Shown piece by piece: positions 1-64,000 of a DNA stretch of 64,000 bases (its first letter is position 1; every line of letters begins with the position of its first letter). The translations under genes were made by a program, and so were the position numbers. The notes under the pieces are model-generated. The model did no database searches and was not told the DNA's origin. It worked only from the letters and a program-made list of their open reading frames with translations. The stretch is from an uncultured Monoglobus sp. (GTDB taxonomy: Bacteria; Bacillota; Clostridia; Monoglobales; Monoglobaceae): assembly GCA_947630135.1 (NCBI GenBank), contig CANRGH010000002.1, positions 124,001 through 188,000 of the forward strand, in the 5' to 3' direction.

Positions 1-1053
1 AACCGAAACAGTCAGAGCGCCGGATTTTTTCGCAAGCGTTTGTTTTATCGTTTGTATGCCGCTTTTCATGTGCTTTCGCAGCCACTTGAAAACACGGATC
101 AAGCACTTGCCGCACCACAGAATAACAATGCAGACCGCGCTTGTTTTCAAGAACCTGCCGCTCTTGATTTTACGCACAAGAGACAAGCCGGAGACGAGTA
201 TAACGGCTCCGCCCGCGGCTGCCGACGCGGTGGTAAGGCATTGAAGCATATATACGGGAATGTGCGAGGTCATGTGCGCGTCAAAAATCAAAGCGCAGAT
301 AGCGGCAGCTCCGATTACTGCTGCTGCGATTGCCGCGAGATGCACCTCGCTCCACACCGAATCGATCCAAACAGTCTTTTGCTCTCCATATCGGTTCTTT
401 CCGGCAACACATATTAGATAAACCATAAGCAGCAGAGCGAGAATAGCGCAGATAAGCGCATTAACAAAGGCTTTTCGCACGATCTCCGCCTGTCTGTTCC
501 AATCTTCTTCAAATTTTGCGGCGACCGCGTCGCTGATATTGGCGCAGACAGTGATTATATCTGTTCTGTTAAAGAGTGATATGTCCTCTAAAGTATTGGT
601 ATACATCATGCTTTGCCTTGCTCTGCCGTCATAGGTTATCATCCCTTTCGCGTCTCTCGCCGTGTATTGATACAAACGGACGTTTTTCAGCTGATCTGCG
701 TTTTGGGCGCCGCAGTTTGTGTATATTTTATCATTGACGGCCACAAAATAATTCACCACATCCGGCTCATACAAACAGCTCAGCCTTTCGGTCAGATTTT
801 CGTCAAGAGCCGCGACGTTTTTCACGTTGGCCGTGTCCTGATACGCGCTGAACACGGCGGCAGCCACACTGTTAAGCGCGGTATCAATAAATTGCGAGTC
901 CTCGAACGAGTTTTCAAAGCCGTAAATATATCTCTCTTCATCACAGTATCGAATAAATCCGTTTGTGGCGGTCAGCATACCCGCAGATATCAGCAGAACG
1001 CACAGAACAGCCGCGGCAAATTTTGTGTAACCGGAATATATAAGTCTTTTCAT
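1..1053 (-). CDS. Sensor histidine kinase, N-terminal part (cut by window edge)
   Basis: The ORF track misses this gene because its 3' end lies outside the window. Reading the minus strand from the ATG at 1053 gives 351 open codons to position 1. The start MKRLIYSGYTKF follows a good AAGGAGGT site. A first membrane helix lies at about residues 8-24, then an extracytoplasmic region of about 150 residues, then three more hydrophobic segments (for example NALICAILALLLMVYLI). The HisKA and ATPase domains would lie beyond the window, so the kinase call rests on this topology and on the position 15 bp downstream of an OmpR-family regulator. It would sense an extracellular or membrane signal and phosphorylate that regulator. 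I cannot exclude another type of membrane sensor. Confidence 0.75.
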   Translation of the reverse strand, partial: MKRLIYSGYTKFAAAVLCVLLISAGMLTATNGFIRYCDEERYIYGFENSFEDSQFIDTALNSVAAAVFSAYQDTANVKNVAALDENLTERLSCLYEPDVVNYFVAVNDKIYTNCGAQNADQLKNVRLYQYTARDAKGMITYDGRARQSMMYTNTLEDISLFNRTDIITVCANISDAVAAKFEEDWNRQAEIVRKAFVNALICAILALLLMVYLICVAGKNRYGEQKTVWIDSVWSEVHLAAIAAAVIGAAAICALIFDAHMTSHIPVYMLQCLTTASAAAGGAVILVSGLSLVRKIKSGRFLKTSAVCIVILWCGKCLIRVFKWLRKHMKSGIQTIKQTLAKKSGALTVSV

Positions 1054-1068
1054 TGTCAAATACCTCCT

Positions 1069-1749
1069 TTAAATTATTTTATAGCCGACTCCCCATACCA
1101 CCTTTAGATATTGGGGCTCCTTCGGGTTGATTTCGATCTTCTCCCGAATGTGGCGGATATGCACAGCTATGGTGTTGTCCCCCACCACAGTGTCCTCGTT
1201 CCACACATTTCTGTAAATCTCGTCGGGCGAGAAAACCTTGCCCCTATTCCTGACGAGCAGCTCAAGTATTCCGTATTCAAGAGGCGTCAGACGCACGTCT
1301 TTTCCTTCAACAGTTACCGTCCGCGTCTCGGTGTTGACCGTCAGACCCGAGATCGTGATAACGCCGTTTTGCTTTCCGATAGAGCCAAGGGCGGTGTAAC
1401 GGCGCAGCTGAGACTTTACCCGCGCCACCAATTCGGACGGATTATACGGCTTTGTCACATAGTCGTCCGCCCCGGCAGTCAACCCTAAGATTTTGTCGGC
1501 ATCTTCCGACTTCGCCGACAGCATGATCACCGGAATATTTCTGGATTTTCTCAACTTCATCAGCGTTTTTATGCCGTCCAGTTTCGGCATCATGATGTCC
1601 AAAATCATCAAGTGCACCTCGTTTTCACTCAACGCATCCAAAGCTTCAATGCCGTTATATGCTTTTATAACCTCGTAGCCCTCGCCCGACAAAAATATAG
1701 CGATGCTGTCCACTATATCTTTGTCGTCATCAACAACAAGTATTCTCAT
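1069..1749 (-). CDS. OmpR/VanR-family response regulator
   Basis: A 226-residue DNA-binding response regulator. The receiver domain (about 1-118) shows the acidic pair in VVDDDKD, the phospho-acceptor Asp in LMILDIMMPKLDG, and the switch Lys in DDYVTKPYNP. A winged-helix Trans_reg_C domain follows (about 130-226) with the typical end VWGVGYKII. The track starts at a GTG at 1758; the ATG at 1749 is better placed, about 8 nt after GGGAGG. The partial sensor gene follows 15 bp downstream, so the pair forms an operon. Receiver sequence and partner topology resemble the VanR/VanS group, but no van resistance genes are in view, so the regulon is unknown. Confidence 0.93.
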   Translation of the reverse strand: MRILVVDDDKDIVDSIAIFLSGEGYEVIKAYNGIEALDALSENEVHLMILDIMMPKLDGIKTLMKLRKSRNIPVIMLSAKSEDADKILGLTAGADDYVTKPYNPSELVARVKSQLRRYTALGSIGKQNGVITISGLTVNTETRTVTVEGKDVRLTPLEYGILELLVRNRGKVFSPDEIYRNVWNEDTVVGDNTIAVHIRHIREKIEINPKEPQYLKVVWGVGYKII

Positions 1750-1802
1750 TTCTTTCACCTCCCGATTTTATTGTAACAGATACTTATTAAGATTTGACAA
1801 TG

Positions 1803-1821
1803 AAATTTCTTAAAATTTCTT
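1803..1821 (-). promoter_or_regulatory. Tandem direct repeat, likely response-regulator box
   Basis: AAATTTCTT occurs twice, exactly 10 bp apart (1803-1811 and 1813-1821). OmpR-family regulators bind direct repeats with 10-11 bp spacing. The repeat lies between the candidate promoter at 1831-1859 and the gene start, beside a weaker TTGTCA-N19-TACAAT pair. Autoregulation by the adjacent regulator is inferred. Confidence 0.45.
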
Positions 1822-1830
1822 TATAAATTC

Positions 1831-1859
1831 AGTATAACATAAAACATAGTTGATCACAA
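1831..1859 (-). promoter_or_regulatory. SigA-type promoter of the two-component operon
   Basis: On the minus strand TTGTGA and TATACT are separated by 17 bp, about 80 bp upstream of the response regulator start. Confidence 0.55.
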
Positions 1860-1970
1860 CTTGATTGTGGGTAGATAATTAAATGATTTGTGTTCGTTTG
1901 GCGCGTTTACTTTCGTAGCACTGTAATGCGGATATTATCCGCCCGCGGCGGCATGTGGGGACATCACCGC

Positions 1971-2054
1971 AAACGTTAATGATTTGTGGCCTCGTTTATC
2001 CGTGAAAACGGAATACGGTTGTGCCTCGAACCAGTTTCACGGCTTCGGCCGCAG
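1971..2054 (+). repeat. Dispersed repeat family R2, copy 1
   Basis: About 84 bp with the core TGATTTGTGGCCTCGTTTA, then GGAATACGG and a CGGCCGCAG end. It matches copies at 53057-53141 and 53226-53307 in the same orientation. Each copy ends next to a block resembling part of the other intergenic repeats (CTCTCGAGGGAGAG here). It is non-coding with no visible transposase. Confidence 0.75.
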
Positions 2055-2128
2055 CCACTTCTCTCGAGGGAGAGGCAGACGGGGTGTTTGCGCTGCGGAA
2101 TAAAAATAAGCGGAGCCGGACGGCTCCG

Positions 2129-3064
2129 CTATTCAATATCAATTTCTATGCGATGTTCCAGGTCTCCGCTAAGGTCAAGCGATCTCATATAGTCGGCTAT
2201 CTCGCTCCGGGCCTCGTCGATCTCCGCCTTCAGGTCCGAGGCGGAAATCCGCAGCGCGCCGCCGCCCAGAATTATCAGCTGCTCAAGCCCGTCCGACGTC
2301 GCCACGCGGACGCGGTTGTTTTTGCTCAGCCTGTGTGAGGTCTTTTCGATATACATGTCGGCGGTCTCGCGCTCTTTGGTGTACACTATGTCGATATTGT
2401 GATAGCGCTCGACCTCGCCGGGGTTGTTTTTCACCTTATACGCGTCGTAGACCAGGATCACCTCGCATTTTTTAAAGCCGCGGTAATTGCACAGAATGTC
2501 CGCCAGCTTCATACGGGCGGTTTCCATGCTGTCGTCGGCGTATTTTTTAAGCTCGTCCCACGCGAAAATTATGTTGTAGCCGTCAACCAGAAGATAATTA
2601 TCGTCGTTTTGCCTTCTTTTTTCGGCGGCCGACGCGCGCCTTACGGACGTGGAAGGCATGACCGCGCTTGAGCGGCGCGCGGGCTCGTCATTATTCTCCG
2701 CGCGTCTGATCGGACCGTAGGTGCGCTCGAATATCCGCATAAGCTCCTTGTCGGCGGCAATGCTGTCAACAAATTCCTTGGCCCGATTGCGCCCGTGAGC
2801 CGCGGCGGGCTCCGCTTCGCGCTTCAGCGCGCTCTCAAGATGCATATGCTCCGGGACCTCGTCCCACCGCACCGCGTATCCCGCTCCGTGCGAGCAAAAA
2901 ATCGAGTCCGCCGTATTGTCGGTGTCGGCGTCGCAGTCGTAGCCTATTTCCTCGATCACGCTCTCCGCGTCGGCGCAAGGAAAATATCCGCCCGGAATAC
3001 GCGTCAGCCTGCCGCGGCCTGCTGTATAGGCTGCGAGCTCCGCACCGTAGTCAAGCATTTTTTT
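2129..3064 (-). CDS. YacP/Rae1-like NYN ribonuclease domain (C-terminal part of the upstream GTPase, -1 frame)
   Basis: The track lists a 345-codon ORF from 3166, but its first 34 or so residues (RGQGDERRDRRGRKGRAARD) are the shadow of the GTPase frame. The meaningful sequence starts at KMLDYGAELAAYTAGRG, which continues the EF-G C-terminal domain where the upstream ORF breaks off. After the Tet-like tail and a charged linker comes a NYN/PIN-like domain of YacP (Rae1) type: LLVDGYNIIFAW, VILVYDAY, ETADMYIE and VATSDGLEQ supply the expected acidic residues. YacP/Rae1 of Bacillus is a ribosome-dependent endoribonuclease that cuts mRNA in the A site. Here it would be the C-terminal third of a protein of about 876 residues. 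It has no convincing RBS of its own. Confidence 0.8.
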   Translation of the reverse strand, partial: KKMLDYGAELAAYTAGRGRLTRIPGGYFPCADAESVIEEIGYDCDADTDNTADSIFCSHGAGYAVRWDEVPEHMHLESALKREAEPAAAHGRNRAKEFVDSIAADKELMRIFERTYGPIRRAENNDEPARRSSAVMPSTSVRRASAAEKRRQNDDNYLLVDGYNIIFAWDELKKYADDSMETARMKLADILCNYRGFKKCEVILVYDAYKVKNNPGEVERYHNIDIVYTKERETADMYIEKTSHRLSKNNRVRVATSDGLEQLIILGGGALRISASDLKAEIDEARSEIADYMRSLDLSGDLEHRIEIDIE

Positions 3065-4758
3065 ACGGGCGCCGCACCCGTCAGCACCGCGGTCTCGCCG
3101 TCGGTCGCGGGCGGCTCGACCCTTCCTCCCGCGGCGATCACGTCGCTCATCGCCCTGCCCACGCACTCGGACGGAACCTCTATCCTAAGGTCGTACCACG
3201 GCTCGAGCAGCACGCTCTCGGCCTGTCTGAGCCCCTGCCGCACCGCGCGGTATGTGGCTTGGCGAAAGTCGCCGCCCTCTGTGTGCTTTTTGTGCGCCCG
3301 ACCCGAGGCGAGCGTTATTTTTATATCGGTGATCGGCGAGCCCGTCAGCACGCCCAGATGAGTTTTTTCCTTGAGGTGCGTCATGATAAGCCGCTGCCAG
3401 TTTCGGTCAAGCTTGTCCTCGCTGCATTTGGTGAAAAATTTCACGCCGCTGCCCTGCTTGCCGGGTTCCAGGATAAGGTGGACTTCGGCATAGTGGCGCA
3501 GGGGCTCGTAGTGGCCAACGCCCTCGACGATGTTTGAGATCGTCTCCTTGTAGGCTATACCGCCGCGCTCAAACTCGACCTCAAGATTGAACCGCTCGAG
3601 AATGACCCGCCGCAGCACCTCGATCTGTATCTCACCCATGAGCCGCATGCGTATCTCGCGAAGCTGCTCGTTCCAGATTATGTCAAGTTGGGGCTCTTCT
3701 TCCTCAAGTATTCGCAGGCTTCGCAGGGCGGCGTGGACGTCCGTTCCCTCGGGCAGCCGCACCCTGTATGACAGCACGGGGTTCAGCAGCGACCCGCCGA
3801 GATTTTCCTCCGCGCCGAGGCCCTGACCCGGATAGGTTTTCGTGAGGCCCTGCACCGCGCAGACCTGACCGGCAAAGGCCTCGTCCGGCGTTTCAAATTT
3901 CTCGCCGGAGTATATCCGTATCGCGTCGATCTTCTCGCTGAACGGCGCACCGCCGCGGTCCTCGCCGCTTATGACCTCCTTGACCTTGAGCGAACCGCCG
4001 GTTATCTTGATATGTGTTAGCCGCGCGCCGCGCTCGTCCTCGGATATTTTGAACACCCGCGCCGCAAACTCGGGCTTGTATTTCGGAGGCTCGGTGTATT
4101 CCGAGAGAGCGTCCAGAAGCTCCTCGACGCCCTCGCATTTTAAGGCCGAGCCGAAAAAGCACGGGAATATCCCGCGTTCGGCGATTGCGCGAATGAGTTC
4201 GGCCTTGCCGATCCCGCCTCCGAGATAGGCGTCAAGCAGCGCCTCGCCGCACATGGCGGCGGCCTCGTCGAATTCCGAAGTTCCGACTTCCGCAAAGTCA
4301 AGGCAGCCGTCTCCGAGCCGCTTTTTAAGCTCCGACATAAGCGCGCCTCTGTCGGTCCCGTCAAGGTCCATTTTGTTTACGAATATAAAGGTTGGCACAT
4401 TGTAACGCTCAAGCAGCCGCCACAGCGTCTCGGTGTGGCTCTGAACGCCGTCTCTGCCGCTTATGACAAGCACCGCGTAGTCAAGCGCGCCGAGAGCACG
4501 CTCGGCCTCTCCGGAAAAGTCGGTGTGGCCCGGGGTGTCTACCAAAGTAAACTCGGTGCCTTTATAGCCGAATACCGCCTGTTTTGAAAATATTGTGATC
4601 CCGCGCTCGCGCTCGATCCTGTTGGTGTCAAGAAACGCGTCGCCATGGTCGACCCTGCCCCTGCGGCGTATCTCGCCGCTGAGGTACAACAAGGCCTCGG
4701 ACAAGGTGGTCTTGCCCGAGTCCACATGCGCCAGTATTCCGAACACGATCCTTTTCAT
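3004..4758 (-). CDS. EF-G/Tet(M)-like ribosome-associated GTPase, reading frame broken near its end
   Basis: A translation-factor GTPase of the EF-G superfamily, closest in layout to ribosomal protection proteins. Visible motifs are the P loop AHVDSGKTT (residues 9-17), RGITI, DTPGHTDF and NKMD. Domain II and the EF-G III-V domains follow. In frame, the protein goes out of register after GETAVLTGAAPVKK and stops 18 codons later with unrelated sequence (CLTTVRSSQPIQQAAAG). In the -1 frame the EF-G C-terminal domain continues and runs into a NYN nuclease (previous entry). It starts 1 bp after the phosphatase stop, so the two are co-transcribed. Tetracycline resistance should not be assumed: this GTPase-NYN architecture, as far as I know it, is a general clostridial translation factor. 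Confidence 0.85.
   Translation of the reverse strand: MKRIVFGILAHVDSGKTTLSEALLYLSGEIRRRGRVDHGDAFLDTNRIERERGITIFSKQAVFGYKGTEFTLVDTPGHTDFSGEAERALGALDYAVLVISGRDGVQSHTETLWRLLERYNVPTFIFVNKMDLDGTDRGALMSELKKRLGDGCLDFAEVGTSEFDEAAAMCGEALLDAYLGGGIGKAELIRAIAERGIFPCFFGSALKCEGVEELLDALSEYTEPPKYKPEFAARVFKISEDERGARLTHIKITGGSLKVKEVISGEDRGGAPFSEKIDAIRIYSGEKFETPDEAFAGQVCAVQGLTKTYPGQGLGAEENLGGSLLNPVLSYRVRLPEGTDVHAALRSLRILEEEEPQLDIIWNEQLREIRMRLMGEIQIEVLRRVILERFNLEVEFERGGIAYKETISNIVEGVGHYEPLRHYAEVHLILEPGKQGSGVKFFTKCSEDKLDRNWQRLIMTHLKEKTHLGVLTGSPITDIKITLASGRAHKKHTEGGDFRQATYRAVRQGLRQAESVLLEPWYDLRIEVPSECVGRAMSDVIAAGGRVEPPATDGETAVLTGAAPVKKCLTTVRSSQPIQQAAAG
3058..3064 (-). other. A7 slippery heptamer at the frame change
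   Basis: On the minus strand the junction reads CCC GTA AAA AAA TGC. A AAA AAA is a canonical -1 slippery heptamer. Slipping back one base, or inserting one A, joins the GTPase frame to KKMLDYG and the NYN domain. The sequence cannot tell programmed frameshifting from a homopolymer indel. Confidence 0.7.
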
Positions 4759-4759
4759 A

Positions 4760-5206
4760 TTAAATCTCCTTCATCAGTCCCTCAAGGCCCAGCATAATAT
4801 CGTCGTATGTAACGTCAAAATTTCCGGTGTACCACGGGTCGGCGACATCTCGCGAAAGGCCCGCATATTCAAGCATGAGCTTGACCTTTCCCTCCGGGTC
4901 GCCGCCGAATATCCGCTTCATGTTGCGGATATTGGCGCCGTCCATGCCGATAAAAAGATCATAATCGTCATAGTCCGAGTTTACAAGCTTGCGCGCCCGT
5001 TTGCCCTTGGCCGAGATTCCGTGCTCGGCCAGCTTGCGCTTTGTGCCCGGATGCACCGGATTGCCGATCTCCTCATAGCTCGTCGCGGCCGACTCAATCA
5101 GAAATTCATCAGCCCGCCCGGCCTTTTTCACCATATCCTTGAGCAAAAACTCAGCCATTGGCGACCTACAAATATTGCCGTGGCACACGAATAATATTTT
5201 TATCAT
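4760..5206 (-). CDS. Low-molecular-weight protein-tyrosine (or arginine) phosphatase
   Basis: A 148-residue LMW-PTP, the usual length. The CX5R phosphate loop is at the N terminus (VCHGNICRSPMAEF, residues 8-21), and the general-acid Asp is in DVADPWYTGNFD near residue 120. In Firmicutes these enzymes remove phosphate from tyrosine or arginine residues (YwlE, PtpA types); the substrate cannot be read here. It is the first gene of a unit with the GTPase-NYN gene, whose RBS lies inside its last codons. A TACAAT -10 element lies about 40 bp upstream with no clear -35. Confidence 0.92.
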   Translation of the reverse strand: MIKILFVCHGNICRSPMAEFLLKDMVKKAGRADEFLIESAATSYEEIGNPVHPGTKRKLAEHGISAKGKRARKLVNSDYDDYDLFIGMDGANIRNMKRIFGGDPEGKVKLMLEYAGLSRDVADPWYTGNFDVTYDDIMLGLEGLMKEI

Positions 5207-5324
5207 TGTTTTTAATCCTCCAAAATAAACGGTTTATCCGAATAACATTGTACCACACCCGCGCCGCAAAATCCACTGTTTTATAAAATATTTTTAATTC
5301 ATTCCGCAGCGCCCGCAAACAGCG

Positions 5325-5352
5325 GAAAGGCGGAGCCAAAGCCCCGCCTTTC
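5325..5352 (-). terminator. Hairpin after the GH95-CE8 gene
   Basis: GAAAGGCGG pairs with CCGCCTTTC around a 10-nt loop, 36 bp after the stop. It has no T-run on the minus side, so it may only be a 3'-end-stabilising hairpin. Confidence 0.45.
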
Positions 5353-5387
5353 TCTTGGGAAGAAATCTATAATAATTTTTAAAATTA

Positions 5388-8300
5388 TTATTCAAAATCC
5401 TGATACTCTATCGTCAGGTTATCGAAATAGTACTCCATCTTGTTTGCCGTGTTGCCCTTGTTATCCATGTAAATATTGAAGTACAGATTATCGAGGTTTA
5501 CATCTGTGGGATAATCCGCCGAGCCTGCCGCGGCTATGGTAAACGGCTTTTTGTTCAGTATCTCCATGTCTTTGTCGCGGTCATACAGAGTCGATGTTAT
5601 GCTCTTGTTTTCAAGATCGATCAGCGCCTCGATCGTGTACCATCTGTTTTTCATGGTGTTATTTTTGTCAAACTGAGTGTTGTCGCCGTTTATGCGGGCG
5701 TTGCCCGGTCCGAACAGATTTATCTGTCCCCAGCCCTTCATTACAGCCCAGCGGGCGAAGCGCGTTTGATCGGCAATGTTTTGGCCTTTATTATCCGTGC
5801 TTGTCGCCAGATCGAAATACGACTGGTCGGACGGATAGTAATCGGTCGTCTCCATCAGAAAATCATAGCTGAACTTTATTGTCTTGCTGTTGTTTAAAGT
5901 TCCGTTTCCCAAAAGCTTTTTAAGGTCAAAGCTTACGCCGACGTTATTCTTAACGGTCGCTCCTTCGTTTTTGGTCAGCTTATACACAACGTTGCCCGAG
6001 CCGAGGTTCGCGCTCTCGCTGCCGTTTGCGGTGTAAACGCCCGCGCTGAAACCGCTTGCCGCCGTGATCGTCGGATCCATTCCGGCGAAGTCGGTGCTTG
6101 TCTTTGTAATAGTCTCCATCTTTTTCGCGCTCACGTCAAATGTCTTTGTATCACCCTTGGCTCCCGTGATCTCCGCTTCAAGCGTGTCTATATTATACGC
6201 CGTGTCCGAGATCGAGGCCGTCACGGTGTATGTGCCGACCGGGATATTCTCGGCGGTGTAGCTCGCGGTTGTCTGATTTGCGGGAACGGTGACGTTCACG
6301 GTCTTTATCACCGCGTTGTTTTTCTTGACCCTGATAGTGACGGTCTGCTCATTATCGCTCGCGGGATTAAGCGTGACATTGCCGTTCAATGTGAACACGT
6401 TCTCGGTGTCGCTTGTGGGCTGTATCTTAAAGGATATCGACTTTTTGTCGCCGATCGACTTATCGGCCGCCGTTCTCGCGTAGAGTATCACGGTGGCGTC
6501 TATCGGCTGCTCGCCGTTTGCGGGGCGGATAAGGCTCAGCTTGTTTCCGTTAACCGTCGCGAACTCGCTGTCGCTCTCCCATTTAAACTCGTATCCGCTC
6601 GGCGCGGCGGGGAGGTCGATCTCGCTTTTGGTTCCGTCGCTTGTGTCTATATTCGTTGAGGCAAGAACGCCGTCAACGCCCTCATATTTGCTTTTAACTC
6701 CCGCGGGATCCCAATCATCCGAGCCCTTTGTGAAGGTGTAGGGATTGTATCGGAGCATTGTCCACTCGTCAAGAAGCTGTCCGCGGCGCTTTGAAACGTC
6801 TACAGCCTTACCTGAATCATCAACGCTGCCGTACTCGTAAAATCTTGCTTCCTCGGGCTTATTGCCGCTCATGTCGGTCCAGCCGGAACTTGAGATCAGA
6901 TACGGATCAGAACTTGAGCCTTTGGCCGCGTTTCCGATTTTAGTGTTGATATACGCCGCGGCGGGTCCCGGAGGCGCGCCCCATGGTCTGCCCATATTTC
7001 CGGGCTGAGCCACGCTTGAACCTGTGACATAGCAGTTATAGAACAAATAGCCTTCAGACTCTTTGGTGTTGCTGGGAGCCGTTACAGTGGCGGACTCACC
7101 TTTTCCGCCCGCGTTGACATAAAGCTCGCAGTTATCGAACACGGCTGTCGCGCTGCCGCAGATATAGTCGGTTGTTCCGCCGAGCTTGCAGTTCTTGAAG
7201 TACATTCTGCCGCTGTTGATACCTATCGTGTCCTGGGTCGATATAATCTCGCAGTTTAAGAACACAGCCTTGTCCGCCGAGCAGTGAAGCGCGGCGCATC
7301 GCTCTCTGGGACTGCCGTCAACGCCCTTGTATGTTATATTGTCGCGGGACTGCAAATACGCGTTTATCTCATCATCGCTCTTGCCCGCGGCTTTCTGCTC
7401 GTTTATCCATTCCACCCTGTGGAAATTTCCATTGTTTGTGTCCGGATCAACGCCGGTAATATCGGTGAGTTCTTCCTCGGTATAATATCTGTTGTATGAA
7501 TTTTCCAGTATCAAATTCTCGGCTGTAAATCCTGTCGCGGTCTTGTCGACTTTAAGCGCCGGGCCCCAGTCCTTCGGACCGTAACTCTTGCCGTCGCCTA
7601 TCGCTTGCGGATCATAGTAACCGCTTTCGTTGCAGCTGTCGTAAAGCGAGCCCAGTCCGTAATACCATGTCAAAAGCGCGTCTCCCTCGCTGCCCGCCTT
7701 TTTGCGCAGCGTTATGTACGGAGTTTTTACAACGATCTGCTCGCGATATGTGCCGGGGGCTATGTCAATATATACTCGGTCGGCTTCCGATTTGGGATTC
7801 ATTGCCGCGGCCGCGGCTACCGCCTCGGATATGGTGTTGTATTTCGTCTCGCCTATATAAACTCCCTTAGCCGCGGGGTCCGCGGTCGGAGCCGCTGTGG
7901 GCTTTGCCGTTGGCGCAAGAGTCGGGGCGTTGGTCGGATTTGCCGTAGGAGCAGTTGTGGGCGCGTTGGTCGGAGCCGCTGTGGGCGCCGCTGTAGGAGT
8001 CGAGGCAGGAACATCAGTTCCTACCTCGTATACCGCGCCTTTCGGTTCGATCGTGTCTGTGCCGTCCCAGACATACAGCTTTACTTTTCCGGTTTCGGGC
8101 TTTTTGAAGTCGAGATTTTTAACGTCCGTGCCTTCTATGTCGTATACCGCCGAGTCGAGCATGATCTTTTCGTCGCTCTCGTCGTACACACCGACCATCA
8201 GCTTGGCCTTGGGGCTTGCCTCGGTTCCGTTGTAGCTGAGGCTTACGCCGAGAGTGCCGTCCGCGCCGTAAGAGGCGTTTGTGATCTCATAGTCATAGCT

Positions 8301-11300
8301 TACGGGCGCGGGAGGCGTTGTGGGGTCGGTATCTCCGCTGTATTCGGGATTTAAGTATTTGTAGTCATACACAAAATCACCGATATTGCAGAGATATTTC
8401 TGTCCCTCCTTATAAGGCTCGCCTTTCGCGACAATATATAAATCGTGCTTGCCGGTAATGCCATCAATGTTTTTAAGATCAAGAGCGTACGATCCGGTCT
8501 CAGTCACATTGATCTTGGCGATCTCAACGCCGTCTTTTTTGTCAAGTCTCACCGAAACGGTCGGATTTGCGTCATAGTATCTGCTGATTGCCAAAGACGC
8601 GTTTGTGATACCCGTCAGGTCAACGCCTTTAAAGCAGAAACCGACTTCAACATCCTTTCTGTTGTTTACATATCCAACGGCGTTTCCGTCAACAACTTTC
8701 GGAACCGCTCCGTTATCGCTCGCGAAAAAGCCTGTGGCGGTATTCGCGAATACCGTGTTTGTGCCCTCCAGATACTTGGGTATCTGTTTTTCAAAATGCG
8801 TCACGGTGTATGTCTCGCCCGCCTTGCCCGCGATCGTCGCGATATTTGTGTCGGGATCGAACGCAAATTCCACATTGTTTCCGGCAGAGTCGACAATTGT
8901 TCCCAATCCCAGCTTTTCTTCGCGGATTCTGATGTCGCCGTCTCTGACCGCTTTCAGCGAGAGTTCGGTTATCTCGCCGTTTTGCCATGCCGCGGAGACT
9001 TCCGCGTTTTCGCGGGTCATAAATCCTTCAAACGAACCGTTTTTCCACGATGAAGGTATCGCGGGAATAACATCTATCGCTCCGGTATGGCTCTGCAGCA
9101 CCATTTCGGTTATTCCGGATGTCGCTCCGTAATTTCCGTCGATCTGGAAATCGGGGTGCTCGTCAAAAAGATTGGGAGCTGTGCGGCACAGGAAGAGCTG
9201 TTTGAGCATATTCTCCGTCTTGTCGCCCTGGAGAGCTCTGGCGTTCAAATTCATTCTCCACGCCAAACTCCAGCCTTTGCCGTCCGCGCTGTCCTTGGCG
9301 GTCGTTGAGCCTTGGAACGCTTTAAATATCTTTTGCTCGTTTACGTCGCTGCTGTAGGGATTAATGTGCGTTCCCGGGAACAGTTCCCAAAGGTGCGAGC
9401 AGTGTCTGTGGCCCGCTCCGACGCTGTGCTCCTTAATACTGATCTCTTCTCCCGTAAACGGATTTTTTATGTTCTTGTATTTTTCCGCGGTGGGGTTGTC
9501 GTTTTCGGTGAAATCAAACGTGACGTCGCCGCGCACCCATTCCTGGATACCGCCGTTTCCGACCACATCGGGAGCTATTTTGCCTTTCTCGCTCGCGAAA
9601 TAAGTCGAGGGCATCTGCTCGTCGATCTTCGCCAGCAGATCGGCATTTTCTCCGGTTTTGCCGAGTATTTCGCTCGCCTGCCGAACCATGTCATAGAGGT
9701 TTCTTACAAGCTGGGTGTCCATCGCGGGGCCGGGCTGAACGCCGCCCTGCTCGGGCGAGCAAGACGCGGCGGTGATCAGATAGCCTGTCTTGGGGTCGAC
9801 AACCAGGAACTGCGTGAAGAACTTGGCCGCGCCCACCATGTAGGGATAGACCTCGGCGAGATAAGCCTCGTCCTTGTTAAATTTATAGTACTGCCAAGCG
9901 TGGTCGAGCAGCCATGCTCCGCCCGTGGGCCACAGACCCGCCGTGGCGTTGTCTATCGGCTGAGTGCCGCGCCACAGATCAAAGTTGTGGTGCATTACCC
10001 ACGGGTCGCCGGGCTGATATGTCTCGCAGTTTCCTATTCCGTACTGATAATCGGCGGTAATACTTCCGCTCTGGGCCAGCTCCTTGAACGTGTCAATGAG
10101 AGTCTTTTCACTCTCGCCTATATTAAGAGGCTGAGCCGCCCAGTAGTTCATCTCGGTGTTGATATTTATCGTGTATTTTCCGTTCCAGCCCGCAGTCATG
10201 GCGGCGTTCCACTTTCCGGTCAGATTAAGGGGCTGGCTCTCCTGTATCTCGATATCATCGCCGCTTGCGGCGCGTCCGTCGCGGGCGCCCGAAAGCAGAA
10301 GATATTTGCCGTAATTGAACTCAAGCACCGCCAGTTTGTAATCTCCGTCGTCGTATGTGGTCTTTATGCCGTTGGCTGCCGCCTTTGACGCATTGCTGTC
10401 AGAGCCGGTAAGATAGCCCGAATTTCCTCCTATATCCTTGCGCACTCTCTTCTCGGTGGGAGTGTCAGTGTACTCGTAGCCCTCTTTATTGTCTATTGTC
10501 AGACTTGATTTTGAATACTGCTCCGTAAAATCGGCGAGATGACGCGCTTTTATCTGCTCGTAATTTCTCTTTTGAACATTCGCTGAATATCTGTCGCAGT
10601 CACGTCCGGGCTTTGAGTTGTCAAGATTCAGATAATCAACATAATTCGTGGCGCCCACAACATAAACCGTGGCGCTTTTGCCGCCTTTTACCGAGACGGT
10701 CTTGTTATCCTCGCTTACCGAAAACGCTCCGTCTCCCTCAAGTATCATTCTCGCCTCAAAGGTTATAGCGTTCAGTCTTGAGGGCTGTCCGTTGTTAGAA
10801 TTTCCGTTTCTGACACTTGCGGTCAGTTTAACCTCTTTGTCACTTACCTTTGTATACTTTGCAACATCTTCATGGTATGTATGCAGCTCGGCGCTCATAT
10901 TAAGCTCGCCGTCGGTTTCAACATGGGTCGCCACAGTCTGATCGGGATAGCTTGCAAAGCTCTCGCGCTTATAGTGCTTGCCTCCCAGATCATACTCAAC
11001 CGTCACGATACCGGTTTTCATATCAAGACTCTTGGTGTAGTTCTCCGCGTCCTTGTAGCTCTGACCGAAATCAAGATATACCTCGGCAAAAGACTTATAC
11101 GCTCTCTGACCCGTAGGGGTGCCCAAGAATTTCGCTTCAACCAGACTGTGGAGATTCCACCTGTCCTGAACGGCCGACTGCTCCTTGGCGTTGTTTACGC
11201 CGAGCGCCATATTTGAGATGCTCTTGTTCGCGTAATCGGGGAACTGAGTTCTGAAAGCCTCATCACCCACGATCGCGTCGGCCGAGCCTATCTCGGCGGG

Positions 11301-11879
11301 TGTGCCGTCGGCGTTCGCGCCGCGGAAATATTTCCAGCCGCCGTCATTGCTGCCGCCGGTTTGATTTTGAGTGGTTATTGTCTTGGCGTTTGTCGTTCCG
11401 TCAACGGTCGTAACCTTGTTGCCGTTTTCATCGATCAGTTCTCCGTACGGTGAACCGTCCCAGCAGGTGTCCTCGTTGATCTGAATAACGTCCTTGTCGA
11501 TTCCTCCGGCTACCATTGCCGCCATGCGGCCGTTGCCGATTGGATAGAAGTGGGTCCAGAGATATTCAGAATATGCCCAGCCGGTGAAATACTTGCCTTT
11601 CGCCTCATACGGCTTTTGAATATCGTTTCCGTTTCTGTCCTTCGCATTTGATTTTTTGTCGGCATTTGGGTTGATCTTCGCGGCGTTTTCATAAACGCCG
11701 TCGCGCGCGAGCACTTCGTCGATGGTGGTATCGGTCCACATGGTGGTTTCGGGGTCGAATTTCGCCGCCGCTGTTTCCGCCGCGGCGGAGTCAACGCTTT
11801 CGGTCTCCGCGAAAACCGCGGGAGCCGCCGTCAGAACCATTGCCGCCGACAGAGCGGACGCCAACAATCTTTTTAACAT
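5388..11879 (-). CDS. Secreted multidomain GH95 glycosidase - CE8 pectin methylesterase
   Basis: A 2163-residue exported protein. Residues 1-24 are a signal peptide (MLKRLLASALSAAMVLTAAP). Residues about 45-1040 form a GH95 module (alpha-L-fucosidase / alpha-L-galactosidase family): INTEMNYW near 572 matches the catalytic Asn pair, CSPEQGG near 705 the acid Glu, and FQIDGNYG near 910 the conserved Asp. Then come a CBM-like beta-sandwich (about 1045-1185), a small beta-module, a Thr/Ala/Pro linker (about 1290-1340), and a CE8 pectinesterase with QDTIG (about 1549), DYICGSATAVFDNCE and GRPWG (about 1628). The last 450 residues are Ig-like and concanavalin-like beta domains. It probably removes terminal L-sugars and methyl esters from pectin side chains outside the cell. 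No SLH or sortase signal is visible. The RBS AGGAGGAATTTTT is strong. Confidence 0.9.
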   Translation of the reverse strand: MLKRLLASALSAAMVLTAAPAVFAETESVDSAAAETAAAKFDPETTMWTDTTIDEVLARDGVYENAAKINPNADKKSNAKDRNGNDIQKPYEAKGKYFTGWAYSEYLWTHFYPIGNGRMAAMVAGGIDKDVIQINEDTCWDGSPYGELIDENGNKVTTVDGTTNAKTITTQNQTGGSNDGGWKYFRGANADGTPAEIGSADAIVGDEAFRTQFPDYANKSISNMALGVNNAKEQSAVQDRWNLHSLVEAKFLGTPTGQRAYKSFAEVYLDFGQSYKDAENYTKSLDMKTGIVTVEYDLGGKHYKRESFASYPDQTVATHVETDGELNMSAELHTYHEDVAKYTKVSDKEVKLTASVRNGNSNNGQPSRLNAITFEARMILEGDGAFSVSEDNKTVSVKGGKSATVYVVGATNYVDYLNLDNSKPGRDCDRYSANVQKRNYEQIKARHLADFTEQYSKSSLTIDNKEGYEYTDTPTEKRVRKDIGGNSGYLTGSDSNASKAAANGIKTTYDDGDYKLAVLEFNYGKYLLLSGARDGRAASGDDIEIQESQPLNLTGKWNAAMTAGWNGKYTININTEMNYWAAQPLNIGESEKTLIDTFKELAQSGSITADYQYGIGNCETYQPGDPWVMHHNFDLWRGTQPIDNATAGLWPTGGAWLLDHAWQYYKFNKDEAYLAEVYPYMVGAAKFFTQFLVVDPKTGYLITAASCSPEQGGVQPGPAMDTQLVRNLYDMVRQASEILGKTGENADLLAKIDEQMPSTYFASEKGKIAPDVVGNGGIQEWVRGDVTFDFTENDNPTAEKYKNIKNPFTGEEISIKEHSVGAGHRHCSHLWELFPGTHINPYSSDVNEQKIFKAFQGSTTAKDSADGKGWSLAWRMNLNARALQGDKTENMLKQLFLCRTAPNLFDEHPDFQIDGNYGATSGITEMVLQSHTGAIDVIPAIPSSWKNGSFEGFMTRENAEVSAAWQNGEITELSLKAVRDGDIRIREEKLGLGTIVDSAGNNVEFAFDPDTNIATIAGKAGETYTVTHFEKQIPKYLEGTNTVFANTATGFFASDNGAVPKVVDGNAVGYVNNRKDVEVGFCFKGVDLTGITNASLAISRYYDANPTVSVRLDKKDGVEIAKINVTETGSYALDLKNIDGITGKHDLYIVAKGEPYKEGQKYLCNIGDFVYDYKYLNPEYSGDTDPTTPPAPVSYDYEITNASYGADGTLGVSLSYNGTEASPKAKLMVGVYDESDEKIMLDSAVYDIEGTDVKNLDFKKPETGKVKLYVWDGTDTIEPKGAVYEVGTDVPASTPTAAPTAAPTNAPTTAPTANPTNAPTLAPTAKPTAAPTADPAAKGVYIGETKYNTISEAVAAAAAMNPKSEADRVYIDIAPGTYREQIVVKTPYITLRKKAGSEGDALLTWYYGLGSLYDSCNESGYYDPQAIGDGKSYGPKDWGPALKVDKTATGFTAENLILENSYNRYYTEEELTDITGVDPDTNNGNFHRVEWINEQKAAGKSDDEINAYLQSRDNITYKGVDGSPRERCAALHCSADKAVFLNCEIISTQDTIGINSGRMYFKNCKLGGTTDYICGSATAVFDNCELYVNAGGKGESATVTAPSNTKESEGYLFYNCYVTGSSVAQPGNMGRPWGAPPGPAAAYINTKIGNAAKGSSSDPYLISSSGWTDMSGNKPEEARFYEYGSVDDSGKAVDVSKRRGQLLDEWTMLRYNPYTFTKGSDDWDPAGVKSKYEGVDGVLASTNIDTSDGTKSEIDLPAAPSGYEFKWESDSEFATVNGNKLSLIRPANGEQPIDATVILYARTAADKSIGDKKSISFKIQPTSDTENVFTLNGNVTLNPASDNEQTVTIRVKKNNAVIKTVNVTVPANQTTASYTAENIPVGTYTVTASISDTAYNIDTLEAEITGAKGDTKTFDVSAKKMETITKTSTDFAGMDPTITAASGFSAGVYTANGSESANLGSGNVVYKLTKNEGATVKNNVGVSFDLKKLLGNGTLNNSKTIKFSYDFLMETTDYYPSDQSYFDLATSTDNKGQNIADQTRFARWAVMKGWGQINLFGPGNARINGDNTQFDKNNTMKNRWYTIEALIDLENKSITSTLYDRDKDMEILNKKPFTIAAAGSADYPTDVNLDNLYFNIYMDNKGNTANKMEYYFDNLTIEYQDFE

Positions 11880-12063
11880 AAAAATTCCTCCTAACGTAGT
11901 GATTAGCGAACGTAGTGATTAGTAATTAGTGAATAGCGATTAGAACATCCTTTTTTGCCTTCCCCTTAAGGGGAAGGTGGGTTTTTGCCCGTACGGGCAA
12001 AAAGTCGGATGAGGTGTCAATCATTCGTTTCACAAATCACCGAATTTATTATTTCATGATTTT
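11880..12063 (-). other. Hairpin-bearing 5' leader of the GH95-CE8 gene
   Basis: The region between the inferred promoter and the start codon contains two perfect palindromes, TTTTTGCCCGTACGGGCAAAAA (11982-12003) and CCTTCCCCTTAAGGGGAAGG (11958-11977). Near the start codon are runs of the GTAGTGATTAGCGAA repeat seen elsewhere in the window. These look like inserted intergenic repeats that now form part of the leader. Confidence 0.5.
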
Positions 12064-12069
12064 ATTTTA
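12064..12069 (-). promoter_or_regulatory. -10 element of the GH95-CE8 gene
   Basis: TAAAAT on the minus strand, 23 nt from the nearer MocR box. The second GH95 promoter has the same 23-nt distance. A competing TATAAT lies 7 nt upstream. No good -35 is present, as expected for an activator-dependent promoter. Confidence 0.45.
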
Positions 12070-12092
12070 CATTATAATTTAACATTCAAAAA

Positions 12093-12128
12093 GAGCCAGT
12101 TTGATATTATTTTTATGGGGCCAGATCG
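12093..12128 (-). promoter_or_regulatory. Candidate MocR operator A, upstream of the GH95-CE8 gene
   Basis: Written on the plus strand, GAGCCAGTT and GGGGCCAGATCG form two direct-repeat boxes whose GCCAG cores are 25 bp apart. It aligns without gaps to operator B (15158-15193) with 26 of 36 identical bases, the matches concentrated in the two boxes. The distal box overlaps the last codons of the upstream GH95 gene. MocR-family dimers bind paired direct repeats. Confidence 0.6.
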
Positions 12129-15085
12129 ATTTTGTAGGTTTCTCCGGCTTTGCCGCGAATCTCGGTTATATTCGTTTCGGGATCAAATTTATGTTCCGCC
12201 GCGTTTCCGAACGGGTCAAAAACGCCGACCGCCTTTATTCTTATTCTTATAACGCCGTCTCTTAACGCTTTCACCGAAAGGTCTGTCAGCTTTCCGTCCT
12301 TCCACGCCGCCGAGACCTCGGCGTTTTCGCGGGTCTTAAAGCCGCGGAACTCTCCGCGTTTCCACGTTCTCGGCAGCGCGGGAAGCGGCTCGATCGCGCC
12401 GGTGTGGCTCTGAAGCAGCATTTCGGCTATCCCCGCGGCCGCGCCGAGGTTCCCGTCGATCTGGAAATCGGGGTGCTGATCAAAAAGATTTGGGGCCATG
12501 CGGCACAAAATAATCTGCCTCAGCATGTCCTCGGCCTTTTCGGGGCACAGAGCGCGGGCGTTCAGGTTCATTCTCCACGCGAGACTCCAGCCCTTTCCGT
12601 CAGCGTCGTCCTTGGCGGCGAGGGATTTGCGGAACGCCTCGAACAACCTTTTTTGACCGCCGTCCCGCGGGTTTAAACGCGTTCCGGGGTACAGCTCCCA
12701 AAGGTGCGAGCAGTGGCGGTGGAACGAGCGATTCGACGCGGCGTGGGCCTTTATTTCAAGCGTTTCACCGCTGAACGGGTTTGTTATGTTCGGAAAACAT
12801 TCCTCGGTCTTGTTCGCCGTGTTGCCGAAGTCAAAGCTCACATCGCCCCTCGCCCATTCGGCTATCAAACCGTTTTCGTCGATAATATCGGGCGCGATCT
12901 TTCCTTTCTCGTCCGCGAAATATTCCGAGGGCATCTGCCCGGCGATCTTTCCGAGCAGCTCCGCGTCCTCGTCCGTTCTGCCCAGAACAGCGGCGGCCTT
13001 GTTCACAATGTCATACAGGCCGCGGATAAGCTGGGTGTCCATAGCGGGGCCGGGCTGCACTCCGCCTTGCTCGGGCGAACACGAGGCGGCCGTGATCAGG
13101 TAGCCCGTCTTCGGATCGGCGACGAGGAACTCGGTAAAGAAGCGCGCCGCGCCCGCCATATAAGGATAAAGCTCCGCGAGATATTTTTCGTCTTTATTAT
13201 ATTGATAATACTGCCACGCGTGGTGCAGCAGCCACGCGCCGCCCGTGGGCCACAGTCCCGCGGTCGCGTTGTCGATCGGCTGGGTGCCGCGCCACAGGTC
13301 AAAATTATGATGCGTGACCCACGGATCGCCGGGTCTGTATGTCGTGCTGTCGCCTATCCCGTACTGAAAATCGGCGGTGACGCTGCCGCTTTTCGCGAGA
13401 TCGGCGAGCACGTCGAGCAGCGGCCTCTCGCAGCCGCTCAAATTCATGATCTGCGCCGCCCAGTAGTTCATCTCGGTGTTTATGTTTATCGTGTATTTTC
13501 CGTTCCAGCCCGCGGTCATCGCCGCGTTCCATTTTCCGGTCAGATTGAGCGGCTGGCTTTCGTGAATTTCGAGCCCGCCGTTTTCGGCTTTCCTGCCGGG
13601 CCTTGAGCCCGACAAAATCAGGTATTTCCCGAAATTGAAGATCAGCGCCGCGAGAGCGCGGTCGCCGCCGTCATAGGACGTTGTTATCCCGTTTTCTGCC
13701 GCCGAGCGCAAGTCCGCTCCCGAGCCGGACATAAATCCCGAATTTCCGTCTATGTCGCGGCGCACCCGCTTTTCGGTCGGAATATCCGAGGCCCCGCCGC
13801 CCAGCGTGAGGCTTGACTTTGAAAATTCGGACGTAAAGTCGGCCATATGGCGCGCCCTTATCTCGCCATAACCGCGCTTTTTTATGTTTTCGGAATACCG
13901 GTCGCAGTCGCGCGCGGGCTTTGAATTGTCAAGCGTCATAAAATCGACATAATTCGTTGCGCCGATTATATAAACCGCCGCGCTTTTGCCGCCCTTCGCG
14001 AATATTTTTCTGCCGTCGTCGGACACGGAAAACACGCAGTCTCCCTCGATCAGCATTCTCGCCTCGAACTGTATCATATTGGTTTCGGCGATCCCGCCGT
14101 CTCTGTTTCCGTCGGTCGCGGCGGCGCGCAGCCTTATTTCCCTGTCGCTTATTTTGGCGTAACGGCACTCGGCGCTGTGATAGGTGTGCAGCTCCGCGGA
14201 AAAATTGAGCTCGCCGTCCGTTTCGATACGCGTCACGACCGCCTGATCGGGATAGCTCGCGAAAACCTCTCTTTTATAATGGCGGCCGCCCGCGTCATAT
14301 TCCGTCGTGACAACGCCGGTCTCAAGGTTGAGGCTTTTTATGTAGTTTTCGGCGCTCTCAAAGCTGTGGCCGAAATCAAGATAAAGCTCGACAAAGGATT
14401 TATATGCCCGCTGTTTATATGGCGCGCCGAGAAATTTCGCCTCGACCAGGCCGTGCAGGTTCTGTCTGCCTTGGACCGCGTCGGCGGTTCTTGAGTTGTC
14501 AATGCCGAGCGCAAGGCTCGATATGCTCTTGTCGGCAATCTCCGGAAAGCTTTTTCTGAACTCCTCATCGCCGACAAGCGCGCCTTCCGCGCCTATCTCC
14601 GCCGGGCGTCCGTCCGCGTCCGCTCCGCGGTAATATCTCCAGCCACCCTTAACGCTGCCGCCCGTGAAGCTGCCGTCTCTCACCCTGATTACGCCCTTTG
14701 TCTCACGGGCCTCGCTCATGGTTCTTATAACGTTCCCGCTCTCGTCCTCAAGCGTTCCGTAGGGCGAGCCGTCCCAGCAGGTGTCCTCGTTGATCTGAAC
14801 GACCTCGCGGTCAATTCCGCCCGCAGCCATCGCCGCGAGCCGTCCGCAGCCCACGGGATAAAAGTGCGTCCAGAGAAATTCGGAGTATGACCAGGCGGAA
14901 AACCGTCCGCCCTCGTCAAGATACGGCTTCTGTATCCCGCCGTTTTTGCCTTGAACGTCCTCGGTCTTTGACGCGTTCGGGTCGATCTCGGCGGCGTTTT
15001 TATAAACTCCGCCGCGCTCCAGAACTCTCTCGACGGGCGTGTCGGTCCAGATTACGGTTTCGGGATCAAATCGTGTATTTTTCAT
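12113..15085 (-). CDS. GH95 alpha-L-fucosidase / alpha-L-galactosidase-like enzyme, probably cytosolic
   Basis: A paralogue of the GH95 module of the downstream gene, with no signal peptide and no extra domains. I start it at the ATG at 15085 (MKNTRFDPETVIW, 990 residues), which follows GAGAGGCAG; the upstream ATG in the track overlaps the -10 TATAAT. The same catalytic signatures are present: INTEMNYWAAQ (about 533), SCSPEQGG (about 666) and FQIDGNLG (about 872). GH95 enzymes hydrolyse terminal alpha-1,2-L-fucose or alpha-L-galactose by inversion. The secreted copy could act on polymer and this one on imported oligosaccharides; that division is inferred. It is transcribed divergently from the MocR regulator and shares its operator with the secreted GH95 gene. 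Confidence 0.9.
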   Translation of the reverse strand: MKNTRFDPETVIWTDTPVERVLERGGVYKNAAEIDPNASKTEDVQGKNGGIQKPYLDEGGRFSAWSYSEFLWTHFYPVGCGRLAAMAAGGIDREVVQINEDTCWDGSPYGTLEDESGNVIRTMSEARETKGVIRVRDGSFTGGSVKGGWRYYRGADADGRPAEIGAEGALVGDEEFRKSFPEIADKSISSLALGIDNSRTADAVQGRQNLHGLVEAKFLGAPYKQRAYKSFVELYLDFGHSFESAENYIKSLNLETGVVTTEYDAGGRHYKREVFASYPDQAVVTRIETDGELNFSAELHTYHSAECRYAKISDREIRLRAAATDGNRDGGIAETNMIQFEARMLIEGDCVFSVSDDGRKIFAKGGKSAAVYIIGATNYVDFMTLDNSKPARDCDRYSENIKKRGYGEIRARHMADFTSEFSKSSLTLGGGASDIPTEKRVRRDIDGNSGFMSGSGADLRSAAENGITTSYDGGDRALAALIFNFGKYLILSGSRPGRKAENGGLEIHESQPLNLTGKWNAAMTAGWNGKYTININTEMNYWAAQIMNLSGCERPLLDVLADLAKSGSVTADFQYGIGDSTTYRPGDPWVTHHNFDLWRGTQPIDNATAGLWPTGGAWLLHHAWQYYQYNKDEKYLAELYPYMAGAARFFTEFLVADPKTGYLITAASCSPEQGGVQPGPAMDTQLIRGLYDIVNKAAAVLGRTDEDAELLGKIAGQMPSEYFADEKGKIAPDIIDENGLIAEWARGDVSFDFGNTANKTEECFPNITNPFSGETLEIKAHAASNRSFHRHCSHLWELYPGTRLNPRDGGQKRLFEAFRKSLAAKDDADGKGWSLAWRMNLNARALCPEKAEDMLRQIILCRMAPNLFDQHPDFQIDGNLGAAAGIAEMLLQSHTGAIEPLPALPRTWKRGEFRGFKTRENAEVSAAWKDGKLTDLSVKALRDGVIRIRIKAVGVFDPFGNAAEHKFDPETNITEIRGKAGETYKIDLAP

Positions 15086-15128
15086 AATTTCTGCCTCTCG
15101 GTTTTCTTCAAAATAATTACATATCATA

Positions 15129-15134
15129 ATTATA
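15129..15134 (-). promoter_or_regulatory. -10 element of the second GH95 gene
   Basis: TATAAT on the minus strand, with only a weak TACACC at the -35 position, directly next to the nearer MocR box. This fits an activator-dependent promoter. Confidence 0.55.
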
Positions 15135-15157
15135 CATCCGCGCCGCGGGTCGGTGTA

Positions 15158-15193
15158 GGGCCAGTTGGCACCAAAATGTATGGGGCCAGATCG
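15158..15193. promoter_or_regulatory. Candidate MocR operator B, between the divergent GH95 and mocR genes
   Basis: GGGCCAGTT and GGGGCCAGATCG form two direct-repeat boxes 25 bp apart (core GGGCCAG at 15158 and 15183). The left box abuts the -35 position of the GH95 promoter; the right box ends about 7 bp before the -35 of the regulator's own promoter. One site could therefore activate GH95 and control the regulator. Confidence 0.65.
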
Positions 15194-15200
15194 TTTTTTA

Positions 15201-15229
15201 TTGACTTGAATGAAAGCGAATGATAAAAT
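15201..15229 (+). promoter_or_regulatory. SigA-type promoter of the MocR gene
   Basis: TTGACT - 17 bp - TAAAAT, 33 bp before the ATG at 15262. Confidence 0.8.
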
Positions 15230-15252
15230 AAAAGCATAGTAAATTTAAGTGA

Positions 15253-16638
15253 GTGACTGCAATGAAAGGTTTGAAACACATTCTGAACAAAAACTCCGAC
15301 ACGCCGCTTTACGTTCAGCTCGCCGATCTGCTCACGGAAAACATAATCGCGGGACGGATCGCCGACGGCGAGAAGCTGCCCTCGCGGCGCGGACTTTCGG
15401 AGGAGCTCGGGCTGTCTAAAAACACGGTGGAGCTCGCCTATCAGAGGCTTATCGAGGAGGGCTACGCGGCGGCGCGCTCGCGGAGCGGCTACTTTGCCCG
15501 CCGCACAAGCCCGATAAACACCGACATCTCGGAGCCCGATTTTTACGGCACTCCGGGAATATCATATGTCATGAGCCAGAACGGGACCGACACCGACGCG
15601 GTGCCGGCCGGCGCTATCACCAAGCTGTGCCGCGAGATAAGCTACGATAATCCCGGTCTGTTAAATTACGGCCACAAGTACGGCGAGAGCGAGCTGCGCC
15701 GCGCGATCTCGCACAATCTCTATGATCTGCACGGGATTTCCTGCCCGGCGGGAAGGATCATAATCGGCGCGGGAACCGATTATCTTTTGCAGCAGCTCGT
15801 GAGCGTTATGGGCGACGGCGCGGTTTTCGGGTTTGAGAACCCCTGCTTCGCGCGGAGCTATGTTCCGGTCAAAAACACGGGCGCGAAGACCGAGCTGATC
15901 AACACGCGGATCGACGCTTTTCCGTTGGACGGGCTCAAAAGCAGCGGCGTCACGGTTATGTATGCCTCGCCCGACATGCAGTTCCCCACCGCGCGGAGAA
16001 TGAGCGCGGCGGAGCGGAGCGGCCTGCTTGAGTGGGCGGCCGAAAAGCCCGAAAGATATATAATCGAGGCGGATTTTGACCTTGACTTCGCGGAAAGGCC
16101 CGGACGCACCCTGATCTCGCAGGCGCCCGACAAGGTGATCTTCCTCGGCTCGTTCTACCGCAGCATAGCGCCCGCGTTCAGCGGAGCGTTTGTCGTTCTG
16201 CCCGACGAGCTGAAAAAAAGCTTTGACATGCGGCTGCCGTACTACACCTGCCTTAAATCGAGGCTTGAGCAGCGGGTGATCGCCGAGTATTTAAGAAGCG
16301 GAAAATACCGCAGCCACACCGAAAAGCTGCGGAAATTATACAAAGAAAAACGCCGCCTTTTAAAGACGGCGCTGCTTGAGTCGCCGATAGCCCCGAACAT
16401 TGAGATATACGGAGCCGACAGCGGAACATATTTTATTGTTTCGGTCAGAAACGGCATGAGCGAGGCGGAGCTTAAAAACGCCGCGGCTGCGTGCGGAGTC
16501 AAGCTTATCCCGCTTTCCGCCTGCCTTATAAACACGAGCGAGGCCCTGCCCGAAAACTCGTTCATCGTCGGCTTCGGCCAGCTTACGCCCGAACTGATAC
16601 GCGGCGCGGCCGACGGCCTTATAAAGGCGTGGGGCTAA
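15253..16638 (+). CDS. MocR-type (GntR-aminotransferase) transcription regulator
   Basis: A 461-residue regulator with an N-terminal GntR winged helix (about 15-85: PLYVQLADLLTENIIAGRI, KLPSRRGLSEELGLSKNTVE). The large C-terminal part has the fold of a type-I PLP aminotransferase (about 110-461, with SPDMQFPTARRMS). MocR proteins bind PLP or amino compounds through this domain. I did not identify the PLP lysine with certainty. It starts at GTG 15253 or, more likely, ATG 15262 (458 residues). It is divergent from the second GH95 gene, and the shared two-box operators suggest it controls both GH95 genes and possibly itself. A MocR regulator for plant-glycan enzymes is uncommon; the effector is unknown. 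It overlaps the convergent spoIIR by 4 bp. Confidence 0.92.
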   Translation: MTAMKGLKHILNKNSDTPLYVQLADLLTENIIAGRIADGEKLPSRRGLSEELGLSKNTVELAYQRLIEEGYAAARSRSGYFARRTSPINTDISEPDFYGTPGISYVMSQNGTDTDAVPAGAITKLCREISYDNPGLLNYGHKYGESELRRAISHNLYDLHGISCPAGRIIIGAGTDYLLQQLVSVMGDGAVFGFENPCFARSYVPVKNTGAKTELINTRIDAFPLDGLKSSGVTVMYASPDMQFPTARRMSAAERSGLLEWAAEKPERYIIEADFDLDFAERPGRTLISQAPDKVIFLGSFYRSIAPAFSGAFVVLPDELKKSFDMRLPYYTCLKSRLEQRVIAEYLRSGKYRSHTEKLRKLYKEKRRLLKTALLESPIAPNIEIYGADSGTYFIVSVRNGMSEAELKNAAAACGVKLIPLSACLINTSEALPENSFIVGFGQLTPELIRGAADGLIKAWG

Positions 16639-17255
16639 TCGCCGCCGAGCCACTCGGCGATCTTGAATTTGATTTTAACATCCGGTGAATTTTCGGTTAT
16701 CAGACGGTATTCCGAGTCGGTGAGAATGTTTTTCAGGCTTTCATCATCGGCCTCGGCAACGCCGTCCACAAAGCACAGGGGAGGGTACATGACGCACCAC
16801 CAGTTCGCGCCCGACCCCGAGCCGATCTTGATATTCAGCGCGCTGTACTCACCTCTCGGCAGAGACAGCGCGTTATTTTCCGCGCGCTCATAGCGCTTGG
16901 TTGGAAAGCTCAACCGCGCGACCTCGCACTCCACCGGATAGTCATAGCCGTACTCTTTTATCACGTCTCGCGCCACATATTTGAAAAAGCCGAGGTTGCT
17001 GCGCACTGTGCGCTCCGACTCCTCAAGTGTGCGGCAGTCGCGGAACAGAAATCCGCAGCGCTCTATGATCTCGTCGCGCACCTTGAGCTTCAGCTCCTGA
17101 TCCTCCGGGCTGTCGCTGTTGGCGACGATGTGCAGACGCAGCACGCTGTTTTCGATATCCTCGGTCTCGCGCGACACATACGAGACAAGCGTGACGGCCG
17201 CCAGCGCCAGCGCGCACACAACTCCCGCGAGCCGCATTATGTTTATCTTCGGCAT
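16635..17255 (-). CDS. spoIIR: Stage II sporulation protein R
   Basis: A 206-residue exported signalling protein. A short N-terminal hydrophobic segment (VVCALALAAVTLVSYV) is followed by the family signature LRLHIVANSDSPEDQELKLKVRDEI and a C-terminal part with LPRGEYSALNIKIGSGSGANWWCVMYPP. In Bacillus, SpoIIR is made in the forespore under SigF and crosses to trigger SpoIIGA processing of pro-SigE. This marks an endospore-forming lineage. The start follows GGGAGGATCATT. A SigF-like promoter lies just upstream (17286-17314). The 3' end overlaps the convergent MocR gene by 4 bp. Confidence 0.95.
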   Translation of the reverse strand: MPKINIMRLAGVVCALALAAVTLVSYVSRETEDIENSVLRLHIVANSDSPEDQELKLKVRDEIIERCGFLFRDCRTLEESERTVRSNLGFFKYVARDVIKEYGYDYPVECEVARLSFPTKRYERAENNALSLPRGEYSALNIKIGSGSGANWWCVMYPPLCFVDGVAEADDESLKNILTDSEYRLITENSPDVKIKFKIAEWLGGD

Positions 17256-17285
17256 AATGATCCTCCCAATGAATGATATAGGAGG

Positions 17286-17314
17286 ATTATTGACGCATAT
17301 TCCGCGGATTATAC
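17286..17314 (-). promoter_or_regulatory. Candidate SigF-type promoter of spoIIR
   Basis: On the minus strand GTATA, 15 bp, then GTCAATAAT, close to the forespore consensus GYATA / GGNNANAAT. It lies about 30 bp upstream of the start codon. Known SigF control of spoIIR in Bacillus supports it. Confidence 0.5.
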
Positions 17315-17316
17315 AA

Positions 17317-17353
17317 AAAATCCACGGTATTATATGATTACCGCGGATTTTTT
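17317..17353 (-). terminator. Terminator after exoA
   Basis: An imperfect AAAAAATCC(A)CGGTA / TACCGCGGATTTTTT hairpin with A and T runs on both sides, between exoA and spoIIR. Confidence 0.6.
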
Positions 17354-17462
17354 ACATATACGGCGCAGTGTACGTGTAGCCGGCAGCAGAGTAACGGTCA
17401 CAATTACGCAATCGGTTTTCGCGCGCATTGCTCTGTCGCTGTTTCCAGTTTCAGGTGTTGCT

Positions 17463-18224
17463 TTATTCGATAACCAGCTCGACCGGACAGTGGTCGGAGC
17501 CGAATATTTCCTGATGTATGGCCGCCGATCTCAGGCGGTCTTTCAGCTTGTCCGAGGCGATGAAGTAGTCGATCCGCCATCCGGCGTTCTTTTCTCTGGC
17601 GCGGAAGCGATATGACCACCACGAGTACTCGCCCTCGGCGTCGGGGTGAAAATACCTGTATGTGTCGATATAGCCCATATCGAGCAGATTTGTCATTTCC
17701 GCGCGCTCCTCGTCGGTAAAGCCCGCGTTTTTGCGGTTGGTTTTCGGATTTTTGAGGTCGATCTCCTCATGCGCCACATTGAGATCGCCGCAGATTATAA
17801 CGGGTTTTTTGCTCTCGAGCGCGTAAATATATTCGCGGAGCGCCTTTTCCCACTCGATCCGATAGTCGAGGCGCCTGAGCTCGTTCTGTGAGTTGGGCGT
17901 GTAGCAGGTGATCAAATAATAATCCTCAAATTCGGCGGTGATGAGCCGCCCTTCGGCGTCATGCTCGGGAATTCCCATGCCGTAGGCGACGGACAGCGGC
18001 TCGTCCTTGGTGAACAGAGCCACGCCCGAATAGCCCTTTTTCTCGGCGTAATTCCAGAAATCGTGATAGCCGCCGAGCATTTCCGAAAGATTGATCTGGC
18101 CCTCTTGGAGCTTGGTTTCCTGGATACAGAACGCGTCGGCGTCCGCCTCTTTGAAATAGTCGCAAAATCCTTTCTGAACGCAGGCCCGCAGCCCGTTAAC
18201 GTTCCAGGATATAAATTTTTTCAT
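17463..18224 (-). CDS. exoA: Exodeoxyribonuclease III / AP endonuclease
   Basis: A 253-residue enzyme of the ExoIII (XthA/ExoA) family for base-excision repair of abasic sites and 3' blocked ends. Signatures are SWNVNGLRACVQKGF at the N terminus, CIQETKLQ (metal-binding Glu), CGDLNVAHEEIDL (catalytic Asp and Asn), and the end SDHCPVELVIE (catalytic Asp-His). Length is normal. The RBS AAAGGAAACAACGCT is adequate. It lies downstream of tatD on the same strand with a repeat palindrome between them. Confidence 0.95.
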   Translation of the reverse strand: MKKFISWNVNGLRACVQKGFCDYFKEADADAFCIQETKLQEGQINLSEMLGGYHDFWNYAEKKGYSGVALFTKDEPLSVAYGMGIPEHDAEGRLITAEFEDYYLITCYTPNSQNELRRLDYRIEWEKALREYIYALESKKPVIICGDLNVAHEEIDLKNPKTNRKNAGFTDEERAEMTNLLDMGYIDTYRYFHPDAEGEYSWWSYRFRAREKNAGWRIDYFIASDKLKDRLRSAAIHQEIFGSDHCPVELVIE

Positions 18225-18271
18225 AGCGTTGTTTCCTTTCGTAAAAAATAATGGTTGACGTTTTTTGCGCC

Positions 18272-18299
18272 GTAGCGGGCGGATAATATCCGCCCCTAC
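18272..18299. repeat. Palindromic intergenic repeat family R1
   Basis: GGGCGGATAATATCCGCCC flanked by GTAG and CTAC. The same palindrome recurs at 53416-53463, 54912-54934 and 60783-60805, with a shorter form at 1928-1942. It lies between tatD and exoA and would form a strong hairpin in the transcript. Confidence 0.8.
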
Positions 18300-18321
18300 A
18301 ATGCATTGTACTATACTTTTA

Positions 18322-19089
18322 CTATATATTAAAAAATCTTATCGCGTTTTCGTAGGTTATGCGGCACAGCTCGTCAAAGCTCACGCCCTTGACCTCGGCG
18401 ATTTTTTCGGCGACGTACCGCACATAGCTGCTGTCGTTCCGTTTGCCGCGGTGCGGCTCGGGCGCCATGTACGGGCTGTCTGTCTCGATCATCAGCCTTT
18501 CAAGCGGGATCACCTTCAGCACCTCTATCGCCCTGCGGGCGTTTTTAAACGTGACAACGCCGGTGAACGAGATCATCAGTCCCATGTTTACCAGAATTTT
18601 CGCTGTCTCGGCGCTGCCCGAAAAACAGTGCATTACCGCGTTTGAGACATTTTTTTCTTTTAATATTCTCAAAACGTCTCCCTTTGAGTCTCTGTCGTGT
18701 ATGATCGCGGGAAGTTTGAGCTCTCTTGCCATGTCGAGCTGGCGCTCAAAGCAGGCGGTCTGCTTTTCCTTCGGCGCGCAGTCGTCATAGTGATAGTCGA
18801 TCCCGATCTCGCCGATTGCCTTTACCTTCGGCTCGGTCAGCGCGAGTTCCCTTATCCGCTCAAAATCCTTGTCGTCGGCTCCGTCGGCGGACTCGGGGTG
18901 AATTCCGACCGCGCAGTATATAAAGTCATGTGCGTTCGCAATCTTAACCGCCTTTTCGGAGCTTTTAACGTCCGAGCCGACCTCCATAACATGGGCGACG
19001 CCGCTGTTTTTTATATTCTCGATCACGGCCTCTCGGTCATCGTCGAACCACGCGTCGTCAAGGTGGGCGTGTGTGTCAAAAAGTTTCAT
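18322..19089 (-). CDS. tatD: TatD-family metal-dependent DNase
   Basis: A 255-residue TIM-barrel hydrolase of the TatD/YabD family: FDTHAHLDD at the N terminus (metal His pair), GIHPES, GEIGIDYHYDD (metal Glu), IIHDRDS, MHCFSG and the late Asp in IETDSPYMAPEPHRGKRN. Members are 3'-5' exonucleases implicated in DNA repair or quality control. Length and motif set are complete. The start follows AGAGGAACGCGA. It is divergent from proA. Confidence 0.95.
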   Translation of the reverse strand: MKLFDTHAHLDDAWFDDDREAVIENIKNSGVAHVMEVGSDVKSSEKAVKIANAHDFIYCAVGIHPESADGADDKDFERIRELALTEPKVKAIGEIGIDYHYDDCAPKEKQTACFERQLDMARELKLPAIIHDRDSKGDVLRILKEKNVSNAVMHCFSGSAETAKILVNMGLMISFTGVVTFKNARRAIEVLKVIPLERLMIETDSPYMAPEPHRGKRNDSSYVRYVAEKIAEVKGVSFDELCRITYENAIRFFNI

Positions 19090-19121
19090 TCGCGTTCCTC
19101 TTTTCGGATAGTAAATTCTTC

Positions 19122-19150
19122 TTGATTATAGCATAAAGTTATGATATAAT
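19122..19150 (+). promoter_or_regulatory. SigA-type promoter of proA-metY
   Basis: TTGATT - 17 bp - TATAAT, about 40 bp before the proA ATG. Confidence 0.8.
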
Positions 19151-19188
19151 CAAGAAAATACAGGAAAAATTATTTAGAGGTGATTTGT

Positions 19189-20433
19189 ATGCGTGAGCTT
19201 AACGAGAAGGGAAAGCTGGCCAAGGCCGCGTCAAGGCGGCTCGCGGCCCTTTCGACGTCTGTCAAGGACAGGGCCCTGCTTGAGATCGCGGACGCGCTTG
19301 AGGAGCGGGCCGATTATATTATCAATGAAAACAAAAAGGACATTGAGGCGGGCAGGAAAAACGGCCTTAAAGAGGGGCTGATCGACCGCCTGATGCTGAA
19401 CGAAGAGAGAATAGCGGGTATTGCCGAGGGGCTTCGCCAGATCGCGGTGCTGCCCGACCCGATAGGCGAGGCGGTGTCCCGCGTGAAGCGCCCCAACGGG
19501 CTCAAGATAACAAAGGTGCGCGTGCCGCTCGGCGTTATCGGAATTATTTACGAGGCGCGCCCCAACGTTACTGCTGACGCGGCGGGGCTTTGTGTAAAGT
19601 CGGGCAACGCGGTCATTCTTCGCGGCGGCAAAGAGGCGTTTAACTCCAACATGGCGATAGTCAAGGTCATGCAGGAGGCGGGATACGCCGCGGGGCTGCC
19701 CGAGGGCTCGATAAACTTAGTCGAGGACACCACGAGAGAAAGCTCCACCGCGCTGATGCGGCTCAATGAGTATCTTGACGTGATAATCCCGCGCGGCGGG
19801 GCGGGCCTGATCAGGGCGGTCGTTGAGAACGCGACCGTTCCCGCGATCGAGACCGGAACCGGAAACTGCCATGTGTATGTTGACGAGAGCGCCGATCTTG
19901 ATATGGCGAAAAATATTGTAATAAACGCCAAGACCCAGCGTCCGTCTGTGTGCAACGCCGAAGAGAAGCTGCTTGTTCACGAGGCCGCGGCGGGCGAATT
20001 TCTGCCGATCATCCTCAAAGAGCTTGAGGACAGAGGCGTTGAGATCGTCGGCGACGAGCGCTGCAGGGCGCTTTGGCCGAACGCCGGAGCGGCGGAGGAG
20101 GAAGATTGGTACACCGAGTATCTTGATCTCAAGATCGGAGTCAAGGTCGTCGGAAGCGTTGACGAGGCGATCGCGCATATAAACAAGTATAACAGCGGCC
20201 ACTCCGAGGCGATAATCACCAACAGCTACGCGAACGCGCAAAAGTTCCTTGACGAGGTTGATGCGGCGGCGGTTTATGTCAACGCGTCCACCAGATTTAC
20301 CGACGGGTTTGAGTTCGGCTTCGGCGCGGAGATAGGAATAAGCACGCAAAAGACCCATGCGCGCGGCCCTATGGGGCTTAAGGAGCTCACGTCAACGAAA
20401 TATATAATCGAGGGAAACGGACAGATAAGATAA
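19189..20433 (+). CDS. proA: Gamma-glutamyl phosphate reductase
   Basis: A 414-residue NADPH-dependent reductase of the aldehyde dehydrogenase superfamily. It converts gamma-glutamyl phosphate to glutamate semialdehyde in proline synthesis. Family signatures are [39 protein letters not shown], the catalytic Cys in [13 protein letters not shown], and a C-terminal [15 protein letters not shown]. The track start at GTG 19180 is inside the RBS (AGAGGTGA), so the ATG at 19189 is used. The partner kinase gene proB, often adjacent, is not in this window. metY follows 27 bp downstream in the same direction. Confidence 0.95.
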
Positions 20434-20460
20434 AAATATTACAGAACAAGGAGAATAATT

Positions 20461-21735
20461 ATGAGAATTGACACAAAATGCATCCAGTCGGGCTACGCGC
20501 CAAAAAACGGCGAGGCGAGAATTCTGCCGATCTATCAGAGCACGACGTTTAAGTATGAGTCGACCGAGCAAATGGGAAGGCTGTTTGACTTGGAGGAGGA
20601 CGGATATTTTTACACCCGTCTCGCCAACCCGACCAACGACGCGGTGGCGGCCAAGATAGCCGACCTTGAGGGCGGCGTCGCGGGAATGCTGACGTCCTCG
20701 GGCCAGTCCGCCTGCTTTTATTCAATATTCAATATTTGCGAGGCGGGCGACCACTTTGTCTGCTCGACCAGCATATACGGCGGAACATATAATCTGTTTT
20801 CGGTAACGATGAAAAAACTGGGGATCGACGTTACGTTCGTTGATCCCGACGCGTCGGCGGAGGAGATAGCGGCGGCCTTCCGTCCCAACACCAAAGCCCT
20901 GTTCGGCGAGACGATAGCCAACCCCGCGCTTGTGGTGCTGGATATTGAAAAATTCGCGAAGGTGGCCCACGACCACGGCGTGCCTCTGATAGTTGACAAC
21001 ACATTTGCGACGCCGATAAACTGTCGCCCGATCGAGTGGGGAGCGGACATTGTGGTCCATTCCACCACAAAGTATATGGACGGCCACGCCACATCTGTGG
21101 GCGGTGCGATCGTGGACAGCGGAAACTTTGACTGGGAGGCTCACGCCGACAAGTTCCCGGGCCTCACCACGCCCGACGAGTCGTATCACGGAGTGGTTTA
21201 TACCGAAAGGTTCGGCAAGGCGGCGTATATCACAAAGGCGACCGCCACGCTTATGCGCGACCTCGGCTCGATACCCTCGCCGCACAACTCGTTTTTGCTC
21301 AATCTCGGCCTTGAGACCCTCGCGCTGCGCGTGCGCAAGCACTGCGAGAACGCTCAGAAGGTCGCGGAATTCTTAAACAAAAACGACAAGGTCTCGTGGG
21401 TCAGCTTCTCGGGGCTTGAGGGCGACAAGTACCATGATCTGGCGAAAAAGTATATGCCGAACGGCTCGTGCGGAGTTATCTCGTTTGGAGTCAAGGGCGG
21501 CAGAGAGAGCGCCGTTAAGTTTATGGACAGCTTGAAGCTCGCTGCGATCGTGACCCATGTCGCCGACGCGAGAACTTCGGTCCTGCACCCCGCGAGCCAC
21601 ACGCACCGCCAGATGAACGACGAGGAGCTTAAGGCCGCGGGCGTTACTCCGGACCTTATCCGCTTCTCGGTGGGAATTGAGGACGCCGACGATATTATCG
21701 AGGATATAGAAAACGCGCTTTGCGCCGCGCAATAA
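20461..21735 (+). CDS. metY: O-acetylhomoserine sulfhydrylase-type PLP enzyme
   Basis: A 424-residue member of the Cys/Met-metabolism PLP family. The PLP lysine is in VVHSTTKYMDGH; FYTRLANPTNDAVAAKIA, TSSGQSACFYSIFN and VDNTFATP are typical. The insertion carrying KFPGLTTPDESYHGVVY and the length above 420 favour O-acetylhomoserine aminocarboxypropyltransferase (MetY) over MetB or MetC, which are near 380-400. It would make homocysteine from O-acetylhomoserine and sulfide; methionine gamma-lyase is a less likely alternative. The RBS is AAGGAGAATAATT. It is probably co-transcribed with proA. Confidence 0.88.
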   Translation: MRIDTKCIQSGYAPKNGEARILPIYQSTTFKYESTEQMGRLFDLEEDGYFYTRLANPTNDAVAAKIADLEGGVAGMLTSSGQSACFYSIFNICEAGDHFVCSTSIYGGTYNLFSVTMKKLGIDVTFVDPDASAEEIAAAFRPNTKALFGETIANPALVVLDIEKFAKVAHDHGVPLIVDNTFATPINCRPIEWGADIVVHSTTKYMDGHATSVGGAIVDSGNFDWEAHADKFPGLTTPDESYHGVVYTERFGKAAYITKATATLMRDLGSIPSPHNSFLLNLGLETLALRVRKHCENAQKVAEFLNKNDKVSWVSFSGLEGDKYHDLAKKYMPNGSCGVISFGVKGGRESAVKFMDSLKLAAIVTHVADARTSVLHPASHTHRQMNDEELKAAGVTPDLIRFSVGIEDADDIIEDIENALCAAQ

Positions 21736-21766
21736 GCCTTGACAAATATTTTCAAGAGGTGATTTT

Positions 21767-22537
21767 ATGGATAATTTACAAAGAATAGCAATGTTGATCG
21801 ACGCGGACAACACCCAGCTCGGCAAGCTTGAGGCGGTGATCCGCGAGGTTTCGACTATGGGCCGTATAGTTGTCAAGCGCGCCTACGGCAATTGGAAAAA
21901 GGACCTTCTCAAAAACTGGGAAGAGGAAATAAAGCGCCTCGCGATCAAGGCGGAGCAGCAGTTTGACTATGTGACCGGCAAAAACGCCACCGATATGGCA
22001 TTGGTCATTGACGCTATGGAGCTGCTTCATACCAAGCTCTATGACGGCTTTGTGCTGGTTTCGAGCGACAGCGATTACACGCCGCTTTCGATAAAGCTGC
22101 ACGAATCGGGCGTGTCCGTGTTCGGCGTGGGCGAAAAAAAGACGCCGGAGTCGTTCATCAACTCCTGCGACGAGTTTATTTTCCTTGAGAATATCAGCGC
22201 CGACTCTGAGGCCGATCAAAAGCCCGACAGCGACAAGGCGGCCGACAGCCGGAAGTTCGAGGGCTTGGCGAAGAGCGGACGGAAGAAGAGGGTTGACGAC
22301 ATTAACGAGATACACAAGCTTTTGAGGATCGCTCACGAGAAGTATCAGGACGACGACGGCTATACCAACGTAAGCTCGGCGGGAACATACATAAAGCGCG
22401 TAAAGCCCGACTTTGACGCGCGTACCTACGGCTATATAAAGCTGCCCAAGCTGATCGAGGCGTATCCCTCAAGATATGACATGAAAAAGTACCCCGGAAA
22501 GGGCACCGTGAATATCATAGCGTACAGATGCAAATAA
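21767..22537 (+). CDS. NYN-domain ribonuclease with C-terminal OST-HTH/LOTUS domain
   Basis: A 256-residue protein. Residues 1-145 are a LabA/DUF88-type NYN domain: IAMLIDADNTQ, GKNATDMALVIDAMELL and LVSSDSDYTPL give the acidic metal-binding residues. A charged spacer (about 145-165) follows, then an OST-HTH/LOTUS-like domain (about 170-256, NEIHKLLRIAHEKYQDDDGYTNVSSAGTYIKRVKPDFDARTYGY). LOTUS domains bind RNA, so an RNA-processing or turnover role is likely; the substrate is unknown. It follows metY by 31 bp and ends in a strong terminator. This is a second, unrelated NYN nuclease in the window besides the YacP-like one. Confidence 0.85.
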   Translation: MDNLQRIAMLIDADNTQLGKLEAVIREVSTMGRIVVKRAYGNWKKDLLKNWEEEIKRLAIKAEQQFDYVTGKNATDMALVIDAMELLHTKLYDGFVLVSSDSDYTPLSIKLHESGVSVFGVGEKKTPESFINSCDEFIFLENISADSEADQKPDSDKAADSRKFEGLAKSGRKKRVDDINEIHKLLRIAHEKYQDDDGYTNVSSAGTYIKRVKPDFDARTYGYIKLPKLIEAYPSRYDMKKYPGKGTVNIIAYRCK

Positions 22538-22541
22538 AAAC

Positions 22542-22573
22542 AGTCGGTTCGTTTTGCGAACCGACTATTTTTT
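22542..22573. terminator. Bidirectional terminator
   Basis: AGTCGGTTCG TTTT CGAACCGACT-like hairpin followed by T6. It serves the NYN-LOTUS gene and overlaps the stop codon of the convergent DUF3783 gene. Confidence 0.85.
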
Positions 22574-22945
22574 GCGCATCAGCATTTGCCGCTCGGCGCT
22601 GATCTCTTTTATCAGGCGGCCGAGCGTCCAGTTTTTGTTTGTGTCGGTCAGCATCGCCTTGAGGCTTACGTTCATTTTGTTTTTGCGCATAAAGTTAAGC
22701 ACCGCGTCGAGTGATTTTTGATCAAAGCCGCACAGCAGCATGAACTCCTCGCCGAAGTCCTCGCTTACGGTTTCGGCTGCGGTGTTTTCGTATTGCTCGG
22801 GATAGGCGATATAACCGACGTTGTCGCCTAGGCGGCCGCTGTCGATTATTTCTGCCGCGATCCCCATAAGTCCCAGAACCGGACGCATCTTGTTTATTTT
22901 GCTTTCCGGCACGTTCAGAAAAATTATTTTTTGTTTCGCTTTCAT
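22565..22945 (-). CDS. DUF3783-family small protein
   Basis: A 126-residue soluble protein. The C-terminal third (LKAMLTDTNKNWTLGRLIKEISAE) is the signature of DUF3783, a clostridial family of unknown function. The N terminus (KIIFLNVPESKINKMRPVLGLMGI) is Rossmann-like. It starts 3 bp after the histidine kinase stop, so it is the third gene of the two-component operon; whether it works in that pathway is unknown. Confidence 0.85.
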   Translation of the reverse strand: MKAKQKIIFLNVPESKINKMRPVLGLMGIAAEIIDSGRLGDNVGYIAYPEQYENTAAETVSEDFGEEFMLLCGFDQKSLDAVLNFMRKNKMNVSLKAMLTDTNKNWTLGRLIKEISAERQMLMRKK

Positions 22946-22948
22946 ATT

Positions 22949-24394
22949 CTATTCCTTGTTTTTCTTGTTTTCTTTGCCCTTGTCGAGGCAGAACGTGAAT
23001 TTGGCGTACTCGCCCTCGACGCTTTCGACCTTGATATCCTTGCCGTGGGCCGAGAGCATGCTCTGCACGATGTAAAGCCCGATGCCCGTGCCCTCTTTGT
23101 TTATCGCTCTTGACTTGTCCACCTTGTAAAGACGCTCGAATATGATCTTTTGCTGCTCCTTCGGGATGCCCACGCCGGTGTTGTGAACCGAGATCTGAAC
23201 CTCGCTTCCCTTCGGGCGGGTCTCTATCGTGATGGTTCCTTTTTCATAGGTGAATTTTATCGCGTTGTCGATAAGGTTGGTCAGCACCATTTTTATCTTG
23301 TCGGCGTCGGCGCGAACATAGCTCGCGTCTCGGTCAAACAGCAGGTTGATCTCAAGGTTTTTCGCATCGATCTTGCTGCCGAGGCCGATTATGATAAGCC
23401 TTATCGTCTCGTTGATGTCAAAGTCGGTGATCGTCAGATTGAGCTTGTCCGACTGCATTCTCGTGATGTCGAGGAAGGTGTTGACAAGGCGTGTGAGCCT
23501 CGTGACCTCGTCGCGCACGATCTTAAGATAGGATTGGCTGCGCTCGGGCGGGATTGTTCCGTCAAGCATTCCGTCAATAAAGCCGCCGATCGTGGTCATG
23601 GGCGTCCTCAGTTCGTGCGACACGTCGGATATAAAGCTCATGCGCACATCCTCGGAGCGCTCGATCGTGTCGGCCATGTCGTTGAAGCTGTCGGCAAGCT
23701 CGGTAAGCTCCTCAACGTTCTCGTCAACGCGGTCGATCTCAACGCGCGAGGTCATGTTTCCGCCCGCGAACTCGCGGACGCTGCTGCTTACGCGCTTTAT
23801 CGGGTTGGCGAGCATTTTTGACAGCATATATGACAGTATGAACGATATGATGAAAACTACCAAGGCGGAGAACAGCACGATCTTAAACATCTCAAAAAGG
23901 TTGCTGCGCCGCTGCGGAACGGGCGTGCTTATAAGCACCGCGCCGAAAACCGACTCGCGCCCGCTGCTGAAAATGGGGACCTCAAGGGTGAACATTGTCT
24001 CGTTAAAAGCTCCGTTCATGGTGCCCATGACCGAATTGCGCCTGCCCGAAAGGACCTCGTGCAGCTCCTCGATCGGAATATTCTGCTCGCGGCCCGACCA
24101 ATAGCCGCTGTCGGTCGTGTTCACAAGCGCGGTCCCGTCCGAGTCAATGATTATTATGTGGTTGCCGTTGCTGCGCGAAAAGCCTGTAAGCACCGACGCG
24201 AGGTTTTCCCGCGATATTCCGTTGTTGATCAGGCTCACTATCGAGTCGGCGTTTTTGCTCAGGTTCTCCTCGCTCTGCCGCGATATGAAGTTGTTGATAA
24301 GCACCATCTGCAGCGACGCCAGAATGATTATTCCGATAAGCACCGTCGCTAGATTGGTGAAAAGAACGCGGGAGAATATAGTTTTGCCGAACAA
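22949..24394 (-). CDS. Sensor histidine kinase (PhoR/ResE type)
   Basis: A 481-residue membrane kinase. TM1 (about 8-32) and TM2 (about 170-195) flank an extracytoplasmic sensor loop. HAMP follows (about 195-250), then HisKA with the phospho-His in SFISDVSHELRTPMTTIGGF and a HATPase domain with NLIDNAIKFTYEKG, GVGIPKEQQ and GTGIGLYIVQSML. The start codon is TTG right after the regulator's TGA, with GAGGTGG as RBS inside the regulator gene. Together they form a regulator-kinase-DUF3783 operon. The stimulus is unknown. Confidence 0.95.
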   Translation of the reverse strand: MFGKTIFSRVLFTNLATVLIGIIILASLQMVLINNFISRQSEENLSKNADSIVSLINNGISRENLASVLTGFSRSNGNHIIIIDSDGTALVNTTDSGYWSGREQNIPIEELHEVLSGRRNSVMGTMNGAFNETMFTLEVPIFSSGRESVFGAVLISTPVPQRRSNLFEMFKIVLFSALVVFIISFILSYMLSKMLANPIKRVSSSVREFAGGNMTSRVEIDRVDENVEELTELADSFNDMADTIERSEDVRMSFISDVSHELRTPMTTIGGFIDGMLDGTIPPERSQSYLKIVRDEVTRLTRLVNTFLDITRMQSDKLNLTITDFDINETIRLIIIGLGSKIDAKNLEINLLFDRDASYVRADADKIKMVLTNLIDNAIKFTYEKGTITIETRPKGSEVQISVHNTGVGIPKEQQKIIFERLYKVDKSRAINKEGTGIGLYIVQSMLSAHGKDIKVESVEGEYAKFTFCLDKGKENKKNKE

Positions 24395-25090
24395 TCAGAC
24401 CACCTCGAATTTATATCCGACGCCCCAAACCGTTTTGAGCGACCATGTTCTGTCCTTGCCCTCGAGCTTTTCACGTATTCGCTTGATGTGCACGTCTACC
24501 GTTCGCGAGTCGCCGAAGAACTCATAGCCCCATATCTCGTCCAGAAGCTGGTCGCGGGTGAACACCTTGTTGGTGTTCTTGGCGAGGAAGTATAAAAGCT
24601 CGAATTCCTTGGGCGGCATCTCAACTTTTTTGTCGTCGATATAGACTTCGTATGTCGATTGATTTATTTTAAGGCCGTCAAACACAAGCTCGTCCTCGTT
24701 CTGTTTTTCGTCCTCGCTGCCCGCGCTGCGGCGGAGCACCGCGCGTATCCTCGCGATCAGCTCTTTTGGCTCAAACGGCTTTACCACATAGTCGTCGGCG
24801 CCGAGCTCCAGACCCAGGACCTTGTCAAAGGTCTCGCCCTTGGCCGTCAGCATGATTATCGGAACGTTGCTCTGCGCGCGTATCTCGCGGCACACCTGCC
24901 AGCCGTCCTTGATCGGCAGCATCACGTCAAGCAGGATAAGATCGGGCTTTTCGGAGCCGAACTTTGCCAGCGCCTCCTGGCCGTCGCCCGCGATAACCGC
25001 CTCGAAGCCCTCCTTTTCGATATAGAGCCGAACGAGCTCGCATATATTTTCTTCATCGTCAACAATAAGTATCTTAGTTTTGGTATCCAT
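24395..25090 (-). CDS. OmpR/PhoB-family response regulator
   Basis: A 231-residue regulator from ATG 25090 (the track uses a GTG three codons earlier; GAGGTGCGG fits the ATG better). The receiver has ILIVDDEENICELV, the phospho-acceptor LILLDVMLPIKDG and the Lys in DDYVVKPFEP. The winged-helix domain ends TVWGVGYKFEVV, with the recognition region SRTVDVHIKRIREKL. It overlaps or abuts its cognate kinase. The promoter with TATAAT is about 35 bp upstream. Confidence 0.95.
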   Translation of the reverse strand: MDTKTKILIVDDEENICELVRLYIEKEGFEAVIAGDGQEALAKFGSEKPDLILLDVMLPIKDGWQVCREIRAQSNVPIIMLTAKGETFDKVLGLELGADDYVVKPFEPKELIARIRAVLRRSAGSEDEKQNEDELVFDGLKINQSTYEVYIDDKKVEMPPKEFELLYFLAKNTNKVFTRDQLLDEIWGYEFFGDSRTVDVHIKRIREKLEGKDRTWSLKTVWGVGYKFEVV

Positions 25091-25126
25091 AAACCGCACC
25101 TCGCTTTAAATTTTGCTTTAAATATA

Positions 25127-25156
25127 ATTATAACACAGATTTTGATAAATGTCTAA
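25127..25156 (-). promoter_or_regulatory. Promoter of the second two-component operon
   Basis: TTAGAC - 18 bp - TATAAT on the minus strand, about 37 bp before the ATG. Confidence 0.55.
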
Positions 25157-25236
25157 GATATTTTGTTAATTTTTATGAATAATTTTTGAATAAAATAAAA
25201 TATTCTGCCGATAATAAATTCAAAGGAGTGTTCAGC

Positions 25237-25497
25237 ATGAGCAGTGCGGCCGTCAACGCGGAAAACCGGCCCGCCGTTTTGGCGAGAGCGGAAACAAAAA
25301 CGGACAAAAAGGAAGAGGCGTCATATAACCGCCTTAGGAGCGAGGCGCTTGACGCGCTCTCGGAATATCGGCGATGCGTGGAGCTTTTTGACTATGTGAG
25401 CGAGGACAAGCTGATCGACGTTTCGATATACAATATTCAAAGCGCCATGAGCCGATATGAGTATCTTTTGCAAAACTTAAAAAGAATAAGCCGCTGA
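25237..25497 (+). CDS. Small YaaL/DUF2508-like protein
   Basis: 86 residues from ATG 25237, which follows AAAGGAGTG; the track start at 25186 lacks an RBS. The C-terminal half (EYRRCVELFDYVSEDKLIDVSIYNIQSAMSRYEYLLQNLK) matches the pattern of the DUF2508/YaaL family, small helical proteins of unknown function in Firmicutes. The N terminus is Ala/Glu-rich and variable. It is divergent from the two-component operon. Its end overlaps the terminator hairpin. Confidence 0.7.
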   Translation: MSSAAVNAENRPAVLARAETKTDKKEEASYNRLRSEALDALSEYRRCVELFDYVSEDKLIDVSIYNIQSAMSRYEYLLQNLKRISR

Positions 25498-25513
25498 GGG
25501 CTTATTCTTTTTA
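25479..25513. terminator. Bidirectional terminator
   Basis: AAAGAATAAGCC / GGCTTATTCTTT hairpin with a 6-nt loop and T-rich end. It overlaps the last codons of the YaaL-like gene and faces the convergent toxin gene. Confidence 0.8.
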
Positions 25514-25765
25514 ATATTGATTGTATATCTGACCTCTGTTTCCTATGTCGATAACAAGAACGACATATCTGTCGCTTTCGACGGTGTAGAGAATTCTGTA
25601 ATCGCCGACCCTGAGACGAAACATATCCGTGCCTTTTAACTTTTTTATGTCGGTGCCGAAAGGCAGTTTATATATCGCCTTGTAGAGTCTGAGCCTTTGA
25701 GTTTTATCTTGCTTTTCGAGGAATTTCAAGGCCGCTTTTTCAAACTCAATTTTGTATGTCGGCAT
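25511..25765 (-). CDS. RelE/ParE-superfamily toxin
   Basis: An 84-residue RelE-fold protein: YKIEFEKAALKFLEKQDKTQRLRLYKAI, KLKGTDMFRLRVGDYRILYTVESDRYVVLVIDIGNRGQIY. This is the RelE-type mRNA interferase pattern with the basic FRLRVGDYRI strand. It overlaps the antitoxin gene by 20 bp, antitoxin first. It probably cleaves mRNA on the ribosome when freed from its antitoxin. Confidence 0.88.
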   Translation of the reverse strand: MPTYKIEFEKAALKFLEKQDKTQRLRLYKAIYKLPFGTDIKKLKGTDMFRLRVGDYRILYTVESDRYVVLVIDIGNRGQIYNQY

Positions 25766-25997
25766 ATGTCAGTCCATCCTTTGCAAGTATTTTTTCAAAA
25801 GGCATTCTCGTGCCGTCATTGATTTTTTGCGCCTCGTCAATCATTTTCAGGTCCCATTCATCAGGTTCGGTTTCCTCATAAGCTGTATCATCCGCGTCCT
25901 CGTCGGCGGTGATTCCCTGAATATACGCGATAACATAGCCGAGCTTATAGGGCGGGACCGTGTCAAGCAGCTTGATCGCTTTTTCTTTTTCGGACAT
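25746..25997 (-). CDS. Cognate antitoxin of the RelE-type pair
   Basis: 83 residues from ATG 25997, which follows GAGGTGA; the longer track ORF from 26084 includes the promoter. The N-terminal helix (SEKEKAIKLLDTVPPYKLGYVIAYIQGI) and an acidic middle (EDADDTAYEETEPDEWDLKMIDEAQ) are typical of small antitoxins that wrap the toxin with a flexible C terminus. I do not recognise a named DNA-binding domain with certainty. The assignment rests on position and overlap with the toxin. Confidence 0.75.
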   Translation of the reverse strand: MSEKEKAIKLLDTVPPYKLGYVIAYIQGITADEDADDTAYEETEPDEWDLKMIDEAQKINDGTRMPFEKILAKDGLTYADIQN

Positions 25998-26027
25998 ATC
26001 TGTCACCTCACAGTCTTTGTTTATGCC

Positions 26028-26056
26028 ATTATAACATATCCTGAGACGGAAATCAA
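26028..26056 (-). promoter_or_regulatory. Promoter of the RelE-type toxin-antitoxin operon
   Basis: TTGATT - 17 bp - TATAAT on the minus strand, about 30 bp before the antitoxin ATG. Confidence 0.75.
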
Positions 26057-26121
26057 GCGGAAATTTAAAGACCTTATTTGACATAATAGAAAAATTTCTT
26101 TAAAAAAGCTCTAAAAAACTG

Positions 26122-26150
26122 TTGACATAGGTTTTCTGTTATGTTAGAAT
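26122..26150 (+). promoter_or_regulatory. Strong orphan SigA-type promoter
   Basis: TTGACA - 17 bp - TAGAAT, pointing right. The next gene starts about 750 bp away, beyond a terminator-like hairpin and a repeat block. Confidence 0.75.
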
Positions 26151-26156
26151 ATATTT

Positions 26157-26240
26157 GGTTGGAATTCGTTGGTTTATTTTTTATGTATCAAAATACTTAT
26201 CCGTTTGTTGGGCGGATAGGCTGTTTTGGTACTTTTTTGT
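26157..26240 (+). ncRNA. Putative short transcript or leader RNA
   Basis: An RNA from the promoter at 26122-26150 would start near 26157 and meet the imperfect hairpin TATCAAAATACTTATCCG / CGGATAGGCTGTTTTGGTA, followed by CTTTTTTGTTTTTTAG. That predicts an 80-90-nt RNA. It could be a small RNA, or the attenuated leader of the secreted-protein gene at 26902, now separated from it by inserted repeats. Confidence 0.4.
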
Positions 26241-26271
26241 TTTTTAGGGCAGGTATTATGTTAGGCTCTTC

Positions 26272-26840
26272 CGAGGGAGAGGCAATATAAAGGCTCCCCT
26301 TGGGGGGAGCTGGATTTCCGCCGTAAGGCGGAAAGACTGAGAGGGGTACCCTAATTACTATTCGCTAATCGCTAATCACTACGTTGTAGGGCGGCATGCC
26401 TACATGCCGCCGCGGGATGTTGAGGACGAATGTGGGTGGCCGGATGTGGGCATCCGGCCCTACGCCGTAAATAGACGGGTTTATTCCTAGTATCTAGTTA
26501 CTAATCTCTAGTTCCTACGTTAACCCCTCTCCGACGCCTCCGGCGCCACCTCTCCCGAGGGAGAGGCAATATAAAGGCTCCCCTTGGGGGGAGCTGGATT
26601 TCCGCCGTAAGGCGGAAAGACTGAGAGGGGTACCCTAATTACTATTCGCTAATCGCTAATCACTACGTTGTAGGGCGGCATGCCTACATGCCGCCGCGGG
26701 ATGTTGAGGACGAATGTGGGTGGCCGGATGTGGGCATCCGGCCCTACGCCGTAAATAGACGGGTTTATTCCTAGTATCTAGTTACTAATCTCTAGTTCCT
26801 ACGTTAACCCCTCACCGACGCCTTCGGCGCCACCTCTCCC
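26272..26840 (+). repeat. Tandem duplication, two copies of a 284-bp unit
   Basis: GAGAGGCAATATAAAGGCTC starts at 26277 and again at 26561, giving a 284-bp period. The copies are nearly identical over their length. The unit itself is a mosaic: GGAGCT palindromes, CTAATTACTATTCGCTAATCG arrays, GCGGCATGCCTACATGCCGC and GGCCGGATGTGGGCATCCGGCC hairpins. There is no ORF. The few differences (for example CTCTCCGACGCCTCC against CTCACCGACGCCTTC) lie at the right ends. Confidence 0.9.
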
Positions 26841-26901
26841 TAGGGAGAGGCAAATAAGTAAAAAATAATTAAATATATAATAAAGAAAGAAGGAGTTTAA
26901 A

Positions 26902-28929
26902 ATGAAAACAAAGAGAAAAACAAAAATTTTATCGCTTATTTTGGCGATAACCGTGGTAGCAACAATGATTATGGCCGTGCCAATGGTTAGCTTGGCTAAT
27001 CATGCAGATACCGGCAATGTGTTAATTTGGGATTTTGCAGAATATTCAGTCGCAGGTGATGTTACCACAAACACACCCATTGATTACAATGGCTTAAGTA
27101 TTGTTGGCGGTAACAGTGGTGATACTTTAAAGAGTGATGGTTTTAGAGCAAACAAGCCATCCGGAGAAAATGCAGAGTATATTTCATATACGCCAACATA
27201 TGATGGAACTTTATTTGTTACTTTTGTTTCAACTAATAATGATGATGCAGCAAACAGATTCAGTTCTATCGGAACTGCTATTGATTATGAAAGTGAAATA
27301 GGTCAAAATGGAGTTCTTGACAGACAGGCGGCTTCCAAAGGAATCTTGAGCGCGAATTTAAAAGCCGGAACAAAATATTATGTTTGTACAACCGGTGGAG
27401 TGCGATATACAAGCGTGCAGTATAAATATAATAAAAATTCTTGGTATACTACCGGCGCAGTGACCGAAAACGATGTGCTTGTTGATACATACGCCCTCAA
27501 ATTAACCGCAATTATTGCCGGAAGCGCAGCAAAACAAACCACTGGAAATGTTTATAACAATGTGACATACACATCCTCAACAAATCTGAGAGGTAATTAT
27601 TCAGGTGGAGAATATGTTAAGGATACTGATAGTAAAGGTGCAGAAAAAGATGGTACTATATTAAAAATAGAGCCAAAGCTTGATGGTGAATTTTCGATAA
27701 TTTACAGACGCCAACCAAGTAGTAACAAATACGAAAAAAATGATAATAAGGATTTAATTTTAAATGATAGCTCAGGCGAGCGACAAACTGCCATAAGTTT
27801 TCTTCATGATGACATAAGTTCCTCAGTACCTGAATATTTGGCTGTATGCTCGATTTTTAAATTATCCGCCGGGGAGACTTATTATGCATATTGTCACGGA
27901 TCAACACTTGGACTGTATGAAATCTCATATACGCCCGAATGGGTTGCCAATGACGAGAATGGTACCGTTGAAAAAGATGTCGACGGAATTAAAGTTTCAT
28001 ATCCCGCCAATACGACCGGAAAAGGTTTCAGCTATGATTTGACCGATAAAATCAGCGGATTGGAAGGCAATTTATCCGAAAAGACCGATGGTATTCTGAA
28101 GGTTTCGTACGATTTGTATATTCCGCAGACGGAGAAGGCCACTGCCAATAATTTCTTTGTTGATCTGAGCGGTGATACAACTATAAATGGTTGGGGCGGC
28201 GGCAATGATAAAACATATGGCAGAGTTTCCGGATATGAACCATGGAGCGATATTAAAGCGGTTTACGGAAAAGGCAAGACAAATGATCCTGAAGGAATTA
28301 CAGTAAGCAACATGGGCGATATCCGTAAAGAGGGTGATTGGGCAAAGGTGGAATATGTCTATAATCTTAAAGAAAACACATTTAAAGTGACATATGACGG
28401 AACAGAGTCGGAGACCCTTACCGGAGAGGCTGTAAATAAAACGGACAAACTTTATTTGAACGCGCAGCCTCTTGATTCAATGGAAAATGGTGCGCAGTCC
28501 GAGAACGGAGTATATCTTAAATTCAGAAATATCAGCGCATCATACGAGGCAGCCGAGGCTCCAACTACAAAAGTTTCATTTGGAACACATGAGATCGATT
28601 CGGGATATTATAATGTCTCGGAAGTAAAGAAAGGCGTTATCAGATTTTTACAGGAGATTACCGGTGACGCGTCAGAAGTTAAGAGATTTGGATTTTATAT
28701 TGTGAACAGCAGTGGCGAAACGCTTCTTGCCGCTGTAAGCACTCCGAATGATCAAGATGAAATTGATGGTATTTATGCCGATCTTAAGAATATTGAAGAA
28801 AACGAAGGTAATAAAACCAATATGTTCTACATGAAAGCTTTTGTGGACTACGGAAACGGATTTCTTGATTACGGTAATGCATTCGGAGATAAGGTAAACT
28901 GGGAAAGAGAAGTAAATGAACCTAAATAG
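26902..28929 (+). CDS. Secreted multidomain protein of unknown function
   Basis: A 675-residue exported protein, start supported by GAAGGAGTTTAAA. Signal peptide at 1-33 (ILSLILAITVVATMIMAVPMVSLA). Two similar beta-rich domains follow at about 38-175 and 195-345; each ends AGTKYYV or AGETYYA before a closing strand. A third, laminin-G-like region comes at about 355-555 (GILKVSYDLYIPQTEKATANNFFVDL, GDWAKVEYVYNLKENTFKVTYDG), then a C-terminal module at about 560-675. No catalytic motif, anchor or cysteine cluster is visible. The layout recalls accessory domains of clostridial pectinases, so carbohydrate binding is possible but unproven. The gene is clearly AT-richer than its neighbours and stands alone, which suggests transfer. 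Confidence 0.8.
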   Translation: MKTKRKTKILSLILAITVVATMIMAVPMVSLANHADTGNVLIWDFAEYSVAGDVTTNTPIDYNGLSIVGGNSGDTLKSDGFRANKPSGENAEYISYTPTYDGTLFVTFVSTNNDDAANRFSSIGTAIDYESEIGQNGVLDRQAASKGILSANLKAGTKYYVCTTGGVRYTSVQYKYNKNSWYTTGAVTENDVLVDTYALKLTAIIAGSAAKQTTGNVYNNVTYTSSTNLRGNYSGGEYVKDTDSKGAEKDGTILKIEPKLDGEFSIIYRRQPSSNKYEKNDNKDLILNDSSGERQTAISFLHDDISSSVPEYLAVCSIFKLSAGETYYAYCHGSTLGLYEISYTPEWVANDENGTVEKDVDGIKVSYPANTTGKGFSYDLTDKISGLEGNLSEKTDGILKVSYDLYIPQTEKATANNFFVDLSGDTTINGWGGGNDKTYGRVSGYEPWSDIKAVYGKGKTNDPEGITVSNMGDIRKEGDWAKVEYVYNLKENTFKVTYDGTESETLTGEAVNKTDKLYLNAQPLDSMENGAQSENGVYLKFRNISASYEAAEAPTTKVSFGTHEIDSGYYNVSEVKKGVIRFLQEITGDASEVKRFGFYIVNSSGETLLAAVSTPNDQDEIDGIYADLKNIEENEGNKTNMFYMKAFVDYGNGFLDYGNAFGDKVNWEREVNEPK

Positions 28930-29012
28930 CAGCTTAACTGTAAACATACCAAAGGGCGGCGGTGAAATAATTTAATTCTGTTTGCCGCCTGCCCATGACT
29001 TATCGCTTTGTT

Positions 29013-29155
29013 GTTTGCTCCGGCTTAGCGCGAGCTTGAATCCCTTCGCCGGGCGGCATCCCCCAACCAACATACGGGGAGCGCCACTTAATCAACGTAT
29101 CAACCAGGGCGCGCGCGGCCCGGAGTTTTACGGCTCGCGCTAATCCGGAGCAAAC
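29013..29155. repeat. Long inverted repeat, structured element or MITE-like
   Basis: GTTTGCTCCGGCTTAGCGCGAGC (29013-29035) is the reverse complement, with one mismatch, of 29133-29155. The 97-bp interior holds further stems (CCGGGC with GCCCGG, and CCCC with GGGG). No target-site duplication is obvious. It ends 37 bp before the ATG of the 55-codon peptide gene and would be transcribed with it if the promoter lies upstream. Confidence 0.75.
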
Positions 29156-29192
29156 GGCGGCGATGCTTAAAATTTTTGGAGGTGACTTTAAA

Positions 29193-29360
29193 ATGAGAAA
29201 TATAAAGGAATACAAGGCGCCCACGGCGCAGATCACGGAATTTGAGTGCGCGGACGTTATAACAACGAGTTTAGAACTTAAGAAAAGACCCGATTCGGCA
29301 AAGAGTGATTATGTGTATGCCGGACACATTGACTGGAAGAGCAATTTCGGCCAGAATTAA
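29193..29360 (+). CDS. 55-residue peptide with a DVITTS motif
   Basis: The track gives 65 codons from 29163, but the ATG at 29193 has a near-perfect RBS (GGAGGTGACTTTAAA). The product starts MRNIKEYKAPTAQITEFECADVITTS and ends HIDWKSNFGQN; it has one Cys, no signal peptide and no membrane segment. I recall similar short ORFs with an Asp-Val-Ile-Thr-Thr-Ser core in gut Clostridia, function unknown to me. A dedicated RBS and terminator argue that it is real. A leader-plus-core peptide is conceivable, but no modification enzyme is nearby. Confidence 0.65.
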   Translation: MRNIKEYKAPTAQITEFECADVITTSLELKKRPDSAKSDYVYAGHIDWKSNFGQN

Positions 29361-29374
29361 GATAACAACAACAG

Positions 29375-29398
29375 AAAAGGCGCCGAGGCGCCTTTTTT
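29375..29398. terminator. Bidirectional terminator
   Basis: AAAAGGCGCC GA GGCGCCTTTT hairpin with flanking A and T runs, between the peptide gene and the convergent cysK. Confidence 0.9.
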
Positions 29399-29403
29399 GT
29401 TGT

Positions 29404-30333
<930 letters not shown>

Positions 30334-30384
30334 AAAAATTACCTCTTTTCATAAAATATATATAACCTACATGTTTACTATGTA

Positions 30385-30413
30385 ATAATACACCAAAACA
30401 AAACTTTTGTCAA
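30385..30413 (-). promoter_or_regulatory. SigA-type promoter of cysK
   Basis: TTGACA - 17 bp - TATTAT on the minus strand. Directly after it the near-palindrome TACATAGTAAACATGTA spans the start region and could be an operator; the regulator is not identified. Confidence 0.8.
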
Positions 30414-30424
30414 TAGTTTTTTTG

Positions 30425-30450
30425 AAAAAATTCCCCGCCCGAAGGCGGGG
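30425..30450 (-). terminator. Terminator of the era-pectate lyase unit
   Basis: CCCCGCC TTCG GGCGGGG hairpin followed on the minus strand by AATTTTTT. Confidence 0.9.
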
Positions 30451-30458
30451 ATAAAATT

Positions 30459-32462
30459 TCAGCGCTTGATAACATCTGCGTAAGGCGCGAGGCTGCCGTT
30501 TGACCAGAGATAGCACCTCACGTCGGCATATTCCTTTGAAAACTCAAGAGATATGCCATGCTTTGTCTCGCCGAGCGGCACAAGCTCGGTCAGAACCTCG
30601 CTCACAATATCGTTTTCATACGCCGCGGCGACGAACAGAGCGCCGCTCTCATCCGACAGGTTCGCGACCGAGGCCGTGATCGTCTTTCCGCTGACCGAAG
30701 GCTCCGCAGCATAGAACACGCCGCCCGGGTTTTCGGTCGGGCCAGCCGTTGGCGCCGGAGGCTCCGTCGGGACGGGAGCGGGCGCGGTTCCGCTTGTCGC
30801 GGGATATTCGGCCTCATCGCCGACGTAGTTTTTGACTACGGACGATTGATAATCCTCAAGCATCTGTTTAAGCTCGGGCACTATATCGTGGCTGGTGTCG
30901 GGACTCTTGGTGTCGGTGGGCGTGTAATTGCTCAGATCAAATTTAATGTCGCCTCCGCCGCTCCTTCCTGCATGGCTTTTGACGTCCGCGGCAACGCTCT
31001 CCGCGGGGTCGGGCTTTGAAGCGAGATCGACCTTTGTGTCAAAATTGCTGTATGTGTCCTTACATGTATAAGTGGTTCCGCTCTTGACATAAGTATTTTG
31101 CTTGGTGGTGACCGACGATGGCACTTCCTCGTTTCTCGAAGAGGCAGAATACGCGTCAAAATCCTTGGTTCCGTTATAGTATGTAATGTCGCCGCAGTCG
31201 ATCATCAGGTTGTTATACGACTTTATTATTCCGCCCGCCTCGCCACTGAATGTTCCGTCGTCGTGGCCCTGTTTTGAAGAGAGCATGGGCGACTTTACGC
31301 CGCGGAAAACATTATTTTCCGCGAACACCGAGGCGCCCGAGGTCACGCCGATGCCGTAGCCGCTGTTGCCATCGAAATAATTGTTATACATATGCACATT
31401 TGAGTATCTGGTTCTGGGGTGGCGGGAATCGGAATGGTCAAACCAGTTGTGGTGATAGGTAAGATAGTCGGTTCCGTCGCCCGATGCGCTATCGCTATTT
31501 GCCTGTATCAGCGAGCATTTTCCGCTGTCCCAGAAATGGTTGTATGAGAGCGTGCAGTACTTCGCGCCTTTCTTGATGTCAAGCGAACCGTCGCCTTTTA
31601 CCTTGTCGTCTGCCTTCGGGTCGGTCTTGCCGTAATAAAAATCGTTGTTGTGGACCCAAATATTTTGGTTCGAGCCGTTGATAGAAATTCCGTCGTCCGT
31701 GAACAGCACGAGGCCGAGATTTCTGATCTCGGTATTTTTGTTTCCGTTCAGGTTAAGGCCGAACCATTTGAGCGTCGCGTCGTCGCCCACGCCCTCGAAC
31801 GTGATGTTTTTTGATTCCTTAGACTCCAGAAACGCGGGTTTGCCGTCCGCAACGCTCAAATCATTTATTTTTGTGCCGTCGATCATGCCGATAAAGCGCA
31901 CGATTAGCGGCCTCGAGTCCTTTCTGTATGACTGAAGAATATCTCTGAGGCCGATGTATTCCTTAATCCTGCTGCCGTCTTTGATACCAAACTTGACGGT
32001 ATTGACGTTCTCATTTGTTATATAGAGAATTTGCGCGTCGGCTTTAACGGTGCCGTCATCGTTATAGCCGCCCGACGCGCTCTTGCTCGGTGAGTTTGAC
32101 GAGAACGCGAAGCCCTCGCGCTTGTATGCCGAAACCGCGATGTTTTTCCGCTCGGCAGAGCCGCCCGCGCTCTCGACCTTAACATCATACTCACCCGCAG
32201 CGAGGCCCAAAGCGTCGGCGCGGTAATAATTTCCGTAATATCTGATAAGCTCCTTGTCGATCGGCTGCTGCGGATAGTCCGCGTCAGACGACTTTTTGAC
32301 ATACACGTTATAGCCGTCCGCCGCCGCGGTGTTCGTCCACAAAACCGCGATCGACTCAAACCCGCCGCGGGCATCCGTGATCTCTAATCCGTCCGCCGCG
32401 CTTACCGCCGCGGCGGGAGTTACCATACACAAAATAAGCAATACGCACAAAAAACGCTTCAT
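30459..32462 (-). CDS. Secreted pectate lyase, PL1 family
   Basis: 667 residues from ATG 32462 (six codons inside the track ORF, preceded by GGGAAGGTG). Signal peptide about 1-22 (KRFLCVLLILCMVTPAAAVSA), a fibronectin-like domain to about 110, then a PL1 right-handed beta-helix (about 130-500). Its hallmark DYLTYHHNWFDHSDSRHPRTR is near 330-350, with calcium-site Asp residues and the RHPRTR arginine. A Pro/Thr linker and a C-terminal beta-module ending ADVRCYLWSNGSLAPYADVIK follow. It cleaves polygalacturonate by beta-elimination. It begins 33 bp after era with no terminator between, so it is probably expressed from the yqfC-era operon, an odd place for a pectinase. Confidence 0.9.
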   Translation of the reverse strand: MKRFLCVLLILCMVTPAAAVSAADGLEITDARGGFESIAVLWTNTAAADGYNVYVKKSSDADYPQQPIDKELIRYYGNYYRADALGLAAGEYDVKVESAGGSAERKNIAVSAYKREGFAFSSNSPSKSASGGYNDDGTVKADAQILYITNENVNTVKFGIKDGSRIKEYIGLRDILQSYRKDSRPLIVRFIGMIDGTKINDLSVADGKPAFLESKESKNITFEGVGDDATLKWFGLNLNGNKNTEIRNLGLVLFTDDGISINGSNQNIWVHNNDFYYGKTDPKADDKVKGDGSLDIKKGAKYCTLSYNHFWDSGKCSLIQANSDSASGDGTDYLTYHHNWFDHSDSRHPRTRYSNVHMYNNYFDGNSGYGIGVTSGASVFAENNVFRGVKSPMLSSKQGHDDGTFSGEAGGIIKSYNNLMIDCGDITYYNGTKDFDAYSASSRNEEVPSSVTTKQNTYVKSGTTYTCKDTYSNFDTKVDLASKPDPAESVAADVKSHAGRSGGGDIKFDLSNYTPTDTKSPDTSHDIVPELKQMLEDYQSSVVKNYVGDEAEYPATSGTAPAPVPTEPPAPTAGPTENPGGVFYAAEPSVSGKTITASVANLSDESGALFVAAAYENDIVSEVLTELVPLGETKHGISLEFSKEYADVRCYLWSNGSLAPYADVIKR

Positions 32463-32495
32463 GAAAATACACCTTCCCAAAATTCTGATTATGTC

Positions 32496-33386
32496 TTAAT
32501 TCTTTTCAAAGCCCATATCGTTTATAAAATTCTCAATGTTGCGCCAGTTTTCCTTGACCTTGACCCAAAGCTCAAGATAGACCTTCTCGCCCAAAAAGCG
32601 CTCTATGTCCTGCCGCGCCTGACGGCCTATGTCTTTGAGCTTGTCGCCCTTCTTGCCGATGATTATGCCCTTGTGGCTCTGCTTTTCGCAATAGATCACC
32701 GCCGAGATGTCATAGGTGCCGTTTTCGCGCTGTTTCATCTTCTCGATCTCGACCGCGATGCCGTGGGGTATCTCTTTGTTTAAAAGGCGCAGCGCCTTCT
32801 CGCGGATAAACTCGGCTACGATCTGACGCTCGGGCTGGTCGGTTATAACGTCGTCGGGGAAAAACTTCGGCCCTTCCTCCATCATGTCCTCGATGATCTC
32901 GAGCAGCCTGTCCACATTTTCGCCCTTTTGGGCCGAGATCGGCACAATCGCGGCAAAATCATAAATATGCTGCAGCCTGTCCAAGACCGGAAGCAGGTTG
33001 AGTCTCGGCATTGTATCGATCTTGTTGACCGCGAGGATAACCGGCACGTCCGAAGTCTTAAGGCCGCCCAGAGCTTCTTTTTCCGCCTCAAGCTCGCCCT
33101 CGAAGATGCCCGCGTCGACCATATATATAAGCGCGTCAATATCCTGCGTGGCGGAGTAGATATATTTTTCCATTCGCATGCCCAGCTTGTTGTGGGGCTT
33201 GTGAATTCCGGGCGTGTCGATCAGCACGAGCTGACAGTCGTCGCTTGTGTGAACGCCGAGAATTTTTGTCCGCGTGGTCTGCGGCTTGCGCGAAACGATA
33301 GCCACCTTCTCGCCCACCAAACGGTTGAGCAAGGTCGACTTGCCCGCGTTGGGCCTGCCCGTGATTGCAATAAATCCCGATTTCAT
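32496..33386 (-). CDS. era: Ribosome-assembly GTPase Era
   Basis: 296 residues from ATG 33386, which follows AGGAGGAATTT; the longer track ORF adds unrelated codons. The G domain shows GRPNAGKST, DTPGIHKP and NKID. The C-terminal KH domain shows GKKGDKLKDIGRQARQDIERFLGEKVYLELWVKVKENWRN. Era binds 16S rRNA near its 3' end and helps 30S maturation. It overlaps dgkA by 4 bp. In Bacillus recO follows era; here the pectate lyase takes that position. Confidence 0.97.
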   Translation of the reverse strand: MKSGFIAITGRPNAGKSTLLNRLVGEKVAIVSRKPQTTRTKILGVHTSDDCQLVLIDTPGIHKPHNKLGMRMEKYIYSATQDIDALIYMVDAGIFEGELEAEKEALGGLKTSDVPVILAVNKIDTMPRLNLLPVLDRLQHIYDFAAIVPISAQKGENVDRLLEIIEDMMEEGPKFFPDDVITDQPERQIVAEFIREKALRLLNKEIPHGIAVEIEKMKQRENGTYDISAVIYCEKQSHKGIIIGKKGDKLKDIGRQARQDIERFLGEKVYLELWVKVKENWRNIENFINDMGFEKN

Positions 33387-33844
33387 AAATTCCTCCTGTA
33401 TTTTGATCCGAAAACAAACAGCGCCATGATCACAATATACGCCGCGGTAAGGTACCAATACTTAAGCAGAGTCATTAAGGCCGGTACGAGCCGCGCGGCG
33501 TCGCCGAAAACGAACACCGCCACAACGATCGATCCAACGGCCGCGATAAGCACCGCCCCGGCCGCCGCGTCTTTGGCGAGCCGCGCAAGCTCCGAACGTT
33601 CGGGCGAAGCCAGATCAGCCGCGGCCTCAACCGCGGTGTTGGCCGCCTCAAGGCCCATGACCAAGGCTATGGCAAGCGCGAGAACCGCCGCCTCGATCCG
33701 CGTCGCGCCGTAGAGCGCGGCAAAAATCGCGACGGTCACCGCGGCGCAGATATGTATTCTGAAATTCCGCTCCCTCGCGGCACAGGCAAAGACCCCTCTG
33801 CCCGCATAGCCGAAGCTTTTGATCAGCGCCAATAAATTTTTCAT
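33383..33844 (-). CDS. dgkA: Diacylglycerol/undecaprenol kinase
   Basis: A 153-residue integral membrane kinase. An amphipathic N-terminal helix (LLALIKSFGYAGRGVFACAARERNFRIH) precedes three membrane helices, with the active-site pattern GLEAANTAVEAAADL near residue 65. Gram-positive DgkA proteins phosphorylate undecaprenol for envelope recycling. It is longer than the usual 120-130 residues because of an extra hydrophobic C-terminal helix (YWYLTAAYIVIMALFVFGSKYRR). It overlaps ybeY and era by 4 bp each. Confidence 0.92.
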   Translation of the reverse strand: MKNLLALIKSFGYAGRGVFACAARERNFRIHICAAVTVAIFAALYGATRIEAAVLALAIALVMGLEAANTAVEAAADLASPERSELARLAKDAAAGAVLIAAVGSIVVAVFVFGDAARLVPALMTLLKYWYLTAAYIVIMALFVFGSKYRRNL

Positions 33845-34326
33845 CGCTCAAGCCCCATTTGGTCCAAAATTTCTTTCTGATAACCGAACATTTCGTCCTC
33901 ATCCTCGGGCGTCATGTGGTCATATCCCAAAAGATGAAGCATAGAATGCACCGTCAAAAACCCGACCTCGCGCTCAAACGAGTGGCCGTATTCCCCGGCC
34001 TGCTCGCGGGCTCGCTCAAGGGATATGACAATATCTCCCAGCATAATCTCGCCCATCTCGCTTAGCTCGGCGTAGTCCTCGTGGATCTCGCCCTTCTCGT
34101 CATACTCGAACATCGGGAACGAGAGCACATCGGTCGCGCGGTCGATCCCGCGATGCAGCCTGTTAAGATTTCGTATATCCTCGTTGTCGGTCAGCATAAC
34201 GCTTATCTCAACGTCGTCCCTCAGGCCGAAAAAGCCCAAGGTTGACCGCGCCGCGCGCTTGATAAGCTCGCGCAGCTTGCGGCTCACGGTTATTTTGCTC
34301 TGATTATTAAGAATTACGACTTTCAT
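33841..34326 (-). CDS. ybeY: Endoribonuclease YbeY (rRNA maturation)
   Basis: A 161-residue metalloprotein with the zinc motif HSMLHLLGYDH and the family strand TDVLSFPMFE. It acts in 16S rRNA 3'-end processing and ribosome quality control. It overlaps phoH and dgkA by 4 bp, the standard operon arrangement. Confidence 0.96.
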   Translation of the reverse strand: MKVVILNNQSKITVSRKLRELIKRAARSTLGFFGLRDDVEISVMLTDNEDIRNLNRLHRGIDRATDVLSFPMFEYDEKGEIHEDYAELSEMGEIMLGDIVISLERAREQAGEYGHSFEREVGFLTVHSMLHLLGYDHMTPEDEDEMFGYQKEILDQMGLER

Positions 34327-35321
34327 GTCTGTTTCCTGCTTTTCTCCCTGCGCTGAAGCGCCACGCGCTCCCGCTCAAGTGTCTTTTTCTCATACGCCTT
34401 GACTATCTTCTGCACCAGCGGGTGACGCACAACATCCTTTTCGGACAGATACATAAACTCTATGCCCTCAATGTTTTTAAGCACGATCTCGGCGTCCCTG
34501 AGACCCGACTGCTTGTCCCTCGGCAGATCGACCTGTGTTATGTCGCCGGTCACGACGATCTTCGACGCGAAGCCCATTCGGGTCAGGAACATCTTCATCT
34601 GCTCGCGCGTGGTGTTCTGGGCCTCGTCGAGTATGATGAACGCGTCGTCAAGCGTTCTGCCGCGCATGTAGGCGAGGGGAGCGACCTCGATCTGGCCGCG
34701 CTCCAGCACCTTGTGGAACGTCTCAAATCCGAGCATCTCGCCGAGCGCGTCATAGAGCGGTCTCAGGTACGGATCGACCTTTTCCTGCATGTCGCCGGGC
34801 AGAAAGCCGAGGCTTTCGCCCGCTTCGATCGCGGGACGGGTGAGGATTATGCGGTTCACCTCTTTGTTCTTAAACGCCGCGACCGCCATCGCGACCGCGA
34901 GATATGTCTTTCCGGTTCCCGCGGGGCCTATGCCGAACACGATAGGATTGTTTTTTATCTTTTCGACATAGTTTTTCTGGCCGAGGGTCTTCGCTTTGAG
35001 CGGCGTTCCGTTTGACGTGACACATATAACGTCCTTGCCGAGGTCTTTAAGCTCTTCCGCGTTGCCGTCGTCGATCTGGCCCATGACGTAGCGAACCTCC
35101 TGCTCGCCGATAGTCTCGCCGCGGGCCGCGTAGGCCATAAGCTGATTGATCGCCGAGACCGCCTTGTCAACGTTCTCGGGCGCGCCGCCGACCTTTATCG
35201 CGGAGCCGCGGTTTATCACGGCCACGTCAAGCTCCTTTTCGATAATTCTGACGTTCTCGTCAAAGCTGCCGAAAAGGTTGATGACATATTCCATTTTCTC
35301 AACATCAATGTATCTTTCCAT
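34323..35321 (-). CDS. phoH: PhoH-like ATPase
   Basis: A 332-residue protein with an N-terminal KH-like region (about 1-90), then the PhoH P-loop ATPase domain: GIGPAGTGKTYLAVAMA (Walker A) and the Walker B stretch DAFIILDEAQNTT, with VTGDITQVDLP. It is thought to act in RNA metabolism together with YbeY. The RBS AGAGGTTAATTA precedes the ATG. It lies 21 bp downstream of yqfD. Confidence 0.95.
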   Translation of the reverse strand: MERYIDVEKMEYVINLFGSFDENVRIIEKELDVAVINRGSAIKVGGAPENVDKAVSAINQLMAYAARGETIGEQEVRYVMGQIDDGNAEELKDLGKDVICVTSNGTPLKAKTLGQKNYVEKIKNNPIVFGIGPAGTGKTYLAVAMAVAAFKNKEVNRIILTRPAIEAGESLGFLPGDMQEKVDPYLRPLYDALGEMLGFETFHKVLERGQIEVAPLAYMRGRTLDDAFIILDEAQNTTREQMKMFLTRMGFASKIVVTGDITQVDLPRDKQSGLRDAEIVLKNIEGIEFMYLSEKDVVRHPLVQKIVKAYEKKTLERERVALQRREKSRKQT

Positions 35322-35342
35322 TAATTAACCTCTAAAAAGTTT

Positions 35343-36602
35343 TTATTCGGGAGCCTCCGTGTTTGTCGGTTCCCCGCTCTCTATATCATAATCCAAATTT
35401 CCGTTTTTGTCAATCAGACTTTTGTCAATTTTCTTCTCAACGGCGATATTTTCCAAACACTCATATGTGACCGTGACCTCGACCGAGTCTCCCAATATAT
35501 TATGGTCGTTTGTTTTGTTTATTATTTCCGCGTTTTCGGGAATTTTCTTCTCGACCTCGGGGGTCAGCTCGGCGACTCCGGTCTCCACCGCCTCGCGTGC
35601 GGTCCTGCGCTTTTCCTCGAGCGTGTATTCGCGGAATATTTTGCGGGCGCCGCCGAACTCCGCGCCGATTTTCGGGACCGTGAACATCTTTTCCTGCCGT
35701 TCCTCATCAAAGCTGTCCGGCTCCATTGCCGCGGTGTAAAGATCGAACTCGCGCCCGAACAGCTTCACGGCGTAAAGCTTTTTCTCGTTCCCGGTATAGA
35801 CCTTCTCGGTGTAATTCAGCGGATATTCGCGGCTCGCGCTGTACTCGGTCGAGGCGAAAACGTCGCCGTAGGCGTGGACCAGTCTGTAGCCGCCGTAAAC
35901 GCTGTCCATGACTCCGCTGACAAGCACGTCGCCCGCGCGGACGCCGTCGCCCTTCTTGACCATGGTCTGGCCCTGCTTGACCTCAAGCCGCGCGATCACG
36001 CCGTCCTTCGCCGCCACAAGGCTGCATTCCTCGTCGGTGATATGCGGCACGCTCTCGCTGTCAAGCCGCTCCGCGATCTCGATATACACTCTCGAGCCGC
36101 GGACGTTCACGCCGACCCATGCCAGCTCGTCGTTTTTCATGATCATCTCGTTGCGCACCTCGTCGGGCTCGATCTTTCCCGCGTCCGCGCCTATCCTGAC
36201 CCCGCACTCCTTGAGTTGTTCTCTCAGCAGTTCCTCGGGTACCCTTTCGTTCCCGACAATGTCAACGTTCATCACGCGGGTCGAGGTCAGATAGAGTATG
36301 AATATAAACAAAGCGATCCCAACGATCGTCGGCACGGTCCTGCGCCTGTATCGGCGCAGCACAAAAGGCAGGCCGCGCCGCTCCGCGATGCGCGGGCGTG
36401 CTCCCGTTATCCTCGCGATGTCGCGCAGCAGGCAAAAATCCCGCGCCGCGATCCTGCATGTGAATACCCCGCCCTCCGAGCTCACGTCCCACAGCCTTAT
36501 GCCGCGGCGGACGCAGATGTTCACGAACCGCTCCGGGAACCCGCCGCCGATTGTTATGACGAGGCAGCCCCTTAAATAGTTCAGTATTCGAATGAAAAGC
36601 AT
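35343..36602 (-). CDS. yqfD: Sporulation protein YqfD
   Basis: A 419-residue membrane-linked protein of the YqfD/SpoIV family. An N-terminal cytoplasmic part (residues 1-95) is followed by one membrane helix near 95-112 (TVPTIVGIALFIFILYLTS), then a large extracytoplasmic region with FNVDIVGN-like POTRA features (MNVDIVGNERVPEELLREQLKECGV). YqfC and YqfD are mother-cell sporulation proteins. It overlaps yqfC by 22 bp. Length is typical. Confidence 0.9.
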   Translation of the reverse strand: MLFIRILNYLRGCLVITIGGGFPERFVNICVRRGIRLWDVSSEGGVFTCRIAARDFCLLRDIARITGARPRIAERRGLPFVLRRYRRRTVPTIVGIALFIFILYLTSTRVMNVDIVGNERVPEELLREQLKECGVRIGADAGKIEPDEVRNEMIMKNDELAWVGVNVRGSRVYIEIAERLDSESVPHITDEECSLVAAKDGVIARLEVKQGQTMVKKGDGVRAGDVLVSGVMDSVYGGYRLVHAYGDVFASTEYSASREYPLNYTEKVYTGNEKKLYAVKLFGREFDLYTAAMEPDSFDEERQEKMFTVPKIGAEFGGARKIFREYTLEEKRRTAREAVETGVAELTPEVEKKIPENAEIINKTNDHNILGDSVEVTVTYECLENIAVEKKIDKSLIDKNGNLDYDIESGEPTNTEAPE

Positions 36603-36877
36603 TTAAACCTCCCGGTTATGTAAAGAAATTCCTCGGTCATGGTCTTAAGCTCCATGTTCTTGCCGGTTATGCTCACGTTGACCGCCTTGCACTTTATCCG
36701 TATGATCTCGTCGCCGTACTCAATTATCCCGGCGTAGTTCTCGATCGTCAGCTCGCGGTCGCCGACCATGGTGACAAGCGGCATGCCCAGCACAATGTTT
36801 TTCGATATGTCCACCGCGTCCGCGATCTTTTCCTTGAGCGTGGGAGCCTCGTCCCTTTCGCGCCGCCTTTTAGCCAT
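36581..36877 (-). CDS. yqfC: Sporulation protein YqfC
   Basis: A 98-residue YabP/YqfC-family protein: NIVLGMPLVTMVGDRELTIENYAGIIEYGDEIIRIKCK. It is the first gene of the yqfC-yqfD-phoH-ybeY-dgkA-era unit. The RBS GGGTGGGACTGA precedes the ATG. A TATAAT lies about 25 bp upstream without a good -35; the Bacillus homologue is SigE-dependent, but I could not find a convincing SigE site. Confidence 0.92.
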   Translation of the reverse strand: MAKRRRERDEAPTLKEKIADAVDISKNIVLGMPLVTMVGDRELTIENYAGIIEYGDEIIRIKCKAVNVSITGKNMELKTMTEEFLYITGRFKCFSFEY

Positions 36878-36927
36878 TCAGTCCCACCCGTTCCGCAATA
36901 TTATAAACTATACATATGACGGTCAGC

Positions 36928-36956
36928 TAAAAAAAAGAACCACCTTTCGGTGGTTC
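36928..36956 (-). terminator. Terminator of pfkA
   Basis: GAACCACC GAAA GGTGGTTC hairpin followed by T9 on the minus strand. Confidence 0.92.
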
Positions 36957-36963
36957 CGGAGTT

Positions 36964-37941
36964 TTATCTGTAACCGAGTTTTTTCGCAAGCGTCATGCGC
37001 TCTGTCGGCAGTGTTTTCTTGACCGCCAGACCTTCCTTTATGTCAATGTCGGTGATCTGTCCGTTTTTCATGCAGACAATTCTGTTCTGCTTGCCCGCGA
37101 TAAGCAGCTCAACCGCGTAGTTTCCCATTTCGGACGCTATTACGCGGTCGCGCACCGACGGGCTTCCGCCGCGCTGAACGTGGCCGAGAATTGTCGCCCT
37201 CGACTCAATGCCGGTCTTTTCCTCGATCTTTTTCGCCATTTCGATAACCCCGCCGACGCCCTCGGCCACAAGGACAATGAAGCGCTTTTCGCCGTTGGCC
37301 TTGCTGTGCATGATCGGCTTTAAGATGTCCTCCTCAAACGACCACTTGATCTCGGGCACCAGTATAACGTCCGCGCCGCACGCAATTCCCACGTCAAGCG
37401 CCAGATAGCCCGCTGTCCTGCCCATGACCTCAATAACCGAGCAGCGCTCGTGGCTTTCGGTGGTGTCTTTAATGTTGTCGACCGCGCTCTTGATAGTGTT
37501 GAGACAGGTGTCATAGCCTATGGTATACTCGCTGCAGCCTATGTCGTTGTCAATGGTTCCCGGAATGGCGATCGTGGGCAGACCCGCCTTGCACAGCCGC
37601 TCCGCGCCCCTGAACGAGCCGTCGCCGCCTATGACCACAAGGCCGTCAATGTTGAAAATTTTCGCCATTTCAACGCCTTTTTCTATAACGTCGTCACGCT
37701 TGAACTCAAGGCAGCGCGCCGTCTGGAGTATCGTTCCGCCGCGCTGGAGAATGTTTGAAACATCATGGGGCTTCATTTTTTTCATCTCGGCCTTTATCAA
37801 TCCGGAATAGCCTCTCTTTATGCCCACCACGTCAAGGCCGCTGTGGGCCGCGACCCTCACGACCGCTCTGATCGCCGCGTTCATTCCGGGCGCGTCGCCG
37901 CCCGACGTCAATACTCCGATTGTTTTGATTTTTCCTGCCAT
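36964..37941 (-). CDS. pfkA: ATP-dependent 6-phosphofructokinase
   Basis: A 325-residue PFK of the bacterial allosteric type: IGVLTSGGDAPGMNAAIRAVVR at the N terminus, GGDGSFRGAERL (ATP and Mg), and the catalytic Asp in PGTIDNDIGCSEYTIGYDT. VMGRTAGYLALDVGIACGADVILVPE follows. The Gly after GGDGS and the GDAPG motif favour ATP over pyrophosphate. It phosphorylates fructose-6-phosphate in glycolysis. It is monocistronic with its own promoter and terminator. The RBS is TTGGAGGAATATAA. Confidence 0.96.
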   Translation of the reverse strand: MAGKIKTIGVLTSGGDAPGMNAAIRAVVRVAAHSGLDVVGIKRGYSGLIKAEMKKMKPHDVSNILQRGGTILQTARCLEFKRDDVIEKGVEMAKIFNIDGLVVIGGDGSFRGAERLCKAGLPTIAIPGTIDNDIGCSEYTIGYDTCLNTIKSAVDNIKDTTESHERCSVIEVMGRTAGYLALDVGIACGADVILVPEIKWSFEEDILKPIMHSKANGEKRFIVLVAEGVGGVIEMAKKIEEKTGIESRATILGHVQRGGSPSVRDRVIASEMGNYAVELLIAGKQNRIVCMKNGQITDIDIKEGLAVKKTLPTERMTLAKKLGYR

Positions 37942-38032
37942 TTATATTCCTCCAATTTTTGTATGCTTCCAAATTCCGCCCGCGCGGATATAATTATTTC
38001 AAGTTCATATAAATTCAACAATTTCCGATAAT

Positions 38033-38061
38033 ATTTTAATACATTTTGCCCAAAAGTGCAA
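38033..38061 (-). promoter_or_regulatory. SigA-type promoter of pfkA
   Basis: TTGCAC - 17 bp - TAAAAT on the minus strand, about 90 bp before the start codon. Confidence 0.65.
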
Positions 38062-38261
38062 TATTAACCATTAACTAATATATTATGCGTTGATCGTGAT
38101 TTTTTGTACATTATTTATTCACATGCGCGCAAAAACGCCGCAATACCCAATGAGCGGAGCGGCTGCGGCCCGCATATGGCGGCTTCGCGTGCGCCGCGTC
38201 TTTTCGGAACAGCCGAACGTGCGCAAGTAATTTAGAATGAAATATACCAAATTTAGCAAAC
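38062..38261. other. Rest of the pfkA-adhesin intergenic gap
   Basis: Between the pfkA promoter and the G-tract lie about 200 bp with a GC-rich stretch (GCGGCTGCGGCCCGCATATG) in AT-rich surroundings. I see no gene, tRNA or clear hairpin family here. Confidence 0.5.
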
Positions 38262-38271
38262 GGGGGGGGGG
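38262..38271 (+). repeat. G10 homopolymer upstream of the giant adhesin promoter
   Basis: Ten consecutive G residues, 55 bp upstream of the -35. It is the longest G run noticed in the window, and such tracts change length by slipped-strand mispairing. Confidence 0.85.
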
Positions 38272-38326
38272 TAATTGTTCACTTTTATATATAATAATAT
38301 TTTTTTAGTAAATTTTTTATTATATA

Positions 38327-38355
38327 TTGACATATATAAGTAAAGGTGATATAAT
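38327..38355 (+). promoter_or_regulatory. Consensus SigA promoter of the giant adhesin
   Basis: TTGACA - 17 bp - TATAAT, both elements perfect, about 47 bp before the start codon. The upstream DNA is AT-rich and may act as an UP element. Confidence 0.92.
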
Positions 38356-38408
38356 ATTGCATAAATAATTAATAAAATTTATACTATTTCGGAAGAAGGC
38401 GTGTTTTT

Positions 38409-41400
38409 ATGAAGAATTTAATTGTTAAAAACAAGCGTTGGCAGGCTCTTTTTTTGTGCCTTGCCATGATCGCGGCAACGCTTTCGGGCGTTTGCGTGGT
38501 GCCCGTTAACGCTGAACCGACCGACGCGGGAAACGCGGCGAGCATAGGCGGGAACGAGTATCCGACCCTGCAGGCGGCGATTACCGCGGTGGACGGCGCT
38601 GCCGATCAGACTATAACTCTTTTGAAAGACGTATCAGAAAATTTGACATCCGAGGGCAAGAGCTATACTCTGGATATGCAGGGCCACAAGATCACACCGG
38701 CTGACGCGGCAACAACGATTTACACGATCAACGGCGGAACCGTGACGATCAAGAGCACCGGCGAGACCAAAGGAACCCTTACCGGCGCGGAATCGGCGGC
38801 AAACGGCGGAGCGATCAACGCGAGCGGCGGCGCGGTTATAACGCTTGATAATATAGACATAACTCAAAACAGCGCGCCTCAGGGCGGCGGCATATATCTT
38901 GCGGGCTCGACGCTCAGCATGAGCAATACCTACGTCAACGAAAACACCGCGAACGGAAATTTTGAAGATATGGGCGGCGGCGGTGGCGCTGTCGCGGCGG
39001 TTGAGAGCAGTGCTGTGACCTTCAATAAAGGCTGTCAGATCAATAATAATAAAGCGGCCTCCGAAAGCGTGTGCGGAACGGCCCTGTATTTTAACGCGTC
39101 CAAGCTTAATCATGCGAGTGATGGTATGACATACATGGACGAGTTAATTCAGGTGCATGGAAACAGCGCTTTAGAGAGCGGCGAGAATACCGAGTATTCG
39201 GCCGCGCTGTTCGCTTGCAACGAAAGCGATATTGAACCCTTTATGTTGGACATTTCCGAAAATGTCAATAACCACGGCGTTGCCGCGGCATACATATATA
39301 AATCAAAATTTATAGCGATAAACTGTAAGTTTAATTATAATCAATCGGGAAGCAGCACGCTGTATATTCACAGAGACTATAATAATGGAACTAATGTTAA
39401 ATTACAATACTGCGATATCAACAACAACAAGTCCAAAAATCACGGAACCGTATATGTGGAGCGCACTACTGTCACTTTTGATGATTGTTACATCGAAAAA
39501 AACGAGTCTGTGCTCGAAGAAAGTGAATCGGTAAGCGAAACCGATGATTTGATACTTGCTCCCGGCGCTTTGGAGCTTTATTCCGACAATGTGTCATATC
39601 CGGCGGTCGCATACATAGAAGGCGGCACGGTCATAACCGGCAATACCGGCCACAAAGTGGGCGGCATAGGTATTGTGGGGATAGACAATATCAGCGCGTA
39701 CGGTCAATATAGTGCCATATTAATGGATACCAATTCCGCAGTGTACGGCAACACTGCCACATACAAAGCCAAAAGCGGCAACCCGCAGGAATTTGATGCC
39801 AATGATCTGTGGATACCGAAATATACCGCAAAGCTTGATATTCCTGTCGCTTCCGCCATGACGGACGAACTGTATGAAAATAACTTCACCGGATATAAAT
39901 GGTATGATTATTCGGGTATTTCTTTCTCGGAACCTATTTCAAGGGATCAACTTTGGAACGGGAGTTACAACAGCGTGTTAGGCCTTACCGCAGATGTCGC
40001 TGCGGCGCAGGCAAACGACACGGATTACAACAGATTATCAAGAGCTATTGAACACGCGGGAAGCTCGGAAATTAAACTTCTGCGCGATGTCAGCGAAAAT
40101 ATAACGACGAATAACAAGAACTACACCTTGGATATGCAGGGCCACACGATCACGCCGAAAGATCCGAGAACAACGATCTTCACGATAAACGCCGGAACCG
40201 TGACGATAAAGAGTACAAGCGAGACCAAAGGAATTCTCACCGGCGCCAACGCGTCCGCCAACGGTAGTGCGATCTTCGTCGGCGGCGGTGCGAAACTGAC
40301 ACTCGATAACATAAGCATAACCGAAAACAACGCAACAAACGGCGGCAGCGCATCTATGAGCGGAACTCCTATATATGCGGAAGAAAGCGCGCTCGATCTG
40401 AACAAAGTCAATGTTTCAAATAATCAGAGCAAAAGCGGCGTGGGAGCGGTATATATAAATAAGTCTGATTTTACCGCGACCGACTGCGAATTTAAAGATA
40501 ATAAATCGAGCGCAAGCACCGTTTATTTGGTAAAAGGCGGAGGTTACGGCAGCTATTTACCGGCCAAAAAGGCGGTTTTAACAAGATGCGTTATTTCGGG
40601 TAACACATCTAAAAGATACGGAACGGTGTATGCCGACGATAATGATATTAATCTGAATCAATGCCGTATTGAAAATAACACCAATAAGAATGTAAGCACG
40701 GAAGATTTTGCCGCGGGCGCTTTGCAGTTGCACAGCAATGACATGTTTAGCGCGACACACGCGGCGTTAAGTGGAACCGTTATTACAAATAATACCGGAT
40801 ATAGAACCGGAGGTATAGCGGTTGAATACAGAAAGTCAAGTGATTTTTCAGACGCGAAGTATGTGTCTTTGGCATTGGATGACAGCTGCGCGGTATACAA
40901 CAACACAGCCGAATATCTCGATGATCCCAATGATGATTATGTCGGATACGCCAATGATTTGTGGTTGTCGCTGCAAATGGCCGATCTTAGCGTGCTGGAC
41001 GCTTCGACAATGCAGGACAGCGATAATCCCGAAGCGGTATTCAAGGACTTTAAGTGGATAGATAACTTGGGCGGCGCTTATGGAAATTTGGAAAAAGACA
41101 CATTTTCAAATGATAATCCGCGGGTGAAAAAGGTATTTTGTCTGACGGCCGGCATACCGACCCGTGAGGTGGCTGAAATTGACGGAACAACTTATAATAA
41201 CATCGCCGACGCTATTCAGAATCTTGGCGGCGACGATAAGACGATAAAGCTGGTTCAAGGCGAAAATGACGACATGAGTAAGACCGTTGTCGAAAATGTG
41301 CAGATCGAAAAAGACGTGGAGATCGACCTTAACGGACGCAAGCTTATGCCTGTTAATACGGACAGTTACGCGTTTGTAATCAGTTCCGGCACTTTGACAT

Positions 41401-44400
41401 TGAGCAATATGGGAACTACGGAAAGCAAAGTTTATTCAATAAAGAATAGCGGTGTTCTGAATATCGGTTCCGAAGGATCGGCTATAAAGGTGAAGGAGAT
41501 CAGTCAGGAGTCTTCGGGCACGACCAATGTTAACAAAGGCGCGGAGATCGACACTATCAATAATTCGTCCGCCGATGTTAACATAACGGACGGCGCCGTA
41601 GTTAAAAATCTTATCCATAGCGGCTCCGGAAAAATTGGACTTTCGGAAGAGAGCGTTTCCGGCGGAAGAGCCGTTCTTTCGGGAAATGTTACCGTGAATA
41701 ATGTCACATTGGCAAAAGACAGCTATTTAACCGTCGGCAGTAATGATCTTGGTCTTACCGACAACATGAACGTAACGCTTGACGGCGAGGTGCTTGCTCA
41801 GCTTAACAGCGACAGTGAAGAGCCGATTAGCGTGATGTTGATCGATGCAGGCGGAAAGACTGTCAATGATAATATTCTCCGTAAGATCAAGATAAATAAT
41901 GCTAAGTCTAATGTTATTGTCACAATGGATGAAAGTGGCAATGTTATCGCTCAAAAGCTTATTCAAAAAGGTGTATTTGTTGGCGGTAGTGGAGCCAATG
42001 ACGGCAACGATGGAACAACGGCAGACAGTCCGGTTCTGACTTTTGCGAAAGCGTTAGAGAAATTTAAGGCAATAGAAAACAAAACAGCCGATGATAAGAT
42101 TTACGTTTTGGGCACGATCGAAGTAACATCAAGTGACACATGGGATATGGGAGATCTTAAAGATTATCCGATTATGCGCGATCCTATGTTCAAGAGCGGA
42201 CCAATGGTTAAAGTCAGCGGATCGGGCGCGGCTCTTACGCTGTCGAACATAGTTCTTGACGGATACAAAGACCAGCGCGTTGAGGCAGAAGGCCCGATAG
42301 TTGAAGTGACGAACGGAGCTAAGCTTGTAATAAACGACGGCACTGTGCTGAGAAACAATGTAAATAACGACAATTATTATTCATTTGGAGGCGCGGTGTT
42401 TGCCGATAACACCGAGGTTGTAATGAACGGCGGTGAGATAAGCAATAACACAGCTTGGCTCGGCGGCGGCGTTGCGGTCAAAGGAGATAACGGCAAATTT
42501 ACCCTTAAAAACGGCACAATTACCGGAAACAGCACTTCGAAATGGGATAAAATCAATGGCGGCGGCGGAATCGCGATAATAATGGGTGCAAGCGCCTTTA
42601 TGTACGGCGGAACCGTTTCATACAATACCGGCGGACAAGGCGGTGGAATTATAGTCGGAGGTACAACCGCTGATCCCGACACTCAGGAAGGCACTGAACC
42701 CGAGCGTTTTGAAATGCACGGAGGAACTGTGAGCGGCAATATATCCGAGCATAACGGCGGAGGCATCTATGTGCAGGCCACCACCGAGGCGGATATATAT
42801 GAAGGTGCAATCAAAGATAATATTGCGTTGGCAGAAGAGGACTATGCCAGATTTAGCGGCGGCGGCTTTTATGTAAACGGCCAGCGCATGGTGGAAGCAG
42901 GGTCTTTTGAAACCGGAGTATTGCGTTTCCATAACAGCACAGAAATCACAAACAACACCTCGGGATCAAAGACCAATGCTTATATTTGGGGCGGAGGTTA
43001 TGCCGGATGTTCCACGTCGACAGCGTATATTTATACCACTAACGGTACTTCGATTCACGGAAATAAAGCGTGTGAAACTGACGGTACGGAACATGTCAGC
43101 GATTTTTATTCGACAACCGAGCCAATGCCAGGAGTAGGCAGTGATATTATACATACAACTTTGAAATACGATATTTCCGGTTATATGTATGACGGAACTC
43201 CTTATAATTGGACGGACGCGGATAAAAAAGAGAGTGTTGATTATTCCGGTCATATAAAGGCAGGCGGAACGATAAGCTTATACACGGAATCGGCGCCCGC
43301 TGAATCCGCCGAGCCCGCCAAAATAATAATCAGTGGAAACAAGGGCTTAAAATACGGCGGAGGCATAGGAAACAACGGTACGGTTTACTTCGGTACGCCA
43401 GATACTACGGCGGAGATCAAGGGTACCAAAAAGCTGACGGGCCGTGACTGGACCGATGCCGACAGCTTTGAGATCACGCTTGAGGAAGTATCGACCGTCC
43501 ATGAAGGATATGAAGCCGTTCCAGACAAAATCGAAACGAGAAAAGTTGAGGTCAAAAAACCCGGAATGGGTGACACAGCGGCGTTTAACTTCGGATCGAT
43601 CATTTATACCGAGCCTTATTCTCACACTTATAAGGTCAAGGAAACGAGTAAGAGCGAAAACGGAATAACAGTTGACACTTCGGTTTACACCGTTACAATA
43701 ATTGTAACAAAAGACGCCGACGGAAATCTTATCTATGAGCAGCTGACCACCAATGATGAAGGAAAGAATGACATTGAATTTAACAACACATACGAGGCAT
43801 CGGGCTCCTTAACTCTTGAGGCGCAAAAGAACCTCACCGGCAGCAAGCTCGTATACGGCGAGTTTGAATTTGAGGTCAAGGAAGGCGAAGACACAGTAGC
43901 CAAGGGAACAAATGACGCGGACGGAAAAATCGTGTTTGACGAGATCAAATACACCGCCGCGGGCGATCATACCTACACTGTTTCCGAGGTAAACAAGGGA
44001 TTGCCGGGCTATACTTACGATGAAACGAAATACACGGTCAATGTGACCGTGACCGACAAAGGTGATGGAACATTCGACTGCACCAAAACTATCACCAAAG
44101 ACGGCGAGCCGGTTGACGGGATGACCTTTGAAAACAGCTATAATTCGGAAGGCACGGGCTTAATTTCGGGAACAAAGGTTCTTGAGGGCCGCGATATTAA
44201 GGCGAACGAATTCAGCTTTAAGCTGTCGGAAGTGAACAGAGACAGCGACGGAAACGAGACGGCAGAAGAGATAGAGACCGTCAAAAATGACGCGGAGGGA
44301 AAATTCACATTCCCCGAAATCAAATACGCCTTGGAGGATGCGGGAGTCCACACCTACACAGTTGTTGAGGTTATACCCGAGGCGAAAGAGCCGGGAATTA

Positions 44401-47400
44401 CCTATGACACCGACGAGTACACGGTTGTTGTAAATGTCACGGATGACGGAGAAGGAAAACTAACAAGCAAAATAATCTCTATAACCAAAAACGGAGCGAC
44501 AGCGAGCGAGATCAAGTTTACCAATAAATATGGTTCAGCGGGAACGCTCGTGCTTGACGGAACAAAGACGCTTGAGGGCAATAAGCTTTCGGCGGGCGAG
44601 TTCAGCTTTACGCTGACTGACGTGACCGAAGCAGAGCCGAAGGTTCTTGAGACCGTGACAAACGACGCGGACGGAAAATTCACGTTTAGCGGAATTGAGT
44701 ATACGACCGCCGACATAGGAAAACCGCGCAAGTATACTATATCCGAGGTTAAGCCCGAGACGGCGCTGCCCGGAATTTCATACGACAAAGACGTTTACAC
44801 GGTTGAAGTGACCGCCAAGGACAACGGAGAAGGCGGACTGACTTTTGAGAAAAAGATAACTGATAACGGCGCGCCCGCGAATAATATAGCTTTCACAAAT
44901 ATCTATAGGGCGGCCAACACACTTGTTATCAACGGTAAAAAGGTATTGAACGGACGCGCGCTTGATACGGGCGAGTTCGAGTTCACGCTGACCGAGACGA
45001 CCAAGGACAAAGTTGATCCCGTTTCAAAAACAGCGAAAAATCTTGCGGACGGAACCTTCGTGTTTGACGGAATTGCTTATAATCTGGATGACGCGGGAAA
45101 GACGTTCACCTATGAGGTAAAGGAAAATAAGGGATCCGCGGCCGGAGTTGAGTATTCCGAGGAAGTATACAATGTTGAGGTACAAGTTACGGACAACCAC
45201 AATGGAATACTGAACATTGCCGAGACGATAACCAAGAACGGCGAGGCAGCCGACGCGATAGTGTTCACCAACACTTACGCGGCGAGCGGAAGCCTTGAGC
45301 TTAGCGGTGAAAAGAAGATCGACGGCGGAACAGCGGCGGCCGGAGACTTCAGCTTCACGCTGACAGATATAAGCGGAGCCGAGCCGAATGTGCTCGGAAC
45401 GGTTCAAAACGGCGCTGACGGAAAGTTTAAGTTCGACGCGATCAGCTATAGCATTGAGGACGTCGGCAAGGAGCATGTTTATATCGTTTCCGAGGTCAAG
45501 GGCGAGAAGCCGGGCTACACATATTCCGAGGAAGTGTACACGGTCAACGTGATCGTTACCGACAACGGCGACGGAACCCTTAATGTCGAGCCGATAATTA
45601 CCAAGAACGGCGAGATCGCCGAAGATATTGTGTTCACCAACAGCTACGCGGCGAGCGGTAGCCTTGAGCTTGCGGCCCAAAAGACGCTTACCGGAGGAGA
45701 GCTCAGGCACGGCGAGTTTGAGTTCGTTGTTACCGAGGCGGTGGCAAGCGGCGGACAGACCGAGACAAACACAGTCGCGACGGGAACAAATGACGCGGAC
45801 GGAAATATTAAGTTCACTCCCATTGATTATACCGCCGCGGGCAATCACACCTACACTGTTTCGGAGAAAAACACCGAGATGCCGGGATATACATACGACA
45901 GCACGGAGTACACGGTCAATGTGACCGTGACCGACAACGGTGACGGAACTTTGAAGGTTGAGGCGGCAACCGCCAAAGGCGGCGAGCCGGCTGAAAAAAT
46001 GACCTTTGCCAACACTTATACGACGCTGGGAACAGGCTCAATTTCCGGAACAAAGGTCCTCGAGGGCCGCGCTCTTAAGGCGGATGAGTTCAGCTTTAAG
46101 CTGGCGGAGATAATCAGAGACGGCGACGGAACCGAAACGGCCAAGCCTATCGGCGAGCCCGTTAAAAACGGCGCGGATGGAAAATTCACATTCCCCGAAA
46201 TCAATTACGTCTTGGAGGATGTGGGCGTCCACACCTACACGGTCGTTGAGGTTATACCCGAGGCGAAAGAGCCGGGAATTATATATGACACCGACGAGTA
46301 CACGGTTGTCGTAAACGTCACGGATAACGGCGACGGAACGCTGAGCAGCGGCATAACTGCTATATCCGAAAACGGAATTCCGGCGAATAATATCACATTC
46401 ACGAACAAGTATGAGCCGGAAGACACGCTTGTGCTTGAGGGAACAAAGACGCTTTCGGGCGCGAAGCTTTCGGCGGGCGAGTTCAGCTTTACGCTGACCG
46501 ACGCGAGCGAAGCAGAGCCGAAGGTTCTTGAGACCGTGACAAACGACGATAAGGGCGGCTTCGCGTTCAGCGGAATAAAATACACCGCGGACGACATAGG
46601 AAAGACGCATACATACAAGATAGAGGAGGTTAAGCCCGAGACGGCGCTGCCGGGAATAACGTATTCCGAGAATGTCTACACGGTCAAGGTGACGGTTGTG
46701 GACAACGGAAACGGCGGACTGAAATTCACCAAGGATATAACCAAAGACGGAGCGCCTGCGGATAATATAGCCTTCACGAATATCTATAAGGCTGACAACA
46801 CGCTTGTTATCAACGGCAAGAAGGTACTGAATGGACGCGCGCTTGATACAGGCGAATTCAGCTTCACGCTGACCGAGACGACCGAGGGCGTGGAAAATCC
46901 CGTTCCCAAAACAGTGACAAATCATGCAGACGGAACATTCGCGTTTGAGGGAATTGCATATGATCTGGAAGACGTGGGAAAGACGTTTACCTATGAGGTA
47001 AAGGAAAACAAGGGAGACGCGGCCGGAGTTGAGTATTCCGAGGAAGTATACAATGTTGAGGTAAGCGTCACGGACAACCACGACGGAACGCTGGGTATTG
47101 CCGAAACGATAACCGATAAGAACGGCGAGAAGAAGGACGCGATAGTGTTCACCAACACTTACGCGGCGAGCGGAAGCCTTGAACTCAACGGCACGAAGGT
47201 ACTGAACGGCCGCAATTTGACAAATAGCGAGTTCAGCTTCAAACTGTCGGAAGTAGTGATAGGCGAGGGCGGAACCGAGACAGCCAATGAGATCGAGACC
47301 GCAACAAACGACGCGGACGGAAACATCAAGTTCAAGCCGATCAATTACAATTCGGTAGGCGTTCACACCTACACGATAGTCGAGTTGGACGGCGGAGAGC

Positions 47401-50400
47401 CCGGAGTTACCTATGACACCGACGAGTACACGGTTGTAGTAAACGTTACGGACAACGGAAATGGAAAGCTCGTATGCTCGGAGATAATCACCAAAAACGG
47501 CACGGCAACGGATAAGATCGCGTTCACGAACAGCTACGGAGCGAAAAATTCTCTCGCGCTCGAAGGCTCAAAGACGCTGAACGGCGCCGAGCTTAAATAC
47601 GGAGAGTTCAGCTTTGCGGTCAAGGAAAACGGAACCGAGGTCGCTAAGGGAACAAATGACGCGGACGGAAAAATCGTGTTTGACGAGATCAAATACACCG
47701 CCGCGGGCGAGCACACCTACACTGTTTCCGAGGAAAACACCGAAATGCCGGGATATACTTACGACAGTACGGAGTACACGGTTAAAGTGACCGTTACCGA
47801 TAACGGCGACGGAACCTTGAAGATCGACAAGGCGGTCACCAAAGGCGGCGAGCCGGTCGACAAGATTGAGTTTGTCAACACCTACAAGGCGGGCGATATC
47901 CGCGCGCTTGAGGGCACAAAGGTTCTGAACGGCCGCGAGCTTAAGGCGGGCGAGTTCAGCTTTAAGCTGTCGGAGATAGTTAAGGACGCGAGCGGAACCG
48001 AGACGGCAAAAGAGATCGAGACCGTTAAAAACGGCGCGGATGATACGGCAGGTAAGTTTAAGTTTAGCGAGATCGCGTATACTTTGGCGGATGTGGGAGT
48101 TCACACCTACACGATAATCGAGATGATACCCGAGGAGAAGGTGCCCGGAATTACCTATGACACCGACGAGTACACGGTTGTCGTAAATGTCACGGATAAA
48201 GGCGACGGAACGTTGAGCAGCGAAATAACAGCGATTTCCGAAAACGGCGTGCCTAAGGACAGGATCGAGTTTGTGAACAACTATGACGCGGAGAACACGA
48301 TCACGATCAGAGCGACAAAGGTTCTGACCGGACGCGAGCTCGCGGACGGCGAGTTCAGCTTTGTCCTGACCGATAAGACCGGGGCCGAGCCCAAGGAAAT
48401 CGGAAAAGCAGTAAACGACAAGGACGGAAATATTGCGTTCGACACGATAAGATACACCTTGGCGGATGTGGGTGAGCATACCTACACGATATCCGAGGTT
48501 AAGGGAGACGCGGAATATGTGACTTATTCCGATAAGGAGTTTGAAGTCAAAGTGAACGTTTCCGACAAGGGCGACGGAACCCTGAACGTTACGGCGGAAT
48601 ATCCCGAGGGCGGAGCGGTATTTGAAAACGCGTTCCTGCCTCCGACGGAGGCGCCTACGGCGGAGCCCACCGCGGAACCGACAGCCGAGCCTACGGTTGA
48701 GCCTACGGCGGAACCCACGGCAGAGCCTACGGAAGAACCGACGACGGAGCCCACGGTTGAACCAACGCTTGAACCTACTGTGGAACCGACTGCCGAGCCT
48801 ACGCTTGAGCCGACAATAGAACCTACGGCGGAGCCCACGATCGAGCCCACGACGGAGCCTACGGAAGAGCCTACGGCGGCGCCGACTTACAGGCTTATAT
48901 ACGACGCGAACGGCGGATCCGGAACGGTACCGACAGATGATTACAATTACGAAAGCGGCAACACCGCGCCGCTTATGGACGGCAATAAACTCAACAGATT
49001 GGGCGCAACGTTTATCGGCTGGAGCCTTACGCCGGTGAAAGATCTTATTACCGGCGCGGACGAAGAAGCGGCGGCAGGAATTGTGGATAGCGTCACCTTC
49101 GCGGACAGCGATATTACGGTATACGCCGTATGGGCGATTGACGAAGTCGGCGGAACCACCGGAGCTTCGCCCACAGCGGCGCCCGGAACGACGCCCGCTC
49201 CCGACGCTGACGTGACATATCCGAACAGCGTTCCGGATTACAGAGAGGTTATTTATGACCTTAACTATGCCACGAACGCTGAACCGCCCGTTGACCCTCA
49301 CGAATATTCAAAGGGCGAGACGGTGACGGTTACAAGCGAGACGCCCTCAAGAGCGGGATATACCTTCCTTGGCTGGGCGACCGATGCGGACGCTAAGACG
49401 CCCGATTATAAGGCGAAGGATACCTTCATTATTCCCGACACCGGTGAAATTCTTTACGCCGTATGGTCAGTAAGGAGCAGCGGCGGAAGCAGCGGAGGCG
49501 GCGGAGGCAGCGGCTGGCTGCCGTCAGCGACCGCCAAGCCCGCGTCAACGCCTAAGCCGACAACGGCTCCCGCGCCCACGGAAGCGCCGACAATGAAGCC
49601 CGAGCCGGAGGCGACTCCGAGCGGCGGAGGCAGCGGCGGTTCCGGCGACGGCACCGAAACGGCAGGCATGGAGGGAACGAAGTACAACGTGCCGCAGCTT
49701 AACCGCGAGGACCACTACGCGTACATTATCGGTTATCCCGAAGGCGATGTGAGACCCGAAAATTACATCGCGCGCGACGAGGTTGCGACTATATTCTTCA
49801 GAATGCTGACCGACGCGTCGAGAGCGCAGAACTGGACGCAAAGCAACGCCTACAGCGATGTTCCGGCGGATCTGTGGTCAAACAACGCGGTATCGACTAT
49901 GAGCAACTGCGGAATACTTACCGGATATCCCGACGGAAGCTTTATGCCGACGGCCTGCATCACAAGAGCCGAGTTTGCGGCGATCGCGGCAAGGTTTGAC
50001 AGCAGCGGCGCTGAGGGCGTGGACGTGTTCAGCGACATCAGCGGCCACTGGGCGGAGGCCTACATCAAGAAAGCCGCGGCGATCGGCTTCATAAACGGCT
50101 ATGAAGACGGAACCTTCAAACCCGATCAGTATATCACAAGAGCCGAGACTATGACCTTGGTGAACAACATACTGAACAGACACGTAAGCGCCGACGGCAT
50201 GCTTGACGGAATGATAACGTTCAGCGACAACAACGATCCGGAGAAGTGGTACTACACGGCGGTTCAGGAGGCGACCAACTCGCACTACTACAGAAGAGTC
50301 GGCGACACATTGTTCGAGAACTGGTCAGCGCTCAGAGACCCGCGTGATTGGGTAGAGCTTGAGAAAGAATGGTCCACGGCCGCAAGCGCCGGCGTCGAAG

Positions 50401-50420
50401 CTTCGGTATACGGCGGATAA
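38409..50420 (+). CDS. Giant S-layer-anchored adhesin with 14 isopeptide-type pilin domains
   Basis: 4003 residues. Signal peptide about 1-36. Residues about 45-1655 are right-handed beta-helix/Pmp-like repeats, with two long blocks sharing YTLDMQGHKITP and TVTIKST.ETKG. From about 1667 to 3410 come 14 consecutive domains of about 120 residues of Spy0128/FctA (Cna-B-like) type. Each has a Lys near its start (GTKVLEGR), a Glu in TVSE or similar, and an Asn near its end (FTNTY), the triad that forms intramolecular Lys-Asn isopeptide bonds. Then an Glu-Pro-Thr linker (about 3413-3494), two InlB/Flg_new repeats ending YAVWAI and YAVWSV, a Gly/Ser and Pro/Thr linker, and SLH domains (about 3760-3980; GYPDGSFMPTACITRAEF, GYEDGTFKPDQYITRAE). 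It should form a long, tension-resistant stalk on the cell-wall polymer. The RBS is GAAGAAGGC. Confidence 0.93.
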   Translation: MKNLIVKNKRWQALFLCLAMIAATLSGVCVVPVNAEPTDAGNAASIGGNEYPTLQAAITAVDGAADQTITLLKDVSENLTSEGKSYTLDMQGHKITPADAATTIYTINGGTVTIKSTGETKGTLTGAESAANGGAINASGGAVITLDNIDITQNSAPQGGGIYLAGSTLSMSNTYVNENTANGNFEDMGGGGGAVAAVESSAVTFNKGCQINNNKAASESVCGTALYFNASKLNHASDGMTYMDELIQVHGNSALESGENTEYSAALFACNESDIEPFMLDISENVNNHGVAAAYIYKSKFIAINCKFNYNQSGSSTLYIHRDYNNGTNVKLQYCDINNNKSKNHGTVYVERTTVTFDDCYIEKNESVLEESESVSETDDLILAPGALELYSDNVSYPAVAYIEGGTVITGNTGHKVGGIGIVGIDNISAYGQYSAILMDTNSAVYGNTATYKAKSGNPQEFDANDLWIPKYTAKLDIPVASAMTDELYENNFTGYKWYDYSGISFSEPISRDQLWNGSYNSVLGLTADVAAAQANDTDYNRLSRAIEHAGSSEIKLLRDVSENITTNNKNYTLDMQGHTITPKDPRTTIFTINAGTVTIKSTSETKGILTGANASANGSAIFVGGGAKLTLDNISITENNATNGGSASMSGTPIYAEESALDLNKVNVSNNQSKSGVGAVYINKSDFTATDCEFKDNKSSASTVYLVKGGGYGSYLPAKKAVLTRCVISGNTSKRYGTVYADDNDINLNQCRIENNTNKNVSTEDFAAGALQLHSNDMFSATHAALSGTVITNNTGYRTGGIAVEYRKSSDFSDAKYVSLALDDSCAVYNNTAEYLDDPNDDYVGYANDLWLSLQMADLSVLDASTMQDSDNPEAVFKDFKWIDNLGGAYGNLEKDTFSNDNPRVKKVFCLTAGIPTREVAEIDGTTYNNIADAIQNLGGDDKTIKLVQGENDDMSKTVVENVQIEKDVEIDLNGRKLMPVNTDSYAFVISSGTLTLSNMGTTESKVYSIKNSGVLNIGSEGSAIKVKEISQESSGTTNVNKGAEIDTINNSSADVNITDGAVVKNLIHSGSGKIGLSEESVSGGRAVLSGNVTVNNVTLAKDSYLTVGSNDLGLTDNMNVTLDGEVLAQLNSDSEEPISVMLIDAGGKTVNDNILRKIKINNAKSNVIVTMDESGNVIAQKLIQKGVFVGGSGANDGNDGTTADSPVLTFAKALEKFKAIENKTADDKIYVLGTIEVTSSDTWDMGDLKDYPIMRDPMFKSGPMVKVSGSGAALTLSNIVLDGYKDQRVEAEGPIVEVTNGAKLVINDGTVLRNNVNNDNYYSFGGAVFADNTEVVMNGGEISNNTAWLGGGVAVKGDNGKFTLKNGTITGNSTSKWDKINGGGGIAIIMGASAFMYGGTVSYNTGGQGGGIIVGGTTADPDTQEGTEPERFEMHGGTVSGNISEHNGGGIYVQATTEADIYEGAIKDNIALAEEDYARFSGGGFYVNGQRMVEAGSFETGVLRFHNSTEITNNTSGSKTNAYIWGGGYAGCSTSTAYIYTTNGTSIHGNKACETDGTEHVSDFYSTTEPMPGVGSDIIHTTLKYDISGYMYDGTPYNWTDADKKESVDYSGHIKAGGTISLYTESAPAESAEPAKIIISGNKGLKYGGGIGNNGTVYFGTPDTTAEIKGTKKLTGRDWTDADSFEITLEEVSTVHEGYEAVPDKIETRKVEVKKPGMGDTAAFNFGSIIYTEPYSHTYKVKETSKSENGITVDTSVYTVTIIVTKDADGNLIYEQLTTNDEGKNDIEFNNTYEASGSLTLEAQKNLTGSKLVYGEFEFEVKEGEDTVAKGTNDADGKIVFDEIKYTAAGDHTYTVSEVNKGLPGYTYDETKYTVNVTVTDKGDGTFDCTKTITKDGEPVDGMTFENSYNSEGTGLISGTKVLEGRDIKANEFSFKLSEVNRDSDGNETAEEIETVKNDAEGKFTFPEIKYALEDAGVHTYTVVEVIPEAKEPGITYDTDEYTVVVNVTDDGEGKLTSKIISITKNGATASEIKFTNKYGSAGTLVLDGTKTLEGNKLSAGEFSFTLTDVTEAEPKVLETVTNDADGKFTFSGIEYTTADIGKPRKYTISEVKPETALPGISYDKDVYTVEVTAKDNGEGGLTFEKKITDNGAPANNIAFTNIYRAANTLVINGKKVLNGRALDTGEFEFTLTETTKDKVDPVSKTAKNLADGTFVFDGIAYNLDDAGKTFTYEVKENKGSAAGVEYSEEVYNVEVQVTDNHNGILNIAETITKNGEAADAIVFTNTYAASGSLELSGEKKIDGGTAAAGDFSFTLTDISGAEPNVLGTVQNGADGKFKFDAISYSIEDVGKEHVYIVSEVKGEKPGYTYSEEVYTVNVIVTDNGDGTLNVEPIITKNGEIAEDIVFTNSYAASGSLELAAQKTLTGGELRHGEFEFVVTEAVASGGQTETNTVATGTNDADGNIKFTPIDYTAAGNHTYTVSEKNTEMPGYTYDSTEYTVNVTVTDNGDGTLKVEAATAKGGEPAEKMTFANTYTTLGTGSISGTKVLEGRALKADEFSFKLAEIIRDGDGTETAKPIGEPVKNGADGKFTFPEINYVLEDVGVHTYTVVEVIPEAKEPGIIYDTDEYTVVVNVTDNGDGTLSSGITAISENGIPANNITFTNKYEPEDTLVLEGTKTLSGAKLSAGEFSFTLTDASEAEPKVLETVTNDDKGGFAFSGIKYTADDIGKTHTYKIEEVKPETALPGITYSENVYTVKVTVVDNGNGGLKFTKDITKDGAPADNIAFTNIYKADNTLVINGKKVLNGRALDTGEFSFTLTETTEGVENPVPKTVTNHADGTFAFEGIAYDLEDVGKTFTYEVKENKGDAAGVEYSEEVYNVEVSVTDNHDGTLGIAETITDKNGEKKDAIVFTNTYAASGSLELNGTKVLNGRNLTNSEFSFKLSEVVIGEGGTETANEIETATNDADGNIKFKPINYNSVGVHTYTIVELDGGEPGVTYDTDEYTVVVNVTDNGNGKLVCSEIITKNGTATDKIAFTNSYGAKNSLALEGSKTLNGAELKYGEFSFAVKENGTEVAKGTNDADGKIVFDEIKYTAAGEHTYTVSEENTEMPGYTYDSTEYTVKVTVTDNGDGTLKIDKAVTKGGEPVDKIEFVNTYKAGDIRALEGTKVLNGRELKAGEFSFKLSEIVKDASGTETAKEIETVKNGADDTAGKFKFSEIAYTLADVGVHTYTIIEMIPEEKVPGITYDTDEYTVVVNVTDKGDGTLSSEITAISENGVPKDRIEFVNNYDAENTITIRATKVLTGRELADGEFSFVLTDKTGAEPKEIGKAVNDKDGNIAFDTIRYTLADVGEHTYTISEVKGDAEYVTYSDKEFEVKVNVSDKGDGTLNVTAEYPEGGAVFENAFLPPTEAPTAEPTAEPTAEPTVEPTAEPTAEPTEEPTTEPTVEPTLEPTVEPTAEPTLEPTIEPTAEPTIEPTTEPTEEPTAAPTYRLIYDANGGSGTVPTDDYNYESGNTAPLMDGNKLNRLGATFIGWSLTPVKDLITGADEEAAAGIVDSVTFADSDITVYAVWAIDEVGGTTGASPTAAPGTTPAPDADVTYPNSVPDYREVIYDLNYATNAEPPVDPHEYSKGETVTVTSETPSRAGYTFLGWATDADAKTPDYKAKDTFIIPDTGEILYAVWSVRSSGGSSGGGGGSGWLPSATAKPASTPKPTTAPAPTEAPTMKPEPEATPSGGGSGGSGDGTETAGMEGTKYNVPQLNREDHYAYIIGYPEGDVRPENYIARDEVATIFFRMLTDASRAQNWTQSNAYSDVPADLWSNNAVSTMSNCGILTGYPDGSFMPTACITRAEFAAIAARFDSSGAEGVDVFSDISGHWAEAYIKKAAAIGFINGYEDGTFKPDQYITRAETMTLVNNILNRHVSADGMLDGMITFSDNNDPEKWYYTAVQEATNSHYYRRVGDTLFENWSALRDPRDWVELEKEWSTAASAGVEASVYGG

Positions 50421-50430
50421 TGCAACTGAA

Positions 50431-50457
50431 AAAGAGCAGCCCGGCTGCTCTTTTTTT
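50431..50457 (+). terminator. Terminator of the giant adhesin gene
   Basis: AAAGAGCAG / CTGCTCTTT hairpin with T7, 10 bp after the stop. Confidence 0.92.
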
Positions 50458-50587
50458 GTGCCGTAAGGAAGATTTTTGCCGCGCGCCGGAATTATCGGCG
50501 TTCCGCGCGCGGCGGCTCCGTCTTAACTTTTACCAATCGGCGGGGGTTTCGGGCGGGGATATTTGTTAAAGTTTTTACAAATTCGGG

Positions 50588-50616
50588 TTGACGATTTTAT
50601 GTTTTAGTTATATAAT
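50588..50616 (+). promoter_or_regulatory. SigA-type promoter of serC-serA
   Basis: TTGACG - 17 bp - TATAAT, about 55 bp before serC. Confidence 0.85.
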
Positions 50617-50670
50617 ATTTAAGTTAGGTTTTTTATAAAACAATTATACACTATTGGAGGAGATATTTTT

Positions 50671-51753
50671 ATGAGCAGAGTATTCAATTTCTCGGCGGGT
50701 CCGTCTATGCTTCCCGTTGAGGTACTCAAGAAGGCGCAGGAAGAGATGCTTGATATGGGCGGCAGCGGCCAGTCCGTTATGGAAATGAGCCACAGAAGCC
50801 CCGAGTATCAGGCGATTATCGACAAGGCGGAGGCGACCTTCCGCGAGATCATGAACGTTCCCGATAACTACAAGGTCCTGTTTTTGCAGGGCGGAGCCTC
50901 GACGCAGTTCGCCATGGTTCCTATGAACCTCGGCGGAAAGTCGAAAAAGGCGGACTATGTTACGACCGGCCAGTGGGCGAAGAAGGCTCTGGCCGAGGCA
51001 AAGCGCTACATTGACGCGAAGGAGATCGCGTCGAGCGCGGACAAGACGTTCTCGTATCTGCCCGAGGTCGACAAGAGCATGCTGACTGACGGCGCCGACT
51101 ACGTTCATATTACATATAACAACACGATCTACGGTACGCATTACAACACGATGCCCGACTTCGGAGACAGAACGGTCGTTACCGATATGTCGTCCTGCAT
51201 CCTGTCCGAGGAGGTCGACTTCACAAAGTTCGGTCTGGTTTACGCCGGAGCGCAGAAGAACATGGGCCCCGCGGGCGTAACGGTGGTCGTTGTGCGCGAC
51301 GATCTGATCGGAAACGCGCTTGACATAACGCCCACTATGCTGAACTATCAGACGCACGCCGACAACGGCTCAATGTTCAACACACCGCCGACCTACGGCA
51401 TTTATATCTGCGGTCTGGTGTTTGAGTGGATAAAGAACATGGGCGGCGTTAAGGTCATGCACGAGACCAACGTTGAGAAAGCAAAGATCCTTTATGATTT
51501 CCTTGACAACTCAAAGATGTTCAAGGGCACGGTCGTTCCCAAGGACCGTTCGCTGATGAACGTTCCGTTCGTGACCGACAGCGACGAGCTCAACGCCAAA
51601 TTTGTGGCCGAGTCCAAGGCTCAGGGCTTTGTGAACCTCAAGGGCCACAGAACGGTCGGCGGAATGAGAGCCAGCATATACAACGCTATGCCTGTTGAGG
51701 GCGTGAAGGCACTGGTTGACTTTATGACTAAGTTTGAGAAGGAGAATTCATAA
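50671..51753 (+). CDS. serC: Phosphoserine aminotransferase
   Basis: A 360-residue class-V PLP aminotransferase converting 3-phosphohydroxypyruvate to phosphoserine. Signatures are the N-terminal RVFNFSAGPSMLPVEVL, GMGG-like QSVMEMSHRSPEY, LFLQGGASTQFAMVPMNL, and the PLP lysine in LVYAGAQKNMGPAGVTVV. The RBS TTGGAGGAGATATTTTT is strong. Its stop overlaps the serA start by one base (TAATG), so the two serine-synthesis steps are coupled. The last step (serB) is not in view. Confidence 0.96.
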   Translation: MSRVFNFSAGPSMLPVEVLKKAQEEMLDMGGSGQSVMEMSHRSPEYQAIIDKAEATFREIMNVPDNYKVLFLQGGASTQFAMVPMNLGGKSKKADYVTTGQWAKKALAEAKRYIDAKEIASSADKTFSYLPEVDKSMLTDGADYVHITYNNTIYGTHYNTMPDFGDRTVVTDMSSCILSEEVDFTKFGLVYAGAQKNMGPAGVTVVVVRDDLIGNALDITPTMLNYQTHADNGSMFNTPPTYGIYICGLVFEWIKNMGGVKVMHETNVEKAKILYDFLDNSKMFKGTVVPKDRSLMNVPFVTDSDELNAKFVAESKAQGFVNLKGHRTVGGMRASIYNAMPVEGVKALVDFMTKFEKENS

Positions 51754-52919
51754 TGTATAAAATTCAGACACTTAACAAGATTTCCAAAAAGGGACTCGGA
51801 GTGCTCAAGAGTGATAAATATGAGGTTTCGGACGAGTGCCAGAACCCCGACGGAATTATTTTGAGAAGCTTTAAGATGCACGACATGGAGCTGCCCGACA
51901 GCCTCAAGGCGGTCGCCAGAGCCGGCGCGGGCGTCAATAACATTCCCATTGACAAGTGCAGCGAGAAGGGCATTGTGGTGTTCAACACCCCCGGCGCCAA
52001 CGCGAACGCGGTCAAGGAACTGGTTATCTGCGCGCTGCTGCTTTCGTCGCGCAAGGTCGTTCAGGGAATTAACTGGGCAAAGACCTTGAAGGACGAGGGC
52101 GATCAGGCGGGCGCTTTGGTTGAGAAGGGAAAGTCGAACTTTGTTGGCCCTGAGATCGAGGGCAAAACTCTCGGCGTTGTCGGTCTCGGCGCTATCGGCG
52201 TTCAGGTCGCGAATGCGGCGCACCACCTCGGCATGGACGTAATCGGATATGACCCGTATCTTTCGGTCGACTCGGCGTGGAACCTGACGAGATTTGCCGA
52301 GAAGGCCGAAAACCTTGACGACCTGCTTGCGAAGTGCGACTATATCACGATCCACGTTCCGGCGCTGCCTTCAACAAAGGGCATGTTCAATTCCGAGGCG
52401 TTCAGCAAGATGAAGAAGGGCGCGAGACTGCTCAATTTCTCGCGCGACACTCTGGTTGACACGGGCGACGTTATCGACGCGCTGAACGACGGCACGGTTT
52501 CGTGCTACATCACCGATTTTGCCACGGCGGAGCTTTTGAACCACGACAAGGTAATCTGCATGCCGCATCTGGGCGCGTCGACTCCCGAGAGCGAGGAGAA
52601 CTGCGCGGTTATGGCGTCGAAGGAGATCAAGGACTTTCTGGAGAACGGAAACATCAACAACAGCGTTAATTATCCGACCTGCGATATGGGCGCTAAAACC
52701 GGCGAGCGCATAACCGTCGCGCACAAGAATATCCCGAATATTCTGCACAAGATAACGGTTATCATATCCGGCAAGGACAACCTCAATATCGACCATATGC
52801 TCAACAAGAGCCGCGGCGATTACGCCTACACAATGTACGACGTCAGCGATAAGATCGATCCCAAGGTTAAAAAAGAGATCGAAAGCCTCGACGGCGTTAT
52901 CAAGGTAAGGATATTGTAA
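51753..52919 (+). CDS. serA: D-3-phosphoglycerate dehydrogenase with ACT domain
   Basis: A 388-residue D-isomer 2-hydroxyacid dehydrogenase: VARAGAGVNNIPID, the NAD-binding motif GVVGLGAIGVQVANAA, the substrate Arg in LLNFSRDTLVD, and the catalytic His in CMPHLGASTPESEENCA. A short C-terminal ACT-like region (about 318-388, RITVAHKNIPNILHKITVIISGKDNLNIDHM) may bind serine. It lacks the large intervening domain of long SerA forms. It makes 3-phosphohydroxypyruvate for SerC, its translationally coupled neighbour. Confidence 0.93.
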   Translation: MYKIQTLNKISKKGLGVLKSDKYEVSDECQNPDGIILRSFKMHDMELPDSLKAVARAGAGVNNIPIDKCSEKGIVVFNTPGANANAVKELVICALLLSSRKVVQGINWAKTLKDEGDQAGALVEKGKSNFVGPEIEGKTLGVVGLGAIGVQVANAAHHLGMDVIGYDPYLSVDSAWNLTRFAEKAENLDDLLAKCDYITIHVPALPSTKGMFNSEAFSKMKKGARLLNFSRDTLVDTGDVIDALNDGTVSCYITDFATAELLNHDKVICMPHLGASTPESEENCAVMASKEIKDFLENGNINNSVNYPTCDMGAKTGERITVAHKNIPNILHKITVIISGKDNLNIDHMLNKSRGDYAYTMYDVSDKIDPKVKKEIESLDGVIKVRIL

Positions 52920-53056
52920 ATCCCCTTCAGCCGCCTTCGGCGGCCCGTCTGCCTCGCCCTACGGGGGAGGGAGAGGTGGCGCCGTAGGCGACGGAGAGGG
53001 AGGCGAACGAATGTAGGAAAATAACTCCCTCTCAGTCTGCTCCGCAGCATTTCCAC

Positions 53057-53141
53057 AAACGTTAATAAATTGTGGCCTCGTTTATCTGAGAAATTGGAAT
53101 ACGATAGTGCCGCGAACCCGCTTACGCGGCTCCGGCCGCAG
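53057..53141 (+). repeat. Dispersed repeat family R2, copy 2
   Basis: AAACGTTAATAAATTGTGGC onward, ending GGCTCCGGCCGCAG; matches 1971-2054. Confidence 0.8.
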
Positions 53142-53225
53142 ACAGCTCTCCCCCTTAAAAGGAGGAGAGCCTGACGGGCGGCAATCTGCCGCCCGCGGGA
53201 CGCCGAGGTCGCACATGGCCGCAAA

Positions 53226-53307
53226 TATTACTGATTTGTGGCCTCGTTTAATCGTGGAAACGGAATACGGTAGTGCCACGAACCCGCTAACGCGGCTCCG
53301 GCCGCAG
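53226..53307 (+). repeat. Dispersed repeat family R2, copy 3
   Basis: TATTACTGATTTGTGGCCTC onward, ending GGCTCCGGCCGCAG. It lies in tandem orientation about 170 bp after copy 2. Confidence 0.8.
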
Positions 53308-53472
53308 TTCCTTACGAACATAGTATATAAAGTGCCGTAGGGGCGGACGACCCCGGCCGCCCGCAGGCTCCCGAAAAGCACCAGCGGAGTTTTGATATAT
53401 GCCGCTGACGTATGTGTAGGGGCGGCAATCTGCCGCCCGCGGGCGGATAATATCCGCCCCTACAAAGCGCGC

Positions 53473-53507
53473 CGCGTTTCACGCGAAAGCGAACAAGTGT
53501 AGGGATC
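53473..53507 (+). repeat. 35-bp direct repeat, left copy
   Basis: Starts CGCGTTTCACGCGAAAGCG and ends GTGTAGGGATC; identical to 53703-53737, which abuts rnpB. Confidence 0.85.
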
Positions 53508-53702
53508 AAAAAAGCGCCGCAAGGCGCATAGGGCTCCCGCAAAGCGCCAACGAAGTGCAGACAGGGTTCCCGAAAACGCTTGCGTTTTTGGGAAGAAGGA
53601 ACAAATTCGCAGCGATGAGCAAAAGGCGTTTGCGCCTTTTGTGATAAGCGAAGAAATTTGTGACGCGGGAAAGAGGAGCCGACCCGAAACGGGTGAGACT
53701 TT

Positions 53703-53737
53703 CGCGTTTCACGCGAAAGCGAACAAGTGTAGGGATC
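53703..53737 (+). repeat. 35-bp direct repeat, right copy
   Basis: Second copy, offset by exactly 230 bp. It ends just upstream of the RNase P RNA P1 helix, so it may lie at or over the rnpB promoter. Confidence 0.85.
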
Positions 53738-53740
53738 GGC

Positions 53741-54083
53741 GACGACGAGGATAACTGATGATTGCGCGCGTAATGCGTGAGGAAAGTCCGAGCTCCATAG
53801 GGCAGAGCGCAAGCTAACGGCTTGTGGAGGCGACTCCAAGGATAGTGCAACAGAAATAAACCGCAGTTATTTTTAATAGCTGTAAGGGTGGAAAGGCGAG
53901 GCAAGAGCTCACCCGGCGGTCTGGCGACTTACCGCTGATGTAAACCCCGCTCGGAGCAACACCTGAATCGAAGATTAAGCCGGCCCGGCGCCTTCGGAGA
54001 TTGGTGGCTTGAGGCGCGCGGTGACGCGCGTCCCAGATAGATAATCATCTGATACAGAACTCGGCTTATGTTATGCTCGTCAC
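53741..54083 (+). ncRNA. rnpB: RNase P RNA
   Basis: Catalytic RNA of RNase P, which matures tRNA 5' ends. Conserved blocks occur in order: GAGGAAAGTCCGAGCTCC, ATAGGGCAG, AGTGCAACAGAAA, AAGGGTGGAAAGGCGAGGCA, AGAGCTCACC, CTGGCGACTTACC, GCTCGGAGCAACACC, AGATAGATAATCATC and ACAGAACTCGGCTTAT. The P1 helix pairs GACGAGGATAAC (53744-53755) with GTTATGCTCGTC (54070-54081). Length, near 343 nt, fits a bacterial class A RNA. I place the ends by P1 pairing; the mature ends could differ by a few bases. A strong terminator follows. No clear -35/-10 pair is visible in the repeats upstream. Confidence 0.95.
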
Positions 54084-54122
54084 AAAACAGGACAGCCCCA
54101 ATCGGGGCTGTTCTGTTTTGTT
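54084..54122 (+). terminator. Terminator of rnpB
   Basis: AAAACAGGACAGCCCC AATC GGGGCTGTTCTGTTTT hairpin, one G-U pair, ending in T-rich sequence. Confidence 0.92.
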
Positions 54123-54233
54123 ATCAGCGATTAGTGATTATGCTGAAATAATTTTGCGAATATTTTTGGCGGGCCTCCGCGAGTGGTTGTCTTGTTACAT
54201 AATGATTTTTCATTAATTAATATAAATTTCCTC

Positions 54234-54262
54234 TTGTAAAATTAGCATAATTGTGCTAAAAT
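54234..54262 (+). promoter_or_regulatory. Promoter and operator of the Phd/RelE-type toxin-antitoxin operon
   Basis: TTGTAA - 17 bp - TAAAAT, with the palindrome TTAGCA-N6-TGCTAA (54242-54259) inside the spacer and over the -10. Autorepression by the antitoxin complex is the likely function. Confidence 0.75.
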
Positions 54263-54295
54263 TTAATTGTTAAAATATTTGCAGGAGGATTTTTT

Positions 54296-54574
54296 ATGAA
54301 TACGATAAGACCTGTTTCTGATCTGAGAAACAATTTTGCTGATATTTCCAAAACCGTGCACGAAACAAAGCAGCCCGTATTTTTAACAAAAAATGGATTT
54401 GGCGATATGGTGGTTATGAGCATGGAGGCATATGAGGATCTTCGCTTTGAAAGCGAGATTTACTCAAAACTTAAGGAAGCGGAATACGAAGCGGAGCTTT
54501 CAAATAAACGATTTTCATCAAAAGAAGTTCTGAAAAGCATGCGCGAGGCGCTCGGAGAAAACAGCGATGTATGA
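54296..54574 (+). CDS. Phd/YefM-family antitoxin
   Basis: A 92-residue antitoxin: MNTIRPVSDLRNNFADISKTVHETKQPVFLTKNGFGDMVVMSMEAYEDL is the Phd/YefM DNA-binding fold. The C-terminal half is a charged helical tail that would bind the toxin. The RBS GCAGGAGGATTTTTT is strong. It overlaps the toxin gene by 8 bp. The palindrome in its promoter is the expected operator. Confidence 0.93.
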   Translation: MNTIRPVSDLRNNFADISKTVHETKQPVFLTKNGFGDMVVMSMEAYEDLRFESEIYSKLKEAEYEAELSNKRFSSKEVLKSMREALGENSDV

Positions 54575-54878
54575 TTTGGAATTCCAGCCTCTTGCCCGAC
54601 AGGACATGATAAACATAGTGACTTGTATCGACAAAACTCTGCATAACCGCGCCGCGGCGCTGCGGCTTGCGGAGAACATGATAACGGAAATCGAGAATGT
54701 CGGAAGCTTTCCGTATTCCGGGGCAGTATATCATCCTTTGCGCGCGCTTAAATATGAGTATCGCAAACTGCTTGTCGGCAATTACCTGATTCTTTATCGC
54801 GTTGACGAGAAAAGAAAAATGATAACTGTAGCGAGAGTTGTTTACGCCAAAAGCGATTACGGAAAAGTTTTGGAATAA
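54567..54878 (+). CDS. RelE/ParE-family toxin
   Basis: A 103-residue ParE/RelE-fold protein: LEFQPLARQDMINIVTCIDKTLHNRAAALRLAENMITEIENVGSFP, then YRKLLVGNYLILYRVDEKRKMITVARVVYAKSDY. The YLILYRV...VARVVYA end is typical. The sequence cannot decide between gyrase poison (ParE) and ribosome-dependent RNase (RelE). It pairs with the antitoxin upstream. Confidence 0.9.
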   Translation: MYDLEFQPLARQDMINIVTCIDKTLHNRAAALRLAENMITEIENVGSFPYSGAVYHPLRALKYEYRKLLVGNYLILYRVDEKRKMITVARVVYAKSDYGKVLE

Positions 54879-55267
54879 GCCGCCGGCTTTGGCCATAGTG
54901 TGTAAAATGCCGTAGGGGCGGATATTATCCGTCCGTGCCTTGCCCCTTGGGGAGAGGTGGATTTCCGCCAAAGGCGGAAAGACGGAGAGGGGTTAACATA
55001 GATACTAGTGATTAGTAACTAGGGACTAGGATTGAAAAAATCACCGTGTGATATTTCTAATCTCTAGTACCTATTTCCTAATCTCTGCGTTGACCCCTCT
55101 CAGTCTGCGGACAAGCCGCAGCCAGCTCTCCCCAAGGGGCGAGCCTTATAGCCGCCCGCCCCTCGGATTTAATTCAAATGAAGCGCTTGGTCAAAATTGC
55201 GAGCAATTTTGAAAGGTCGCTTTGAACCCGCAAGCAAGCTTGCTGATTAGGGAATAATTATTAATTT
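54879..55267. repeat. Intergenic mosaic of dispersed repeats
   Basis: About 390 bp: an R1 palindrome (54912-54934), GGATTTCCGCC / GGCGGAAAG, arrays of CTAGTGATTAGTAACTAG type, GACAAGCCGCAGCCAGCTCTCC, and at 55170-55245 an element with CAAAATTGCGAGCAATTTTG and CCGCAAGCAAGCTTGCTGATTA. That last part is present as its reverse complement near 60880-60955. No gene. Confidence 0.75.
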
Positions 55268-57346
55268 TTACAAACTCATTTCGGCGGGTTCGGCCAGTGG
55301 TTTAGCGCTGTCCATGTCGCTCCAAAGCATGACTTTTATGTTTGTGTTTTGCAAGTTTGTACTGAAAAACCAGACCTCGTCCCAAGCATAATAATTCTGC
55401 ATTTCGATCAGCGCGCCGTTTTTGTTGTATACCGCCAATATTACTTGAGCTTCAAAATCATCATAGTTATTCACTTTGGCTGTGACAAGATAATCCGAAA
55501 CCTCCGTTATCTCAATCGACGGCGCATTCGGGTCTGCGGTCGGCTTTGCCGTTGGTACGGGTGTCGGCCTTTGAGTGGGCGTCGGCTTTTGCGTAGGTGT
55601 CGGCGTGGGCTTTGCCGTCGGCGTCGGCGTGGGTTTTGCGGTCGGTGTCGGAGTCGGTTTTGTTTCACCCGGCATAGACGAGTTATAATGAATAGTGGCA
55701 TTGAGAAGCGAGTCATTACCATAATCAACCGTTACTTTTTCCCAATTTTCCTTGCTTCCGCCATAATATACATCGGTTAAACTTTCACATCCATAAAATG
55801 CGTCTATGTCTATGCTTGTCACACTGCTTGGGATAAATATATCTTTTAAGTTTTTGCAATCTGAAAACGTGTACATATTAATCTTTTCAATTGCGTTAGG
55901 TATTATTATGGTTTTTAAATTTTCGCAGTAGGCAAACACCTCATAGCCAATGTATTCAAGATTTTTCGGCAGATTTATATTTTCAAGATTTTTGCAATTG
56001 TAAAAGGCGTTATCGCTGATATAATTAACACTATCGGTAATCGTATATTCCAATATATTTTTCCCTTCGGGAAATTTAATAAGTATCGTTTTATTTTTAT
56101 CAAATAAAGCACCGTTTTCCGAACTGTAATTTTTGTTATTGGTTTCAACGTTTATTTCTTTAAGATCACTGCATCTATAAAATGCCTGATCGCCTATGTA
56201 ATTGACACTGCTTGGTACATTTATAACAGACAATTTTTCGCAGGCTTCAAAAGCGTTGAAACCTAAATATGTAACGCTTGAAGGTATATTAATATTATTA
56301 AGTTGACTACATTCAGCAAACGCACGATTTCCGATATATTGCAAACCATTTGATAATGAAACACTTTTAAGGTTAATACATTGTTCGAATGCTGCGTTTC
56401 CAATATGAGTTACACTGCTTGGTATTACTACTGATTGTAAATTTGCACCGCTGCCGCTGTATGTCGGTCCATATCTTTCAACAATAAATATGGAATCAGC
56501 AATAACGGTTGTTCCTGATTTTATTGTTAAATTACTCATATTAAAGTTTTTGTTTGCGGCTAATAAATATTTCCCTAAATATAGCAGATCGTTTGACCAA
56601 TTGTTTGAATTATTATAAAATCCTGTATTATAGAAAGCGTCACTGCCAATGCTTTTTATGTTATCAGAGAGCTTTATTGAATTAAGAGAAGAACAACGGA
56701 GAAACGAAGAACTGCCTATTGAAACTATGCTGTTTGGCATATTGATTCCGGTTAGTTTATCACACGCAAAAAAGGCCATTCCCGCAATAGTTTTTGTTCC
56801 ATCTTTAACGGCATATGTTCCGCTTATAGTATCCTTTGCTTTAAGCAAACATTTATTTATATATAGAACATCATTTTCCCAGTTATTTGGGTCATTCTCA
56901 TAGGCAGTTTCTGAAAATGAATGTGAAGATATTGCTTCGATATTATTTGACATCGTTATATTTGATAATTTTGTGCAATAGTCAAACGCATAATCTCCAA
57001 CAATCTGTACCGTATCAGGAATTATTACTGTTGTGAGATTTTCACAATTTTGAAATGCGGCGGTACTTATTAATGTTAGTCCGCTGTTAATTACCACTTT
57101 TTTAATATCATTTTTGTAAATATCCCAAGGATATTCATACCAATCTTCACCCAGTTCTCCTTTCATCTCGCCATTACCGCTGATCATTAAAGTTCCGTCT
57201 TGATCAAATGTCCATTTTACATTATCACCTTTTCCTTGCGCGCCGCAGGTTCCGCTGTCTATTATCGTTGCGGCGGATGCGGGGGTGAATGTGAGCATTG
57301 CGCAAAGCATAGTCAATACCAGCCCCAAAATTAAAATCCTTTTCAT
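55268..57346 (-). CDS. BspA-like leucine-rich-repeat surface protein
   Basis: 692 residues from ATG 57346, which follows CAAGGAGGTACATTTTT; the track start is 14 codons too early. Signal peptide about 1-26 (KRILILGLVLTMLCAMLTFTPASA). Residues about 50-550 are LRR_5/BspA-type repeats of about 23 residues: FxxCxxLxxIxIPxSVxxIGxxAF (for example SVTHIGNAAFEQCINLKSVSL). A Lys/Pro/Thr linker follows (about 560-613), then a beta-module ending IKVMLWSDMDSAKPLAEP. BspA-like proteins commonly mediate adhesion. No SLH, LPXTG or membrane anchor is visible, so how it is held is unclear; the terminal module may be involved. The gene is AT-rich and sits behind a regulated-looking leader. Confidence 0.9.
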   Translation of the reverse strand: MKRILILGLVLTMLCAMLTFTPASAATIIDSGTCGAQGKGDNVKWTFDQDGTLMISGNGEMKGELGEDWYEYPWDIYKNDIKKVVINSGLTLISTAAFQNCENLTTVIIPDTVQIVGDYAFDYCTKLSNITMSNNIEAISSHSFSETAYENDPNNWENDVLYINKCLLKAKDTISGTYAVKDGTKTIAGMAFFACDKLTGINMPNSIVSIGSSSFLRCSSLNSIKLSDNIKSIGSDAFYNTGFYNNSNNWSNDLLYLGKYLLAANKNFNMSNLTIKSGTTVIADSIFIVERYGPTYSGSGANLQSVVIPSSVTHIGNAAFEQCINLKSVSLSNGLQYIGNRAFAECSQLNNINIPSSVTYLGFNAFEACEKLSVINVPSSVNYIGDQAFYRCSDLKEINVETNNKNYSSENGALFDKNKTILIKFPEGKNILEYTITDSVNYISDNAFYNCKNLENINLPKNLEYIGYEVFAYCENLKTIIIPNAIEKINMYTFSDCKNLKDIFIPSSVTSIDIDAFYGCESLTDVYYGGSKENWEKVTVDYGNDSLLNATIHYNSSMPGETKPTPTPTAKPTPTPTAKPTPTPTQKPTPTQRPTPVPTAKPTADPNAPSIEITEVSDYLVTAKVNNYDDFEAQVILAVYNKNGALIEMQNYYAWDEVWFFSTNLQNTNIKVMLWSDMDSAKPLAEPAEMSL

Positions 57347-57540
57347 AAAAATGTACCTCCTTGAAAAATAAAAAGTGTTTAGCCTCAATCGAAGCTAAAC
57401 ACGAAAAACACATAGCTCCGATTGCTGCCACACAAATTTCGATTCCATATAATAGTATGCGAAAATAGAGCTTGTATTTTTGCCTAAAGGCATAAAAATA
57501 CATACTATAAATATGAAATCAATATTAAATTCATGTGGCA
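57347..57540 (-). promoter_or_regulatory. Structured leader with alternative antiterminator, riboswitch-like
   Basis: About 190 nt from promoter to start codon. TGCCACATGAATTT (57540-57527) pairs with AAATTTGTGTGGCA (57438-57425) over 14 bp with two G-U pairs. Inside it, ATAGTATG pairs with CATACTAT, and TATTTTTATGCC with GGCAAAAATA. Next, CAATCGGAGCTA (57424-57413) can pair with TAGCTTCGATTG (57397-57386), all 12 positions with one G-U. The second strand is also the 5' arm and loop of the terminator at 57364-57402, so the two structures exclude each other. This is the logic of a riboswitch or other attenuator; I do not recognise the class. Confidence 0.65.
57364..57402 (-). terminator. Leader terminator (attenuator) upstream of the BspA-like gene
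   Basis: GTGTTTAGC / GCTAAACAC hairpin followed by TTTTTATTTTT on the minus strand, ending about 18 nt before the start codon's ATG region. It can only affect transcription entering the gene downstream. Confidence 0.75.
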
Positions 57541-57545
57541 AGGTT

Positions 57546-57574
57546 ATTCTATCACAATATCTCAAAAAGGTCAA
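57546..57574 (-). promoter_or_regulatory. SigA-type promoter of the BspA-like gene
   Basis: TTGACC - 17 bp - TAGAAT on the minus strand; transcription would start near 57540, at the first base of the P1 stem. Confidence 0.75.
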
Positions 57575-57589
57575 TGAAAATTTTACAAA

Positions 57590-57625
57590 TAAAAAACAGG
57601 GGCACAGTTTTTGCTGTGCCCTCTG
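57590..57625 (-). terminator. Terminator of secD-secF
   Basis: CAGAGGGCACAG / CTGTGCCCCTG hairpin followed by TTTTTTATTT on the minus strand. Confidence 0.92.
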
Positions 57626-57651
57626 TTGATTTAGGCATATTTTGCGGAAGA

Positions 57652-58758
57652 TTATTTCTTCTTTGAGTTGCTCTTTCCGTTGCCTGCGGCGGCTCTCTTG
57701 GCGTTCACGGCCGAGTCTCTCCATGTTGCCCACAGAGGACCGGTGATGAATACCGAGGAGAAGAAACCGACAACGATACCGATGATGATCGGCAGCGCGA
57801 AGGCCTTGATCGACGCCACGCCGATGATGAATACCATGCCGATCGTGAGCAGCGTGGTGATCGTGGTGTTGATCGAGCGCGTCATGGTCTGCCAGATACT
57901 GTTGTTGGCGATCTCGCCGTAAGTCTCTTTTCTCGAGTTGCGTGTGTTCTCGCGAATTCTGTCCATGATAACGATCGTGTTGTTGATCGAGTAACCCAGA
58001 ACCGTGAGCACGGCCGCTATGAAGTTGATGTTGACCGAGATCTGAAGGATCGAGTAAACGCCGAGCAGGATCAGAACGTCGTGAACAAGCGCGATGATCG
58101 CAACGCAGCCCGATGTAAACTCAAATCTGAACGTTACATAGAGCAGGATCGCTGCGCATGCCAGCAGCGACATCCACAGAGCGCTTCTCGCCAGCTCGCG
58201 GCCGGACGAGGGTGAAATATCATCCATGCTCTTGAGTCTAACGCCGCTTGTGAGCTCGCCGTCCGCGTTAGCCGCGGGAGCTTCGGTGGCCACTGCCTCC
58301 GCAGCGGCGGGATCGGTTGAAGCCGCGGGATCGGCTGTGGCCTCGGTGGCCGCCGTCTCGTCGGGAGCCGCAGTCGCCTCGGCGGCTGCCGCGCTGTCAA
58401 CGACCGGAGCGCCGAACTTGCCCTCAAGAGCGGTCGTTATGCTGTCTCTTACAGTGTTCGAGAACTCGGTTCTCTCCTCGTCGGTGATGTCTTTGTCATA
58501 TCCGACCTTGATGATAACGTCACTGCCCGATTTCTGTACCGACGACGCGGCCTTGCCGGCGCCGAGGGCCTCGCTGACGAGCGCGCTCATATCCTCGGTC
58601 GAAAAGTCGTCGCCTTTGACCTCATAGGTAAGAGCGATACCGCCCGAGAAGTCGGTGTCGAGGTTAAATCCTCTGAAAATCAGTGAAACAATACTGATCA
58701 AGCATAAAGCGAGTGAAATGCCAAAGAAAATCCATTTTTTCTGTACTATATCAAACAT
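57652..58758 (-). CDS. secF: Protein-export membrane protein SecF
   Basis: A 368-residue RND-type subunit of the SecDF complex that uses the proton gradient to help pull secreted proteins through SecYEG. The N-terminal helix is followed by FRGFNLDTDFSGGIALTYEV, and the C-terminal helices hold YSINNTIVIMDRIRENTR, the SecF signature. The oddity is a stretch of about 50 residues of Ala/Thr/Glu/Pro-rich low-complexity sequence (about 123-172, AAEATAAPDETAATEATADP) in the extracytoplasmic domain. It makes the protein longer than the usual 290-320. Its ATG overlaps the secD stop. It ends with an SNSKKK tail. Confidence 0.93.
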   Translation of the reverse strand: MFDIVQKKWIFFGISLALCLISIVSLIFRGFNLDTDFSGGIALTYEVKGDDFSTEDMSALVSEALGAGKAASSVQKSGSDVIIKVGYDKDITDEERTEFSNTVRDSITTALEGKFGAPVVDSAAAAEATAAPDETAATEATADPAASTDPAAAEAVATEAPAANADGELTSGVRLKSMDDISPSSGRELARSALWMSLLACAAILLYVTFRFEFTSGCVAIIALVHDVLILLGVYSILQISVNINFIAAVLTVLGYSINNTIVIMDRIRENTRNSRKETYGEIANNSIWQTMTRSINTTITTLLTIGMVFIIGVASIKAFALPIIIGIVVGFFSSVFITGPLWATWRDSAVNAKRAAAGNGKSNSKKK

Positions 58759-60068
58759 TACGCTTTACCTCCTTTCACGCTTTCAGAGCCTGTTTTTGAT
58801 TTGTTAAGGCCGTAAAGCCAAGGGTTCTTAACATTCATTCCGATCATCTGCTTAAGCAAAAATCTGGTAACGAATATTGCGGAGATCATCGAAACAACGA
58901 TACCCATGAACAGTGTGATACCGAAGCCCTTGATCGTTCCTGTTCCGAGCCACCAAAGGATGACCGCCGAAATGATCGTGGTGACGTTCGAGTCGATAAC
59001 CGCGGAAAGGGCTCTGTGGAAGCCGGCGTCAACGGCGCTTCTTACCGTCTTGCCGAGCTTGAGCTCTTCCTTGACGCGCTCGAAGATAACGACGTTCGCG
59101 TCAACCGCCATACCTATCGCAAGTATGATACCCGCGATGCCGGGCAGCGTGATGTTGATGTGGAAGTTAGCCAGCAGAATGAGGACGACCGCTACATAGA
59201 ACATGAGTGCGAAGTCCGCCATGAGTCCCTGCAGACGGTAAATCAGGAGCATGAACAGCAGCACAAGGATAAGACCTATGATACCCGCTGTGATCGCCTT
59301 TGAAAGCGCTTCCTCACCGAGCGTGGCGCTGACAACCTTAACCTCGTCAACAGCGAGAGAGAAGGGGAGCTGGCCCGACTTGATGTTGGCGGCGAGAGCG
59401 CTGGCCTCGTCGGCTGTGAACTCGCCCGTGATGATACATGAGTCGCTGTCGATCTGCTCGTTAACTCTGGGAGCCGTGAGGACGTTGCCGTCCATCTCGA
59501 TCGTGATGTAGTTCATGTTGCTCGATTTCGCGGCGGCCGCTGTTCTTGTGGCCTCCGAGAACTTTTGCTGACCCTCGGGAGTGAACTCCATGCTGATGTA
59601 GTACGAGTTCCTTGAGATACCCTGCTCGGTCTGGCCGTACTCCGACGAGGCGTTCGTAACCTCGCTGCCGGTCATGATCGTGTTTCCGTTGGCGTCCTTG
59701 AACTCGAGCTGTGCGGTGGCGCCGAGCGTCTCAACCGCTGTGTCGGAATCCTGAACGTCGGGGATCTCGACTCTTACCTTGTTTGAACCCTGCATAGTAA
59801 CGCTTGCCTCGGTGTAGCCCTGGAAGTCAAGACGTCTGCGCAGAAGGTTCACTACGTTATCCATATCCTCTTCGGACGGGTCTGTTGTCGCCGCCCGGAA
59901 CACGATGACGGTGCCGCCCTTGAGGTCAAGACCCTGGGTGATGCCGTCGCTGTCCATAACGCCGGGAATTCTGTACTTGTCCGTGAAATCCAGACCGTAC
60001 ACTCCGACGTACAGGAGCGCCGCGATAACCAGAATTATAGCGGCAAATTTAACTAAGCTTCTGGACAA
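58758..60068 (-). CDS. secD: Protein-export membrane protein SecD
   Basis: A 436-residue partner of SecF. The N-terminal helix is followed by GITQGLDLKGGTVIVF (motif D1), then a P1 extracytoplasmic domain, FTADEASALAANIKSGQLP, and five C-terminal helices with GIAGIILAIGMAVDANVVIFERVKEELKLGKT (the DANV motif carrying the functional Asp). The start is TTG at 60068 with a strong AAAGGAGGAAACAGA site. It probably belongs to the same transcript as the small membrane protein upstream. The window's many large exported proteins make SecDF relevant. Confidence 0.95.
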   Translation of the reverse strand: MSRSLVKFAAIILVIAALLYVGVYGLDFTDKYRIPGVMDSDGITQGLDLKGGTVIVFRAATTDPSEEDMDNVVNLLRRRLDFQGYTEASVTMQGSNKVRVEIPDVQDSDTAVETLGATAQLEFKDANGNTIMTGSEVTNASSEYGQTEQGISRNSYYISMEFTPEGQQKFSEATRTAAAAKSSNMNYITIEMDGNVLTAPRVNEQIDSDSCIITGEFTADEASALAANIKSGQLPFSLAVDEVKVVSATLGEEALSKAITAGIIGLILVLLFMLLIYRLQGLMADFALMFYVAVVLILLANFHINITLPGIAGIILAIGMAVDANVVIFERVKEELKLGKTVRSAVDAGFHRALSAVIDSNVTTIISAVILWWLGTGTIKGFGITLFMGIVVSMISAIFVTRFLLKQMIGMNVKNPWLYGLNKSKTGSESVKGGKA

Positions 60069-60136
60069 ATCTGTTTCCTCCTTTAAATTTATATGTGTTA
60101 TATTTGGTTAATTATTTTTTCGTGATCAACGTGCGT

Positions 60137-60490
60137 TTAGCAAAGCATGACCTCGCTGCGCTTTGAGCGGACCGAGGCGACGCTCGCGCACGCCGCGGCC
60201 GAAAGAAGCGCGATCATGATCAAAACGCTGTTTAAAGCTCCGCCCGACGCGGCAGCAGAGTCCTCTCTGAACTCGCCGTCGGCCGACGCGCCGTCCGAAG
60301 AAAAGGCGGTTTTGGCGCCGCTGTTTTCCATGTTGGGAGGCATAGCCGGGGCAAGGCCTGTCCCGCTGAGCCCGGTCTGTTCGGGACCGGGAGCGCGGCT
60401 CAAGAGCGCCGCCCGTGAAGCCGGCGAAAGCAGGCCGGAAATCAAAATAAAGCATGAAACAAAAACCGCTAAATATCCGTTCCGCCGCAT
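60137..60490 (-). CDS. Small exported membrane protein of unknown function
   Basis: 117 residues from ATG 60490, which follows AAAGGAGGCGCGGCG. Signal-like N terminus (RRNGYLAVFVSCFILISGLLSPASRA), a Ser/Ala/Gly/Pro-rich middle without cysteines, and one C-terminal membrane helix (ALNSVLIMIALLSAAACASVASV) with a basic KRSE tail. I recognise no family. It has a good promoter of its own and lies 68 bp upstream of secD on the same strand without a terminator, so it may be the first gene of the secDF transcript. Confidence 0.65.
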   Translation of the reverse strand: MRRNGYLAVFVSCFILISGLLSPASRAALLSRAPGPEQTGLSGTGLAPAMPPNMENSGAKTAFSSDGASADGEFREDSAAASGGALNSVLIMIALLSAAACASVASVRSKRSEVMLC

Positions 60491-60533
60491 CGCCGCGCCT
60501 CCTTTACACATAATTATCACAGCATACCAAATT

Positions 60534-60562
60534 ATTATAGTTCAAGCGTTCATCAAAGTCAA
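60534..60562 (-). promoter_or_regulatory. SigA-type promoter of the small protein - secDF unit
   Basis: TTGACT - 17 bp - TATAAT on the minus strand, about 45 bp before the ATG at 60490. Confidence 0.85.
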
Positions 60563-60590
60563 GAAAAATTTGTAATTTGTTATTAAAAAG

Positions 60591-61085
60591 TAAAAATAGC
60601 TATTAGTGATTAGCGAATAGCGAATAGTAACCCCTCTCCGTCAACATAGTTATTAGCGCTTAGCTAATAGTGATTAGGTTTTCCCCTCTCAGTCAGGCTG
60701 CGCCTGACAGCTCCCCCCAAGTGGAGCCTGATTTAGGGCCACAAGCAAACTTGCTGATTATCCCCAAGAGGACGAGGCAGACGGGCGGATAATATCCGCC
60801 CCTACGGCGTTTTGCGCACTTTGGCCGTAGGGGCGGACGACCCCGGCCGCCCGTTTGGCTTCCCTGCCTTTAGGAGGGGATAATCAGCAAGTTTGCTTGC
60901 GGGTTCAAAGCTATCTTTCAAAATTGCTTGCAATTTTGACTAAGAGCTTCATTAATGCTGCCGCCAAAGGCGGCTGAGGGGGTCCCTAGTACCTAGTGAC
61001 TATTCCCTAGTCCCTACGTTGGCATCACATGGCACTGTTTGTCTATTACAATTAAGACACAGGGAAATTATTGCACTGTTTAATT
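60591..61085. repeat. Composite repeat block between secD unit and phage genes
   Basis: About 500 bp of dispersed repeats: arrays of ATTAGTGATTAGCGAATAG, GTCAGGCTGCGCCTGAC, and a perfect 24-bp inverted repeat CAAGCAAACTTGCTGATTATCCCC (60742-60765 and 60876-60899). The inverted repeat encloses R1 palindromes at 60783-60805 and 60827-60853. To its right lies CAAAATTGCTTGCAATTTTG, the inverted relative of 55170-55245. No gene is visible. Confidence 0.8.
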
Positions 61086-61113
61086 ACAAATTTTAATGAA
61101 AGGAGGCATTTTT

Positions 61114-61977
61114 ATGCCGAACTTAACAACTCCCGTTCCGGCGCGGCTCACTGGGGATACGTCACGGGACATCGGCGCAATAAAGAAATGGGGGACCGCG
61201 CTCATTGACGAGCTGAGCTATATCCTTGACAATCTCGACTCGGGAAACGTGATCGAGGCCTCAAGCGTCAAGGCCGAGAACATTGACACCACAAGCGCCA
61301 GGATCAGCAACGCACAGATAGGGAACCTGACCGCGGATAAGCTTCGCGCGGGAACGGTTGACACCGATCTCGTCGTGGTGAGAAGCGAAAGCGGAAATCT
61401 CAGCATCAGCGGAAACTCGATCAGGATCGACGACGGCCTGTTCAACCGCTTTGTCGCCGAGTATGACAAGGAAAGGGATATTTTCAGATTTGAGCTTTGC
61501 AACTCGCAGGGCGAGCCCACCGTCAGCATCAACAGCCTGGGCAACGCGGTCTTTACCGGAAAGATCGACAGCTCGGAGATCTATTCCTCAACGATCGTGG
61601 GAACCGACAGCTTGTCATACGAGGCGGAGGAGGGCGGAGTTTTCGCCATGATGGACTCGCAGGGAATTAAGATCATGCGCGACGCCGAGGAGGGCCGCAG
61701 CCAGAAAATCGGAATGTCGGTTGGCGACGACGGCACCGCCTATATGGTGCTCGGCTCGGGCGACGGGACCGACGAGCACACGATAAACGGCGTGCGCTAT
61801 TCCCGCGGCAGCTTCCTTATCAAAAGGGAGGACGGGTCGGCGACGCTGAACATAGTGGGCGGAAACGGGATAATAGCGTTTATGGACGACGGCGGGCTGT
61901 GGCTCAGCGGAGACAAGGTGCTTGTCAACGGCCGCGATATACTCGCCGAGATAGATCAGTTAAAAGGAGGAAATTAA
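61114..61977 (+). CDS. Phage-type structural (fibre or tail-associated) protein
   Basis: 287 residues from ATG 61114, which follows AAAGGAGGCATTTTT. The N terminus resembles virion attachment regions (VPARLTGDTSRDIGAIKKWGTALIDELSYIL). The rest is short beta-rich repeats typical of tail or fibre proteins (VKAENIDTTSARISNAQIGNLTADKLRAGTVDTDLVV, GNLSISGNSIRIDDGLF, GGLWLSGDKVLVNGRDIL). The C-terminal coiled stretch ILAEIDQLKGG is common in trimeric fibres. I cannot assign a named family. It ends 4 bp before the portal gene, whose RBS it contains. Confidence 0.65.
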   Translation: MPNLTTPVPARLTGDTSRDIGAIKKWGTALIDELSYILDNLDSGNVIEASSVKAENIDTTSARISNAQIGNLTADKLRAGTVDTDLVVVRSESGNLSISGNSIRIDDGLFNRFVAEYDKERDIFRFELCNSQGEPTVSINSLGNAVFTGKIDSSEIYSSTIVGTDSLSYEAEEGGVFAMMDSQGIKIMRDAEEGRSQKIGMSVGDDGTAYMVLGSGDGTDEHTINGVRYSRGSFLIKREDGSATLNIVGGNGIIAFMDDGGLWLSGDKVLVNGRDILAEIDQLKGGN

Positions 61978-61981
61978 AATA

Positions 61982-63676
61982 ATGAAACCGCAGAATTATA
62001 ACGGAAAAATAAGCTCCGAATTTTTCGGAAAGGTGCAGGACAGCTTCAAATTATATAAGGAACATAAACAGTTGTTCGACCGCAGGATAATCGACAACAA
62101 CAGATGGTACAAGAGCAGGTATAGCAGCGACCCCGACGCTCCGATACCCGAGCCGGCGACGCCGTATTTATTTAATGTTATCGCCAACAAGCACGCTGAC
62201 GCCATGGACAACTATCCCGAGCCGAATATTCTGGAGCGGGACGAGCTCGACAGCGGCGCGGCCGAGAAGCTCACCAAGATATTGCCGATGCAGCTTGACC
62301 TGTGCGATTTCAGGCGCACATACAGCCGTGCGTGGTGGTACAAGCTCAAAAACGGCGCGTCGTGCTACGGAGTGTTCTACAATCCGGCTTTGGCCGACGG
62401 ACACGGTGATATCGACATCAAGCGCATCGACCTTTTAAACCTTTTCTGGGAGCCGGGAGTGATCGACATTCAGGACAGCCGATTTTTGTTCCTGACCGCT
62501 CTTATCGACAACGACGATCTTAAGAGACAGTACCCGCACCTCGCGGACAAGTTCAGCGGGAGCGGAGCGATGGACATTCTGACCTATGACGACATGCAGA
62601 ACACCGCGTCGCGCGATTTGCTCCGCGATAAGACACTGGTCGTTGACTGTTATTACAAGCGCCGCGCGGGCGGACGGCAGACGGTTGAGCTTATCAAGTT
62701 CACCGACGACTTTATCCTCGAGGCTTCGGAGGATATGGGCGACGAGGGACTTTATGATCACGGAATGTACCCGTTTGTGTTCGACGTGCTCTATCCCGAC
62801 GAGGACAGCCCGGTCGGGTTCGGATTTGTGGATATAGTGAAAAATCCGCAGCTTTATATAGACAAGCTTGACAGCCTTATCTCAAAGAACGCGCTGATCT
62901 CGGGCAAGATAAGGTTCATGGTCAAGGACAACGGAGGCCTTAACGAATATGAGCTGTCCGACGTGAGCCGCGACGTTATTCATGTCGCGGGCTCGGTGGG
63001 CGACGAGAACATACGCGAGCTTCAGGCCAAGCCGATGCACAGCTTTATCATTCAGCACCGCCAGAATAAAATTCAGGAGCTTAAGGAGATCGCGGGCAAC
63101 CGCGACTTCCAGCAGGGCGACACCCACGGCGGAGTCACCGCCTACTCGGCGATCGTGGCGCTTCAGCAGGCGGGAGAAAAGCTCGCCCGCGACATGCTGG
63201 TAACAGGCTATGACGCGTTCCGCGACGTGGTTTATCTTTGCATTGAGCTTATACGTCAGTTCTACACCGATCCTCATTCCTACAGGATAACCTGCGACAA
63301 CGGCAAGAGCGAGTATGTCACCCTTTCCAAAAAGGATCTCGGAACGGGCTACCACAGGGCCGAGTTTGACATCAGTGTGAGCGCCGAGAAGAATAATCCA
63401 TACAGCCGCATAGCGCACAACCAGACCTTGACGGAACTGTGGCAGATGGGCGTGTTTGACCCGTCAAAAGCGGACGCGGCGGTTCTGATGCTTGAGGCTA
63501 TGCACATAGACGGCAAGGAAAAGCTGATCGAGGGGATAAAGAACATGAAGGCGGAATTTGAGGCAAATGGCGACGCGGTCATAAGCGCGGGCGGAGAAAA
63601 AGCCCCCGCGCGGCAGACAAGCGCCGCGGCGGAGGCAAGGGATAAGGCTGTTCACAAGGCGACCGAGATCGCATAG
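61982..63676 (+). CDS. Phage portal protein, P22-like type
   Basis: A 564-residue head-tail connector protein. Signs are the N-terminal YKEHKQLFDRRIIDNNRWYKSRY, ATPYLFNVIANKHADAMDNYPEPNILERDE, the DIDIKRIDLLNLFWEPG region, DSPVGFGFVDIVKNPQLYIDKLDSLISKNALISG, and a long helical segment with QQGDTHGGVTAYSAIVALQQAGEKLARDM. The C terminus is Ala-rich. It would form the dodecameric DNA channel of the capsid. No terminase or capsid gene is upstream within the window, where repeats begin instead; the rest of the element probably lies to the right or has been lost. Confidence 0.85.
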   Translation: MKPQNYNGKISSEFFGKVQDSFKLYKEHKQLFDRRIIDNNRWYKSRYSSDPDAPIPEPATPYLFNVIANKHADAMDNYPEPNILERDELDSGAAEKLTKILPMQLDLCDFRRTYSRAWWYKLKNGASCYGVFYNPALADGHGDIDIKRIDLLNLFWEPGVIDIQDSRFLFLTALIDNDDLKRQYPHLADKFSGSGAMDILTYDDMQNTASRDLLRDKTLVVDCYYKRRAGGRQTVELIKFTDDFILEASEDMGDEGLYDHGMYPFVFDVLYPDEDSPVGFGFVDIVKNPQLYIDKLDSLISKNALISGKIRFMVKDNGGLNEYELSDVSRDVIHVAGSVGDENIRELQAKPMHSFIIQHRQNKIQELKEIAGNRDFQQGDTHGGVTAYSAIVALQQAGEKLARDMLVTGYDAFRDVVYLCIELIRQFYTDPHSYRITCDNGKSEYVTLSKKDLGTGYHRAEFDISVSAEKNNPYSRIAHNQTLTELWQMGVFDPSKADAAVLMLEAMHIDGKEKLIEGIKNMKAEFEANGDAVISAGGEKAPARQTSAAAEARDKAVHKATEIA

Positions 63677-63710
63677 AGAAGGGCATTTCAGACGGCCCGC
63701 GCAAGAAAGG

Positions 63711-64000
63711 CTAAAGCAGAACCTTGCCCACAGTCCGTATATCCTCGCTCTCGTTTATCGGGATCGGGAGATATTTGGGGTTGATCGAGACCAGATAGGG
63801 CTTGCCGTTGATCATATCAAGCTTTTTGCAGTAGGCCTCGCCGCGGTACACAAATATCCCGATGTCGCCGGGTGAAACGTAAGGCATGTATTTTATGCAG
63901 ACGATCTCGCCGTCGCAAATCTCGGGTTCCATACTGTCGCCCGAAATGCGGATGCCCGCGTCGGTGTCGGGCGGGGCCGCGATCGACATGATCTCGACGT
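63711..64000 (-). CDS. S24/LexA-type repressor, C-terminal part (cut by window edge)
   Basis: The open frame continues past the track start at 63989 to the window edge (V-E-I-M before SIAAPPD), so the 5' part with any HTH lies outside. The visible part is a peptidase S24 domain: the catalytic Ser in IRISGDSMEPEICDG and the Lys in EAYCKKLDM. Such proteins are phage CI-like repressors or SOS regulators that self-cleave. It is convergent with the portal gene, 34 bp apart, and supports a prophage or phage remnant at this edge. Confidence 0.85.
   Translation of the reverse strand, partial: VEIMSIAAPPDTDAGIRISGDSMEPEICDGEIVCIKYMPYVSPGDIGIFVYRGEAYCKKLDMINGKPYLVSINPKYLPIPINESEDIRTVGKVLL

Follow-up and report, generated by a model that had tools for sequence, protein, structure and literature searches.

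A conserved fusion of a translational GTPase with a YacP/Rae1-type nuclease, and a private frame break in the copy of an uncultured Monoglobus sp.

Proteins in which a Tet-type GTPase is joined to a YacP-like NYN domain were described in ten Clostridiales by Atkinson et al. in 2015 (PMC4342817), who proposed that in these fusions an RNase aids resistance. The GTPase-NYN fusion is already known, and it is widespread among gut bacteria. The gene analyzed here was found in a window of 64,000 nucleotides (the whole stretch of DNA studied) from an uncultured Monoglobus sp.; it has the domain order of the Tet-like GTPases with a YacP-like NYN domain and comes from the same class of bacteria, but the copy in the window extends over two frames and one of its bases is missing. 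Each half also has a counterpart among other well-known proteins. Rae1/YacP of Bacillus subtilis resembles the nuclease half, given that the NYN domains align over most of their length and that the acidic residues are kept; in contrast, the B. subtilis protein is standalone (a chain of 181 residues in the PDB), whereas the NYN domain of the window forms the C-terminal end of a GTPase. Tet(M)/Tet(O) and Otr(A) share with the other half the EF-G-type domains I-V, and are found among its best profile and solved-structure matches; nonetheless, GTPases of the window type score far under the curated family cut-offs and bear a linker and a nuclease. Regarding the change of frame, the closest described system is the -1 frameshifting of the dnaX type, with which the window shares a heptamer rich in A that is in register and has a continuation in the -1 frame; it differs in that the heptamer is not conserved, the stimulators are missing, and the frame-0 product is truncated. 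From the analyses presented here we conclude, with high confidence, that this locus is a known fusion gene and that its frame break is not programmed.

Gene layout and domain composition

The features of the locus are listed in Table 1. The frame-0 ORF extends on the minus strand from 4758 to 3004 and encodes 584 aa, its stop codon being inside domain V just past a run of exactly seven A (T7 on the plus strand, 3058-3064), and the -1-frame ORF, on the same strand, is open throughout from 3166 to 2129. At the run the frame-0 codons are GTA AAA AAA TGC, which places the heptamer A_AAA_AAA in register (3064-3058); one base back, the reading is AAA AAA ATG CTT GAC TAC, the peptide then being ...V K K M L D Y..., and after a -1 step the full-length product would have approximately 876 aa. 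The frames and the Pfam matches confirm the original prediction that the EF-G C-terminal domain breaks at the A7 and continues in the -1 frame into an NYN domain, and the length of the product was also as predicted. What is observed at the locus is far beyond chance. The possibility that the NYN ORF restarts at the ATG inside AAAAAAATG was discarded, since inspection by eye showed no ribosome-binding site, and a protein made in this way would start in the middle of domain V.

Table 1. Features of the fusion locus in the window (positions of the window)
Feature	Position	Strand	Basis or remark
Translational GTPase half of the EF-G/Tet type, domains I-IV and most of V, frame 0	3067..4758	-	Pfam, NCBIfam; single frame in relatives
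A7 run	3058..3064	-	in register as A_AAA_AAA only through the deletion
Private one-base difference	3065..3066	-	GT in the window versus GTT in the two nearest relatives
Out-of-frame tail of the GTPase ORF, CLTTVRSSQPIQQAAAG-stop	3004..3057	-	without counterpart in relatives
Remainder of domain V and linker, -1 frame	2597..3058	-	C/C/H/H positions conserved in almost every relative
NYN nuclease domain of the YacP/Rae1 type, with the C-terminus, -1 frame	2129..2596	-	profile match; dN/dS 0.03-0.04
Probable transcription terminator overlapping the NYN stop codon, GC-rich hairpin and then a T-rich stretch	2100..2137	-	by eye
Low-molecular-weight phosphatase-like gene, immediately upstream of the GTPase	4760..5206	-	open reading frames, Pfam

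The phosphatase-like gene probably shares a transcript with the fusion gene, and its position upstream of the fusion is kept in the closest relatives only. Further along the minus strand (5388-11879) there is an ORF of 2163 aa, secreted-looking, in which a glycoside hydrolase seems by eye to be joined to a pectinesterase-like part; this would fit the pectin-degrading Monoglobus.

The GTPase ORF matches the Pfam profiles GTP_EFTU (7.5e-52) and EFG_IV (1.2e-20); domain 2 of EF-G and EFG_III were also found, with scores just below the Pfam gathering cut-offs, and EFG_C was matched over profile positions 1-53 of 89 only, after which the frame breaks. Among proteins of the PDB, this half aligns to the sequences of TetO, TetM and EF-G. 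An intact relative modeled with AlphaFold (mean pLDDT 83) presents an EF-G-like fold with a C-terminal NYN domain; confidence is good across the GTPase and the greater part of the NYN domain and falls in a stretch before the latter (residues 686-716), and a structural search carried out with this model returns EF-G structures. Domains I-V of the EF-G/Tet type are thus recognized by Pfam, by the PDB sequence matches and by the model. The second ORF matches NYN_YacP (2.5e-49) and its NYN domain aligns with YacP of B. subtilis (PDB 5mq8/5mq9, 4.5e-23). The acidic residues expected in this nuclease were present at the four positions checked (D726, D772, D801 and D823, in L009 numbering); across 92 relatives three of these positions are invariant, and 90 of the 92 conserve the fourth. 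The gene represents a real GTPase-NYN fusion, as originally proposed, and both halves have relatives that act on the ribosome. The linker includes two cysteines and two histidines (C595, C622, H624 and H640, in L009/L042 numbering) that are kept in 91-92 of the 92 fusions; this Cys/His set, which lies past domain V and ahead of the NYN domain, is a possible metal site.

Comparison with relatives and the origin of the frame break

The GTPase is present in the 12 genomes of the genus and in 24 of the 38 genomes of the family, where it is encoded together with the NYN domain in a single open frame of 852-953 aa, with the exception of the window and of L031. The latter (G018, contig C5, 1492-3459) is a homologue of about 655-661 aa that has the GTPase and the conserved linker and is devoid of the NYN domain; a NYN_YacP domain was not found elsewhere in that genome. 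In a tblastn comparison over the homologous loci, 104 of 106 related fusions are in one continuous frame, which is not the case for the window copy. Given that the window gene clearly belongs to this family by its sequence, the split frame marks a broken copy and not a different family; the window carries the Monoglobus version of a chromosomal protein conserved in Clostridia, which is normally encoded in one frame of about 850-950 aa.

The two broken fusions among these 106 are interrupted at sites other than that of the window. In L032 (G263, contig C121, ~2911-2939), from a draft assembly, a small indel breaks the frame near residue 622, in the linker. In L111 the homologous gene is split near residue 455 by an inserted segment of some 160 bases (~5490-5650) with inverted ends (CACGGAAATCAATTTT / AAAATTGATTTCCGTG), which looks like a candidate miniature mobile element.

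The nearest relatives, G004 and G007 (95.6% and 94.8% nucleotide identity, respectively), read GTT AAA AAA ATG at the junction, which encodes V K K M without any change of frame. The window reads GT AAAAAAA TG at the same place, with one T fewer and an equal count of seven A, so that A_AAA_AAA is in register in the window because of the one-base deletion. In more distant relatives the A run is absent from the junction. The frame break is a private loss of one base, most likely resulting either from a very recent mutation or from an error of the assembly. A simple homopolymer indel, the competing explanation of the original prediction, was right in kind, as one base was lost, and not in detail, as the lost base is a T beside the run and the number of A is unchanged; a miscount of seven for eight A is discarded as stated, since the relatives also have seven and the missing T explains the frame.

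In comparison with the two nearest relatives, dN/dS is 0.03 and 0.04 for the NYN half, and similar values were obtained for the GTPase half (0.03 and 0.06). Strong purifying selection acts on the NYN half, which implies that the lesion is very recent, is an assembly error, or is leakily bypassed at the A7; a decaying pseudogene was discarded because no relaxation of selection is seen. In the syntenic comparison this is the sole frame break in approximately 8,700 aligned residues against G004 and 6,900 against G007, and a generally poor assembly was thus discarded for the compared stretch.

Two explanations of the missing base deserve to be weighed. For an error of assembly or sequencing, with the gene of the organism intact, the case is evenly balanced. 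The break is private to one assembly and adjoins a homopolymer, relatives of about 95% identity are intact, the two halves are similarly constrained, and L032 is likewise broken by a small indel at a different site in another draft assembly; on the other hand, the missing base is a T that leaves the length of the A run unchanged, and the syntenic stretch shows an assembly that is not generally poor. The alternative is a real and recent mutation that either inactivates the gene or is rescued in part through slippage on the A7; we regard it as possible, somewhat short of an even chance. The cleanness of the surrounding assembly speaks for it, and the A7 in register would permit some -1 recoding; a heptamer that the deletion puts in the very register needed for a -1 rescue has the look of a tolerated frameshift. 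However, this is the only NYN_YacP of the genome and it shows no decay, so that this reading requires either a very recent loss or a sufficient leak, and the precedent for rescue by slippage at an oligo-A tract, reported for atpB of Oenothera (PMC8254509), has a tract of 11 A. In the assembly, the T missing beside the A7 breaks the frame inside domain V, with no built-in frameshift signal. If the lesion is real, the cell would make a GTPase truncated in domain V and, by slippage at the A7, at most a little of the full-length protein. That the deletion is real and fixed in the species, with enough recoding at the A7 to supply the full Rae1-like fusion at a reduced dose, is very unlikely; if true, it would be a frameshift of recent origin, tolerated thanks to a homopolymer that the deletion itself made slippery in register.

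It could also be argued that the gene is a mobile tetracycline-resistance gene for ribosomal protection with an added nuclease, an improbable reading. The best NCBIfam profile is tet_protect, resistance is the role suggested by Atkinson et al. (PMC4342817), and a homologue from Agathobacter rectalis in the plasmid collection is named by NCBI as a member of the TetM/TetW/TetO/TetS family. Nevertheless, the score is far under every curated Tet cut-off (L042, an intact relative, reaches 384 of 775 for tet_protect and 256 of 1100 for tet_protect_M_W), the gene is single-copy across the whole genus, and there is no tie to plasmids or phages, given that only two plasmid-collection and two phage-collection records cover most of the query. 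A search on Monoglobus and tetracycline resistance returned nothing useful.

The original prediction favored a programmed -1 slip on the A7 that, as in dnaX, would yield the GTPase alone and the GTPase-nuclease. In agreement with it, the heptamer is in register, the -1 step restores exactly the VKKMLDY of the relatives, and the NYN half is still under purifying selection. The A run and the change of frame, however, were not conserved: the close homologues carry the fusion in one frame, an outcome that the original prediction had named as its refutation, most of them lack any A run, an in-frame A_AAA_AAR heptamer at the junction occurs in 0 of 92 aligned fusions, and the two nearest relatives, included among these, require no slip. 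A downstream RNA stimulator, which the original prediction suggested looking for, was not found: no hairpin that follows the rules of PMC4066793 occurs past the A7 and the folding of the region downstream was no more stable than that of shuffled sequences (z of +0.7 and +1.0); no Shine-Dalgarno-like motif is present in the 30 bases upstream. In E. coli, frameshift-prone heptamers without stimulators reach merely about 2-10 times a background of 0.055% (PMC4066793). In addition, the frame-0 product would lose a helix (571-578) and a strand (584-594), the last ones of domain V in the model of the intact relative, and therefore it would not be a finished GTPase. Considering conservation, stimulators and the anatomy of the product together, the programmed slip is discarded as highly improbable. 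The region around and after the A run in the nearest intact relative (L042, 5990-6063) folds better than shuffles (z of -2.1), a difference from the window that probably reflects the GC content of the codons.

Distribution of the nuclease domain and role of the fusion

NYN_YacP was detected in 249 of 393 Clostridia genomes, exactly once in all but five of these. Among the 150 matches listed, 79 are in frames of at least 800 aa, 65 are standalone (at most 230 aa) and six are between; the match of the window itself (351 aa) falls below these 150. Four of the six intermediate frames among the matches listed run off the end of the contig, as judged from their coordinates, and the others are L033 (G097), 5'-truncated inside its contig, and L032, a true frame break. 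In the 38 genomes of the family each NYN_YacP is the single copy of its genome and is part of a long fused frame, the window excepted; the genome of the window has it once, at the fusion locus only.

In a tree of 62 NYN domains the fused and the standalone forms are separated with full support, except for L134 (G238, contig C1, 394300-395800), a standalone NYN_YacP placed inside the fused clade with 94/96 support, which is perhaps a later split of the fusion. The single copy per genome together with the fact that the fused forms are essentially one clade suggests that one old fusion replaced the ordinary, standalone Rae1 in many gut bacteria. Likewise, given that, with few exceptions, a Clostridia genome that has NYN_YacP has a single one, either standalone or fused, the fusion appears to be the only Rae1 where it occurs; from this distribution, it looks like the only Rae1 of its lineage and not an acquired resistance gene. 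NCBI names the homologue of Monoglobus pectinilyticus simply as 'translation factor GTPase family protein'.

The intact fusion combines a GTPase expected to dock where EF-G does with a Rae1 domain, and is best read as a GTPase-delivered Rae1. On stalled ribosomes the EF-G-like part would occupy the factor-binding site, and the docked GTPase would bring the NYN domain to the mRNA in the A site; for this mechanism of delivery we see about as much for as against. The frameshift itself, being private to one assembly, carries no weight. The fusion family deserves more attention than it has received so far, since the replacement of Rae1 by a GTPase-coupled form would make the delivery of a nuclease by a translational GTPase a testable question.

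Follow-up and report, generated by a model that had tools for sequence, protein, structure and literature searches.

The locus described here raises the question of how two adjacent genes for GH95 glycoside hydrolases are controlled, and what a regulator of MocR architecture would sense beside them. MocR proteins are described as sensors that carry PLP and act on targets related to PLP or to amino compounds (PMC6917764 and the main text of PMC5320631). The window, meaning the whole stretch of 64,000 nucleotides analyzed, is part of a 2.35-Mb genome. We consider it probable that the window holds a local carbohydrate regulon under an activator of MocR architecture.

Paired two-box sites before the GH95 genes

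The following features of the window were considered.

5388..11879, minus strand: GH95a, 2163 amino acids; GH95 and pectinesterase plus a weak match to CBM6 (Pfam)
12064..12069, minus strand: GH95a -10 hexamer TAAAAT, 23 nt from the proximal box
12071-12076: alternative GH95a -10 hexamer TATAAT, 16 nt from the box
12093..12128, no strand assigned: candidate operator 1, before GH95a; GAGCCAG-N18-GGGCCAG; overlaps the 3' end of GH95b
12113..15085, minus strand: GH95b, 990 amino acids; GH95 alone (Pfam PF22124, 383.6 bits)
15129..15134, minus strand: GH95b -10 hexamer TATAAT, 23 nt from the proximal box, without a -35
15158..15193, no strand assigned: candidate operator 2, in the divergent intergenic region of GH95b and the regulator; GGGCCAG-N18-GGGCCAG
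15201..15229, plus strand: TTGACT-17-TAAAAT promoter of the regulator; the nearer box of the operator is 11 nt away
15262..16638, plus strand: regulator of MocR architecture, 458 amino acids; winged helix-turn-helix (wHTH) and aminotransferase-fold domain; Pfam GntR

The regulator gene is divergent from GH95b and has GH95b and spoIIR as its neighbors. GH95a and GH95b are adjacent and about 60% identical, and the N-terminal, catalytic, and C-terminal domains of GH95 were all found by Pfam, which places them in this family; exactly two GH95 catalytic domains were present in the whole genome. Both enzymes are predicted from their family to act on L-fucose or L-galactose glycans. Inspected by eye, the N terminus of GH95a resembled a signal peptide, and no signal peptide was seen at that of GH95b. 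A 4003-amino-acid open reading frame was also present in the window (38409-50420). The leader of GH95a is long (window positions 11880-12060, about 180 nt) and is longer in relatives; it holds repeat-like inserts (ATTAGTGATTAGTGAA and CCTTCCCCTTAAGGGGAAGG) that differ between species, with the promoter kept. No Rfam families were found between window positions 4000 and 20000, so no known riboswitch accounts for this leader.

The sequence-only reading had described two 36-bp sites, one before each GH95 gene, that align without gaps at 26 positions, with boxes 25 bp apart. Both the alignment (26/36 identities) and the box distance were reproduced, and only 1 of 2000 dinucleotide shuffles of the two upstream regions gave a best ungapped 36-mer match with as many as 26 identities. 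The genome search for the two-box pattern that this reading had proposed was run as RRGCCAG-N18-GGGCCAG and returned exactly two mismatch-free matches in 2.35 Mb, one before each of the genome's two GH95 genes. Site 1 overlaps the GH95b stop codon (12113-12115), and the last codons, CTG GCC CCA TAA, make up the distal box. The equivalent of site 1 lies beyond a terminator-like hairpin in four relatives (G011, G004, G005, and G002), so coding constraint does not account for its conservation. The regulator of a further relative (G006) is divergent to GH95a over one site-1-like site, without GH95b, and the two sites of the window are therefore probably old duplicates and not independent inventions. 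The two-site observation is real, and the sites are conserved; in all likelihood they are functional.

Conservation and promoter geometry across the genus and family

The sequence-only reading had staked its idea on the boxes being kept upstream of GH95 orthologues adjacent to the regulator. The idea survived: boxes and 23-nt spacing are conserved in the relatives. Orthologues of the regulator were present in 10 of 11 other genomes of the genus (54-98% identity), most of them divergent from a GH95 gene, and GH95 adjoins almost every orthologue, as well as paralogues with 32-37% identity. The intergenic regions of relatives have diverged almost entirely except for the two boxes, the -10 hexamer, and the spacing. 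As a search motif, the box pattern without the -10 was rejected as unspecific (28 sites in the genus versus 33 for the reversed control), and it became specific when the 23 nt and the -10 were added. This composite pattern (CTGGNNC-N17/18-YTGGNNC-N23-TAWRAT) gave 22 sites in 38 family genomes versus 1 for the reversed control, and all 22 fall in the genus of the window. Nineteen were directly upstream of GH95 genes; of the others, one lay in the intergenic region of the regulator where a G007 contig ends, one, in G009, separated the regulator from an ABC transporter pair with a pectinesterase gene next in line, and one was an orphan promoter in G009 followed by remnant sequence. Sites unlinked to the regulator (G006 contig 56 and G009 2018735) precede GH95-pectinesterase genes, that of G009 at a distance of 136 kb; these unlinked sites independently support the operator as a predictor of GH95. 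The orphan two-box promoter (L221:7806-7865, minus strand; G009:C1:546805-546864) has no intact gene downstream, and the remnant after it (LYIWDGADVIIPLS) resembles the C-terminal tails of the secreted enzymes of this group. A loose-pattern scan of viral contigs gave unspecific matches only.

Both sites had also been placed 23 nt from a GH95 -10 hexamer. This distance was borne out for GH95b; for GH95a, the -10 is ambiguous by itself owing to the second hexamer at 16 nt, and both candidates are kept in relatives. The hexamer at 23 nt is favored, since 23 is the only distance common to all other promoters. Across 12 regions in which a MocR-type gene diverges from a GH95 or pectinesterase-related gene, the gap between the end of the second box and the -10 was exactly 23 nt in 12/12 (two of them, L049 and L182, only with a relaxed second box), and in shuffled sets any one distance was common to at most 2/12. 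These regions include paralogues of 28-38% identity with other boxes (CTGGGTC, TGGTAC, and TTGGCAT). Between the box and the -35 of the regulator's own promoter (TTGAC type), the distance ranges over 11-24 nt, and the constraint thus belongs to the enzyme promoter. The 23-nt architecture was absent at regulators before clpC, thiI, and an aldehyde dehydrogenase gene, and one pdxS-linked region had a match at 22 nt. The recognition helix of the regulators covaries with the box (SKNTV or GKNTV with CTGGNCC; SQ, ST, or AQ with TGGTAC; SP with TTGGCA).

With a spacing of 23 nt, the proximal box covers about -42 to -36, and the distal box -67 to -61. The lack of a -35 noted earlier for the GH95 promoters extends to 17 of the 18 listed, none of which exceeds 4/6 matches at 15-19 nt; the sole promoter with a 5/6 match is in the distant G001. 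The site at 15158 does flank the regulator's own promoter as well, and that promoter does have a -35 (TTGACT). Very probably, judging from these sequences, the regulator switches on the two GH95 genes through the paired conserved site. A regulator dimer would bind the two direct-repeat CTGGNCC-type boxes, 24-25 bp apart, at each GH95 promoter. Because these promoters have a -10 without a -35, the bound protein would stand in for the absent element and recruit RNA polymerase. From this promoter geometry we infer activation rather than repression, the fixed 23-nt spacing being what is expected of an activator in contact with polymerase on the enzyme promoter. The site at 15158, upstream of the regulator's near-consensus promoter, may also mediate autoregulation.

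Three other explanations of the sites were weighed against activation by the regulator. Some MocR proteins repress, among them EnuR (PMC8739950) and GabR on its own gene (PMC6917764), and the regulator might likewise repress the GH95 genes and itself until released by a ligand, as EnuR does. This is rather improbable, as the boxes lie upstream of the -10 and not over it, the GH95 promoters offer no usable -35, and it is the GH95 -10 spacing that is fixed to the base while the spacing to the regulator promoter is free. That a DNA-binding protein other than the regulator uses the sites is highly improbable, given that the sites always accompany the regulator's genes and lie in its divergent promoter, that direct repeats with a CTGG core are typical of MocR operators in the main text of PMC5320631, and that recognition helix and box covary. 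Finally, the likeness of the sites could be a functionless remnant of GH95 duplication, in keeping with the identity and adjacency of GH95a and GH95b and with the single GH95 gene and site-1-like site at the G006 locus. The conservation of boxes and 23-nt spacing across species and at unlinked genes, in flanks and leaders that have otherwise diverged, makes such a remnant very unlikely, and the composite pattern finds almost only these sites genome-wide; we give this explanation scarcely any weight.

Fold of the regulator and loss of PLP anchors

The regulator has MocR/GabR architecture, with an N-terminal GntR-type wHTH fused to an aminotransferase fold type I domain. Its AlphaFold model (mean pLDDT, 88) matched GabR and PdxR best among PDB structures, and its score against the NCBIfam PdxR model NF052282 (341.7 bits) passed the equivalog cutoff of 320. 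The sites have the form of MocR-type operators, with a pair of direct-repeat boxes, separated by roughly two to three helix turns, close to the regulator gene. The residues that hold PLP in GabR are changed: the Schiff-base lysine K312 is R300, the pyridine-nitrogen aspartate D279 is A270, and the phosphate arginine R319 is S307. R300 was invariant in nine aligned GH95- or pectin-linked members. Compared to the nine GabR ligand-site residues listed in PMC6917764, the regulator keeps F250 and R207, has other aromatics for Y205 and Y281, and has lost H114 (Q), D279 (A), K312 (R), R319 (S), and R430 (A). Among 76 other sampled GTDB MocR relatives, the three anchors read D/K/R in 72 and D/R/R in 4. 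This loss was overlooked by the sequence-only reading, and it changes the effector question. D279 and K312 are described as conserved in all MocR clusters (PMC6677901), and since the regulator lacks them it should, on its residues, not be filed as a PLP-dependent MocR; covalent PLP would be excluded only insofar as the lysine is absent.

Despite passing the PdxR model cutoff, the regulator should not be classed as PdxR by function either. It is not linked to PLP synthesis genes, and pdxS adjoins another paralogue (L199:8346-9821; L041:13861-15234), presumably the real PdxR of the genus, which lies about 3 kb from the regulator in some relatives. That paralogue has arginine for the PLP lysine and keeps the aspartate and arginine anchors, so a change to arginine by itself need not put an end to PLP sensing. 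Nearly all MocR paralogues of this bacterial family are without the lysine, and the residue in its place is R in GH95-linked members; N, T, and L in pectinesterase-linked members; H and Y beside clpC; and R beside pdxS. The pectinesterase-linked members (L187, L191, and L195, with N, T, and L) diverge from genes for large pectinesterases and share the 23-nt geometry. Three others (L083, L193, and L196), divergent to genes for clpC-like AAA ATPases, have H or Y at the lysine and V or T at the aspartate, and this arrangement is conserved. The lysine-bearing exceptions are L089, L090, L180, and L181. Two of these are close relatives, L089 (flanked by GH95) and L090 (not next to GH95), and the lysine in them makes it likely that an ancestor bound PLP or that some members use it. 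L089 (5347-6717) has GH95 genes on both sides and a conserved operator; its regulator has three in-frame stops and one GH95 gene is frameshifted, which we attribute to decay or assembly errors. On a tree with long branches, which gives no direction, the lysine state requires at least six changes, with two lysine pairs nested among non-lysine rows.

These observations bear on whether the regulator could be an ordinary PLP-dependent MocR with new targets, holding PLP noncovalently and sensing PLP or an amino compound such as an amino sugar. PdxR is its closest NCBIfam model, the pdxS-linked paralogue has undergone the same lysine-to-arginine change, and L090 keeps the lysine. In the clade of the window, however, the aspartate and the phosphate arginine have changed besides the lysine, and in EnuR the substitution K302H abolishes PLP binding and yields a constitutive repressor (PMC8739950). 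We regard PLP dependence as unlikely, if the most serious of the alternatives.

For the activator, then, the signal is likely a breakdown product of pectin or of another glycan bearing fucose or L-galactose, given the pairing of a secreted GH95-pectinesterase with a GH95 enzyme that has no signal peptide. The PLP Schiff-base site has been dismantled in the clade (D279A, K312R, and R319S in GabR terms), and F196, F241, F272, and R198 remain; with the anchors gone and these aromatics and R198 left, ligand sensing by the domain is probably independent of covalent PLP. A further and more tentative proposal is that the clade is a natural PLP-free branch of the MocR fold, in which the old aminotransferase pocket (F196/F241/F272 and R198/R300) senses a sugar-type ligand and activates genes for secreted GH95 enzymes and pectinesterases, the same change in several Monoglobaceae-like paralogues marking a lineage-wide conversion to carbohydrate control. 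This is quite possible, and we hold it with less than even confidence. A vitamin B6-type sensor seems to have been retooled for carbohydrate breakdown.

Novelty and relation to known MocR systems

Control of L-fucosidase/galactosidase genes had been put forward as a new type of MocR regulon, and the literature supports this. The regulons in the main text of the MocR survey PMC5320631 concern PLP, GABA, taurine, ectoine, transporter, and redox functions, and no glycoside hydrolase targets are named in that text; nothing relevant on MocR with glycoside hydrolases or pectin was found in open-licence literature. The regulon type is new relative to that literature; more surprising still is that the PLP anchors are gone. 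If true, a lysine-less clade in control of pectin-related enzymes would mean that the MocR fold can leave PLP behind, and it would offer a direct test of MocR signaling without an aldimine. The regulator is also a candidate for local control of fiber breakdown in Monoglobus-type gut bacteria.

Among characterized systems, GabR of Bacillus subtilis shares the wHTH and aminotransferase fold (model matches to 4mgr and 4n0b, E about 1e-39), and it is an activator of a neighboring gene set and an autorepressor acting at direct repeats, as would apply here if the regulator activates. GabR differs in needing PLP and GABA through K312; its K312, D279, R319, and R430 correspond to R300, A270, S307, and A420, and the predicted targets of the regulator are glycoside hydrolases. 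PdxR of Bacillus clausii (7pq9 and 7zpa; NF052282) is the best sequence family and the best PDB sequence match, whereas the regulator is not beside pdxST, has lost the PLP anchors, and has a same-genome paralogue (L199) beside pdxS. The operators of TauR and other MocR proteins in the main text of PMC5320631 likewise consist of direct repeats with a CTGGACY-like box, but these systems have amino-compound targets and PLP-dependent proteins. EnuR K302H (PMC8739950) is, like the regulator, a MocR protein without the PLP lysine, and it stays dimeric and still represses. It is a laboratory mutant locked as a repressor, whereas the loss in the regulator is natural and conserved and, if signaling is kept, implies another way of sensing.
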